Positions 1 through 46,094 of a stretch of DNA of 46,094 nt are shown here, piece by piece. The notes under the pieces were generated by a model. It saw only the letters and a list, made by a program, of their open reading frames with translations, made no database searches and was not told the DNA's origin. Position numbers and translations under genes: made by a program. The stretch's first letter is position 1. Every line of letters begins with the position of its first letter. The stretch is from Magnetococcales bacterium WMHbinv6 (GTDB lineage: Bacteria; Pseudomonadota; Magnetococcia; Magnetococcales; Magnetaquicoccaceae): positions 1 to 46,094 of the forward strand of contig PDZV01000033.1 of the NCBI GenBank assembly GCA_002753135.1, read 5' to 3'.

Positions 1-1
1 G

Positions 2-370
2 CCCCTGGTAATGGGTCTGCGCTGGCCCCGCCCGCTGTTGCGCCAACGCATCACCGAACGGCTGCACGCCCGCCTGCAAGCCGGCCTGCTGCAAGAGGTC
101 GAGCGTTTGCTGGCCGACGGCGTGCCCCTGGAACGTCTCGCCGCCTACGGCCTGGAATACCGCTTCGCCTGCCGCCACCTGCAAGGCGAACTGGATGATC
201 AGGCCTTCGTCACCGGCCTCAACCACGCCATCCACCAATTTGCCAAACGCCAGGAGACCTGGTTCCGCCATATGGAACGCTGCGGGGTGGTGATTCATTG
301 GCTGGAGGCGGAGGGGGAACCGTTGCAGGAGGGGGAAAGATTTTTGTTGCAAAAAATCTCCAACCAGTAA
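2..370 (+). CDS. miaA: tRNA dimethylallyltransferase (MiaA-type), C-terminal part
   Basis: This is the C-terminal 122 residues of a MiaA-type enzyme, which transfers a dimethylallyl group to N6 of A37 in tRNAs reading UNN codons. The reading frame is open to the window edge, so the start lies outside. Visible family features are the 'GLRW' strand, the 'QAGLLQEVERLL' helix, 'GLEYR' and, near residue 84, 'FAKRQETWFRHMER', the conserved tRNA-binding stretch. The usual TR before 'FAKRQ' is replaced by 'HAIHQ', as in the GLEYR-type branch of the family that I recall from several deep bacterial lineages. The P-loop half is missing because of the window boundary, not a mutation. The gene ends three bases before the convergent permease gene. 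Identity is confident; MiaA versus a close paralogue cannot be settled from this part. Confidence 0.85.
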   Translation, partial: PLVMGLRWPRPLLRQRITERLHARLQAGLLQEVERLLADGVPLERLAAYGLEYRFACRHLQGELDDQAFVTGLNHAIHQFAKRQETWFRHMERCGVVIHWLEAEGEPLQEGERFLLQKISNQ

Positions 371-373
371 CCC

Positions 374-1120
374 TCAAGGCCAAGTCAGCCAGGCCCTGAC
401 CATCACCACCACTCCCGCCGCTCCGGCGACGGTGAGGATGAGGAGGCGGAGGAGTTGGCGGCGTTGGTCGAGCCAGGGGTTGACGTGGCGGGCGAGGAGG
501 AAGCCGGCGAGGACCGGGGGGATCAGGGCCAGACCGGCAGAGAGTTCCGGCCAGCCCATGCGCTCGATCAGGGCCAGCGAGGCCATGGTCAGCAGGCCGG
601 TGAGGGAAAAAAAGAGGGCCAGAGTGTGGCGAAACCATGCACCGGGCAGATTCTGTAACACCAGGGCCACCGGCGGGCCGCTCATGGTGGTGGTCACCGC
701 CATCACCGCAGCACAGACCCCGGCGGGAAAAAGAGTGGCAGGGATAACCGGCGGATGGTGACCGCTGGCGGAAAGGGCCACCGCAGTCAACACCAACAGA
801 CCGAACAAAATGGCCATCGGATGGGGAGCCAGATGCTGCATCAACTGCGCCCCGATCCACAAACCGGGCAACACCCCGGCAATCATCCAAAAAATGGCAT
901 CCAGCCGCACCCAGCGCCAACCGCGCACCGACATGGTGATGGTCAGGCTGAAGGAGGCAACCAGCAACGGACCAGGCAACAGTTGCGGAAACCAGATCAT
1001 CAAGATCGGTGCGGCAAACAGACCAAAACCAAAACCGATACTGGCCTGTACCACCGTGGCGACAAACACCAGCAGATAAATCAGCAACCAGTGCCACCAC
1101 AACAGCCCATCACCTGCCAT
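374..1120 (-). CDS. TauE/SafE (TSUP) family membrane permease
   Basis: A 248-residue integral membrane protein of the TSUP family, which moves sulfite, sulfonates or other organic anions across the inner membrane. About seven to eight hydrophobic segments are visible. The N-terminal helix carries 'VQASIGFGFGLFAAPIL', the typical first half-repeat signature, and the second half has the related 'AAVMAVTTTMSGPPVALVL'. I chose the ATG at 1120 because 'GGAAGG' lies just upstream and the first membrane helix follows directly; the longer frame from 1249 adds a hydrophilic stretch with no homology that I can see. The substrate cannot be read from sequence. It is convergent with miaA and divergent from the carbonic anhydrase, and seems to be a single-gene unit. 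Confidence 0.85.
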   Translation of the reverse strand: MAGDGLLWWHWLLIYLLVFVATVVQASIGFGFGLFAAPILMIWFPQLLPGPLLVASFSLTITMSVRGWRWVRLDAIFWMIAGVLPGLWIGAQLMQHLAPHPMAILFGLLVLTAVALSASGHHPPVIPATLFPAGVCAAVMAVTTTMSGPPVALVLQNLPGAWFRHTLALFFSLTGLLTMASLALIERMGWPELSAGLALIPPVLAGFLLARHVNPWLDQRRQLLRLLILTVAGAAGVVVMVRAWLTWP

Positions 1121-1365
1121 TATTCCTTCCACGCTTCCTGCTCTCCTCCTGCCAACCGACACCCTCTGCCCAGAGCGGCAACCGTGCGACCCATTTGCCT
1201 GACTGCGACTGCTATTTATGGGCATTGATCCGGCTTTTTTGCTTTTCAAGCCCTCGCTGCATGCTGTATGCTAACGCCGTAAAATCGTTTCGTTCAATAT
1301 TGGCCCGCTTCAGGCCGGTCGGTATTGGTCATACCCACTCCCATTTGAATAGGGGTTTTTTTGTC

Positions 1366-2061
1366 ATGTGCGATCATCCGTTATCCCGGCGTACCCTGCT
1401 CACCGGCATGGTGGCCGGTATGGGTGCTTTGGTCCTGCCGAAATTGCCGTGGGCCAGCGGCGCCGCGCAACCGAGCATGACGCCGGATCAGGCGCTGCAA
1501 CTGCTCAAAGAGGGGCACGCCCGCTTTATGGCTGGCAAAACGGAACGTCCCAACCTGACCCCGCAACGCATTGCCGAAACCTTCAGCAAAGGGCAACACC
1601 CCTTTGTTACCATCATCTCCTGCTCCGACTCCCGCGTGCCGGTCGAACATATTTTTGATCGGGGCATCGGTGATCTGTTCGTGATCCGTGTCGCTGGCAA
1701 CGTGGCCGATACCGACGAAATCGGCACCACCGAATATGGTGCCGGCCACCTGATGACCCCGCTGGTCCTGGTGCTGGGTCATACCAAATGCGGCGCGGTG
1801 ACCGCCGTGGTCAAAGGCGATCAGGTCGGCGGCAGCATTCCGCAACTGGTGGATAACATCGTCCCCGCTGCCGAACGGGCCAAAGCCAAAGGATTGACCG
1901 GCGATGCCCTGATTCTGGATGCCATTCGGGAAAATGTCCAGCAGTCGATCAACGACCTGCTCACCCGCAGCCAGGAACTGAGCCATCTGCAGCATGCCGG
2001 TACCGTCAAGGTGATCGGTGCCCTCTACCGTATCGAAGACGGTGCCATCGAGTGGCTGTAA
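1366..2061 (+). CDS. Beta-class carbonic anhydrase with Tat signal peptide
   Basis: A 231-residue enzyme that interconverts CO2 and bicarbonate. Zinc ligands and the catalytic dyad of the beta class are present: Cys86, Asp88 and Arg90 in 'CSDSR', and His139 and Cys142 in 'HTKCG'. The N-terminus has 'SRRTLL' (Arg8, Arg9) followed by a hydrophobic stretch and an Ala-rich cleavage region near residues 30-35, which is a twin-arginine signal. The enzyme should therefore fold with zinc in the cytoplasm and act in the periplasm. The ATG at 1366 is preferred because it places the Tat signal at the N-terminus; the frame runs open upstream to 1009 without plausible protein. The tatABC genes lie about 10 kb away in this window. 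A rho-independent terminator follows directly, so the gene is transcribed alone. Confidence 0.93.
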   Translation: MCDHPLSRRTLLTGMVAGMGALVLPKLPWASGAAQPSMTPDQALQLLKEGHARFMAGKTERPNLTPQRIAETFSKGQHPFVTIISCSDSRVPVEHIFDRGIGDLFVIRVAGNVADTDEIGTTEYGAGHLMTPLVLVLGHTKCGAVTAVVKGDQVGGSIPQLVDNIVPAAERAKAKGLTGDALILDAIRENVQQSINDLLTRSQELSHLQHAGTVKVIGALYRIEDGAIEWL

Positions 2062-2072
2062 AAACAGTCGTA

Positions 2073-2112
2073 CACCGGGCCGGGCCAGTGCGGACGGTCC
2101 GGTGCTTTTTTT
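2073..2112 (+). terminator. Rho-independent terminator of the carbonic anhydrase gene
   Basis: A 10-bp stem (2073-2082 with 2095-2104, one G-U pair) with a 12-base loop is followed by C and seven T residues. It starts 11 bases after the carbonic anhydrase stop codon. Confidence 0.85.
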
Positions 2113-2171
2113 GAATTCACGAAAGATCTTCGGGTATCCTTTCCCGGAGGGGTCAGTTGGGGAGCAGAGGC

Positions 2172-3902
2172 ATGATCAGGGCGGATAAAGAACAAATCGC
2201 CATTGGCAGTCAGTTGCAGAGCTATCGTATCGATGGCGTACTGGGTCAGGGAGGTTTCGGGATCACCTACCGGGGTGTGGACATTTCCGACAACCGGGCT
2301 GTGGCCATCAAAGAATATTTCCCCCGCTCGATGGCCATCCGCGACCCGGACGGCTCGGTTCATCCGAAAAGCGACGGCGAAGAGGATAAACGGATGTTCG
2401 CCTGGGGGCTGGAACGGTTCCGCAAAGAGATTCTCACCCTGGCCAAATTTACCCACGATAATATTGTGCCGATTCTCTATTTCTTTGAGACCCTGGGCAC
2501 CGTCTACATGGTGATGCCTTTCGTCGAAGGGGACAGCCTGAAGGCGCATGTGAAAAAAAATCGCGGCATGAGCGAAGAAAAGCTGCTCAACATTGTCGTG
2601 CCCCTGCTCGGCGGGCTGGAGGTGATGCACAAGGTCGGCTTTCTGCATCGGGACATCAAGCCGGATAATATTTTTATCCAGCACCACAACAATCAGCCAC
2701 TGCTGCTCGACTTCGGTGCCACCCGGCAGGCCATGGGTGTTGACAAAAACGCCGCCATGACCGTGGTGATGACCCCCGAATATGCCCCCATGGAACAAGG
2801 ACACGCCGACGCCAGCAAACAAGGGCCGTGGACCGATATTTTTTCCATGGGCGCGGTAATGTACTGGGCGGTGACCGAAATCAAACCCATCTCTGCCAAC
2901 ATGCGTGCCACCGCCATGTTGAGCCAGGAGCCGGATCCTCTGCCGCCGGTGGCCCAGGTCGCCAAGGGACAATATTCGGAGCGGGTACTCAAAGCCATCG
3001 ACCACGCCATCCGCATTGCCGCCAACGATCGGCCACAAACCATTGCCGATTGGCGTGACGAAATGCTTGGCACGCAAGGACTCTCCCCCTCGATGCGCAA
3101 TCTGAGTGGCCGGGTGGCGCAAATGGCCGGTCGCCGGCCTCTGCCGACCATCGATCGGGCCAGCCTGCGCAGCGCCGTCCCACCACCGCCCCGGGCCAGC
3201 GAAGCCCCTGCCGCCGTCCCGGAAGCCACACCCGCCCCGACAGAAGCGGCACCCCCCCCCGAAAACAGCTCGGCCAGCGTAGTGCAACCATCGGTGGTCA
3301 CCCCCGCCGGGCGTGGCATACCCTTGCAGCGTCCGGCTTTTGCCACCCGTGGCGTCGCCCCGACGACTGCCGGTGGTGCGCCGTTGCGTCCGCCCTTGAT
3401 GGCCAATCGCCAACCGCTCGGCAACCGCAACGAAGCGGAAGAGGCCCCGACGAATACCACCGCCACCCCGACCATCGCCCCCGGCCCGCAAGCCGCTCCG
3501 GCAGCCCAGAATGATCGTTTTGTCGACAACAACGACGGCACTGTCATCGATCGCAAATATCGCTTGATGGGGCTGAAAAATGTCAAATGTTTCGGTCGCA
3601 AATCCTGGTCGGAGGCCCTCTCGGCGGTGCGTGATCTGGCCAGCGGTGCCTGTGGTCTCGCCGACGGTTCGCACAGCGGCGACTGGCGCTTGCCCACCAA
3701 AGATGAGCTGCCCATTCTGGCCGAATGGAAAGAGAGCGGTGCCTTTCCCGGTGTACCGCCTTTTGATGATTTCTGGTCACGGGATGTCAACCCGGACAAT
3801 ACCGCCAACGCCTGGTTTGTCGGAATCGATTCCGGCAAGGTCGATCAAGGAGCCAAATGGATCGAAAACCGTTTCTGGCCCGTACGCACCTTCCGTCGTT
3901 AA
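2172..3902 (+). CDS. Ser/Thr protein kinase with C-terminal DUF1566 (Lcl-type) domain
   Basis: A 576-residue Hanks-type kinase fused to a sensor-like tail. The kinase domain covers residues 15-290: glycine loop 'LGQGGFGITY' (24-33), Lys47 in 'VAIK', catalytic 'HRDIKPDN' (159-166), 'DFG' (180-182) and 'APMEQ' in the APE position. All key residues are present, so it should be active. Residues 310-448 are a Pro/Ala-rich linker. Residues 449-576 match the DUF1566 fold, with 'VDNNDGTV' at its start and 'WRLPTKDEL' in the middle. No membrane segment is visible, so it appears cytoplasmic. Two starts are possible: ATG 2172 with GGGAG seven bases upstream, or TTG 2157 with a stronger GGAGG, which adds five residues. 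It is the first gene of a cluster with the rhodanese-like and GGDEF-like genes; its targets are unknown. Confidence 0.92.
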   Translation: MIRADKEQIAIGSQLQSYRIDGVLGQGGFGITYRGVDISDNRAVAIKEYFPRSMAIRDPDGSVHPKSDGEEDKRMFAWGLERFRKEILTLAKFTHDNIVPILYFFETLGTVYMVMPFVEGDSLKAHVKKNRGMSEEKLLNIVVPLLGGLEVMHKVGFLHRDIKPDNIFIQHHNNQPLLLDFGATRQAMGVDKNAAMTVVMTPEYAPMEQGHADASKQGPWTDIFSMGAVMYWAVTEIKPISANMRATAMLSQEPDPLPPVAQVAKGQYSERVLKAIDHAIRIAANDRPQTIADWRDEMLGTQGLSPSMRNLSGRVAQMAGRRPLPTIDRASLRSAVPPPPRASEAPAAVPEATPAPTEAAPPPENSSASVVQPSVVTPAGRGIPLQRPAFATRGVAPTTAGGAPLRPPLMANRQPLGNRNEAEEAPTNTTATPTIAPGPQAAPAAQNDRFVDNNDGTVIDRKYRLMGLKNVKCFGRKSWSEALSAVRDLASGACGLADGSHSGDWRLPTKDELPILAEWKESGAFPGVPPFDDFWSRDVNPDNTANAWFVGIDSGKVDQGAKWIENRFWPVRTFRR

Positions 3903-3927
3903 GCCGGGTGCCTCTCTCTTTGCCTTC

Positions 3928-3960
3928 TCTCTCCCGCCGCGTCAAGGGCTGCGGGAGAGG
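3928..3960 (+). promoter_or_regulatory. Hairpin at the ribosome-binding region of the rhodanese gene
   Basis: A perfect 9-bp GC-rich stem (3929-3937 with 3951-3959, plus a possible U-G pair) with a 13-base loop lies between the kinase stop codon and the TTG start preferred for the rhodanese-like gene. Its 3' arm includes the GGGAG that would serve as the ribosome-binding site. It has no T-run, so it is not an intrinsic terminator. It may lower translation of the downstream gene or stabilise the mRNA end; this role is inference. Confidence 0.4.
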
Positions 3961-3964
3961 AGGG

Positions 3965-4681
3965 TTGCGCCTGGCGCTGCTGCTCCTCGCTGCCGGTGGC
4001 GCGTTTGCCGAAGAGAACGACCCCTTTCCGGTCAAAATTACCGCCAACCTGCCTTATGTCGATCTGCCGCAGATTCATCACGGCAAGGATGTGCGGCTGC
4101 AACGGGATCAAAATGCCGACAGCGTACTGGATTTTGATTTTTCCTACACCTCGCGCAAATGTCCCCCCTTCTGCATCCAGCCGATGACCCTCAGTCCCGG
4201 AGTGGAGACCATCGGCGAGTTGGAAGTGATCGATACCATCAAACGGATTGCCCAAAAAGATAAATCCGTGCTGCTGATCGACTCGCGCACCGACGAATGG
4301 CTGAAAAAGGGGATGATTCCCGGGGCCATCTCCATCCCCTGGACCAAGTTGCACCACAAACATACCGACAAGGAGACCTTGACCGATATTTTGGAAATGC
4401 AGTTCGGGGTGGTCAAGGAGGATGGTCTGCTCAGTTTCCAGTATGCCAAGACGCTGGTTTTTTATTGCAACGGCAACTGGTGCGGCCAATCGCCCACCTC
4501 CATCCGTTCGCTGCTGCTGTTGGGCTATCCGCCACACAAGCTGAAATGGTATCGCGACGGCATGCAGGGGTGGATGATGTTGGCGCTGACCACCGTCACC
4601 CCGGTCGAACACCCGGCCAAAAGCACCGACAAAGCGGCTGAAGCACAGGCCGTCGCTCCCTCCTCCGAACCCCGGCCATGA
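3965..4681 (+). CDS. Exported rhodanese-like domain protein
   Basis: A protein of 238 residues with a signal peptide ('RLALLLLAAGGAFA', cleavage before 'EEN') and one rhodanese-fold domain at about residues 85-215. The fold is shown by 'VLLIDSRTDEWLKKGMIPGAISIPW' split over two strands and by the active-site loop 'YCNGNWCGQSP', with candidate catalytic Cys168 and a second Cys173. Rhodanese domains carry sulfur as a Cys persulfide; the second cysteine could also allow thiol-disulfide chemistry in the periplasm. I chose TTG 3965 because it places the signal peptide at the N-terminus. An ATG at 3857 with AAGGAG upstream would overlap the kinase gene by 46 bases and add an unlikely Arg/Ser-rich extension. 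The stop lies next to the GGDEF-like gene, so the two are probably translated together. Confidence 0.8.
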   Translation: MRLALLLLAAGGAFAEENDPFPVKITANLPYVDLPQIHHGKDVRLQRDQNADSVLDFDFSYTSRKCPPFCIQPMTLSPGVETIGELEVIDTIKRIAQKDKSVLLIDSRTDEWLKKGMIPGAISIPWTKLHHKHTDKETLTDILEMQFGVVKEDGLLSFQYAKTLVFYCNGNWCGQSPTSIRSLLLLGYPPHKLKWYRDGMQGWMMLALTTVTPVEHPAKSTDKAAEAQAVAPSSEPRP

Positions 4682-4692
4682 GAGGCGCAACC

Positions 4693-6342
4693 ATGTGGCG
4701 TCATACCCGTTTGATCTATCCGGTAACCCTCTTTCTGCTGCTGGCGGTGACTGCCACGCTGAGTATTGGTTATGCGATCAATTTTGCCATTCTGGAGGAT
4801 GTGCTGCAGGAGAGAATGGCCCATCAGGCGCAACAGATTGGCCGCGATGTGCAACAGGCCCTGGAACAAAAGGTGCAGCGGCTGGAACGATTCCGCACCT
4901 CCTGGCTGGATAATGCACGCTGGAGCAGCGATGCGCAAAACGATGCCCGTCTGATCGGGCAACGGATGGAGGAGTCGGCGCAGAGCCGCTGGCAGCAGCT
5001 GGTGGATTTTTTTCCATTCTGGGGGGTGGATTTTATCCTGCTGCTGGATGGCGGCGGCCAAATCAGCCAGAGCATCCCCGCCGAGCGCCAGCTGGCGCTG
5101 CCGGTGCGGCCAGATATTCTCAACAAGGTGCATGCACAAAACGACAACAACAGCGCCGTCTGGCATTTGGGGCAAGTCGGCGGCGAGTGGCAGATCATGT
5201 TTCTGATCGCCATTCCGCCAGAACAGCCGGGTGCTGCCCGGCAAACCCTGCTCTTTGGTCTGGCCCTGCATAAAGTGGTCAACGCCCTGCTGCATGAAAA
5301 TCCGCAACGCCCCTTTCTGCTTGCCGACAGCCATGGTCTGGCCGCTGGCGACCAGACCATTCTCAAAGAGACGCCGTTGCAGGCGGCGCAAGCGGCGGCG
5401 GTGATCGGCAACAAAATGCCACACCTGGCCTTTGACAGCGATTTGCCCACCAACCTCTATTACACGCCGATCCCCTTTTTGGATCAAACGCTGGCCCTGG
5501 TGATTCCCGTGGCCCTGGATGAGGTGCGTCAGGCGCTGAGCAACAGTCGTCAGCGCTTGTTTGCCTCTTTTGCTCTGATCGTGCTGCTGTTATTGGGTTT
5601 GGGGCTGTTGATGGAACATCTGCTGCTGCGCCCGTTGCGCCGTCTGCGCGAAAAGGCGGCCACCATGGTCAGCGCCTGCTCCCGTCAGGAACAGGCGTTG
5701 TATCTCAACCCGCAGGAGCATGGCAACGAAATTGTCCTGCTGGAGCGGGCCATGGAAGAGGCCTCGATCAAACTCTACGCCCACGTAGCCCATCTGGTGG
5801 ACAGCAAATGTCTGCTTGAGGCCTTTGCCCTCAAGGATCCGGTGACTGCCCTGGGCAACCGGCGCATGCTCGATGAATTTTTGGGCATGACCATCGGCTC
5901 CTGCCGCCGCAAACAGCGCCGGGTGGCGGTGTTGTTGATCGGTCTGGAGGCAGCCTCGCTGCCGATGCCAGAGCAGGACGATCAGATTGCCCGCGAACTG
6001 GCCATCCGTCTCTGCCGACAAATGCGCGGTGAAGATTTGGCCTTCCGCATCGAACACAACGAATTTGTCACCTATTTTCCCGAATGTGGCGACGAAGAGC
6101 AGGTATTGGCGCTGGTTTTTCGCCTGCATCGGGCTCTGGCGCAACCCTTTACCCTGGAAAACGGTACAGCGGTTGCGGTAGAAATTGCCATCGGCATCGC
6201 CCTCTTTCCAGAAGCAGGCAACAACGAAAACGAGCTGCTGCACCACGCCCGTCTGGCCCTGCAGAGCGCCCGACAGGCCAAAGAGCCACCCTTCGCCCTC
6301 TACAACCACCCGGAGATGACGCAGCGGGAGGCGGCTTCCTAA
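4693..6342 (+). CDS. Membrane protein with periplasmic sensor and degenerate GGDEF domain
   Basis: A protein of 549 residues with a membrane helix at 8-29, a periplasmic region of about 260 residues, a second helix near 289-311, a HAMP-like stretch ('LLRPLRRLREKAATMV') and a C-terminal domain with the diguanylate cyclase fold. The entry motif 'DPVTALGNRRMLDEF' near residue 382 is well kept. The signature GGDEF is EHNEF ('RIEHNEF', 452-458), so the two glycines and the metal-binding aspartate are lost. The domain is therefore unlikely to make cyclic di-GMP and may instead bind GTP or a partner protein. ATG 4693 has AGAGG seven bases upstream; an in-frame ATG at 4678 overlaps the rhodanese stop as ATGA but lacks a ribosome-binding site. 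It ends the cluster and faces ftsK. Confidence 0.88.
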   Translation: MWRHTRLIYPVTLFLLLAVTATLSIGYAINFAILEDVLQERMAHQAQQIGRDVQQALEQKVQRLERFRTSWLDNARWSSDAQNDARLIGQRMEESAQSRWQQLVDFFPFWGVDFILLLDGGGQISQSIPAERQLALPVRPDILNKVHAQNDNNSAVWHLGQVGGEWQIMFLIAIPPEQPGAARQTLLFGLALHKVVNALLHENPQRPFLLADSHGLAAGDQTILKETPLQAAQAAAVIGNKMPHLAFDSDLPTNLYYTPIPFLDQTLALVIPVALDEVRQALSNSRQRLFASFALIVLLLLGLGLLMEHLLLRPLRRLREKAATMVSACSRQEQALYLNPQEHGNEIVLLERAMEEASIKLYAHVAHLVDSKCLLEAFALKDPVTALGNRRMLDEFLGMTIGSCRRKQRRVAVLLIGLEAASLPMPEQDDQIARELAIRLCRQMRGEDLAFRIEHNEFVTYFPECGDEEQVLALVFRLHRALAQPFTLENGTAVAVEIAIGIALFPEAGNNENELLHHARLALQSARQAKEPPFALYNHPEMTQREAAS

Positions 6343-6431
6343 GCCTGTTGCGCGGGCAGCGGTGCTACCGCCCACAGACCCCCCACCACTATCAGGTTCG
6401 CCAGACGAGTAGAACCTTTGGTCGAAAACTG

Positions 6432-9400
6432 TCACTCCGGGGCCAGCACCTCCCGTTTGCCGGCACCGTTGGGGGGGGTGATCAGCCCTTCGGCCTCCAT
6501 CTGCTCGACCATGCGGGCTGCCCGGTTGTAGCCGATTTTGAAAATACGCTGAATCATGCTGGTACTCACCTTGCGCTCGCGCAGGACAATCCGCACCGCC
6601 TGATCGTATAACTCATCCTGCTCATCACCACCCGCACCACCGGCAAAGCCGCCGTCGTCGTCGCCGTCACCATCACTGCGCAGAATCAAGACCGATTGAT
6701 CATAATCCGGCTTGCCGGTGGCACGAAGATATTTGACCAGATCATGCACCTCTTTGTCGGAGACGAAGGGGGCATGAATGCGCTGCAAATGCGAAGTGCC
6801 CGGCGGCAAAAAGAGACCATCGCCCATGCCCAGCAGACGATCCGCCCCCATGGCATCGAGAATGGTGCGCGAATCAATCTTTGAGGAGACCTGAAAGGCC
6901 AGACGGGTGGGAAAGTTGGCCTTGATCAGGCCGGTGATCACATCCACCGAAGGACGCTGGGTTGCCAACACCAAATGCAAACCAGCCGCCCGCGCCATCT
7001 GCGCCAGACGGGCAATGGCCGGTTCCACCTCCTTGCCGACCTGAATCATCAAATCGGCCAACTCGTCGATCACGATGACAATCAACGGCTTGGTATCCAA
7101 GGGAATCGGCTCTTCCTGCTCCACCGGTCGCCCGGTCTCTGGATCGATGCCGATCTTGACCCGACGCATCGGCTGTTCATCTTGTTCAATACACTGCAAA
7201 ATCCGCTCGTTGTAGCCGCTTAGGTTGCGCACCCCCAACTCGGACATCAGACGATAGCGGTTTTCCATCTCGCCCACTGCCCACTTCAACAGATTGGCCG
7301 CCTTGCCCACATCGGTCACCACCGGGGCCAACAAATGCGGAATGCCTTCATAAATCGACAACTCCAACATTTTCGGGTCGACCATCAAGAAGCGTACCTG
7401 CTTGGGTGTGGCACTAAACAGAATTGAGCAGATCATCGCGTTGACCGCCACCGATTTGCCCGAGCCGGTGGTACCCGCCACCAGCAAATGGGGCATTTTG
7501 GCCAAATTGCCGGAGACCGGATTGCCAAAAATGTCTGAACCCAAGGCCACCGCCAACGGACTGCCCATGCGCCGGAAGTTTTCCGAGGAGAGAATCTCCT
7601 TCAAATAGACCGTCTGCCGCACCTCGTTGGGAATTTCGATGCCGATCACCGTCTTGCCCGGCACATTGCCCACCACACGCACCGACGATACCGAAATGGA
7701 GCGGGCCAAATCGTCCGACAAACCCATCACTTTGGCCGCCCGCACCCCCGGGGCCAAATCCAACTCAAAGGTGGTCACCACCGGACCAGGCAGCACATCG
7801 ACAATCTGCCCCTTGATCTTGAAATCGGCCAGCTTCTGCTCCAGGGTACGGGCAATCTGCTGCAACGTCTCTCGTGTCGGCCCCCCCTGCCGCCGTGGAC
7901 CCGGATCGACCAGCATACTCAATGGCGGCAACACTGGCTCTGCCGACTCAATCTCCTCCTCTTCTGCCTGGATCGTGTCAATCTCACGGATCAACGCCTG
8001 CCGATCGACGGCAGGGGCCGGAAAAGCGACAAAATCGCTCATATCCGCCACCGTGCTGCGACGAACCGGCACCTCTTCCTCCGCCTCCTCTGCCTCCTCT
8101 GCCTCCTCTTCCAACCAGATCGGCACCGTTTCTTCGGCACGACTGGCAGAGAGCGGGGCTTTGGCCGGTGTCTCCGGCCACACCTCGACGGCAATGGGCG
8201 GACGGAGCGGTGTTGGCACCACCTCCTCCCGGCGCTCTGCCGACAGCTTCGGCGGCGGCACAATCGCCTCCGCCATCAAGCGGGGCTCTGGCGGCAACGG
8301 CGGCTCTTCCTCGGTCAAATCGGCCTCTGGAAGCAGCGGCGGTTCCTCCTCATGCAAACGGGGCTCTGGAGCCAGCGATGGCTCTTCCTCCACCAAGCGG
8401 GCTGCTGCACGCACCGAACTGCTGTCGGTGGCGAAGATCGCCTGTGCGTGCGTTTCTGCGTTTAGGCGGGGCTCTAAAGCCAGCGGTGGCTCTTCCTCCA
8501 TCAAGCGGCCTGCTGTCGGTGGGGCGGCGTTCTCCTGCGCCATCCAGGGAGCAGACGGTGCCTCTTCCTCGGTCATGCGGGGTTCTGCACCCGGCAGTGG
8601 TTCTGCCTGCACCATGCGAGGGGCGGGCGATGGCTCTTCTTCGGTCAAGCGGGGCTCGTGGCGCAGCGTGGCCCCTTCCGGCAGAGGGTGAGCCGACGGC
8701 GGTACCGCCGCCTCTGCCACTCTCTCCAGCACTGGCAACGGCATCTTCTCCCCGCCCGTGGCGCGGATCGTCGCCATCGGGGCCAATGGCTCTGTCACTT
8801 CCGACGCCTGTGTGGCCCCCTTTTCCTGGCCGTTGGCCGCCAGAACCGCCCGACTCAAGATTGACAGCTTGCTCTTGCCACGGGGCGGAGCAGGCGGTGC
8901 TTCGCTCACCATGGGTTCGACCAACGGCGGGGCCTGATTCTTCGCCGTCTGACCGGCATAAAATTCCGGTTCTGCGCCGCTGCCCCCGTCCGTCATGCCA
9001 TCCTTGCTGCCCTTGCGCAACAGAGCGCTGTGCCACTCCCCCAGACGATCACGACACACCTGCCACGCCTGACGCAAACGCTGCTCCGTCGTCTCCATCC
9101 CCTGGCGCAACTGGGCCAGCACCTGTGGACGCATCCGTTTCCAGCGACTGTGCCGCACCGCCATCGGTCCTGATACCACCTCGCCCGTTTGGCCGGATAA
9201 TTTTTTTTCTCGCCTCATCTCTTCGCTTTCCACTTCCGCCTGCTGCTCGTGATGGTGTACTGCCATCTCTTGCCGTTCTGCCGTCTCCGCCTGCTCCTCC
9301 TGCCGGGCCGCCTTTTTGCGGCTGACCGGCGCGGGCAGCGGGGACGGTTCAAACTCCGGCTCGACCATCACCGCTGGCGTCATCTCCCGTTCAGCCTGGC

Positions 9401-9989
9401 GCAGCGCCTGCCAGCCTTGCCATCGGCGCTGCACTCCCTGCAAACTGTCCAATAACGAAAAACGGGCCACCACCATCAAACTGATCAAAATCAGCGGCAG
9501 CAACAGTACCATTACCCCGGCAGGTCCCAACCAGCGCCGCAACAGATCGGCGCCCATCGCCCCGAGAACACCCCCGGCACCGTTGGGCAACCCGCCAGGA
9601 ACGCCCTTTTCCCACAGCAAAGCCGCCAATACCGCACTCGCCAGCACCAGCACCAGCATGGCCACAACACGCTCCCAAAACAACCCGGTCGCATTGCGAA
9701 ACAACAAAAAGCCCATCATGCCACAAAGAATCACAACCCCCAACGCCGCATACCCCAAACTTTGCAACAGAGCGTCGGAAACCGTGGCACCCAGCAGACC
9801 AGCCGCATTATGGACCACCGCACCACCGGTCTGGTTCCAGGAGGGATCGTCTGGATGAAAGGACAAAAGAGTCAACAGAATAAAAATGGCAACCGCGATC
9901 AAGGCAATCCCCAGCCCCTCCAGCAAAATCTGTCTGGACCAGGAGACCGCCGGAATTTTTTTCTCGCTCTGTTTCCCGCGTACAGCCAT
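6432..9989 (-). CDS. ftsK: DNA translocase FtsK
   Basis: A 1185-residue septal DNA pump that moves chromosome termini into daughter cells and, in model species, activates dimer resolution by Xer recombinases. The N-terminal part (residues 25-195) has four membrane helices. A linker of roughly 450 residues follows, rich in Pro, Glu and Ala, with repeated units of the type 'EPRLTEEEP'. The motor has Walker A 'GTTGSGKS' near residue 838, Walker B 'LIVIVIDELADLM' near 970, and 'QRPSVDVITGLIKANFPTR'. The C-terminal gamma winged helix (about 1120-1185) contains 'RKVSTSMIQRIFKIGYNRA', which reads KOPS-like DNA sites. It starts four bases after the rnj stop codon and is the last gene of the ccmI-tat-rnj run. 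All functional parts are intact. Confidence 0.97.
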   Translation of the reverse strand: MAVRGKQSEKKIPAVSWSRQILLEGLGIALIAVAIFILLTLLSFHPDDPSWNQTGGAVVHNAAGLLGATVSDALLQSLGYAALGVVILCGMMGFLLFRNATGLFWERVVAMLVLVLASAVLAALLWEKGVPGGLPNGAGGVLGAMGADLLRRWLGPAGVMVLLLPLILISLMVVARFSLLDSLQGVQRRWQGWQALRQAEREMTPAVMVEPEFEPSPLPAPVSRKKAARQEEQAETAERQEMAVHHHEQQAEVESEEMRREKKLSGQTGEVVSGPMAVRHSRWKRMRPQVLAQLRQGMETTEQRLRQAWQVCRDRLGEWHSALLRKGSKDGMTDGGSGAEPEFYAGQTAKNQAPPLVEPMVSEAPPAPPRGKSKLSILSRAVLAANGQEKGATQASEVTEPLAPMATIRATGGEKMPLPVLERVAEAAVPPSAHPLPEGATLRHEPRLTEEEPSPAPRMVQAEPLPGAEPRMTEEEAPSAPWMAQENAAPPTAGRLMEEEPPLALEPRLNAETHAQAIFATDSSSVRAAARLVEEEPSLAPEPRLHEEEPPLLPEADLTEEEPPLPPEPRLMAEAIVPPPKLSAERREEVVPTPLRPPIAVEVWPETPAKAPLSASRAEETVPIWLEEEAEEAEEAEEEVPVRRSTVADMSDFVAFPAPAVDRQALIREIDTIQAEEEEIESAEPVLPPLSMLVDPGPRRQGGPTRETLQQIARTLEQKLADFKIKGQIVDVLPGPVVTTFELDLAPGVRAAKVMGLSDDLARSISVSSVRVVGNVPGKTVIGIEIPNEVRQTVYLKEILSSENFRRMGSPLAVALGSDIFGNPVSGNLAKMPHLLVAGTTGSGKSVAVNAMICSILFSATPKQVRFLMVDPKMLELSIYEGIPHLLAPVVTDVGKAANLLKWAVGEMENRYRLMSELGVRNLSGYNERILQCIEQDEQPMRRVKIGIDPETGRPVEQEEPIPLDTKPLIVIVIDELADLMIQVGKEVEPAIARLAQMARAAGLHLVLATQRPSVDVITGLIKANFPTRLAFQVSSKIDSRTILDAMGADRLLGMGDGLFLPPGTSHLQRIHAPFVSDKEVHDLVKYLRATGKPDYDQSVLILRSDGDGDDDGGFAGGAGGDEQDELYDQAVRIVLRERKVSTSMIQRIFKIGYNRAARMVEQMEAEGLITPPNGAGKREVLAPE
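8270..8660 (-). repeat. Acidic/proline repeat region in the FtsK linker
   Basis: Within the ftsK linker, about eight imperfect copies of a unit read as 'EPRLxEEEPxLxP' in protein. At DNA level a 'cggggctctggaagcag'-like pattern recurs every 40-70 bases. The repeats are uneven, so they look like old tandem duplication followed by drift. The stretch is predicted to be disordered and strongly negative. Confidence 0.6.
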
Positions 9990-9993
9990 CGGC

Positions 9994-11676
9994 TTACATC
10001 TCCATCACCAGGGGAATCACCGCCGGTCGCCGTCCCAAACGCCGTTTGAAAAAACGGCGCAAGGCCCGCTGCGCCACCTCCCGGTGCCCGGCCCCCTCCT
10101 CATCGGCAAAATCCAACGCCTTCGGCCCCATCGCCAACGCCTTTTCTACCGTATCCTTGGCTTCGGAAAGCAACTCCTGGTTGCTCTCTTCGTCGATCAC
10201 GCCACGGGTCAGCAACTCCGGGCGTTGCAAAATGGCATTGCTCACCTTGTCCACCACCAGCACCACCACCACCAGACCATCCTCCGCCAGATGACGCCGG
10301 TCACGCAAGACAATTCCTTCCACATCGCCGACCCCCTTGCCGTCGACAAATACCCGGCCATGCGGCACCTTTTCCATGATGCGCAGCGACTCCCGGTCCA
10401 AGAGGGCAAAATCGCCGTTCTCCAACATCACGCTGCGTTCCGGGGCCACCCCCAGTTGCACAGCCAACTGACAATGGCTGCGCAAATGGCGGGTTTCGCC
10501 ATGAATGGGAACAAAAAAACGTGGCCGGGTCAAGGCCAGCATCAACTTTAAATCCTCCCGAGGGGCATGGCCGGAAACATGCACCTCCGGCTGATTTTTT
10601 TCATGCACCACCTGCACCCCCTGGCGGACAAAATGGTTGATCAAGGTCCAGATGGTCCGCTCGTTGCCCGGTATAAATTTGGAGGATAACACCACCATAT
10701 CCCCCTCGCGCAGAACAATCTCCCGATGATCGCCGGAGGCGATGCGCACCAGCGAAGAGTTGGTCTCCCCCTGGCTGCCGGTGGAGATCACCAGCAACTC
10801 TTCGCGGGCAAAGCGCCCCATCTCACGCAAATCCACCAGAGATTCCGCCGGGATGGTCAGATAGCCTAAACTGCGCGCCACCGCCACATTGGCCACCATC
10901 GACCGCCCGTTCAACACCACCTTGCGCCCGACCCGTATGCCGGCATCGATAATTTGCTGAATCCGCTCAATGTTGGAGGAAAAAGTGGCCACCACCAGCA
11001 ACCCCCTGGCGGTGGGAAAAATTTTATCAAACACCGGGGCCAACGCCTGCTCGGAGATGGTCACCCCCGGACGGTTGATGTTGGTCGAATCGGAGAGCAG
11101 CGCCAAAACCCCCTGTTCGCCCAAATTGGCCAAGGAGTGCAGATCGGTCGCCCGCCCGCCAATCGGGGTATGGTCAATTTTGAAATCACCGGTATGCAGA
11201 ATGGTCCCCAGGGGGGTGGTGATCGCCACCGCCGCACTGTCGACAATCGAATGGGTCACCTGAATAAAACGGATGGAAAACGGCCCCAATTGAAAAGCCT
11301 GCCGATAGTTGACCTGCACACACTGCACCCGGTTGAGCAGATCATGCTCACGGAATTTGCCTTTCAACAACCCCAAGGTCATCGCCGTACCATAGACCGG
11401 CCCCTGCAGAGTGGGCCAGATGTAGGGCAGCGCCCCGATATGATCTTCGTGGCCGTGCGTCATGACAAAGCCGACGATACGTTCTCGATTTTCTGCCAAA
11501 AATCGGGTATCGGGAATGATCAGGTCCACCCCCGGCGTATCGGGATCGGGAAAGGCCAGCCCACAATCCACCACCAGCAACTTGCCGGCATAGCCATAGA
11601 CCATCAGGTTCATACCGATCTCCCCCAAACCGCCCAGGGGGATGATCTCCAACGCCATCGCAGGGGATTCGCTCAA
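9994..11676 (-). CDS. rnj: Ribonuclease J
   Basis: A 560-residue metallo-beta-lactamase/beta-CASP nuclease that degrades and matures RNA, often with both 5'-exonuclease and endonuclease activity. The metal-binding motif 'HGHEDH' is at residues 74-79, a 'GDFKIDHTPIGG' segment follows, and the beta-CASP region contains 'STGSQGETNSSL' and the C-terminal 'SGHAPREDLK'. Length matches the family (about 555). The ATG start overlaps the tatC stop codon as ATGA, so translation is coupled to tatC. ftsK follows after four bases. With pnp at the far end of the window, two RNA-decay enzymes are encoded here. Confidence 0.96.
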   Translation of the reverse strand: MSESPAMALEIIPLGGLGEIGMNLMVYGYAGKLLVVDCGLAFPDPDTPGVDLIIPDTRFLAENRERIVGFVMTHGHEDHIGALPYIWPTLQGPVYGTAMTLGLLKGKFREHDLLNRVQCVQVNYRQAFQLGPFSIRFIQVTHSIVDSAAVAITTPLGTILHTGDFKIDHTPIGGRATDLHSLANLGEQGVLALLSDSTNINRPGVTISEQALAPVFDKIFPTARGLLVVATFSSNIERIQQIIDAGIRVGRKVVLNGRSMVANVAVARSLGYLTIPAESLVDLREMGRFAREELLVISTGSQGETNSSLVRIASGDHREIVLREGDMVVLSSKFIPGNERTIWTLINHFVRQGVQVVHEKNQPEVHVSGHAPREDLKLMLALTRPRFFVPIHGETRHLRSHCQLAVQLGVAPERSVMLENGDFALLDRESLRIMEKVPHGRVFVDGKGVGDVEGIVLRDRRHLAEDGLVVVVLVVDKVSNAILQRPELLTRGVIDEESNQELLSEAKDTVEKALAMGPKALDFADEEGAGHREVAQRALRRFFKRRLGRRPAVIPLVMEM

Positions 11677-12431
11677 TCGTCTGTCCTAGCTTCTTCTTCG
11701 GACCGGGACCGTTTTTGTTCAATACGGCGTCCGAGCAGGATGGAAATTTCATACATTGCCATCATCGGCAACGCCAAAAAAATCTGGCTGAAAGGATCCG
11801 GCGGGGTCAAAATGGCCGCCACCACAAACACCGCCACAATGCTGTAACGACGTTTTTCGACCAGCCATGCCGTCGAAACAATTTCCGCCTTGATCAACAG
11901 CAACAGCCCCAGCGGCAACTCTGCCACCAGGCCAAAGGCAAAAATCAGGGTGATCACCAGGCTTAAATAGGAGGAAATAGAGGGCAGCGCCTCAATCGTC
12001 GGCGTGGCAAAACCGAGAAAAAATTGAAACGCCAACGGAAAGACATATTCATACGCCAAGCCGCCCCCGAGAAAAAAAAGAACCGGCGTCAAAACCAAAA
12101 AGGGCAGAAAAGCCTTCCGTTCATCCTCATACAATCCCGGAGCCACAAAACGCCAGAATTGGGTCAAAATGACCGGCACCGCCAAAAAAAGTCCTGCAAA
12201 AAAGGCCACCTTCATGTAGGTGAAAAAGGCCTCATGCAGTCCGGTATAGATCATCCGCGCATCCGGCCCGAGAATTTTCCGCAACGGACGCACCAAAAAT
12301 TCAAAAATCGGCTCGGAAAAAATATAACAGACAAAAAAACCAACCAGTATCGCCAGCACCGAAATCAACAAGCGGTTACGCAACTCGATCAGGTGTTCCA
12401 GCAAAGGCATTTTGCCATCCGGGCTATCCAT
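11673..12431 (-). CDS. tatC: Sec-independent protein translocase subunit TatC
   Basis: A 252-residue inner-membrane protein with six predicted helices, the receptor for twin-arginine signal peptides. Diagnostic features are 'MPLLEHLIELRNRLL' at residues 8-22, the 'FTYMKVAFFAG' region and 'FVAPGLYEDERK' between helices two and three. The tail after the last helix is charged ('RRIEQKRSRSEEEA'). It lies 13 bases downstream of tatB and overlaps rnj by four bases. The exported carbonic anhydrase at 1.4-2.1 kb is a likely client. Confidence 0.97.
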   Translation of the reverse strand: MDSPDGKMPLLEHLIELRNRLLISVLAILVGFFVCYIFSEPIFEFLVRPLRKILGPDARMIYTGLHEAFFTYMKVAFFAGLFLAVPVILTQFWRFVAPGLYEDERKAFLPFLVLTPVLFFLGGGLAYEYVFPLAFQFFLGFATPTIEALPSISSYLSLVITLIFAFGLVAELPLGLLLLIKAEIVSTAWLVEKRRYSIVAVFVVAAILTPPDPFSQIFLALPMMAMYEISILLGRRIEQKRSRSEEEARTDD

Positions 12432-12444
12432 ATCACTACCACTC

Positions 12445-12867
12445 TCAAACGGTCGTTGCCGACGGTGCCGTCGTCACCGCCGGTGCAGGAACCGCCAACC
12501 CGCCATCGACAGCAGGCAACCCTTGCCCCGCCGCTTCGCCTTCTGGCGGGAGAAGCACCGCTTCTGTACCCGGCGGAGGGGTATCCGCAGGCCCCAAGTC
12601 GATGGCCTCCCTCTCCATCACCGGTGATGACGACGGCGAGTCGAAAGCATGGTTGTCGGCAGGCGGTTCGTAGCTTTTGCTGCTCTGCCGCACCCGCGCA
12701 TCAAACTCTTCCATATGGATCGCCTCGCGCACCTCAGTGAGCAGGCGTTGCATCTGGCGAATAAAACGGGCCACCCCCTGCGCCACCTCCGGCAATTTTT
12801 CCGGTCCGATCGCCAGCAGCCCCACAATCATGATCACAACCAGTTCAGCCCACCCCATATCCAGCAT
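12445..12867 (-). CDS. tatB: Twin-arginine translocase subunit TatB
   Basis: A 140-residue protein with the TatB plan: a short N-terminal membrane helix ('AELVVIMIVGLLAIGPEKLPEV', split across residues 7-28), an amphipathic helix containing 'FIRQMQRLLTEVREAI', and a Pro/Ala-rich disordered tail. The conserved Glu in the membrane helix and the 'GPEKLP' hinge are present. TatB binds signal peptides together with TatC. It was told apart from TatA by its longer amphipathic region, its length, and its place between tatA and tatC. The start may instead be ATG 12858 (Met4). Confidence 0.93.
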   Translation of the reverse strand: MLDMGWAELVVIMIVGLLAIGPEKLPEVAQGVARFIRQMQRLLTEVREAIHMEEFDARVRQSSKSYEPPADNHAFDSPSSSPVMEREAIDLGPADTPPPGTEAVLLPPEGEAAGQGLPAVDGGLAVPAPAVTTAPSATTV

Positions 12868-12901
12868 GGCTCTTCATCCTGTAACGATGGCCAATGGGCA
12901 A

Positions 12902-13117
12902 TCAGCCGTTTTTCTTGACCTCACCTTCGATGGTGGGCCGAGGCGTTGGTTGCGGTTCCACCGCCGTCTCCTGCTCTTTCGGGTCATTGAGCGCCTCTTT
13001 GAAACTTTTCACCCCCCGTCCCAAATCACGCATCACATTGGGAAGCTTGCCGGCACCAAAGACGACCAATACGATCAACAGGACGATAATCCAGTGCCAT
13101 CCTGAAAAAATTCCCAT
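12902..13117 (-). CDS. tatA: Twin-arginine translocase subunit TatA
   Basis: A 71-residue pore-forming subunit of the Tat system. The membrane helix '[20 protein letters not shown]' is followed by an amphipathic helix ('[17 protein letters not shown]') and a short charged tail. The frame is open further upstream, but ATG 13117 has GGAG and GGAAGG just before it and gives the normal TatA N-terminus 'MGIFSGW'. The gene order tatA-tatB-tatC is standard; spacing to tatB is 34 bases. Confidence 0.95.
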
Positions 13118-13235
13118 GACCTTCCACTCCTTTTCGCTAGATAAACCAGAACATTTTAACCATGTTGGCCAGGGCATACTACAACATGGTGCGTTTCTGC
13201 GCCAGTGCCGCCAAACAAGGCGGGCCGATTCCTCC

Positions 13236-14135
13236 CTAGGGGGGCGACAGGCGACCGCGCGCCTCGCGCAGGGCATTTTCCACCGTGGCCCGCCCCTCTG
13301 AACCTGCGCTCAATAAAGGCAGCAAACGCTGCCACAACGCCACCGCCCGGGCATAATCACCTGCCCGCGCCGACAAAGCGCCCACCAACCATAACGCATC
13401 CATCTGATTGGCGTCGCGGCGCAACACCCCTTCCAACAAGGCCAACCCCTGCCCCATCTGCTCCTCGACACCACTTTGCACCAACAACTCCGCCAACCCC
13501 ACCGCCGCCTCGTTATGCTCCGGCTGCCGGCTCAACACATGGCGATAGGAACGGATGGCCCCCGCCTCATCCTCCAGGGTGGCCTGACTGCGGGCCAACT
13601 GCAACCAACCGGCAATATTATCCGGCTCCTTTGTCAACCGTTCCGCCAACCGTGCCACCGCCTGATGCAACGTCCCCTGATCCGGCATCGTGTTCACCGT
13701 ATTGGCCGCCAGTGGACCACTCAATCCAGGTGGTCGCCCCAAAGCCAGATAAAGCAGCACGGCCGCAACCACCAGCACCGCCGCCAGCACCGCCGCCAAC
13801 CCCATCGCCGCCGCAGGGCGCTCGGCCACACCCGCTCCCGGCGCACTCCCGGCAGGCGGCATCCGGTCCAGACGGGCCATCACCTCCGCCAACTCCCCCT
13901 GCAGGGCAGCCTGCACCGCTCCCTCCTCGGCATCGCCCGCCCCCTCCAACTGCCACTCTTTCCATTGCCGCAGCAGCCGCTCTTTTTGCCGGGTCAGTTC
14001 GACCACCGGATCTTCTTCCACCCCCGCCGGCACCGGTCGGTTACCGCTCCGGCTGAAAACCGGCAAAAAAACCCAAAATACCGTCAACAACAATAACGAC
14101 ACAAAAATACCCGCTCCAACCATGCTTTCACCCAC
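13236..14135 (-). CDS. ccmI: CcmI-like TPR protein of cytochrome c biogenesis
   Basis: A 299-residue protein with an N-terminal membrane helix (about 7-26), a charged coiled segment containing '[19 protein letters not shown]', a second helix (about 111-133) and a C-terminal TPR region with '[32 protein letters not shown]' as its clearest repeats. This plan matches CcmI/CycH, which holds apocytochrome c for haem attachment. No other ccm genes are in the window, so the assignment rests on architecture alone; a general TPR membrane protein is the alternative. GTG 14135 has AAGG next to it, while ATG 14123 (Met5) gives almost the same protein. It is first in the tat-rnj-ftsK run, 118 bases before tatA. 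Confidence 0.72.
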
Positions 14136-14156
14136 CCTTGCCGCAACCAGTCAAAT

Positions 14157-14187
14157 GGAAAACCCCTCTCCCTGAAATGAAGAGGGG
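14157..14187 (-). terminator. Rho-independent terminator of the Rpn-type nuclease gene
   Basis: Read on the minus strand, a 7-bp stem of CCCCTCT/AGAGGGG (14163-14169 with 14181-14187) is followed by TTTTCC. It lies between the nuclease stop codon and the ccmI-like start, so it separates the two transcription units. Confidence 0.75.
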
Positions 14188-14255
14188 CCTCCGATCCCTC
14201 ATCCTACCCCGCCACCCGACAGGCGTCAACGGCCACCCCCACAAACCCGGTACGG

Positions 14256-15293
14256 TCAGTGGGTCGTCTTGTCAAACACCTCCTCCAGCCGTGACACGAC
14301 GTAGACCTTTCTGCTCCACGACAACAGCTGCTCCGGCCCCGCCTGCGTCAGTCGGTCATGCACCCAATCCGGTATCTCGGCAAAACGATCCCGTAACAGA
14401 TTGAGCAGAATTCCCTCCATTCCTTCCAGTCGTCCCTCGCTGCGGCCTTCCTGTCGGCCTTCCTGTCGGCCCTCCTGGAATCCTTGCTGGTGCGACTCCT
14501 GGCGCACCAGCTGCAGCCATTCCGGCTTACCTTGTGACAGAATCTCTTGAGCAAATCGGGAAATCATACGCTCCTCCTCCATCGGTTCAACCCGTTGAAT
14601 CACCTCTCTGATCTGATTATCTTCCAGCAGCGCAAAAGTTGCCACCATGTAATAAAGCACCGGAACCAACAATTCGGGCGCTTCGGCCAAGGCTTCCATC
14701 AAACTGCCCAGGGCCTGGATCTGCTCCTCTGGATGCCGGGTGCCATATTTCAGAGCCATCAAGCCTGCCCGCAGGCGGGCCTGCTGCGACAACGCACGGT
14801 CCGGAATGGGCCCCAATTCGACAACCGTGAAGGGAAAATTGAGCAAAAATGGCCGCAAAGCCTCTTCCGCATCCAGCAGCGCCACCAGTTGCCGTTCCGT
14901 TCGCCATGGCGGCAGATCGTGGTAGACGACCAGGGGAATAACCGCAGGCAACTGTTGCCACTGCGCCTCCCTTTGCACCTCTCGCTCCATAATCCCGACG
15001 ATACCGCGCAACAATTGCCAGGCAACCCGGCGGTCTGGATGACTTTTATGTTCGATCAAGGTATAGACATAAGCCGGTTTGCCACTCTGCGTTGCCAGAC
15101 GAAAGAGCCGATCCGCATAACAGCTGCGCAGATCTTCCGTCAAAAAACTCCCTTCCACCAACTCCGGCGGCGCATCGGCCAGCAGCGCGACGATAGCCGG
15201 GGGTAAATTTTCCCGCAACAGCGCCCCCGCACTCTCCGGGTAAGAGAGCAAGGCCTTGAATAAACGGTCGTGCGGTTGGTGCAGTGTGTTCAT
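14256..15293 (-). CDS. Rpn family recombination-promoting nuclease / putative transposase
   Basis: A 345-residue protein of the Transposase_31/Rpn family. These are PD-(D/E)XK endonucleases that raise RecA-independent recombination in E. coli. Recognisable parts are the N-terminal 'HDRLFKALLSYPESAGALL', the catalytic-type 'YTLIEHKSHPDRRVAW' (Glu and Lys of the ExK signature), and 'IPLVVYHDLPPW'. Near the C-terminus is an 'EGRQEGRQEGRSEGRLEG' stretch, encoded by a 12-base tandem repeat at 14444-14479, a common variable site in this family. It sits exactly between the housekeeping tat-ftsK run and the glycosylation island and has its own terminator. No flanking inverted repeats or target duplication were found, so active mobility is not shown. 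Confidence 0.88.
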   Translation of the reverse strand: MNTLHQPHDRLFKALLSYPESAGALLRENLPPAIVALLADAPPELVEGSFLTEDLRSCYADRLFRLATQSGKPAYVYTLIEHKSHPDRRVAWQLLRGIVGIMEREVQREAQWQQLPAVIPLVVYHDLPPWRTERQLVALLDAEEALRPFLLNFPFTVVELGPIPDRALSQQARLRAGLMALKYGTRHPEEQIQALGSLMEALAEAPELLVPVLYYMVATFALLEDNQIREVIQRVEPMEEERMISRFAQEILSQGKPEWLQLVRQESHQQGFQEGRQEGRQEGRSEGRLEGMEGILLNLLRDRFAEIPDWVHDRLTQAGPEQLLSWSRKVYVVSRLEEVFDKTTH

Positions 15294-15396
15294 GGCAGCA
15301 GGGTAACAAAAGCAACTGCTGCTGTCATGTGCTATTCCTTGCTGTTACCGACAAGGGCACAGCCGGACGATCCTTTGAGAAAAAAGGAGAAAAAAC

Positions 15397-15426
15397 TGTA
15401 CAAGGAAGGGGACTTGCCACTATAAT
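15397..15426 (+). promoter_or_regulatory. Sigma-70-like promoter for the giant TPR-glycosyltransferase gene
   Basis: A perfect -10 TATAAT at 15421-15426 with TGTACA (4 of 6 to consensus) at 15397-15402 and an 18-base spacer. Transcription would start near 15433, giving a leader of about 54 bases that ends in AGGAAGGA eight bases before the ATG at 15487. Confidence 0.6.
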
Positions 15427-15486
15427 GGAGATTTGTCTCACTGCAAATTTATTGCCCGTTTCGTCATTTCAGGAAGGATTGTCGTC

Positions 15487-18400
15487 ATGTCAAAATCCGG
15501 TCGTGGCCGCTCCAACTCCGCCCGTTCGCAGGCCTCTGCTCGGTCGGCACTGCCAGCCAATACCGTCGCCGCCGCCATTCAGGAGGGGCTGCAACTGCAT
15601 CAGGCCGGGCAACTGCCCGCGGCGGAAGCCGTCTACAAGCGCATTCTGCAACAGGTTCCCAATCTGCCAGAGGCGCTGCATCTGCTTGGCTTTCTGCACC
15701 ACCAGCGCGGTGAAAATCAACAGGCCGCCGAGCTGATCGGCAAGGCGGTGGCCCAGCAGGGCAACAATCCGACCTTTCTCAACAACTACGGTATCGTACT
15801 GACCGCCCTGGGCCAAACCGATCAGGCCATCGCCGCCTATCGCCAGGCCATCGCCGCGCAACCTGATTTTTATATGGCTCTGGGCAATCTGGGTGGCATG
15901 CTGGCCGAACGCAACCAGCTCGACGAAGCCATCCTTTGCTACCAGAAAGCGCTGGCCGCCAAACCGGACAGCTGCGAAATTCTCAACAGCCTGGGCAACG
16001 CCCTGGTGCGCAGCCACAACCATGAGGCCGCCATCGCCGCCTACCAACGGGTGCTGCAACAACAACCCAACTATGCCGACGCCTATAACGGTCTGGCCAC
16101 TGTGATGCGCGAACAGGGCAAGCTGGAACAATCCATCGCCTACTACCAACAAGGTCTGGCCCTGCAACCCAACCATTACGGTCTCTACAACGGTTTGGGC
16201 TCCACCCTGCTGGTGCAGGGCAAACCGCTGGAGGCCATCGCCGCCTACCAGCAGGCCATCGCCCTCTATCCGGACCAGCCCAATGCCTACCATAACGTCG
16301 GCAACGTGATGCGCGATCTGGGTCGACTGGAGGAGGCGATCAACTATCTGCAAAAAGCCCTCTCACTCAACCAGAACCTTTACCAAACTTACAACAGCTT
16401 GGGCAACGTCTATCAGGAGCAGGGCAATCTGGAACAGGCGATCAGCTGTTACCAGAAATCGCTGGCCATCTACCCCAACGATACCGACACCCTCAGCAAT
16501 CTGGGTCTGATTTTGACCGACATCAACCGCTGGGATGACTCTCTGGCCTGCTATTACAAAGCGGCCACCATCGCCCCGGACAAGGTGACCCTGCATTGCG
16601 ACGTCCTCAACCAACTGCTGCATCTGGCCGAATGGGCGGAAATTCCCATCCGTTATCAGCACATGATGCAGGTGTTTCGCAGCGGTCGGGGTGAGGCCAG
16701 CCCCTTCGTCATGCTGGCCCTGCCCGCCACGGCCCAGGAACAAAAAGAGAATGCCGAGCGCTACATGCGCAACAAATATCCGGCCCGCGCCAATCTTGCC
16801 GCCGAGCGCCCGGCCCGGGCCACGGATCGGATCAAGGTGGGCTATTTTTCCTCCGATTTTCAGAACCATCCGGTGGCCTATCTCACCGCCGAACTCTTCG
16901 AGCTGCACGATCGCAGCCGTTTTGAAATCTATGCCTACTCTTTTGGTCCCGATGATGGCCGGGAGATGCGCCGCCGCATCATGGCCTCGGCTGACCATTT
17001 TATCGATCTGCGCCCGCTCACCCATCACGCCTCGGCGCAGCGCATTGTCGATGATGGCATCCATATCCTGATCGATCTCAACGGCTTCACCAAGCATGCC
17101 CGCCTGCAGGTGCTGGCCATGCACCCGGCACCGTTGCAGCTGACCTGGCTGGGCTATCTGGGCACCCTGGGGGCACCGTTTATCGATTATCTGCTCAGCG
17201 ACCATTTTATCACCCCGCCGGGCAGCGAAAACGATTACACGGAAAAACTGCTGCGCCTGCCGGAATGTTTTCAACCCAACGACCGGCAACGCAACATCAG
17301 CGAGACACCAACCCGGCAACAACGGGGATTGCCGGAGAAGGGCTTTCTTTTTGCCAGCTTCAACAAAGTCTACAAAATCAATCCCGACATTTTCTCGGTA
17401 TGGATGAACATTTTGCGCCGCACCCCCGATTCTCTGCTCTGGCTGGTGGCGGAAAATCAGCGAGTGGAAAGCAATCTGCGCCGCGAGGCGGCGGCACGCG
17501 GGGTGGATCCGGCCCGCATCTACTTTGTGCAAAAAATGGCCCTGGCCGACTATCTGGCCAACTATCGGCTGGTCGATCTGGTGTTGGACACCCACCCCTA
17601 CAACTCCGGCACCACCGCCAGCAACGCTTTGTGGGCCGGTTGTCCCATGTTGACCTGTGCCGGATCCACCTATGTCTCCCGACAGGCGGGCAGCCTGTTG
17701 CGCAACGTCGGCCTGGGTGAACTGGTCACCCATTCGATGGCCGAATATGAAGAGCTGGCCGTGGCGCTCTGCCACAATCCGGGACGACTGCAGACACTGC
17801 GCCAACAGATGCAGGCGCAGCTGTTGACCTCGCCGCTGTTTGATTCGCCGCGCTTTACCCGCCATCTGGAAAGCGCCTACCAGTTGATCTGGCAACGCCA
17901 TCTGCAGGGGTTGCCGCCGGACCATGTCTCTGTCCCGGCCCTGCCGCCGACTGACCAGCGGCCCGCTGCGGTTGCACCCTCGGCTGCCGTCGCGCCCCCG
18001 TCTGCCGCTGCTGCGCCTGCTGCGGTGGTCACCGCAGCCGCCCCGGCGGTTGCCCCCTCTCCCGTCGATCTGCTGCATCAGGAAATTCTGCTGCTGCAAC
18101 GACAAAACCGCCTGCCGGAGGCCATCGCCAGCTGTCGGAAACTGTTGACCCTGCAGGCAGACCACGCCGAAGCGTTGCACCTGCTCGGCCATCTCCATTT
18201 TCAGCTGGGACAGATGGCGGAGGCGGCAGAATGGATCGGGCGGGCAACACAGGCCCGCCCCGATCAACCCCTGTTCTGGCAAAATTTGGGCATCATTCAC
18301 TCCAACCAGGGCGAGGTGGAACAGGCGGTCGCCGCCTTCCGCCGCGTGTTGGCCCTGCAACCACAGCACCACGAAGCCCTGCACCATTTGGGCAACCTGC

Positions 18401-21400
18401 TGCGCATGCAAGGCAAGGTGCAGGAGGCCATCGCCTGCCTGCAACAGGCTTTGGCCATCCGACCCGATCTGTTTGAGGTCCACAACAGTCTGGGCAACCT
18501 GATGCTCTCGGTCGGACGTCCGCAAGAGGCCATTGCCTGCTATCGGCAGGCGGTCACCCTGCAGCCAAACCATCAAAATGCCTTCACCAACTTAGGCAAC
18601 GTGCTGCTCGATCAGGGGCAAATTGAAGAGGCCATCGCCTGTTACCAAAAAGCCCTGGCCATTCAACCCACCCTGTGCGAGGCCCACAACGGCATGGGCA
18701 ACGCCTTGAAAGAGGCGAAAAAAATTGACGAAGCCATCGCCTGTTTTCATCGTGCCATTCAGATCAATCCGAACCATGTCGCCTCATATCACAATCTGGG
18801 CGTCACCCTGCAGTTGCGTGGCGATCTGCAGGAGGCGGTCGACTGCTACCGCAAAGCCCTGGCCATTCAGCCGACTTCGCACGAAACCTATAATAATTTG
18901 GGCTCGGCCCTGGCCTCGCTGGCCCGCACCGATGAAGCCATCGCCTGTTACCACAAGGCGATTGAACTTTATCCCAACTTTTGCTCGGCCTACGGCAACA
19001 TCGGTATCGCCCTGCAGCGCGACGAACGGCTGGAAGAGGCGGTAAGCTACTACCGCAAAGCTCTGGCCATCCACCCGGATGATCGGGCCTCCCTGAGTAA
19101 TCTGGCCTTTGCCCTGCAGTTGATGGGTGATGTGGAGCAGTCGGTGGCCTGCTATCAGCAGGTACTCGACCGTTTTCCTGACGATCCGGAAGCACACGGC
19201 TCAGTGCTGCACCAAATGTTGCATATTTGCGACTGGCGCGACTTTCAGGGGCGTCTGGAGCGGATGATGGCCACTTTTCACGCCGGCAAGGGATCGATCA
19301 ACCCATTCATTCTGCTCTCTGTGCCGACCACGCCGGAAGAGGAGCTTGAGTGTGCCGTTCTCTCTTCCGACAACAAATATGGCATTCGGCGCAACATGGC
19401 CGCCGGGCGGGTCTACGACAAAACACCGCCACGCCTGAAGATCGGCTATTTTTCTTGTGACTATCAGGATCATGCCACCACCCATCTGATGGCCGAACTC
19501 TTTGAAATTCACGACCGGCAGCGGGTGGAGACCATCGCCTACTCTTACGGGCAGGATGACGGGCAGACCATGCGGCGGCGGATTATCGCCGCCAGCGATC
19601 AGTTTGTCGATCTGCGCCTGCTCTCGCACCAGGATGCCGCGCAACGTATTCTCGACGACGGGGTACATATTCTGGTGGAGATGAAAGGGTATACCAAAGA
19701 TTCCCGCCTGGAGGTGCCTGCCCTGCGTCCGGCCCCGATTCAGGTCTCCTGGCTTGGTTATCCGGGGACGGTGGGCGGTGATTTTATCGATTATGTTCTC
19801 TCCGATCCGTTTGTCACCCCACACGGCTACGAGTCGCACTTTACCGAAAAAATTGTCCGCCTGGACAGCTGCTATCAGCCCAACGACCGCAAACGGGCCA
19901 TCGCCCGCACCCCGACCCGCAAAGAGTGCGGCCTGCCGGAAGAGGGGTTTGTTTTTGTCTGCTTCAACAAAAACTACAAGATCAATCCGCCTGTCTTCGA
20001 CATCTGGATGCGCCTGCTCAAGCAGACACCGGGCAGCCTGCTGTGGCTGTTCGAGGCCAACCAATGGGTGGTTGACAACCTTCGTCGCGAAGCCCGCGCC
20101 CGTGGTGTGGACGATCAGCGGATCTATTTTGCCCCGAAAATGCCTGCTCCCCTGCATCTGGCCCGTTACCGGCTGGCCGATCTGGTGTTGGATACCTATC
20201 CCTACACCTCGCACACCACCGGCAGCGATGCGTTGTGGGCGGCGGCACCGATGGTTACCTATGCCGGACCCACCTTTGCCTCCCGCGTGGCGGGCAGTCT
20301 GCTCAGTTATGTGGGGCTGCCGGAGCTGGTCACCTTCAGCCTGGCCGATTATGAAGCGCTGGCTCTGGCCTTGGCCCATGATCCGCAACGGCTGGCAACG
20401 ATCAAAGCCAAACTGCAGCGCAATCTGCCCAACGCACCCCTTTTCGATACCCCACGCTTTGCCCGCAGCCTGGAAAAATCCTACGAAATCATGTGGGAAC
20501 GCTACCGTGCCGGTCTGGCCCCGGACCATATCGACGTGCGTGTGCCCGAGTTTCCAGCCGTGCTGATACCGCAACCGGTCCCCGGCACCGGCTATACACC
20601 GACCCCTGCCACCGCCGCCAAAGCCAGCAAACCGCTCCCGCCGACCCCACGCAGCAGCCCGGTGGCAAGCAAACCGTTCACCCCACCGCCTGCGGCGGTC
20701 GTTGCCCCCCCTGCCCCTCCGGCGCTTCCTCCGGTCAATACACCGTTGCCGGTACCACAAATGCTGGAACGGTACAACGAGGCGCTGAAAAGCAGCAACT
20801 GGGAAGAGGCTGCCCGCATGCTCGAACCGTTGGCCCAGTTAAACCCGGACAATCTGCAGGTGCAGCAACAGGCCTTCATCCTCTTCAAACGGTTGAATCA
20901 TCGCGAGCCGATGTTGCGTGCCGCCAGCCGGGTATTGGCCCTCAAAGCGGACCATTTTGTCGCCCATCAAGAGCTGATCGACGATTGCCGGGCCCGTCAG
21001 GATCGCTCAGGAGAGCTGGCGTTGCGCATCGCCTGGGCCAGCCGTCACCCCAAAACGGTGCCGACCGCCTTTCATCTGCAAGAGGTCTATATGGCCTTGT
21101 GCCTGTTGTTGCTGGCCCCTTTGGACCAGGAGACCGCCCGCCGGGTGGAGGAACTGCAACAACTGACCCGCACCATTCTGGCCGATGCACCGTTGCAGGA
21201 GGGAGAAGAGCTCTACCACAGCAGCCAATTTTATCGCGCCTCCATCGAGGCGGTAGAGATGCAGGCGGTGGTCAACCCCCTGCCGGCGATGGCGGTGCAA
21301 GAGCCCCTGCCTTTTGTTTCGGCCCAAGGCAAAGAGATGACCATCCAACAGGTGCAGGCCCTGGGCAAACGGCTCAACGCCGAGTTGATCTTCTACACCG

Positions 21401-23799
21401 CAGCCGACGCCAACTATATCCGCCAGCATGCCCGCCGCTTTGCCGCCGCAATTTTGCGCGCCTGCGATGTGCCCTGCCTGATCCTGATCCATGTCATCGG
21501 CGGCAGCGACAATCTGCCGGCATGGAGTCGGGAGATCGGTCTGGATCACGAGCGGATCCTCTATACCGGTGACCGTTTCGATCCGGCCAGCGTGCGGGCC
21601 ATCACCTGGAAAATCAACGAACCACAACCGATTCGCACCCCGCTGGTCTATTTTCAATCGGCCCGTTTTCTCCGCTTGGGTTATCTGCTGGAACAGCTGC
21701 AGCTGCCGGTGTTGGCCACCGATATCGATCAACTGCTGCAACGGGGTATTCGCGATTGGATGGATCGTTTTGCTGACCATGATGTGATTTTTTATGAGGT
21801 GTTGCGCAATCATAAAATTGCCGACCGCTTCATTGCCGGTCTGCTGCTGGTCTATCCCACGGCTGCCGGTCACCTGTTTGCCAACTTTTTCCGTTACTAC
21901 ATGGAGTGGGCCCTGCGTGACGCCGAACAGAAGGGCTACTGCGCCTATTTCATGGATCAGACCGCTCTGTTGCTGGCCCGTCACCATCTGCTGCACCAGC
22001 AGCAGGCCAGGCTGGGTTATTTTGATTTTTACGACATCAACGAGGATATGTACGGCAGTTACCACAACACGCCGTTCCGCTTTTTTACCCTCTATTCCGG
22101 TTTTGACATGGCATCGCTGCCGGAGGCGCTGCAGGATGCCTCGGCGCAGGTGGCCATCGCCCGTCCGCCCACCGTCGCCGAACAGTTTGCCCAAGCCAAC
22201 GCCATGCGCAACCAGAACAAGCCGGAAGCGGCCCTGGCCCTCTACGAACGACTGCTGGAGAGCGACCCGGCACATGCAGAGGCCATCATCCACACCGCCG
22301 GACTGCTCGATCAGCTGGGCAACACCCCGGCGGCGCTGCAGCGACTGCTGCAGGCCAAACGGCTGGCCCCAGAGCGCAAAGATTGGCCCGCCCAGATGCA
22401 ACCGGTGTTGTTGCATGCCATCGAGCTGTATAACACCGCCTTAAAAAACAACGCCTTGTCCCAGGCAGCCGAGCTGATCACGCCGCTGTCCGAACTCTAT
22501 CCAGACAACCGCAGCATGCAGGAACAGGCCTATATCCTGTTGGAAAAATTGCAACACCATGAAACCCTGCCTGCGGTTGCCGCCCGTCTGCTGGCCTTCA
22601 ATCCGACCCACTATGCGGCGCATCAACTTGTCATCGACGACTGCATTGCCCGTCAGGATCGGGCGGCAGAACGGGCCTGGCGCATGCGTCTGGCCAGCAG
22701 CGAACCGACCTCAATCCCGCCGGCTTTCCGCCTGCAGGAGATCTATATGGCCATCAGCTCCCTGCTGCTGACCCCCATCGAGCCGGCGCAGCTGGCCGAG
22801 GTTGAGGCAGGGCGGGCGCTGGCCAAACAGATCATGGCCAACCATCCGTTGCCGGAAGAGGATCCCCTCTATCGCGATACCCTGTTGTATGCCGTCTCCA
22901 TCGAGGCGATTAACACCCCCTGTCTGACCCAGCCGCTGCCCGCCACCACCCCGTGGCCTGCGTTGCAATTTGCCCAGTCGGAGGGCAAAAACATCGAGTT
23001 GAAAACCATCCGCAGCCGGATCAGCAAAAACAAAGTGGAGCTGATTTTTTATTGTGCTGCCGATCCGCTCTACGTCAAACGGCATGCGCGCCGTTATCTG
23101 CAGTCGCTGTTCGCGGCTTGTGAGGTGCCGTTTCTGGTCCTGATTCAGGTGATCGGTGGCAACGGTCAACTGCCTGCCCTGGCCGCCGAGGTGGGCATCC
23201 ACGACGAACGGCTGATCTGGGCCAGCGACAGCTTTGATCCAGCCAGCATCAAGGCCTACACCTGGCGCAACAGCGAACCCAAACCGATCCATTCGCCGCT
23301 GGTCTATTATCAATCGGCCCGTTTTCTCTCCCTGGGCAACCTGTTGACGCTCTTCAACCGACCGGTGATCACCACCGATATTGACCAACTGCTGCAACGG
23401 GGCATGCGCGATCTGCTCGACCGTTCTGCCGGACACGATGTGGTTTTTCACGAGCGACCGCGTGGCGTCAAACTGGCCGATCGGCTGATCGCCAACCTGC
23501 TGTTGGTCTATCCCAGCGAGGTGGGCCAGCTGTTTGCCCGCTTCCTGCATCACTATCTGGATTGGGCCATTCAGGATGCGGAACAACGGGGTTCCTACCC
23601 CTATTTTCTCGATCAGAGCGCTCTGGTGATGGCCCGGCAATATTTGTGGCAAATGAGCCAGCCCAAGCTGATTCCCTTTGAACGGATGGATATCAACACC
23701 GGCATGTTCGGCAGCTATCAGCCGAATGATTTTCGCTTTTTCTCCTTCTACTCCGGTTTTGATATCGACTCTTTGCCGAATCAGCAAGGGAAAGGTTAA
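15487..23799 (+). CDS. Giant four-module glycosyltransferase: (TPR-OGT)x2 plus two GT-A-like modules
   Basis: A protein of 2770 residues. Residues 28-367 hold about ten TPR units, followed by an O-GlcNAc-transferase/SPINDLY-type domain (about 448-835: 'VGYFSSDFQNHPVAYL', 'FNKVYKINP', 'NSGTTASNALWAGCP'). A Pro/Ala linker leads to eleven TPR units (860-1233) and a second such domain (1318-1683: 'IGYFSCDYQDHATTHL', 'FNKNYKINP', 'TSHTTGSDALWAAAP'). After another linker come two copies (1754-2218, 2229-2770) of a helical region plus a domain with 'AELIFYTAADANYI' or 'VELIFYCAADPLYV', and 'TDIDQLLQRG' near 2078 and 2630, a DxD-like site. The OGT domains transfer a sugar from a nucleotide donor to Ser/Thr of proteins held by the TPRs; the latter modules look GT-A-like (inference). 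No signal peptide is visible. ATG 15487 has AGGAAGGA upstream; the frame is open from 15433. Confidence 0.93.
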   Translation: MSKSGRGRSNSARSQASARSALPANTVAAAIQEGLQLHQAGQLPAAEAVYKRILQQVPNLPEALHLLGFLHHQRGENQQAAELIGKAVAQQGNNPTFLNNYGIVLTALGQTDQAIAAYRQAIAAQPDFYMALGNLGGMLAERNQLDEAILCYQKALAAKPDSCEILNSLGNALVRSHNHEAAIAAYQRVLQQQPNYADAYNGLATVMREQGKLEQSIAYYQQGLALQPNHYGLYNGLGSTLLVQGKPLEAIAAYQQAIALYPDQPNAYHNVGNVMRDLGRLEEAINYLQKALSLNQNLYQTYNSLGNVYQEQGNLEQAISCYQKSLAIYPNDTDTLSNLGLILTDINRWDDSLACYYKAATIAPDKVTLHCDVLNQLLHLAEWAEIPIRYQHMMQVFRSGRGEASPFVMLALPATAQEQKENAERYMRNKYPARANLAAERPARATDRIKVGYFSSDFQNHPVAYLTAELFELHDRSRFEIYAYSFGPDDGREMRRRIMASADHFIDLRPLTHHASAQRIVDDGIHILIDLNGFTKHARLQVLAMHPAPLQLTWLGYLGTLGAPFIDYLLSDHFITPPGSENDYTEKLLRLPECFQPNDRQRNISETPTRQQRGLPEKGFLFASFNKVYKINPDIFSVWMNILRRTPDSLLWLVAENQRVESNLRREAAARGVDPARIYFVQKMALADYLANYRLVDLVLDTHPYNSGTTASNALWAGCPMLTCAGSTYVSRQAGSLLRNVGLGELVTHSMAEYEELAVALCHNPGRLQTLRQQMQAQLLTSPLFDSPRFTRHLESAYQLIWQRHLQGLPPDHVSVPALPPTDQRPAAVAPSAAVAPPSAAAAPAAVVTAAAPAVAPSPVDLLHQEILLLQRQNRLPEAIASCRKLLTLQADHAEALHLLGHLHFQLGQMAEAAEWIGRATQARPDQPLFWQNLGIIHSNQGEVEQAVAAFRRVLALQPQHHEALHHLGNLLRMQGKVQEAIACLQQALAIRPDLFEVHNSLGNLMLSVGRPQEAIACYRQAVTLQPNHQNAFTNLGNVLLDQGQIEEAIACYQKALAIQPTLCEAHNGMGNALKEAKKIDEAIACFHRAIQINPNHVASYHNLGVTLQLRGDLQEAVDCYRKALAIQPTSHETYNNLGSALASLARTDEAIACYHKAIELYPNFCSAYGNIGIALQRDERLEEAVSYYRKALAIHPDDRASLSNLAFALQLMGDVEQSVACYQQVLDRFPDDPEAHGSVLHQMLHICDWRDFQGRLERMMATFHAGKGSINPFILLSVPTTPEEELECAVLSSDNKYGIRRNMAAGRVYDKTPPRLKIGYFSCDYQDHATTHLMAELFEIHDRQRVETIAYSYGQDDGQTMRRRIIAASDQFVDLRLLSHQDAAQRILDDGVHILVEMKGYTKDSRLEVPALRPAPIQVSWLGYPGTVGGDFIDYVLSDPFVTPHGYESHFTEKIVRLDSCYQPNDRKRAIARTPTRKECGLPEEGFVFVCFNKNYKINPPVFDIWMRLLKQTPGSLLWLFEANQWVVDNLRREARARGVDDQRIYFAPKMPAPLHLARYRLADLVLDTYPYTSHTTGSDALWAAAPMVTYAGPTFASRVAGSLLSYVGLPELVTFSLADYEALALALAHDPQRLATIKAKLQRNLPNAPLFDTPRFARSLEKSYEIMWERYRAGLAPDHIDVRVPEFPAVLIPQPVPGTGYTPTPATAAKASKPLPPTPRSSPVASKPFTPPPAAVVAPPAPPALPPVNTPLPVPQMLERYNEALKSSNWEEAARMLEPLAQLNPDNLQVQQQAFILFKRLNHREPMLRAASRVLALKADHFVAHQELIDDCRARQDRSGELALRIAWASRHPKTVPTAFHLQEVYMALCLLLLAPLDQETARRVEELQQLTRTILADAPLQEGEELYHSSQFYRASIEAVEMQAVVNPLPAMAVQEPLPFVSAQGKEMTIQQVQALGKRLNAELIFYTAADANYIRQHARRFAAAILRACDVPCLILIHVIGGSDNLPAWSREIGLDHERILYTGDRFDPASVRAITWKINEPQPIRTPLVYFQSARFLRLGYLLEQLQLPVLATDIDQLLQRGIRDWMDRFADHDVIFYEVLRNHKIADRFIAGLLLVYPTAAGHLFANFFRYYMEWALRDAEQKGYCAYFMDQTALLLARHHLLHQQQARLGYFDFYDINEDMYGSYHNTPFRFFTLYSGFDMASLPEALQDASAQVAIARPPTVAEQFAQANAMRNQNKPEAALALYERLLESDPAHAEAIIHTAGLLDQLGNTPAALQRLLQAKRLAPERKDWPAQMQPVLLHAIELYNTALKNNALSQAAELITPLSELYPDNRSMQEQAYILLEKLQHHETLPAVAARLLAFNPTHYAAHQLVIDDCIARQDRAAERAWRMRLASSEPTSIPPAFRLQEIYMAISSLLLTPIEPAQLAEVEAGRALAKQIMANHPLPEEDPLYRDTLLYAVSIEAINTPCLTQPLPATTPWPALQFAQSEGKNIELKTIRSRISKNKVELIFYCAADPLYVKRHARRYLQSLFAACEVPFLVLIQVIGGNGQLPALAAEVGIHDERLIWASDSFDPASIKAYTWRNSEPKPIHSPLVYYQSARFLSLGNLLTLFNRPVITTDIDQLLQRGMRDLLDRSAGHDVVFHERPRGVKLADRLIANLLLVYPSEVGQLFARFLHHYLDWAIQDAEQRGSYPYFLDQSALVMARQYLWQMSQPKLIPFERMDINTGMFGSYQPNDFRFFSFYSGFDIDSLPNQQGKG

Positions 23800-23804
23800 G
23801 GGCG

Positions 23805-25298
23805 ATGGATATTGGCGCAGAGTTGGGTTTGCCGGAGTTTTTGAAAACCGATGCGGTCCCCATCGAATTGAACTTTTATGGTGCGGCCAAAATGGTGGCT
23901 GACCGGCTGGGGATCAACAATCCGCCGGTCAGTTATGTCAGTTGGATGCACGGCTGGCGCTACGACCTGATCCGTGCCGATCAGTGGGCCTGCGATGCCC
24001 ATATCGGTCTGCCGGGCCATCCTGATGGCAAATTTGTCATACCCATCCAGCGGCGGCGGCCCTTTCTGGTCTCCAACAGAAAACTCGAACGAATGTTGCA
24101 GGAGGCTGGCTACGACGACAGCCGCGCCGTCGGTCTGCCTTTCACCTATGTGGAACGGGATCCCAGCGTGCAGCGGATGCCCGGTTCGCTGCTGGTGATG
24201 CCCTCGCATGTGTTGATCAACATGCCGGGTCGGGCCAACGAAATTGAATATCTGGAGTATATCCGCACCATTGCCCCCGCCTTCAAACGGGTGGTCTTCT
24301 GCATCAATCTGGCCTGCCTGGCCAACGGCATGTGGCTCGACAATCTGAAAAAATATGGTTTCGACTATATTTTTGGTGCCGGAATGATGGATCAGAATGC
24401 CCTGTTTCGCATGCGCAGAATTTTTGACAGCTTTGAATATATGACCTCCAACGGCATCGGTTCACACCATATCTATGCCGGTCTGTGTGGCGTCAAGGTC
24501 TCGCTGGCCGGTCCGCTCGACAACTGCCGCTGGGACATGTTCAAAAATGAACCGGCCTGGCAGGATCCGGTGGAACGGGAAAAATTGATCCACCACGCCA
24601 CCATGTATCAGCACGATCAGGTGCGCCAACTCTATCCCTGGCTCTATGTCGAACCACACCACGGGGTCAACTGCCTGGAGTGGTCCCAGGAAGAGACCGG
24701 CTTGCACCATAAAGTCTCCTTCGAGGAGTTGGCGATACTCTTCGGCTGGCGGCAACGCCCGGGGACGGCGGAGGTGCAGCTGCTGCCCTACCTGATTGGC
24801 TGCGATGAGCGCGGTCAGATTCCAGAAATGGTGCAACATCTGCATAACGTGACCTACCATCCCGCCACCCTGACCGTCACCCTGTTGCAACTGCTCAACG
24901 CCAACCGTCTGCGTCCGGCCTATATTCTGGCCATGCTGCTCTTCAAGCGGCAAAACCAGCACGCTGCGGTTGCCTTTGCCCTGAGTGTCGGCGGTATTCT
25001 CTTCCGCAATCCCAGCGAGATGGAGAACGGTCTGCAATGTTTGCAACCTCTCCTGGCCGAACTGCCGCCGCCGCAACAGAGCCAATTTTTGTTTACCATC
25101 GTCCGTCCCATCCTGATACCGCTGCTGGCCAACGCCATCGGGCAGGCCAATGAGGCGCTGCTGCAACAACTGTTGGAGATCGGCAACAGAGTGTTGCCCG
25201 CACAGGTGGCGGCAGAACCGGCAGATGTGCTGCAACAGGCCCGTCTGCTGCTGGAGCGGGTGCAAAGGCTGCTGCCCCCCAGCCCGGAAACAGCCTGA
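23805..25298 (+). CDS. Unrecognised 497-residue glycosylation-locus protein (paralogue 1)
   Basis: I do not recognise this family. The protein starts 'MDIGAELGLPEFLK', has no signal peptide or membrane helix, and falls into two parts. Residues 1-350 hold 'SWMHGWRYDL', 'RMPGSLLVMPSHVLI', 'FCINLACLANGMW', 'YGFDYIFGAGMMDQNALF' and 'FEYMTSNGIGSH', then 'YAGLCGVKVSLAGPLD'. The last two resemble the donor-binding half of GT-B glycosyltransferases found in capsule and sialic-acid loci; this is a weak impression. Residues 358-470 form a helical module ('NRLRPAYILAMLL', 'FALSVGGILF') shared with two other island proteins. The gene starts five bases after the giant glycosyltransferase and its stop is one base before the FAD-NeuB fusion, so all three are probably one operon. 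A paralogue of identical length lies at 31644-33137. Confidence 0.85.
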   Translation: MDIGAELGLPEFLKTDAVPIELNFYGAAKMVADRLGINNPPVSYVSWMHGWRYDLIRADQWACDAHIGLPGHPDGKFVIPIQRRRPFLVSNRKLERMLQEAGYDDSRAVGLPFTYVERDPSVQRMPGSLLVMPSHVLINMPGRANEIEYLEYIRTIAPAFKRVVFCINLACLANGMWLDNLKKYGFDYIFGAGMMDQNALFRMRRIFDSFEYMTSNGIGSHHIYAGLCGVKVSLAGPLDNCRWDMFKNEPAWQDPVEREKLIHHATMYQHDQVRQLYPWLYVEPHHGVNCLEWSQEETGLHHKVSFEELAILFGWRQRPGTAEVQLLPYLIGCDERGQIPEMVQHLHNVTYHPATLTVTLLQLLNANRLRPAYILAMLLFKRQNQHAAVAFALSVGGILFRNPSEMENGLQCLQPLLAELPPPQQSQFLFTIVRPILIPLLANAIGQANEALLQQLLEIGNRVLPAQVAAEPADVLQQARLLLERVQRLLPPSPETA

Positions 25299-25299
25299 C

Positions 25300-27684
25300 A
25301 TGGCCAAGCAAGCAATTATTCTGGGTGCCGGCCCCACCGGTCTGGTTCTGGCCTGGAAGCTGCTCGAAAACGGCTGGCAGGTCGATCTCTACGACAAAAA
25401 CCCACGGGTCGGCGGCATGTGCCAAACCTGGCCCTGGGGTGAATTTCTCGTTGATGTGGGACCGCATATTTTTCATACCCCGGAGGCCACCCTGGCCGCT
25501 TTCTGGGAAAAAGAGTTTGGCGATCTGTTCGTCAAGGGGGAGTTTCGCTGCAAGAACGTGCAGGGAGAACAATTCGACCAGTTCTATGATTATCCCATCT
25601 CCTGGGAAGGGATCTCCCATTTTGCGCCAGAGATCAAAAAACGGATTATCGATGAGTTGGAACATCGCAATCCAGAAGAGAAAAAACGGGCCACCACCTA
25701 CCGGGAATACATGAATGCCGAGGTGGGCCCCACCCTGCGCGAGATGTTTTTTGAACGCTATCCGCAAAAAATATGGGGCATTGCCACCGACCAGATGAGC
25801 GCCATCTGGGCCCCGAAACGGATTGAATTCCGGCAAAAAATCACCCCCTTCTACCATCAGCAGTGGAACGCCGTCGGCAAATATGGCACCGGCTGCATTT
25901 TTGAACGGATTCGGGAAAAAATCGAACACTTAGGCGGTCGCTGCCATCTGCAACAGAGCGTGCAGGCCATTGAGGTGCAGGAAAATCGCCTGCAGTGCAT
26001 CCGTTTCGCCAACGGACAACTCCGGCAGATCGGCACCGAGGAGGTGGTGGTCTCCACCCTGCCGATCACCCTCACCGCTCAACTGCTCGGGCAGCAGAGT
26101 GCGTTGCGTTTTCGCGGCATCTGCTCCCTCTTTTTTGCCTACAACACCCCGACCATTTTGCCGGAGGGGTGCCACTGGCTCTATTATGATTCGCCACGCC
26201 TGCTTTTTAACCGCATCACCGAAGCCAAAAAAATGGCCCCGGCGGTCGCCCCCGCTGACAAAACGTTTCTGACCGCCGAAATCTGCTACGGCGATGACGA
26301 TCCGCTGCTGGCCACACCGCCCCAACAGCTGCTTGATCAGGTAGCCGCCCAGATTGAAATGACCGGTCTGGCCCCCCGCTCTCTGTTGCTGGACCAGGCG
26401 ATACACTGGGAGCCGCATGTCTACCCCTTGCAACAGCTCGGTTTTCAGGAAGAGCTGGCCCGCACCCGTGCCGCCATCAGCCGCGTGCGCAACCTTTTTT
26501 CCATCGGAGCCGGCGGGGATTTTTTTTACGCCGACGCCCAGGTGCTGTTTCACAAAGCGTTCGATCTGGCCGACACCCTCTGCCAGAAAGAGTCCTCGCT
26601 TGCCCAGGTGCTGCGCAAACCGCCCCGCGTCACCCTCAACAAAACGGTCACCCTGGGGCAAACGCGAATCGGCGATGAACAACGCGCCTACATCATCGCC
26701 GAAGCCGGGCTCAACCATAACGGCAGTCTGGCCATCGCCAAACAGCTGGTCGATCAGGCCAAAGAGGCCGGGTGCGACGCGGTCAAATTTCAGACCTATA
26801 CCCCGCACAGCCGCATTTCCGCCAAGGTCAAAAGCAGTCGCTACGCCGAACAGATTATCGGCCTGGAAGAGAACACCTTTGACATGTTCGCCCGTCTGGC
26901 CATGCCCTTCAGCGAACAGAAAGAGCTGTTCGACTACGCCCGGCAGGCGGGCATCGAAATTTTTTCCACCCCGTTCGATTTTGCCAGCGTCGATTTTCTC
27001 GAATCGCTCGGCGTGGCCCTCTATAAAATTGCCTCCATGGATCTGGTCAACCTGCCGCTGATCGACACCGTCGCCCGCACTGGCAAACCGATGATTCTCT
27101 CTACCGGCATGTCCACCCTTGGTCAGATTGAAGAGGCGGTGGAGACGGTGGCCAGTGCTGGCAACCCCAACCTGATTCTTTTGCACTGCAACTCCGCCTA
27201 TCCGTCCGCCCCCGGGGAGATGAATCTGCGTGTCATTCAGACGCTTAAAACGAGCTTTCAGATTCCGGTCGGCCTCTCCGACCACACCTTTGGCCTGATC
27301 ACCTCCCACACCGCCATCGTGCTGGGGGCCAACGTCATCGAACGCCATTTCACCCTGGACCGGATGTTGGAAGGGCCGGACCATATTCTCTCTTCTGAGC
27401 CATGGGAGATGAAAGAGCTGGTCAAAATCAGCCATTTGATCCCCTCCCTGCTCGGTTCGCCGGTCAAGCGCATTCAGCCCACCGAGTATGACACCATCAA
27501 CGCCCAGCGCAAATCGCTTTACGCCGCCCGCGACCTTGCCGTCGGCGAAACCTTGACCCGTGAGATGATCACCATCAAAGGTCCAGGCGGCGGTCTGTTG
27601 CCCCGCTACCTGGAGATAATCGTTGGCCGTACCGTGCGCCAGGCGGTCGAGGCCGACTATCCGATTACCTGGGAGAGCATCTGA
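25300..27684 (+). CDS. neuB: Fusion of FAD-dependent oxidoreductase and NeuB-type nonulosonate synthase
   Basis: A protein of 794 residues with two enzymes in one chain. Residues 1-440 are an FAD/NAD(P)-binding oxidoreductase of the amine-oxidase/UDP-galactopyranose-mutase type: 'GAGPTGLVLAWKL' (9-21), 'NPRVGGMCQTW', 'DVGPHIFHT', and near the end 'FSIGAGGDFFYADAQVL'. Residues 448-794 are a sialic-acid-type synthase, which joins phosphoenolpyruvate to an amino-hexose: 'AEAGLNHNGS' near 467, 'AVKFQTYTPHSR', 'STPFDFASV', 'STGMSTLGQIEEA', 'LHCNSAYPSAP', 'GLSDHTFGL' and a C-terminal SAF (antifreeze-like) domain with 'ARDLAVGETLT'. No in-frame Met lies in the junction, so the synthase cannot easily be made alone. 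The ATG at 25300 follows the preceding stop by one base. The oxidoreductase may act on the sugar or on the product; its substrate is unknown. Confidence 0.9.
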   Translation: MAKQAIILGAGPTGLVLAWKLLENGWQVDLYDKNPRVGGMCQTWPWGEFLVDVGPHIFHTPEATLAAFWEKEFGDLFVKGEFRCKNVQGEQFDQFYDYPISWEGISHFAPEIKKRIIDELEHRNPEEKKRATTYREYMNAEVGPTLREMFFERYPQKIWGIATDQMSAIWAPKRIEFRQKITPFYHQQWNAVGKYGTGCIFERIREKIEHLGGRCHLQQSVQAIEVQENRLQCIRFANGQLRQIGTEEVVVSTLPITLTAQLLGQQSALRFRGICSLFFAYNTPTILPEGCHWLYYDSPRLLFNRITEAKKMAPAVAPADKTFLTAEICYGDDDPLLATPPQQLLDQVAAQIEMTGLAPRSLLLDQAIHWEPHVYPLQQLGFQEELARTRAAISRVRNLFSIGAGGDFFYADAQVLFHKAFDLADTLCQKESSLAQVLRKPPRVTLNKTVTLGQTRIGDEQRAYIIAEAGLNHNGSLAIAKQLVDQAKEAGCDAVKFQTYTPHSRISAKVKSSRYAEQIIGLEENTFDMFARLAMPFSEQKELFDYARQAGIEIFSTPFDFASVDFLESLGVALYKIASMDLVNLPLIDTVARTGKPMILSTGMSTLGQIEEAVETVASAGNPNLILLHCNSAYPSAPGEMNLRVIQTLKTSFQIPVGLSDHTFGLITSHTAIVLGANVIERHFTLDRMLEGPDHILSSEPWEMKELVKISHLIPSLLGSPVKRIQPTEYDTINAQRKSLYAARDLAVGETLTREMITIKGPGGGLLPRYLEIIVGRTVRQAVEADYPITWESI

Positions 27685-27690
27685 GCCACC

Positions 27691-28386
27691 ATGAACCTTG
27701 TCACCGTCATACCCGCCCGGGGCGGCAGCAAAAGCATTCCGCTGAAAAATATCCGCCTGCTGCACGGGCGTCCCCTGATCGACTATTCGATCCGCTACTC
27801 GCTGGCCTGTTCGCTGGTGCAGCATACCGTTGTCTCCACCGACTGCGAACAAATTGCCGCCATCGCCCGCCACTCCGGGGCCGAGGTGCCCTTTTTGCGC
27901 CCAGCTGAACATGCCCAGGATTTGACCCCCGACTTTCCGGTTTTTCGCCACGCCCTGCTGGCCCTGGAAGAGTTCTATCAGGAAAAGATCGATCTGCTGC
28001 TGCTGTTGCGCCCCACCTCGCCGTTGCGCCCGCCTGGTTTGATCGAACGGGCCGTTGCCCTGCTGCAAGCCCATCCAGAGGCCAGCTCGGTGCGCAGCGT
28101 CGCCGTGGCCAAAGAGCATCCCTATCGGCAATGGCAGACCGATGGTCCCTATATGCGTGCGGCCGAAGAGAGGGTATTTGAACCCTATAACCTGCCGCGC
28201 CAGCTGTTGCCGCTGCGCTATTTTCAGACCGGCGATCTGGAGATGATGCGACGGCAGACGCTGCTGGATGGCTCCATCTCCGGCCCCCGCGTGTTGCCTC
28301 TGCGCATCGACCACGAAGAGATGGTCGATATTGACCACGAAAGCGACCTGCAGCGTGCCGAACGGAAAATCGATGCCCGCCGTTGA
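27691..28386 (+). CDS. neuA: CMP-nonulosonate (acylneuraminate-type) cytidylyltransferase
   Basis: A 231-residue enzyme that activates a sialic-type acid with CTP to give the CMP-sugar. The family nucleotide-binding motif 'IPARGGSKSIPLKN' is at residues 7-20, 'RPTSPLRPP' lies near 110, and 'DIDHESDLQRAE' near the C-terminus supplies metal-binding acidic residues. It starts six bases after the synthase fusion and overlaps the following reductase gene by 14 bases, so it most likely activates the product of that synthase. A second, clearly different cytidylyltransferase (PseF-type) is at 37200-37898. Whether the sugar is neuraminate, legionaminate or another isomer cannot be told. Confidence 0.9.
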   Translation: MNLVTVIPARGGSKSIPLKNIRLLHGRPLIDYSIRYSLACSLVQHTVVSTDCEQIAAIARHSGAEVPFLRPAEHAQDLTPDFPVFRHALLALEEFYQEKIDLLLLLRPTSPLRPPGLIERAVALLQAHPEASSVRSVAVAKEHPYRQWQTDGPYMRAAEERVFEPYNLPRQLLPLRYFQTGDLEMMRRQTLLDGSISGPRVLPLRIDHEEMVDIDHESDLQRAERKIDARR

Positions 28387-29287
28387 TGCCGCCTCTGCCC
28401 GGGACCGTTTTTGTCTGGGCACCGTCAAGCTGGGGCTGCCCGACTACGGTTTTTCCTCACCCTCTTCCGCCGGGGCTGTTGATCCTCTGGCCTTTTTGCA
28501 GCAGGTGGCACAGTTGGGCATTCGCCGTCTGGACACCTCGCCCCGCTACGGCAACAGCGAAAGCGTGCTGGGAAGCTATCTGGCACAGCTTCCCGCCGGG
28601 GAACCCATCCCGTGGATCAGCAGCAAAATTGACCAGTTAAGCCCTGACAACCCGGACACACCGGCGATAATGCTCGCCAGCGTGCAGCAATCGCTGCAAC
28701 GCCTGCAGCGGTCACAGTTGGATCTTTGCTACCTGCACCAGAATGAGCTGGCCATCATCAGCGACCGTTACGTACAGGCGGGTATTCGCCAGTTGCAGGA
28801 GCGGCAGTGGATCAAGGCGGTCGGCGTCTCTCTCTACAGCCATGAGGAGTGCCGCTATGCCAGCGCCTGTGGGGTATATGATGTGATTCAGATCCCGGTC
28901 AGTGTCTTTGACCTGGGCTTTTATCACCATTTTGTCGCCGCCAACAACAGCCCGGTCCGTTTTGCCGCCCGATCTCTGCTGTTGCAGGGTATTCTGGCCA
29001 ACCGTCAGGAGATCAGCCGCCGCATCCGTCAGGGGGCAGAGATTCTTGCCTATCTGCAACAACTGGATCAACTGGCGGCCCGCTGGCAGATGAGCAGCAC
29101 CGAGATGGCCATTCGTTTTGCCTTCTCTTTGCCGCACATCGATCATCTGCTGATCGGCAGCCTGTCGGTGGCCAATCTGCGGGCCATGCTGGGCTGGATT
29201 GCCCACCCCCTGCCCGACGACTGTATGGAAGCCATCCAGCTTCTGGCCAGCCCGGCGAAAATCTGGAGCAATCCGAGAAATTGGTGA
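28373..29287 (+). CDS. Aldo/keto reductase
   Basis: A 304-residue oxidoreductase with the aldo/keto reductase barrel. The catalytic tetrad can be placed: Asp54 and Tyr59 in 'LDTSPRYGNSE', Lys85 in 'ISSKI' and His122 in 'LCYLHQNE'. The C-terminal 'DHLLIGSLSVANL' matches the NADPH-binding end of the family. ATG 28373 lies inside the end of the neuA-type gene and is preceded by GGA, so translation is probably coupled. In this setting it may reduce a keto group on the nonulosonate or its precursor; that role is inference. About 190 AT-rich bases follow before the next promoter. Confidence 0.88.
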   Translation: MPAVDAASARDRFCLGTVKLGLPDYGFSSPSSAGAVDPLAFLQQVAQLGIRRLDTSPRYGNSESVLGSYLAQLPAGEPIPWISSKIDQLSPDNPDTPAIMLASVQQSLQRLQRSQLDLCYLHQNELAIISDRYVQAGIRQLQERQWIKAVGVSLYSHEECRYASACGVYDVIQIPVSVFDLGFYHHFVAANNSPVRFAARSLLLQGILANRQEISRRIRQGAEILAYLQQLDQLAARWQMSSTEMAIRFAFSLPHIDHLLIGSLSVANLRAMLGWIAHPLPDDCMEAIQLLASPAKIWSNPRNW

Positions 29288-29381
29288 TGGTTGGTAAAAC
29301 AAAACATGATTTCTACGTGACATTTAATTTTTCAGCAATGAAAACAATGCTTTACCTGCAAACAATCCGTGGAAATAATCA

Positions 29382-29410
29382 TTGACAACCATGCTGTGCT
29401 GCCCTATCGT
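29382..29410 (+). promoter_or_regulatory. Sigma-70-like promoter for the two small unknown genes
   Basis: A perfect -35 TTGACA at 29382-29387, a 17-base spacer and TATCGT (4 of 6) at 29405-29410, in a locally AT-rich stretch. The ATG at 29482 is about 65 bases downstream with CAGGAG seven bases before it. Confidence 0.6.
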
Positions 29411-29481
29411 TAACCTCACGGTGTACGCTTTTCTACCCTGGCAGGGTGGTGCCGCTCGTGTGACAGAACAGGAGATTTTCG

Positions 29482-29697
29482 ATGAACGACAGCGAATACG
29501 AACACAAAATGCGTACCATCTGGCCTGCGGCGTTGCATGATCAGATCACTCTTGTCGTCAATAAACAATCCTCCGGTGCAGCGCACATTACCACCAACTG
29601 TGGTGAGCATCTGCCACCCCCTTCCGACTATAGCACGGTTGTTGCAGCGGGTGAGGCCATTTTCGGTCGCACACTCCCTGCGCAACAGGCAACCTGA
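29482..29697 (+). CDS. Small hypothetical protein, 71 residues
   Basis: No family recognised. The product ('MNDSEYEHKMRTIW' at its start) is hydrophilic, has no signal peptide or membrane helix and has one Cys. It is supported as a real gene by a good ribosome-binding site (CAGGAG, seven bases before the ATG), a TTGACA promoter upstream, and a stop codon that overlaps the next start as TGATG, so the two genes are translationally coupled. The pair could be a two-component unit such as toxin-antitoxin or protein-partner, but nothing in the sequence shows this. Confidence 0.6.
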   Translation: MNDSEYEHKMRTIWPAALHDQITLVVNKQSSGAAHITTNCGEHLPPPSDYSTVVAAGEAIFGRTLPAQQAT

Positions 29698-30275
29698 TGT
29701 CCGTTTTGGATCATCTACAGTTTCGATTCAAAGCGAAATTGCAAGAAGAGCTGCAGCAGAGCAGGGCCAAAGCGTACTCTGTAGAGATCAATGGCTATGC
29801 TTGCCATTCTCTGCGCTATTTGGCAAACAGCTTTCCCGAAATCGGACTCAACCCGTTCAAAGAGAGCCAACCACCTGCCGAACAGGCTGCTGACGAAAAA
29901 ATTTATTTAAATTTATTTCTTCTGCAGGAGGCCATCGAAGCCGCCTACCTGGATTTATACTATCCAAACGAATTTCACGATTCGGAGGATGGCGGTTTTT
30001 CTGCGGCCCGTCATGCGGCGGTGGTGATAGCGTGGTTGAACCGGTACAAACCATTGCAAGTCAAGCAAGGTGTCAACGAAACTTGGGCCGTCTTCATCAA
30101 TTCGCTATTTGCCCTGCATGTCGGTTTATCCCTTCTGTTGCGTATCCGTGCCATGGGGGGACAAGCCTGCGAGTTGATCGATGAAAGCAAACGTTTCAAT
30201 GAGTTGATCTATGTGTTGCATTGGCGCAGCCCGGATTACAAACAGTTGACCACCCTGATGCAGTGGATCTGCTGA
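29697..30275 (+). CDS. Hypothetical alpha-helical protein, 192 residues
   Basis: No family recognised. The protein appears mostly helical: 'LQFRFKAKLQEELQQSRAKA' at the start, 'LNLFLLQEAIEAAYLDLYY' in the middle, 'AVFINSLFALHVGLSLLLRI' later. The last segment is hydrophobic but contains polar residues, so a membrane helix is uncertain. It overlaps the preceding small gene by one base. Its neighbours are sugar-biosynthesis genes, but its own sequence gives no link to them. Base composition is lower in GC than the surrounding genes, which fits a separate origin. Confidence 0.65.
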   Translation: MSVLDHLQFRFKAKLQEELQQSRAKAYSVEINGYACHSLRYLANSFPEIGLNPFKESQPPAEQAADEKIYLNLFLLQEAIEAAYLDLYYPNEFHDSEDGGFSAARHAAVVIAWLNRYKPLQVKQGVNETWAVFINSLFALHVGLSLLLRIRAMGGQACELIDESKRFNELIYVLHWRSPDYKQLTTLMQWIC

Positions 30276-30410
30276 TACCGAGTCGCCAGCGCAAGGAGAT
30301 AACGAGAAAGTGCAGACGGCACGGCACAGAGCCAACAACGCAGCCAATGCCGTTATCCGTTCGGCTGCGCTTTGCCGACGACCACCCAATCATCTGTTAC
30401 AACAGGCCCC

Positions 30411-30443
30411 AGCAACGCCACGGCGGGCCATAGCAACGCCACG
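30411..30443 (+). repeat. 12-base direct repeat with 21-base period upstream of pseB
   Basis: AGCAACGCCACG occurs at 30411-30422 and again at 30432-30443. The 21-base period is two helical turns, so both copies face the same side of DNA, as in paired activator or repressor sites. The distance to the pseB -35 box is about 115 bases. A regulatory role is inference; a chance repeat is possible. Confidence 0.3.
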
Positions 30444-30537
30444 ACACCGGAGTCACCGGCAGCCATCGCTTAAGGTTGCCGCAATGCGGGTACATGCCGG
30501 TATAGTTTCCCTGATTTGACAATGATTTCAACCATTA

Positions 30538-30555
30538 CTGCTGCGGGCGCAGCAG
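30538..30555. promoter_or_regulatory. Dyad just upstream of the pseB -35 box
   Basis: CTGCTGC and GCAGCAG form a perfect 7-bp inverted repeat around GGGC, ending four bases before the -35 box at 30560. It has no T-run, so it is more like an operator than a terminator. Confidence 0.35.
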
Positions 30556-30559
30556 AAAA

Positions 30560-30588
30560 TTGACAAAATGGCAATACATTGATAAAAT
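30560..30588 (+). promoter_or_regulatory. Strong sigma-70-like promoter of pseB
   Basis: TTGACA (6 of 6) at 30560-30565, a 17-base spacer and TAAAAT (5 of 6) at 30583-30588. Transcription would start near 30595, about 40 bases before the pseB ATG. This is the best promoter match in the window. Confidence 0.75.
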
Positions 30589-30590
30589 GA

Positions 30591-31637
<1,047 letters not shown>

Positions 31638-31643
31638 AGCAGC

Positions 31644-33137
31644 CTACCCACTTTTTCCCTGCCACAATTGCCCGATCCGTGCCGCCTGCGCCAGGCTTGC
31701 GCCAGGCGGTGTGGCGGACAGGCGCTGCTGCAACGGAGGATCGACCAGCAGAGCCAGCTTGACCAACGGCCCGGCCAGCGTGCCATTCTGCTGATCAACC
31801 ACCGTCTGCAGCCAGGTGAGCAGCTGCGGCAAGGCAATGTGGCTGCGGAAGGTGGCCAACGGTTCGGCGGGCAACGCGGCAAGCAAACCCGGCAGACTCT
31901 GCATCCCCCTGGCCACCTGCTCCGGCTGATTAAAAAGCAGCCCGCCCAGAGCCAGGGCAAAGGCGATGGCCACATGTTCCACTCCCTGATTGCGCAGCAA
32001 CACCGCAAGAATATAGGCGGCACGCAAACGGGATTCGGCCAGCAGCTGTACCGTGGCCGCAATGCGTTCCGTTACCGGATCTGTCGCTTGCTGCAGATGG
32101 CGCAACAAGCCATCAATATCGTTGGCCGTATCCAGCCGCCGGATGCAATCAAGCAGCGACTCCTCGGCCAGCAACTGCTCGACAGGCCAGTTAAAAATCT
32201 CTGCCAGGGCACGAAATGAAACGCGATTATCATAACCGGTCTCCTGCCGCGCCCACGGCACACAAGGCTCTGCCTGTTCCGGTGCCACGTAGAGCCAGGG
32301 CCATTTGGCGCGCAAGACATCGTGTTGCAAATTGGCGTGGGCAAAGGCAATCCGTTGTCGCCGCTGCGGATCCTTCCACTCCGGCTCGTTGCGGAACAGC
32401 TCTGGATGAAAATAGTCCAACGGCCCGGACAAAGAGACTTTCACCCCGCACAAGCCGGCATAGACCACATGCGAACCGATGCCATTGCTGGTCATATATT
32501 CAAAACTGTCAAAGATGCGCCGCATGCGAATCAGCGCATTCAAATCCATCAGACCGGCACCCAACACGTAGTCAAAACCGTATTTTTCGATGTTTTCTAT
32601 CCACATGTTGTTGACAACACAGGAGAGGTTGACACAGAACACCACCCGGCTGAAACGATGGGCAATGGAACGAATATATTCCAGATACTCCCGCTCATCC
32701 GAGCGGGCATCCATGCCGATCAACACATGGGTGGGCATCACCAGCAAAGAGCCGGGGATGCGGATAGACTCCGGATTGGGATCGACATAGACAAAAGGGA
32801 GCCCCACCGCCCGGGTATCGGGATAACCATTGGCCTGCAACAGCGCCTCATACTCTTTGACCGCCACCAGATAGGGACGGCGCTGTTGGGCCGTGATGGT
32901 AAACTGCAGCTCATCTTTGCCACGCACCCCCATATGGTGATCGCGGGCCAACTGGTCGGGATAGACTATTTTTTCCGGTCGCCAGCCATGAATCCAGCTC
33001 AAATGGGATAACGGCGGCAGCTTTTTCAAACCCAGTTTGTCGGCCACCAACTGGGCCGCCCCGTAATAGTTCATCTCGTACACCGGGTCAGGATTTTTCC
33101 GAAATACCGGTAGGCCCAACTGTTGTGAAATTTCCAT
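31644..33137 (-). CDS. Unrecognised 497-residue glycosylation-locus protein (paralogue 2)
   Basis: A paralogue of the protein at 23805-25298, with exactly the same length when ATG 33137 is used. That start also aligns 'MEISQQLGLPVF' with 'MDIGAELGLPEF'; the frame is open to a GTG at 33152. Shared blocks include 'WIHGWRPEKI', 'IRIPGSLLVMPTHVLIGMD', 'YGFDYVLGAGLMDLNALI', 'FEYMTSNGIGSH' and 'YAGLCGVKVSLSGPLD'. The C-terminal module (360-470: 'SRLRAAYILAVLL', 'FALALGGLLF') is shared too. The family is unknown to me; a sugar-transfer role is suggested only by neighbours and by a GT-B-like flavour of the 'SNGIGSH...GVKVSLSGP' region. It is transcribed against pseB, six bases apart, and lies alone on its strand. 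Confidence 0.85.
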   Translation of the reverse strand: MEISQQLGLPVFRKNPDPVYEMNYYGAAQLVADKLGLKKLPPLSHLSWIHGWRPEKIVYPDQLARDHHMGVRGKDELQFTITAQQRRPYLVAVKEYEALLQANGYPDTRAVGLPFVYVDPNPESIRIPGSLLVMPTHVLIGMDARSDEREYLEYIRSIAHRFSRVVFCVNLSCVVNNMWIENIEKYGFDYVLGAGLMDLNALIRMRRIFDSFEYMTSNGIGSHVVYAGLCGVKVSLSGPLDYFHPELFRNEPEWKDPQRRQRIAFAHANLQHDVLRAKWPWLYVAPEQAEPCVPWARQETGYDNRVSFRALAEIFNWPVEQLLAEESLLDCIRRLDTANDIDGLLRHLQQATDPVTERIAATVQLLAESRLRAAYILAVLLRNQGVEHVAIAFALALGGLLFNQPEQVARGMQSLPGLLAALPAEPLATFRSHIALPQLLTWLQTVVDQQNGTLAGPLVKLALLVDPPLQQRLSATPPGASLAQAARIGQLWQGKSG

Positions 33138-33338
33138 TCCCTGCCTCAACACACACCTTGTTCTTCAGTCATCCCCAACCACTCACCATATGCCCTCTGC
33201 ATCCGACCCCTTGGGCGTGTCCCTGGGGCGGGCAGCAGATCGCCTGGCATGATACCGTCAATACACGCCGCGAAAAAGGGTTGCCAAGCCATGCTGCCAG
33301 AGCAGGCCGCGCCAGTAATCGGTGTTGCAAGTTTCTTG

Positions 33339-33368
33339 TTGACATTGCACCGGATCGGGCGTGATACT
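33339..33368 (+). promoter_or_regulatory. Possible promoter reading into the hairpin array
   Basis: TTGACA at 33339-33344, an 18-base spacer and GATACT (4 of 6) at 33363-33368. It would transcribe the structured region at 33443-33776. The remaining part of the intergenic region, 33138-33338, shows nothing else that I can support. Confidence 0.35.
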
Positions 33369-33442
33369 TACTCTTTTTGTAACTATTCAGCTTTTCTGGG
33401 TCGCTGCATTTGCAATGAACTGAAGCCAAAGTTCTGGTGGGT

Positions 33443-33776
33443 GCAGGGAGGATCATCCTCCCTGCCGGCGTGCAGAGGCAGAGCCTCTGCTTCGGTGCAA
33501 GCGCACCACAATCTGTGCCCCGCAGGGGCACGCTTTGGGAGGGCGGAGCCCGACTTTTAACCTTGCAGGCTTCTGGATGCTCTCGGACAAAACCCATCGG
33601 GAAAATGTTCGTGTTGGCGCATAAAAGCGCGCCAACACGAACATCTTGCGTCAACGGGCGCGCTGCGCAGATTTGCTGCGCAAATCTGCTTACTGTGAAA
33701 AGCGCGCCAAAGGCAACAGATTAAAGGCAAATTCCCAGGGTTCCACCCTGGACCCGCCAGGGAGCCAGCTCCCTGG
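33443..33776. repeat. Array of eight or more GC-rich hairpins (dispersed-repeat-like element)
   Basis: The 708-base gap between two island genes holds a chain of perfect palindromes: 33443-33465 (9-bp stem), 33472-33490 (8 bp), 33494-33507 (5 bp), 33515-33531 (7 bp), 33605-33644 (16 bp, 8-base loop), 33667-33689 (10 bp), 33735-33751 (7 bp) and 33757-33776 (8-9 bp). The stems differ from each other, so this is not a CRISPR or a simple tandem repeat. The whole is like a compound extragenic palindromic element of the kind scattered through some proteobacterial genomes. Open frames across it on both strands are by-products. It could be a structured RNA, a transcript-protecting element or a transposable remnant; sequence alone does not decide. 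Confidence 0.65.
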
Positions 33777-33784
33777 ACCCGCAA

Positions 33785-33813
33785 TTGTTTTGGGTGCTGA
33801 AAATAGTTATCTT
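33785..33813 (+). promoter_or_regulatory. Possible promoter of the methylase gene
   Basis: TTGTTT at 33785-33790, a 17-base spacer and TATCTT at 33808-33813, in an AT-rich stretch just after the hairpin array. The ATG at 33846 is 33 bases downstream. The match is moderate. Confidence 0.35.
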
Positions 33814-33845
33814 TTTTATCTTAAATCAACGGGCTTAACAGAGAG

Positions 33846-34490
33846 ATGTCTGATCAGCAAGCAGTCGACTACAAAACGGAACAGGAACATTTTTGGGCAG
33901 GCCATTTTGGTGATGAATATACCGAGCGCAATCATCCCCAGGAAGGACAGCTGCTGACCAGCAAAACCGCCGTCTTTACCCGTATCGCGCGGGCCGCCGG
34001 GTGCCGTTGGTCGACCATTCTGGAGTTGGGGGCCAACCGAGGGCTGAACCTGCATGCCTTGCGCCGCATTCTGCCCGAGGCGCAACTCTCTGCCGTGGAG
34101 ATCAACCCCACTGCCGTCAGCTATCTGCGCGAAGTGACCCAGGATGTTCATATCGGTTCCATCCTGGAATTTGTCCCGCAAAAACAGTATGAGCTGGTCT
34201 TCACCATGGGCGTGTTGATCCATATTCATCCACAATCTCTGCCCCAGGTCTATGAAAAACTGGCCCACTCTTCCGCCAACTTTGTCTGTGTCTGCGAATA
34301 TTATAACCCCTCCCCGGTCGAGGTAACCTATCGTGGCCACAGCGGCAAACTGTTCAAGCGGGATTTTGCCGGCGAGTTCATGGCGCAGTTTCCGGAATTT
34401 CACCTGGTGGATTATGGCTTTGTTTATCACAAAGATCCGGTATTTCCACTGGATGACTTTACCTGGTTCTTGATGCAACGGCAGCCATAA
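33846..34490 (+). CDS. Pseudaminic acid biosynthesis-associated methylase
   Basis: A 214-residue SAM-dependent methyltransferase. The N-terminal 'EQEHFWAGHFGDEYTERN' (12-29) is the signature of the methylase family that accompanies pseudaminic acid genes. The SAM-binding motif 'ILELGANRGLN' lies at 58-68, and 'AVEINPTA' forms the acidic motif after strand two. It probably methylates the nonulosonate or its N-acyl group, which would make a variant sugar; the exact position is not known. It stands alone after the hairpin array, about 110 bases before the RmlD-like gene, but on the same strand as the rest of the second biosynthetic cluster. Confidence 0.85.
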   Translation: MSDQQAVDYKTEQEHFWAGHFGDEYTERNHPQEGQLLTSKTAVFTRIARAAGCRWSTILELGANRGLNLHALRRILPEAQLSAVEINPTAVSYLREVTQDVHIGSILEFVPQKQYELVFTMGVLIHIHPQSLPQVYEKLAHSSANFVCVCEYYNPSPVEVTYRGHSGKLFKRDFAGEFMAQFPEFHLVDYGFVYHKDPVFPLDDFTWFLMQRQP

Positions 34491-34599
34491 ACCCTGCAGA
34501 CCGGTTGGCAAGCAGGCAGCCGCCTTGCAAGGCCAGGCGTATCCATAACCGGTCAGCAGCGACAGACTCAATGGCAAAACAGGTCACCTTGGCATAGAT

Positions 34600-35475
34600 A
34601 TGGAAAAACTCCTGATCACTGGTGCAGCCGGTTTGTTGGGCAGTTCGCTTGCTCCCTTTCTGGCACAATTGGGTTATACCGTTATCCGGCATGGCCACAC
34701 CTCCTCCCCGGTGGACGTGCGCTTTGACCTGAGCGATAGCACCGCCACCCTGGCCGCTTTGCGTACACTGCAACCGGATGTGATCCTCCATCTGGCAGCA
34801 CTGACCAACGTTGAACTGTGCGAAGAGCAACCGCAACAGGCCTATCTGGGCAATGTGCGGGGCGTTGAAAACCTCTGCCAATGGATCAGCCAACAGCAGC
34901 AGCCCTGTTTTTTGCTCCACATCTCCACCGATCATGTGTATGACGGTCCCGGCCCCCACAGCGAAGAGCATGTCTGCCTGAGCAACACCTACGCTTTTTC
35001 CAAATATACCGCCGAACAGGTGGCGGCCCGGGTTCCCGCAACCATCCTGCGCACCAACTTTTTTGGCCGCAGCCAGGCGCAAAAACGACAGAGCTTCAGC
35101 GATTGGATTGTCAACACCCTGCGTGCCGGAGAGGCGCTCAACGCAGTGACCGATATTCTCTTTTCGCCCCTCTCCATCCCCACGCTGGTCGAACAGATCG
35201 CCCTGGCCGTGCAGCACAAAAAAGTCGGTCTGTTCAACCTGGGCAGCCACGAGGGTTTTTCCAAGGCCGATTTTATCCTGCAACTGGCGGATCTGCTTGA
35301 GCTGGACAGACAACGCATCTGTCTGATCCGCGCGGCAGAACTGCCGCAAAAAACCTATCGGCCCAAAGATATGCGGATGGATCTGAGCCGCTACGAAGCG
35401 GCCTTTGCCACCACGTTACCCACCCTGAGCAGCGAACTGCAACGCATCAAGGAGCAATATCATGTTCGTTCCTGA
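34600..35475 (+). CDS. RmlD-like sugar-nucleotide reductase (SDR)
   Basis: A 291-residue extended SDR protein of the RmlD (dTDP-4-dehydrorhamnose reductase) type. The NAD(P) site 'GAAGLLG' is at residues 8-14, 'ISTDHVYDG' at 108-116 and the catalytic pair in 'YAFSK' is Tyr131 and Lys135. Its C-terminal half lacks other rhamnose-pathway neighbours (no rmlA, rmlB or rmlC here), so it more likely reduces a keto group of a nonulosonate precursor or a related deoxy sugar. Its stop overlaps the following synthase start by 14 bases, and AAGGAG within its last codons serves as that gene's ribosome-binding site. Confidence 0.85.
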   Translation: MEKLLITGAAGLLGSSLAPFLAQLGYTVIRHGHTSSPVDVRFDLSDSTATLAALRTLQPDVILHLAALTNVELCEEQPQQAYLGNVRGVENLCQWISQQQQPCFLLHISTDHVYDGPGPHSEEHVCLSNTYAFSKYTAEQVAARVPATILRTNFFGRSQAQKRQSFSDWIVNTLRAGEALNAVTDILFSPLSIPTLVEQIALAVQHKKVGLFNLGSHEGFSKADFILQLADLLELDRQRICLIRAAELPQKTYRPKDMRMDLSRYEAAFATTLPTLSSELQRIKEQYHVRS

Positions 35476-36550
35476 CAGAGAACTCACTATCGGCAACAAA
35501 ACCATCGGCCTGCACCACCCCACCTTTTTTGTCGCCGATATTGCCGCCAACCACGATGGCGATCTGGCCCGCGCCAAAGAGTTGATCCATCTGGCAGCCG
35601 AAGCGGGTGCCGACGCGGCCAAATTTCAACATTTCCGTGCCGATACCATCGTCAGCGATTATGGTTTCAAATCGCTGGGCTCCCAACTTTCGCACCAGGC
35701 CAAATGGCCCAAACCGGTGGCCGAAATTTATCGGGACGCCGAACTCAACCCGGAGTGGCTGGCGGCGCTGCAAACCTGCTGCCAGGAGGCGGGTATCGTT
35801 TTTTTCAGCAGCCCCTACGATTTTGATCTGGTCGATCGTATCGATCCCTATGTACCTGCTTACAAAATCGGCTCCGGGGACATTACCTGGCTGGAAATTA
35901 TCGAGCAGATGGCCGCCAAGGGCAAACCCTGCCTGATCGCCAGCGGAGCCTCCACGCTCGACGATGTCGATCGGGCGGTGCAAACGCTGCTCCGTCACAC
36001 CAGTAAAGTGGCCCTGATGCAGTGCAACACCAACTATACCGCCAGTCTGGAAAATCTCCGCCATATCCATCTGAATGTTCTCAAAACCTTCCGCACCCTC
36101 TACCCGGAGATGCTCCTCGGTTTGAGTGATCACACCCCCGGCCACGCCACCGTACTCGGTGCCATCGCCCTGGAGGCGCGGATTATCGAAAAACATTTTA
36201 CCGATGACACCCGCCGGCCCGGCCCGGATCATGCCTTTTCCATGGATCCGCAAAGCTGGCGCGAAATGGTCGACCGCAGCCGGGAGCTGGAAGCGGCACT
36301 CGGCAGCAGCGTCAAAATGATCGCCGACAATGAACGGGATACCGCCGTCCTGCAACGGCGCAGCATTCGCGCTGGCCGCGACCTGCCGGCTGGCACCATC
36401 CTGGAACGGAACCATCTGACCCCTTTGCGTCCTTGTCCTGCCTCGGCCATCGCGCCGCACCACCTCCCGGAGGTGGTTGGCAAACAGTTGACCCGATCCT
36501 TGCGCGCCGGAGAGCATATTCAGTGGAGCGACATCAAATCGGCATCGTGA
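35462..36550 (+). CDS. neuB: Second NeuB-family nonulosonic acid synthase
   Basis: A 362-residue sialic-acid-type synthase, without the fused oxidoreductase of the first copy. Marker segments are 'ADIAANHDGDLARAKELI' (27-44), 'AAKFQHFRADTIVSDYG', 'SSPYDFDLVDRI', 'KIGSGDITWLE', 'ASGASTLDDVD', 'GLSDHTPGHA' and 'EKHFTDDTRRPGPDHAFS', followed by a C-terminal SAF domain ('IRAGRDLPAGTILE'). The extra 'SDYGFKSLGSQLSHQAKW' insertion after the first motif is typical of a separate branch from the fused synthase, so the two copies likely take different substrates. It has a strong AAGGAG seven bases before its ATG and overlaps the glycosyltransferase gene by 28 bases. Confidence 0.92.
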   Translation: MFVPDRELTIGNKTIGLHHPTFFVADIAANHDGDLARAKELIHLAAEAGADAAKFQHFRADTIVSDYGFKSLGSQLSHQAKWPKPVAEIYRDAELNPEWLAALQTCCQEAGIVFFSSPYDFDLVDRIDPYVPAYKIGSGDITWLEIIEQMAAKGKPCLIASGASTLDDVDRAVQTLLRHTSKVALMQCNTNYTASLENLRHIHLNVLKTFRTLYPEMLLGLSDHTPGHATVLGAIALEARIIEKHFTDDTRRPGPDHAFSMDPQSWREMVDRSRELEAALGSSVKMIADNERDTAVLQRRSIRAGRDLPAGTILERNHLTPLRPCPASAIAPHHLPEVVGKQLTRSLRAGEHIQWSDIKSAS

Positions 36551-37203
36551 TTCCCGCCTACAACGAGGAACAGAGCATTCTCCAGGTGATTGAAAAAATC
36601 AGCCGCTTTGGTCTGCCCATCGTCGTCAACGATGCCTCGGTCGACCAGACGGCAGCCATTGCCCGCAACGCGGGGGCTGAGGTGGTCACACATGCCAGCA
36701 ATCAGGGCTACGATGCGGCCCTCAACAGCGGCTTTGCCCGGGCAGAGGCGCTCGGCTGCCAATGGGTGATCACCATCGATGCCGATGGCCAACACCCCCC
36801 GGAACTGCTGCAAACCTTCATCGACCATCTGCAGGCCGGGGCCGATCTGGTGGCCGGTATCCGCAACGAACAGCAACGGTTGGCCGAATGGCTGTTCAGC
36901 CTTTTCACCCGCTGGCGCTATGGCCTGGCCGACCCGCTGTGCGGTATGAAAGGGTATCAGATGAGCCTCTACCGCCAACTGGGCCATTTTGACGCCTATC
37001 AATCGATCGGCACCGAACTGCTGCTCTTTGCCCTGCATAATGGCAGGCGGTGCGTTCAGGTGCCGGTCAACTCCCGCAAACGGGTCGGCGTCTCCCGCTT
37101 CGGGCGTGCCTTGCTCGGCAATTACCGCATTTTGCGCGCCATGTTGCTCGCCCTGGTCACTATTCGTACCCTGCCAACCCCGTCACAGGATCGTTCATCA
37201 TGA
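36523..37203 (+). CDS. Family 2 glycosyltransferase
   Basis: A 226-residue GT-A enzyme similar to dolichol/polyprenol-phosphate sugar transferases. It has 'IVIPAYNEEQSIL' (8-20), 'VVNDASVDQTAAIA' and the metal-binding DAD at 86-88 in 'ITIDADGQHPPEL', then 'DPLCGMKGYQ'. No membrane helices follow the catalytic domain, so it appears soluble or peripheral. I chose GTG 36523, which has GGAGAG eight bases upstream and lies inside the synthase gene; the open frame extends to 36433. It ends with an ATGA overlap to the cytidylyltransferase gene. It may add a sugar to a lipid carrier or to the glycan in the same pathway. Confidence 0.88.
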   Translation: MERHQIGIVIPAYNEEQSILQVIEKISRFGLPIVVNDASVDQTAAIARNAGAEVVTHASNQGYDAALNSGFARAEALGCQWVITIDADGQHPPELLQTFIDHLQAGADLVAGIRNEQQRLAEWLFSLFTRWRYGLADPLCGMKGYQMSLYRQLGHFDAYQSIGTELLLFALHNGRRCVQVPVNSRKRVGVSRFGRALLGNYRILRAMLLALVTIRTLPTPSQDRSS

Positions 37204-37898
37204 GTATCGCCATCATTCCGGCCCGTGGGGGTAGCAAGCGCATTCCTGGCAAAAATATCAAGCTCTTTCTTGGCAAACCACTGATTCATTATTCCATTGC
37301 CGCCGCCCTGCAGAGCGGACTCTTTACCCGGGTGGTGGTCTCCACCGACTCCGAAGAGATTGCCCGCGTCGCCGAAGAGGCCGGGGCAGAAATTCCTTTT
37401 CTGCGCCCCGCCACCCTGGCCGACGATTTTGTCACCAGCATCGACGTGGCCCAGCACGCCATCCAAACCTTGGGCGGCAGCGAACGCTATGCCCGCTTTT
37501 GCTTTATCTACGCCACCGCCCCCTTCATCCAGCCACAGGCGCTTGCCCAGGGGGCGCAACTGCAGCAGCAGCACCAGTGCAGCTCGGTCTTTACCGTCTC
37601 CAGCTTTGCCTCCCCGATTCATCGCGCTTTAAAGTTGGAAGAAAACGGCTGCCTCCGCATGTTTTGGCCAGAACATGAACGCACCCGCAGCAACGATCTG
37701 CCGGAAGCCTATTTTGATGCCGGTCAATTTTATTGGCTGGAGACGGCGCGATTTCTCAAGCAACCGGCCTTCTTCTCTGCAGACGCCCGCCCCTTGCTGC
37801 TGCCCCGTTATCTGGTGCAGGATATAGACACGCCGGAAGATTGGGAAAATGCTGAATTTTTGTTTCAGGCCCTGCAACTGCGCGGCCTGCTGTCATAG
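37200..37898 (+). CDS. pseF: Pseudaminic acid cytidylyltransferase (PseF-type)
   Basis: A 232-residue CTP-dependent enzyme that makes the CMP-activated form of a nonulosonic acid. Its N-terminal 'IIPARGGSKRIPGKNIKLF' is the nucleotide-binding signature; 'STDSEEIARVAEEAGAEIPF' and 'FIYATAPFIQP' are characteristic of PseF rather than NeuA. 'DIDTPEDWENAEF' closes the active site. The ATG overlaps the preceding stop as ATGA. It most likely serves the synthase at 35462-36550 and completes a second sugar-activation set. It is convergent with the CgeB-like gene, 12 bases away. Confidence 0.9.
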   Translation: MSIAIIPARGGSKRIPGKNIKLFLGKPLIHYSIAAALQSGLFTRVVVSTDSEEIARVAEEAGAEIPFLRPATLADDFVTSIDVAQHAIQTLGGSERYARFCFIYATAPFIQPQALAQGAQLQQQHQCSSVFTVSSFASPIHRALKLEENGCLRMFWPEHERTRSNDLPEAYFDAGQFYWLETARFLKQPAFFSADARPLLLPRYLVQDIDTPEDWENAEFLFQALQLRGLLS

Positions 37899-37910
37899 CC
37901 GGGGCAACGA

Positions 37911-40073
37911 CTACCCCCAGAGAAATTGATCCAGATAACCGATCAACTTGCCATCATGATACTGTTCGCGGGCATAGGCGCTGCCACGGGCGCGGATGGC
38001 CTCGGCACCCTCCGGATCCTCCAGCAGAAAACGACAGATGGCCGCCAATTCGGCAATGGATTGAAATTCCAGATAGTGTTCCCCCGGGGTAAAAAAGAGG
38101 TGCATCTCCGGGCTGTACTCCTGCACCAGCAAGGCACCATTCAACGGGGCCTCAAAACTGCGATGGGTGACGATACATTGCAGGTTGGGCTTGCGCGTCA
38201 TGTTCAACACCACCGTGGCAGCATGCAGCCCCTGCTTGTGCTGCGCATAGGTGTGCAGCGCCTGCTCACCACGGGTCATGGTGCATTGCCCCTGGTGAAA
38301 CACCCCTTTGGCGTCCAGAAACGGATGCTGCTGATAGACCACCGGTAACGACAACTGCTCGGTCAACAGCGGCCAAAAGGCACGAAACCAGAGTGCCGGA
38401 TTGATCCAGTTGCCAACATAACGAATTTCCGCCGCCAGAGGAGGATCCGGCGGGCCAAAAAAACCGGCATGCGGCAGGGGGGTGCGCAACACTTTCCCCA
38501 CAAAGGGGGGCATCTCCCACACCCGATGCAACGGAATGTCGGACATCCAAAAAACATCCAACAGATTCATGATCTCATGCACCATGGGATGAAAGGCAAA
38601 TCCTTCCCACCTGCCAAACAGACGATTGTTGATGGTCCAGGCATCCAGCGACAAGGCCACTATTTTGATCGACGGCATCTCTTGCCGAAACAAGCGCAAC
38701 AACTCAGACGTTGTCGGACGACCTTGCATAATCTGGTCAAAACGGGTCACAAACAGATCGGCTTGCAAGCGCTGACACAACTGCATCGCTTCATACATCT
38801 GCGTCAGCAACCAGCCTCTGCCATCGGTGTTGGTATGAATCGGGAAAATGGTTACCTGCCAGCCATAGGCCAGCATCGCCTGCTCCAGGCGGTGCAACAC
38901 GTAGGAGTCAACCATGAAAAAGACCGCATGCCGCGCCTGCGCTGGACGACTCGGCAAGGCAAAAGAGAGCCGCTGGCTGCGGGTGGCCGCCGCCAGACGC
39001 TGCAAACTTGCCCGATTTATCTCTGTCACTTCCGCCTGCTGATCAAACACGGTTTGCAGCTCTGGCACAATCGCCTTGGCGATGGCCAGAAGGGCAAACT
39101 GCTCTTGCCGGCTCGCCCCCAGCCAACCCCCCTTTTCGCGCAACAGATGTTCGATCAACGGGGCAAAGTTGTGGGTATAGATTTCATCACGTTGGGCATC
39201 GGAAAACCTCTCAGACCAGCTCTGCAGCTGCTCCAGACCACGAATATAACTATTATTATCCTGATAAAGCAAGCCGGCAAGGGATAAAACAACGCTGATT
39301 AACCAGTACCGCTCTCCAGAGTGGTCCAACAGTCGCGCCAACAAAAATGCCGTCTCGAGTGCCGGTGGTTTAAGTTTCAGCAGATCGTGCAGCAGCGTCA
39401 ATAGTTGTCCGATGGTAAACTGGCCGTTGCTAAAAAAATGCTGTAACTTTTGCTCCGCATCCTGTGGCTCACTCGCCAGCAGCACAACCCTCTGCAACAG
39501 CTCTTCCGCCGTCGCCTGTCGCCACACTCTCTCGTCTGTCGCCACCGGCTTTGCCACCTCCTCGCCGGCGGCTTGCTTGCGTGCAACCTGATCGATGATG
39601 GCAACCATCTTGTGCCGGATGGCAGGATCGAACCTCTCCCCGGATTGTGCCACCAGCCTGCGCAGAATGGGAATCACCTGCTCCTGCAGCAAAGCGTTCG
39701 GCCTTGCCGGGTGCCACTGTTGTACACTCTCCTGCAACTCGCTCAAACCGAGAAGTGCTTCCGGCAAATAACCATAACTGATGCCGCCCAGGCTTAAAGA
39801 GAGGGCAATTTCATCGGAGCGTTTGCCGCTGCGGTGCCACATCATTGCCAAAAAAAAGGCGGCTCTGAGGCGATTGCTTTTGAGCAGGGCGCGCAAGGCA
39901 GCCAACAGATCGGCATCTGGAAAGGAGTGGCTGCGCAGATAGCGGTTCAGCTCAGCAAGCTGGTTTTCTGCATCCAGACGCAATATGGTTGTCAACAACG
40001 CCTCTGCCACCATGACCGAACCTGTTTCGCTCTCCGTCACCGATCTGCCGCCCGATGCGCTCGTCGCGCTCAT
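37911..40073 (-). CDS. CgeB-like glycosyltransferase with two N-terminal helical modules
   Basis: A 720-residue protein. The C-terminal 350 residues look like a family 1-type glycosyltransferase of the CgeB branch: the end reads 'HRSFEAPLNGALLVQEYSPE', then 'LFFTPGEHYLEF' and 'LLEDPEGAEAIRARGSAYA', the donor-binding segment of that group. 'FMVDSYVLHRLEQAMLAYGW' opens the Rossmann domain. The N-terminal 340 residues carry two copies (55-164 and 222-339) of the helical module also found in the two 497-residue island proteins ('NRLRAAFFLAMMW', 'LSLSLGGISYG'; 'LETAFLLARLL', 'VLSLAGLLYQ'). No membrane segment is visible. The start overlaps the upstream gene's stop as ATGA; Met21 is an alternative start. 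It probably adds a sugar to the same target as the other island transferases. Confidence 0.82.
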   Translation of the reverse strand: MSATSASGGRSVTESETGSVMVAEALLTTILRLDAENQLAELNRYLRSHSFPDADLLAALRALLKSNRLRAAFFLAMMWHRSGKRSDEIALSLSLGGISYGYLPEALLGLSELQESVQQWHPARPNALLQEQVIPILRRLVAQSGERFDPAIRHKMVAIIDQVARKQAAGEEVAKPVATDERVWRQATAEELLQRVVLLASEPQDAEQKLQHFFSNGQFTIGQLLTLLHDLLKLKPPALETAFLLARLLDHSGERYWLISVVLSLAGLLYQDNNSYIRGLEQLQSWSERFSDAQRDEIYTHNFAPLIEHLLREKGGWLGASRQEQFALLAIAKAIVPELQTVFDQQAEVTEINRASLQRLAAATRSQRLSFALPSRPAQARHAVFFMVDSYVLHRLEQAMLAYGWQVTIFPIHTNTDGRGWLLTQMYEAMQLCQRLQADLFVTRFDQIMQGRPTTSELLRLFRQEMPSIKIVALSLDAWTINNRLFGRWEGFAFHPMVHEIMNLLDVFWMSDIPLHRVWEMPPFVGKVLRTPLPHAGFFGPPDPPLAAEIRYVGNWINPALWFRAFWPLLTEQLSLPVVYQQHPFLDAKGVFHQGQCTMTRGEQALHTYAQHKQGLHAATVVLNMTRKPNLQCIVTHRSFEAPLNGALLVQEYSPEMHLFFTPGEHYLEFQSIAELAAICRFLLEDPEGAEAIRARGSAYAREQYHDGKLIGYLDQFLWG

Positions 40074-41305
40074 CCCTCCGGGGCAGAGCGCTCACCGCTC
40101 TGCCTGCTGCTGGCGATTTGCGCCTGCAGCCACGCCACATGGCGTTGATCCTCTTCTGTCCATTGCCGCTTCATATCCCCCGAACCGTCAGAGACCCCGA
40201 AAAAGCGCGTCGGTTGGCGGTAATTGTCGACAATCAAATCTCCGGCCAACCCCATGTGACCGCCGGAAATCAGACAGACCCCGTCCGTCCAGGCCTGCCG
40301 TCCCATCTCGACCGACAAATAGGCCCGGTTGCGCTCCATCGCCGCCACCAGGCCATCGATACTGGAGGTAATATCACAGCGATAGATCGGAATGCCGCTT
40401 TCGATGGCCCGTTGCACGGTTTCGGCCATAAAACACCCCTTGCCGACATCGATCAACAGCCCCCCCTCTTTCAACCCTTGCACCATCTCCCAGTGGATCA
40501 CCGCCTGGCCATTGGTACAGCCGATAATGGCATCGGCATACAAACAGGCCTGCAGCGGATCCTGATTGTAATGGACCGTGGCCAAGGTTGAACCCGGTTT
40601 GACCAGATTCAGCACATCGGCCATCAACATGCCACGGGCCAGATCGCGCCGCACAATCTCCACCGAACTGCCACTCTCCACCAGTTTCAGGGCCAGCTTG
40701 AAACCAATATTGCCCGCCCCGATAATGGCAAATTTGCGCCCGCTCAACACCTTGAACCAGGAGGTCAACTGCAGCCAGACCGCATCGACGGTAATATCGT
40801 TCGCCTTGAATTCCTGAAATTTGCTGTGACGCAGAAAGCGGGCGCAGGCAGCACTCAAATTGCCCATTTCGACGTAGCTTTTGGTGATTTGGGTACTCGG
40901 CGGCGGGGTAATGCCAAAATGTTGCAACAGCTCTGCCGGTCGACCATACTGGATACCGATTTTTTTCTCGGCATCCACCAGCACCATGTCGACCAGACCA
41001 TCGACCAGGGAGCAGGCCAACAACGCCTGACTCTGGGAAAAGACCACCACGCCACCGATATGGCCATGCACAATCGTGCGGATGGGGGTCAAATAGGGCC
41101 AGCGGTTGGCGGGAACTTTGACCGTGGAGCTGATGGTAAAGATGGCCAGGCGTCCGCTCTGGTGCGCCAGGGTGTGCAGTTCGCGGACATGACCTTCAAC
41201 CTGCACGGCCCACCGTTTCAGGTATGCCAGATCCTCTTCTGTGCGCCAGCCCGCCTCACCATCACTCGCCACGTTGCCGACTCCATCCTCTGATCGCTTG
41301 AGCAA
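40070..41305 (-). CDS. NAD(P)-binding Rossmann protein of unknown function
   Basis: A 411-residue protein with a clear dinucleotide-binding centre, 'KFAIIGAGNIGFKLALKLVE' at 191-210, followed by an Arg-rich turn ('IVRRDL') that would suit NADP. The surrounding layout resembles adenosylhomocysteinase, alanine dehydrogenase or glutamyl-tRNA reductase-type folds ('ADAIIGCTNGQAVI', 'GGLLIDVGKGCF'), but I cannot name the family. The N-terminal 150 residues have no motif that I know. TTG is used as start at 41305; a nearby in-frame GTG is possible and the exact start is uncertain. Its stop overlaps the CgeB-like gene start, and the PtmA-like SDR gene is 50 bases upstream, so it belongs to that three-gene unit. 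Confidence 0.78.
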   Translation of the reverse strand: MLKRSEDGVGNVASDGEAGWRTEEDLAYLKRWAVQVEGHVRELHTLAHQSGRLAIFTISSTVKVPANRWPYLTPIRTIVHGHIGGVVVFSQSQALLACSLVDGLVDMVLVDAEKKIGIQYGRPAELLQHFGITPPPSTQITKSYVEMGNLSAACARFLRHSKFQEFKANDITVDAVWLQLTSWFKVLSGRKFAIIGAGNIGFKLALKLVESGSSVEIVRRDLARGMLMADVLNLVKPGSTLATVHYNQDPLQACLYADAIIGCTNGQAVIHWEMVQGLKEGGLLIDVGKGCFMAETVQRAIESGIPIYRCDITSSIDGLVAAMERNRAYLSVEMGRQAWTDGVCLISGGHMGLAGDLIVDNYRQPTRFFGVSDGSGDMKRQWTEEDQRHVAWLQAQIASSRQSGERSAPEG

Positions 41306-41355
41306 AACCTGCCGGGCAGCCCACTGACACGACGCTCAGTAGCGCACAACAGACC

Positions 41356-42114
41356 CTACCAGGATAACCGTCCCCCATCGATAATCAGATTTTGACCGGT
41401 CATGTAGCTGGACTCTTCGCTGGCCAGAAACAGGGCGGCACCGTTCAACTCCTCTTCCTGCCCCATGCGGGCCATGGGAACGCCACGGCTGTAATGCGCG
41501 ACAAAATCCTCCCCTTGCCGGTTATAGACGCCGCCCGGACTGATACAGTTGACCCGAATACCATACGGGGCCAAATGGACGGCAAAATAACGGGTCATCT
41601 GGATGATGCCCGCTTTGGAGGCGCTGTAGCATTCGGAATTTTTGCGGTTGCAATCGGTATAAATACGCGGATCACTGCTGACCACACCATAGATGGAGCC
41701 GATATTGATGATGCTGCCCCCTTGTCCGCTCTGGCGCATCAACTGCGATCCCTGTTGTATGCAGAGAAAAGTCCCCCCGGTGTTGACCTGCAACACGCGC
41801 ATGAAATCGGCAAAAGAGCGCTCCTCGAAGGGCTCAAAAACGGCGATGCCAGCATTGTTGATCAATATATCCAGCCGTCCAGAGCGGGCCGCAATTTTTC
41901 CCATCACCGCCTGCACCGACTGCGGCTCGCCGACATCGACCACCCAGCCGTGGTGCTGCGGGCCGGGCAGAGTCTCGGCCAACTGCTGACAACGGGCCTG
42001 CTCCAGATCGGTCACCCAGACCTCTGCCCCTGCTGCCGCCAACGCCTGGCAAAATTGACGCCCCAGTTGACCCGTTGCCCCGGTCACCATGGCAACTTTA
42101 CCCTGCAGTCTCAC
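41356..42114 (-). CDS. PtmA-like short-chain dehydrogenase (flagellin-glycosylation type)
   Basis: A 252-residue classical SDR. The cofactor site 'TGATGQLG' is at 11-18, 'NNAG' at 86-89, and the catalytic Ser140, Tyr163 and Lys167 are in place ('YSASK'). The segments 'IINIGSIYGVVSSDPRIY' and 'NCISPGGVYNRQGEDF' resemble PtmA, the SDR of the Campylobacter flagellin legionaminic acid locus, more than general ketoacyl reductases. This link is from memory of the family. The gene lies just downstream of a strong terminator after pnp, so it likely has its own promoter or depends on read-through. It heads the leftward unit with the Rossmann and CgeB-like genes. Confidence 0.82.
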   Translation of the reverse strand: MRLQGKVAMVTGATGQLGRQFCQALAAAGAEVWVTDLEQARCQQLAETLPGPQHHGWVVDVGEPQSVQAVMGKIAARSGRLDILINNAGIAVFEPFEERSFADFMRVLQVNTGGTFLCIQQGSQLMRQSGQGGSIINIGSIYGVVSSDPRIYTDCNRKNSECYSASKAGIIQMTRYFAVHLAPYGIRVNCISPGGVYNRQGEDFVAHYSRGVPMARMGQEEELNGAALFLASEESSYMTGQNLIIDGGRLSW

Positions 42115-42136
42115 CGTTGTTCACCCCATCTGCGTT

Positions 42137-42164
42137 CACAAACAAGGGGGCGAAATCGCCCCCC
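42137..42164 (-). terminator. Rho-independent terminator of pnp
   Basis: On the minus strand an 8-bp stem (42146-42153 with 42156-42163; 7 bp with a realistic ATTT loop) of GGGGGCG type is followed by TTGTTTGT. It lies 14 bases after the pnp stop and before the SDR start, marking the edge between the housekeeping block and the island. Confidence 0.75.
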
Positions 42165-42177
42165 GTCTGATCAACTG

Positions 42178-44253
42178 TTACACATCCTTCATGGTCAATT
42201 TGATGCGTCCCTGGCGGTCCACATCCAACACCTTCACCTTGACCACATCCCCCTCTTTGACCACATCGGTCACCTTGGCCACCCGTTGCCCGGAGAGCTG
42301 GGAAATGTGGACCAGACCATCCTTGTTGGGCAAAATGTTGACGAAAGCCCCAAAATCGGTGATCCGTACCACCTTGCCTTCATAGACCTGACCCGCTTCC
42401 ACCTCTTCGACAATACGCCGGATGATGATTTCCGCCGCCTTGGCGCTCTGCCCGTCCACCGCCGCAATGGTGATGGTGCCATCATCGGTAATGTCAATCT
42501 GGCAACCGGTCTCCTCGGTAATGCCCCGAATCACCTTGCCACCGGAACCGATCACTTCGCGGATTTTGTCCGGATTGATCTTCATGGTGAAAATGCGCGG
42601 GGCATAGGTCGACAGCTCGGCACGCGGGGCGGCCAGGGTGCTTTGCATCCGCTCCAGAATGTGAATGCGTCCCGCCCGCGCCTGGCGCAGGGCCACCGCC
42701 ATGATCTCCCGGTTGATACCGGTGATTTTGATATCCATCTGCAAGGCGGTAATGCCCTCGGCGTTGCCGGCCACCTTGAAATCCATATCGCCGAAATGGT
42801 CCTCATCACCCATGATGTCGGACAAAACCGCAAAGCGCTCCCCTTCCTTGACCAAACCCATGGCAATACCGGCCACCGGGGCCGAGATCGGCACCCCGGC
42901 ATCCATCATCGCCATCACCACCCCACAGACCGTGGCCATCGACGAAGAGCCGTTCGATTCGGTAATTTCAGAAATGGCCCGGATGGTATAGGGGAAGGAC
43001 TCTTTTCCCGGCAGAATGGCCGACATCGCACGGGAGGCCAATTTGCCATGGCCGATCTCCCGCCGACCCGGTGCCCCCAACCGTCCGGTCTCGCCGACAC
43101 TGTAGGGCGGGAAGGTGTAATTCAGATAGAAGGCATCCCGCGATTCGCCATCCAGACTTTCGACAATCTGCTCGTCGCGACCGGTGCCCAAAGTCACCAC
43201 CGCCAGAGCTTGCGTCTCGCCACGGGTAAAGAGGGCCGAACCATGCACCCGGGGCAACAGACCCACTTCGCTGACAATCGGACGCACATCGGTCAAACCA
43301 CGGCCATCGATGCGCGCGCCGCTGGACAAAATGCGTTCGCGAATCACCTCCGCCTCCAGATGGCCAAAAATGGAGGCCACCTCTCCGGCCACCGCGCCGT
43401 TTTCCGCCGACAACGCCGCCACCGCCCGCTTGCGGCACTCGCCCACCACACTCTGCCGGGTCAATTTTTCCACCACCTGATAGGCGTTGCGAATCTCTTC
43501 CAGATAGCCTTGGCGCACCTGCTGCTCCAGGGCGGCATTGACCACCGGCGGCTCCACCACCATGCGCGGTTTGCCACACGCCGCCGCCAACTCGCGAATC
43601 AAAGCCACCACCGGCTGAAAACCTTCAAAGCCAAACATCACCGCATCGAGCATCTCCTCTTCACTGAGGAAATCCACCTCCGACTCCACCATGGTCACCG
43701 CTTTGTCAGTACCGGCCACCACCAAATCCAGACGACTGCTGGCCATCTGCTCAAAGGTTGGATTCAACACCAGTTGCCCCTCAATATGGGCCACCCGCGC
43801 CCCGCCGATCGGACCATCAAAGGGCAAACCGGAAATGGCCAAAGCCGCCGAAGCACCGATCATGGCCGGAATATCCGGTTGATGCACCCCATCATAGGAA
43901 AGCACCGTGGCCACCACCTGCGTATCCAGGGTATACCCCTTGGGAAACAGAGGACGCAGCGGACGATCGATCAGACGCGAAGTCAGGATCTCCTTATCGG
44001 AAGGGCGCGTTTCGCGCTTGATGAATCCGCCCGGAATCCGGCCAGCTGCCCAGGTCCGCTCCTGATAATGCACCCCCAACGGAAAAAAATCGGCCCCCGG
44101 ACGAACCGTTTTGTCCGCCGTGGCACAGACCAGCACCATCGTCTCGCCGTAGGTTACCAATACCGCCCCATCTGCCTGCCGTGCCAGACGACCCGTTTCC
44201 AGGGTGATTTCACTCGTACCAAATTGGACACTTTTCCTGACAATCTTGAACAT
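42178..44253 (-). CDS. pnp: Polyribonucleotide nucleotidyltransferase (PNPase)
   Basis: A 691-residue phosphorolytic 3'-to-5' exoribonuclease. Two RNase PH domains fill the first 550 residues; the active-site segment is '[16 protein letters not shown]'. A KH domain follows ('[15 protein letters not shown]', '[13 protein letters not shown]'), then an S1 RNA-binding domain ('[17 protein letters not shown]', '[10 protein letters not shown]'). ATG 44253 ('[12 protein letters not shown]') has AGAGG upstream and gives the normal N-terminus; the open frame extends to 44343. It lies downstream of rpsO, separated by 170 bases that include a large hairpin, the usual arrangement for RNase III control in E. 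coli, and is closed by a terminator. Confidence 0.97.
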
Positions 44254-44358
44254 ATCGCCTCTTTTCCCCAAATGCGGATACACCCCTGTGTATCCCTGTA
44301 TTATTTTTCCGTTTCCCAATGGCCTGTTGCGCTGCGGCAGCAAAATGCCGAACAGGGG

Positions 44359-44385
44359 GGCGGTGCCGCTGCAGGCAGCACCGCC
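44359..44385 (-). promoter_or_regulatory. Large hairpin between rpsO and pnp
   Basis: GGCGGTGC (44359-44366) pairs perfectly with GCACCGCC (44378-44385) around an 11-base loop. Read in the direction of transcription it is followed by C residues, so it is not an intrinsic terminator for rpsO. In E. coli this interval holds an RNase III site that controls pnp; a like role here is inference. Confidence 0.45.
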
Positions 44386-44423
44386 TTTTGTCGTAACGGT
44401 TTGCTCCCGAACAGGGCGCAGAC

Positions 44424-44693
44424 TTACTTACGCAACTTCAGACGTGCGATCAGCTTCTGGTAACGTTCCACTTCCTGACCACGCACATAGGTCAACAAAC
44501 GACGGCGCAAACCCACCATCTTCAACAAACCACGACGGGAATGGTGATCTTTGAGATTGCTCCGCAAATGTTCGGTCAAATTATTGATGCGCTCGGTCAA
44601 CAAGGCCACCTGCACCTCCGGCGAACCGGTATCCCCTTCTGACAAGGCATACTCTTTGATCAGCTCCTGCTTGCGCTCCGGCGTAATCGACAT
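44424..44693 (-). CDS. rpsO: 30S ribosomal protein S15
   Basis: An 89-residue primary 16S rRNA-binding protein of the small subunit, the exact usual length. It starts '[16 protein letters not shown]', holds '[20 protein letters not shown]' and '[17 protein letters not shown]', all diagnostic. It lies 33 bases after truB and before pnp, the order common in proteobacteria. The E. coli protein represses its own mRNA by binding a leader pseudoknot; that element was not identified here. Confidence 0.98.
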
Positions 44694-44726
44694 CGGTTTT
44701 TCTCCTTGGATACAATAAAGTCACAC

Positions 44727-45479
44727 TCATGCCACCTGTGGACGCAGAGCCGGGATGTCGTCCAGCACGCGATCCATCGGTAACAACACGGTTGCCAAAC
44801 CTTCCTGACTGGCGGCCTGTGCCAGTTGGTCCAGGGTGATTCCCTGCTCCAGGGAAAAACCCAACGTCTCGGTGCGCAATAAACGCTGCAGATAGGCCAG
44901 CGTCCCCAAATGCCGACCCAGATCCCGCGCCAATGAGCGCATGTAGGTACCCTTGCTGCAACGAACCAGCACCTGGGCAACCCCCTCTGCAAAGCTCTCC
45001 AGCTGCAACTGATGAATCACCACCTGGCGCGGCGGCAAGGTTACCGTCTCGCCCCGGCGGGCCAACTCATAGGCCCGCACCCCATCGACATGAATCGCCG
45101 AATGGGCCGGGGGAACCTGCTCCTGACTGCCAAGAAAATGGAGCAACGCCGCCTCCAGGGCGGCACGATCGGGAATTTGTCCCGTCTCGGCGGTGATCAC
45201 CCCGGTCGGATCGCCGCTGTCGGTCTCTGCCCCAAAGCGGATCCAACAGCGATAGCCCTTATCTCCGTGCAATATCTGACCCAGCATTTTGGTCGCCCGC
45301 CCCAGGGCCATCGGCAACAATCCCTCGGAAAAAGGATCCAGGGTGCCACCATGCCCTACCTTGGCTGCCTGGGTCAAACGTTTGACCACCGCCACTGCGT
45401 GCGCAGAACTCATCCCTGCCGGTTTCAGAATTACCAACCACCCATCAATATTCCGGCCTGTTCGCCGTCCACGACTCAC
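44727..45479 (-). CDS. truB: tRNA pseudouridine-55 synthase TruB
   Basis: A 250-residue enzyme that makes pseudouridine at position 55 of the tRNA T-arm. The catalytic Asp48 lies in 'VGHGGTLDPFSEGLLP', and 'ILKPAGMSSAHAV' (17-29) and 'VRCSKGTYMRSLARDLG' are family motifs. The start is GTG 45479, with GGGAG about ten bases upstream. It is short of the C-terminal PUA extension seen in some homologues, as is common. It follows rbfA by 14 bases. Confidence 0.96.
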   Translation of the reverse strand: MSRGRRTGRNIDGWLVILKPAGMSSAHAVAVVKRLTQAAKVGHGGTLDPFSEGLLPMALGRATKMLGQILHGDKGYRCWIRFGAETDSGDPTGVITAETGQIPDRAALEAALLHFLGSQEQVPPAHSAIHVDGVRAYELARRGETVTLPPRQVVIHQLQLESFAEGVAQVLVRCSKGTYMRSLARDLGRHLGTLAYLQRLLRTETLGFSLEQGITLDQLAQAASQEGLATVLLPMDRVLDDIPALRPQVA

Positions 45480-45493
45480 TGCTTTATTTCTCC

Positions 45494-45955
45494 CTATTCT
45501 TTCGTCGTCTCGTCACCTGGCTCCGCTGCCGGTATGTGCAACGAATGGAGCAAACGATCCATGCGCATGCCATAATCCAGAGAGGTATCCGGCTCAAAAC
45601 GCAGCTGCGGCGTATGGCGCAACGACAACCGCTTGCCCAACTGGCTGCGCATAAATCCCGCCGCATGGCTCAACACCCGCTGACAGCTCTGCAACCGCTC
45701 CTCAATGAGGCTCTTGGCCTCGGTGGTGGCCAAATCCACCCCTTCCCCTGCCAGCAGGGAAAAATAGACCGTCGCATGCTGCAAGTCGGCACTCAAATTG
45801 ACATCGGTGATGGTGATCAAACCGGCCAGACGCGGATCATGAACCTCCTGCCGCAACAACATGTCGGCAATCTCCTGACGAATCGCCGCCGCCACCCGTT
45901 CACGGCGTATTCGACCCCCCGATGATCCCCCAGGCACTCCCACCGTTCGACTCAT
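45494..45955 (-). CDS. rbfA: Ribosome-binding factor A
   Basis: A 153-residue KH-like protein that binds the immature 30S subunit and helps mature the 16S rRNA 5' end. The N-terminal 'RRERVAAAIRQEIADMLL' and the 'DPRLAGLITITDVNLSADL' strand-turn are diagnostic, followed by 'ATVYFSLL'. A Pro/Glu-rich tail of about 20 residues ends the protein. Its ATG overlaps the stop of the DUF503 gene as ATGA, and truB follows, a classic arrangement downstream of infB. Confidence 0.96.
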   Translation of the reverse strand: MSRTVGVPGGSSGGRIRRERVAAAIRQEIADMLLRQEVHDPRLAGLITITDVNLSADLQHATVYFSLLAGEGVDLATTEAKSLIEERLQSCQRVLSHAAGFMRSQLGKRLSLRHTPQLRFEPDTSLDYGMRMDRLLHSLHIPAAEPGDETTKE

Positions 45956-46094
45956 GCTAAAAACTCCACCTGCAAATCCACCACCACGCCCGCCGCATCG
46001 CTTGTGATGTAATCCACCACCTTCTGCATCCGCGACTGTAACACCGCCACCTCATTGCCCACCGCCGCAAAGCCCAAACCTGCCGTCTGCCAAT
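45952..46094 (-). CDS. DUF503 (YlxP-like) protein, C-terminal part
   Basis: The last 47 residues of a DUF503 protein; the rest lies beyond the window edge. The readable part contains 'GLGFAAVGNEVAVLQSRMQK' and ends 'VVVDLQVEFLA', in keeping with the final strand of this small family. DUF503 proteins commonly sit between infB and rbfA, as the position here implies; their function is not known. The stop overlaps the rbfA start. Confidence 0.8.
   Translation of the reverse strand, partial: WQTAGLGFAAVGNEVAVLQSRMQKVVDYITSDAAGVVVDLQVEFLA

Follow-up and report, generated by a model that had tools for sequence, protein, structure and literature searches.

The GT41 enzymes that we found in papers and structures each carry one catalytic domain. 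In human OGT, XcOGT and SPY, a TPR array is followed by a two-part GT41 region, and FlmG of Caulobacter (PMC7591256), a 596-aa protein with one GT domain, combines TPRs with a GT-B part and is linked to a NeuB-type gene. In the streptococcal serine-rich-repeat adhesin pathway (Gtf1/2, Gtf3, dGT1, GalT2 and Gly; PMC5207161, PMC5063993), a Ser-rich repeat protein is O-glycosylated stepwise and then secreted. One enzyme of that pathway, dGT1, has two GT domains in one chain, one of them a GT-A domain with a helical binding domain.

Here, we describe a locus of Magnetococcales bacterium WMHbinv6 (GCA_002753135.1), a magnetotactic-type bacterium of the genus Ca. Magnetaquicoccus in the Magnetococcales. 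The window analyzed is the whole 46,094-nucleotide stretch PDZV01000033.1, which is one entire contig of the 3.84-Mb genome. It encodes a 2,770-aa protein that resembles human OGT, XcOGT and SPY in its TPR-GT41 plan and in its equivalents of D554, H558 and K842, whereas chains of its type have two to four catalytic units of at least two pocket classes as well as GT-A modules. It likewise shares the TPR and GT-B plan and the NeuB-type link with FlmG, but has two GT41 and two GT-A domains. The closest working analogue is the Fap1 pathway of streptococci, in which dGT1 combines two domains (PMC5207161, PMC5063993), although that pathway is made up mostly of separate proteins, uses accessory Sec, starts with Gtf1/2 enzymes that are not GT41, and has two GT domains in its hybrid chain. 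The window's Pfam matches include no Gtf1/Gtf2-type start enzyme and no accessory Sec gene. Our preferred reading, in which our confidence is evenly balanced, is that the 2,770-aa protein is a soluble single-chain O-glycosylation enzyme with four catalytic domains, and that its likeliest acceptors would be giant ALTTAQ proteins before their export.

A four-module protein encoded by one intact gene

The reading frame (15487–23799, forward strand) is uninterrupted from the ATG at 15487 to the stop codon ending at 23799, as confirmed by a translation check. The frame itself begins upstream with a TTG at 15433, and an AGGA-like ribosome site lies about 10 nt 5' of the ATG. Pfam, iterated HMMs and comparison with six congeners define the order TPR array, GT41 unit, TPR array, GT41 unit, and then two modules in which a helical part (TPR/helical in the second) precedes a GT-A domain. 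The initial annotation had proposed two TPR-OGT units in tandem followed by two copies of a different module, each with a TDID motif, and the domain searches bear out this layout. PF13844 (Glyco_transf_41) matches four stretches that correspond to two complete domains, with a score of 623.9 bits (cut-off 25), and about 20 TPRs are recognized by Pfam models. TPR array 1 covers residues 29–377 (15571–16617) and is followed by GT41 unit 1 (residues 378–808; 16618–17910); TPR array 2 runs from about residue 880 to 1244 (18124–19218), and GT41 unit 2 from 1245 to 1676 (19219–20514). The other module was delimited by the HMMs at residues 1838–2190 (module 3) and 2390–2742 (module 4; 22654–23712), with the TDID motifs at 21718–21729 and 23374–23385. 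The two GT41 units are 55% identical to each other and modules 3 and 4 are 48% identical, so each pair represents an old duplication.

An assembly or frameshift artefact is ruled out. No stop or frameshift separates the modules, the gene is present in six other assemblies, and dN/dS is well below 1 in all catalytic modules. The four-module protein is real and conserved, and it combines known kinds of enzyme in a new architecture.

The two GT41 units belong to different pocket classes

A GT41 profile search hits human OGT (E = 9e-127) and SPY (E about 1e-96), and the residues of the GT41 units were mapped onto human OGT by profile alignment using the numbering of PMC9715652. Equivalents of D554, H558 and K842 are present in every GT41 unit, including both units of the window protein. 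Three further positions, 901, 920 and 925, which we take to contact the nucleotide in human OGT, separate the units into classes. Unit 1 and the other first units ("type A") have Y, G and N at these positions (H901Y, H920G and D925N), while unit 2 and the other last units ("type B") have H, H and D like human OGT, the pocket of unit 2 comprising H901, H920, T921, T922 and D925. The type-A pocket is constant across all ten type-A units. The three positions are also variable in other GT41 proteins of the compared set. The additional middle units found in two congeners (G001 and G002) have H901, G920, S921 and D925. The motif differences quoted earlier for the two OGT domains were also located: NSGTT lies within NSGTTASN at 17602–17625 in unit 1 and TSHTT within TSHTTGSD at 20206–20229 in unit 2, and the segments QNHP and QDHA near the entry motif fall within 16855–16872 and 19459–19476, respectively.

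A maximum-likelihood tree of the units from seven species placed all first units in one clade (100/99) and all last units in another (100/99), so the split between them predates these species and their order has been kept. The difference between the two OGT domains that the initial annotation had pointed out is therefore one of distinct classes that stay separate across the genus. Because the clades are well supported and three pocket positions differ, units 1 and 2 are probably not redundant, and their nucleotide pockets suggest that they probably use different donors or sites. A paralogous gene with three GT41 units, described below, has a second unit that groups with the first class (100/99) and a first unit that groups weakly with the last class (82/68). 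In a Magnetococcales genome of another family (G020; L092 and L093), chains with four and three GT41 units mix Y901/G920/G925 units, a pocket change similar to that of unit 1, with H901/H920/D925 units.

Modules 3 and 4 are putative GT-A transferases

Module 3 was modeled with AlphaFold2 from a ten-sequence alignment (pLDDT 82, pTM 0.80). The model has an N-terminal part of TPR-like helices (20752–21366), with a TPR chain among its structure matches, followed by a GT-A domain (residues 1961–2190; 21367–22056). Comparison with PDB structures using VIA-align gave Z scores of 12.5–13.7 to GT-A enzymes over model residues 209–438, including yeast MNT2 with Mn/GDP-mannose (Z 13.7, 3.8 Å, 225 residues) and alpha-1,3-galactosyltransferase (Z 13.4–13.6). 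LgtC was among the matches of a Foldseek search with the same model. The best Foldseek matches to OGT had TM-scores near 0.2 and were left unused. The TDID sequence follows a strand of the modeled fold and belongs to a DxD motif of the form [TS]D[IV]D, the first D being conserved in 15 of 16 homologues and the second in all 16. In module 4, which is preceded by a TPR/helical stretch (22177–22653), the DxD is intact as well.

In fold, modules 3 and 4 thus resemble DxD transferases of the GT-A type such as MNT2, alpha-1,3-GalT, LgtC and PF03407 (Z about 13), but their GT-A part has no Pfam match and the module 3 sequence has no match in the PDB. The earlier proposal that these modules are glycosyltransferase-like is supported by the structure model and the conserved DxD. 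PF03407 (Nucleotid_trans) gave no match in the window's own modules and a weak one in a single stand-alone module-3 homologue (E = 0.049, 14 bits against a cut-off of 22). Module 3 is best read as a putative GT-A transferase with a DxD site whose sequence family has yet to be described. GT6 entries make up most of the VIA-align lists, and modules 3 and 4 were therefore given no single GT family; retaining chemistry is only suggested for module 3 by its structural neighbors. A purely non-enzymatic TPR nature of modules 3 and 4 is unsupported given the GT-A structure match. Stand-alone homologues of module 3 (L061, L062, L063, L064, L065 and L067) are 570–738 aa long, some with a methyltransferase-like N-terminal part.

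Distribution and selection

Orthologues of the gene were found in six independently assembled congeners, Ca. Magnetaquicoccus inordinatus UR-1 and five Magnetococcales MAGs, and a DNA scan with a narrower module-3 alignment detected the same six only. The four-module order, a search for which had been recommended, recurs in part. Two GT41 units with two module-3 copies are found in three species (the source genome, G004 and G006), while the count varies elsewhere between two and four GT41 units and one or two GT-A modules: two plus one in G003 and G005, three plus one in G002, and four plus one in G001, whose protein reaches 3,767 aa. The three-GT41 paralogue is present in the source genome (contig C29; 2,460 aa), G003 and G004, and partially in G005. 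Other families of the Magnetococcales have chains with several GT41 units as well (four and three units in G020, two each in G018 and G033), and among the matches listed from a 200-genome sample of the phylum, all GT41 frames longer than 1,400 aa belong to Magnetococcales.

Selection was assessed among the source genome, G004 and G006 with a simple Nei-Gojobori estimate, in which synonymous sites are partly saturated; dN/dS was 0.06–0.12 for the GT41 units, 0.16–0.21 for modules 3 and 4, and up to about 0.4 for the fast-evolving Pro/Ala-rich linker between them (20515–20751), where the source genome is 44–48% identical to the two congeners. These low values indicate that all four catalytic modules are maintained by purifying selection, with unit 1 conserved about as strongly as unit 2 (dN/dS about 0.1).

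Neighboring genes for nonulosonic acid and dTDP-rhamnose

Downstream of the gene, the predicted products point to a nonulosonic acid island of the pseudaminic type. The genes given here with coordinates are on the forward strand unless stated otherwise. A gene for a conserved 497-aa protein (23805–25298) is followed by one for an FAD/NAD oxidoreductase-like protein fused to NeuB, the nonulosonic acid synthase (25150–27684; homologues start at residue 51), and both also follow the orthologues in other congeners. Further along lie genes for a PseF-like CMP-sugar synthetase (27691–28386; below the NCBIfam cut-off), an aldo/keto reductase, the UDP-GlcNAc 4,6-dehydratase PseB (30636–31637; 552 bits, cut-off 408), a second NeuB-type synthase (35462–36550) and the pseudaminic acid cytidylyltransferase PseF (37050–37898; 308 bits, cut-off 206). 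The oxidoreductase-NeuB fusion is 87–88% identical in two congeners and is uncommon-looking for nonulosonic acid synthesis. The 497-aa protein has a paralogue encoded on the reverse strand (31644–33152). This pair of about 500 aa has no Pfam or NCBIfam match, shares the conserved motif SNGIGSHxxYAGLCGVKVSLxGP, and is possibly another kind of transferase; the structure model of the 497-aa member (pLDDT 52) was too poor for fold comparison.

The three-GT41 paralogue of the source genome (contig C29, 50425–57807; L049:12425–19807) directly follows rmlA-C-D-B, all above their NCBIfam cut-offs, and this arrangement is conserved in G003 (L056), which suggests a dTDP-rhamnose-linked sister system. 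With the window gene beside pseudaminic-type genes and the paralogue beside rml, different multi-GT41 genes go with different donor cassettes.

The position of the window gene beside PseB, PseF and NeuB genes also fits a role like that of FlmG, in which the TPRs would bind flagellins and the GT41 units would add a pseudaminic-type acid before flagellar export, a reading that we regard as somewhat unlikely. Nonulosonic acid is usually transferred to flagellin by a Maf-type protein (PF01973), and every genome tested has one. The source genome has nine Flagellin_N matches, but no flagellin gene lies on the contigs of its three GT41 loci. Caulobacter FlmG, a TPR and GT-B protein, depends on NeuB and uses its TPR part to bind flagellin (PMC7591256). 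According to a review, all 14 flagellins of MO-1, a marine magnetotactic coccus, are glycosylated, and another magnetotactic bacterium has OGT-annotated genes in its flagellar clusters (PMC7175107). On the other hand, FlmG itself has a single GT domain and no GT-A modules. Given these Maf-type proteins and the lack of linkage to GT41 genes, flagellin is the lesser candidate acceptor, though it is the chief rival to the ALTTAQ giants.

Giant Ser/Thr-rich proteins near GT41 genes

The acceptors favored by our preferred reading, the ALTTAQ giants (PF20080), are built from an 8-residue unit such as LTTTQVSG and contain 21–39% Ser+Thr. Of the 18 genomes of the source genome's family, 16 have ALTTAQ proteins, and 23 genomes of other Magnetococcales have none. 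None of the papers searched deals with ALTTAQ repeats or with GT41 proteins in tandem. The source genome has at least six giant ALTTAQ reading frames of about 1,000 to more than 5,600 aa, rich in Leu, Ser, Thr and Gln, on contigs C29 (26931–46172; L099, L049), C40, C62, C28 and C76; one in G004 lies at C1:11805–31052 (L114/L115).

Several GT41 genes lie close to such giants. The window gene's orthologue in G001 and the gene for a 3,382-aa Ser/Thr-rich ALTTAQ protein are divergent and lie about 1.2 kb apart, and the same contig encodes a NeuB 73% identical to that of the window. This is the one of the six congener orthologues for which an ALTTAQ neighbor was seen, several of the contigs being short. 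Giants of about 5,400 aa in the source genome and about 6,400 aa in G004 adjoin the rml genes and the three-GT41 gene. In a sister genus (G007, G009, G011 and G014; also G008 and G010), a giant and a T1SS ABC transporter are encoded with a GT41 gene close by, HlyD being present in most of these loci and the giants reaching 36–39% Ser+Thr. The GT41 gene of these loci belongs to a different paralogue, which has a C-terminal extension of its own. Only one ALTTAQ frame was found in the 3.8 Mb of G009, and it lies 4.5 kb from GT41. The row in G014 closes with a separate module-3 gene, 15 bp away from the GT41 gene; judged by its predicted products, this row is a set of the window gene's fused parts, here unfused, beside a secretion system and a Ser/Thr-rich giant. 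Since the genes of these relatives stand beside giant Ser/Thr-rich repeat proteins, the window enzyme probably covers such a giant with short glycans within the cell, ahead of export. The C-terminus of the sister-genus paralogue (L088:5892–9713 and orthologues in L089, L090, L091 and L087) is conserved over about 450 aa, has no Pfam match and is unlike module 3.

The window contig itself has no ALTTAQ gene and no T1SS gene, and most ALTTAQ giants of the source genome are without a GT41 neighbor. An island for nonulosonic acid that lacks any repeat protein would also fit another surface or cytosolic protein as the acceptor, the proximity to ALTTAQ genes then reflecting no more than shared surface-glycan islands. 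We consider this improbable, as the association of GT41 genes with Ser/Thr-rich repeats or ABC exporters recurs in other families, where both the repeats and the ABC genes differ: in G018, another Ser/Thr-rich repeat protein (35%) is divergent from the two-GT41 gene, and in G020, two ABC genes lie directly upstream of the three-GT41 gene.

Proposed role of the 2,770-aa protein

The architecture, folds, residue conservation, selection and gene context described above are observations. Multi-enzyme protein O-glycosylation is the likely role of the protein. In the preferred reading, its two TPR superhelices would bind an acceptor that is unfolded and rich in Ser/Thr, the two GT41 domains would place the first sugars on Ser/Thr, and the two DxD GT-A modules would probably extend them. 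The acceptor would be a giant ALTTAQ protein with LTTTQxxG octapeptides, modified in the cytosol and then exported, and one step could plausibly draw on the nonulosonic acid made by the adjacent genes as its donor. A true assembly line that adds several sugars to one acceptor, as the initial annotation envisaged, and an ALTTAQ acceptor would both be reasonable; catalysis, donors, the order of steps and the acceptor are inferred.

Not every module need be catalytic. Unit 1 or one of the GT-A copies could act as a binding scaffold, with only one or two sugars added, and the alteration of three pocket residues in unit 1 and the faster evolution of the GT-A copies relative to the GT41 units are in line with this. 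However, unit 1 is constrained like unit 2, keeps D554, H558 and K842, and has a pocket that is fixed in ten of ten type-A units and resembled by the H901Y/H920G change in G020, and both GT-A copies have an intact DxD, which makes a scaffold role quite doubtful.

As a broader and more tentative extension of the assembly-line reading, possible rather than probable, the Magnetococcales might have evolved megaenzymes whose domains, at most four GT41 and two GT-A per chain, fall into different donor classes. Before export of octapeptide-repeat proteins of 3,000–6,400 aa, these enzymes would assemble a defined heteroglycan at thousands of their Ser/Thr sites, each locus being tuned by a sugar-nucleotide cassette of its own, of the pseudaminic type for the window gene and for dTDP-rhamnose in the case of the three-GT41 paralogue.

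If the modules act in turn, the protein would come as a ready-made enzyme for multi-step protein O-glycosylation, useful for glycoengineering, and giant Ser/Thr-rich repeat proteins are its likely substrate class. Within one genus, GT41 units have been duplicated, kept in a fixed order and diverged at nucleotide-site residues. Because such diverged, ordered units lie in one chain, the choice of donor by GT41 enzymes may be examined between natural neighbors.
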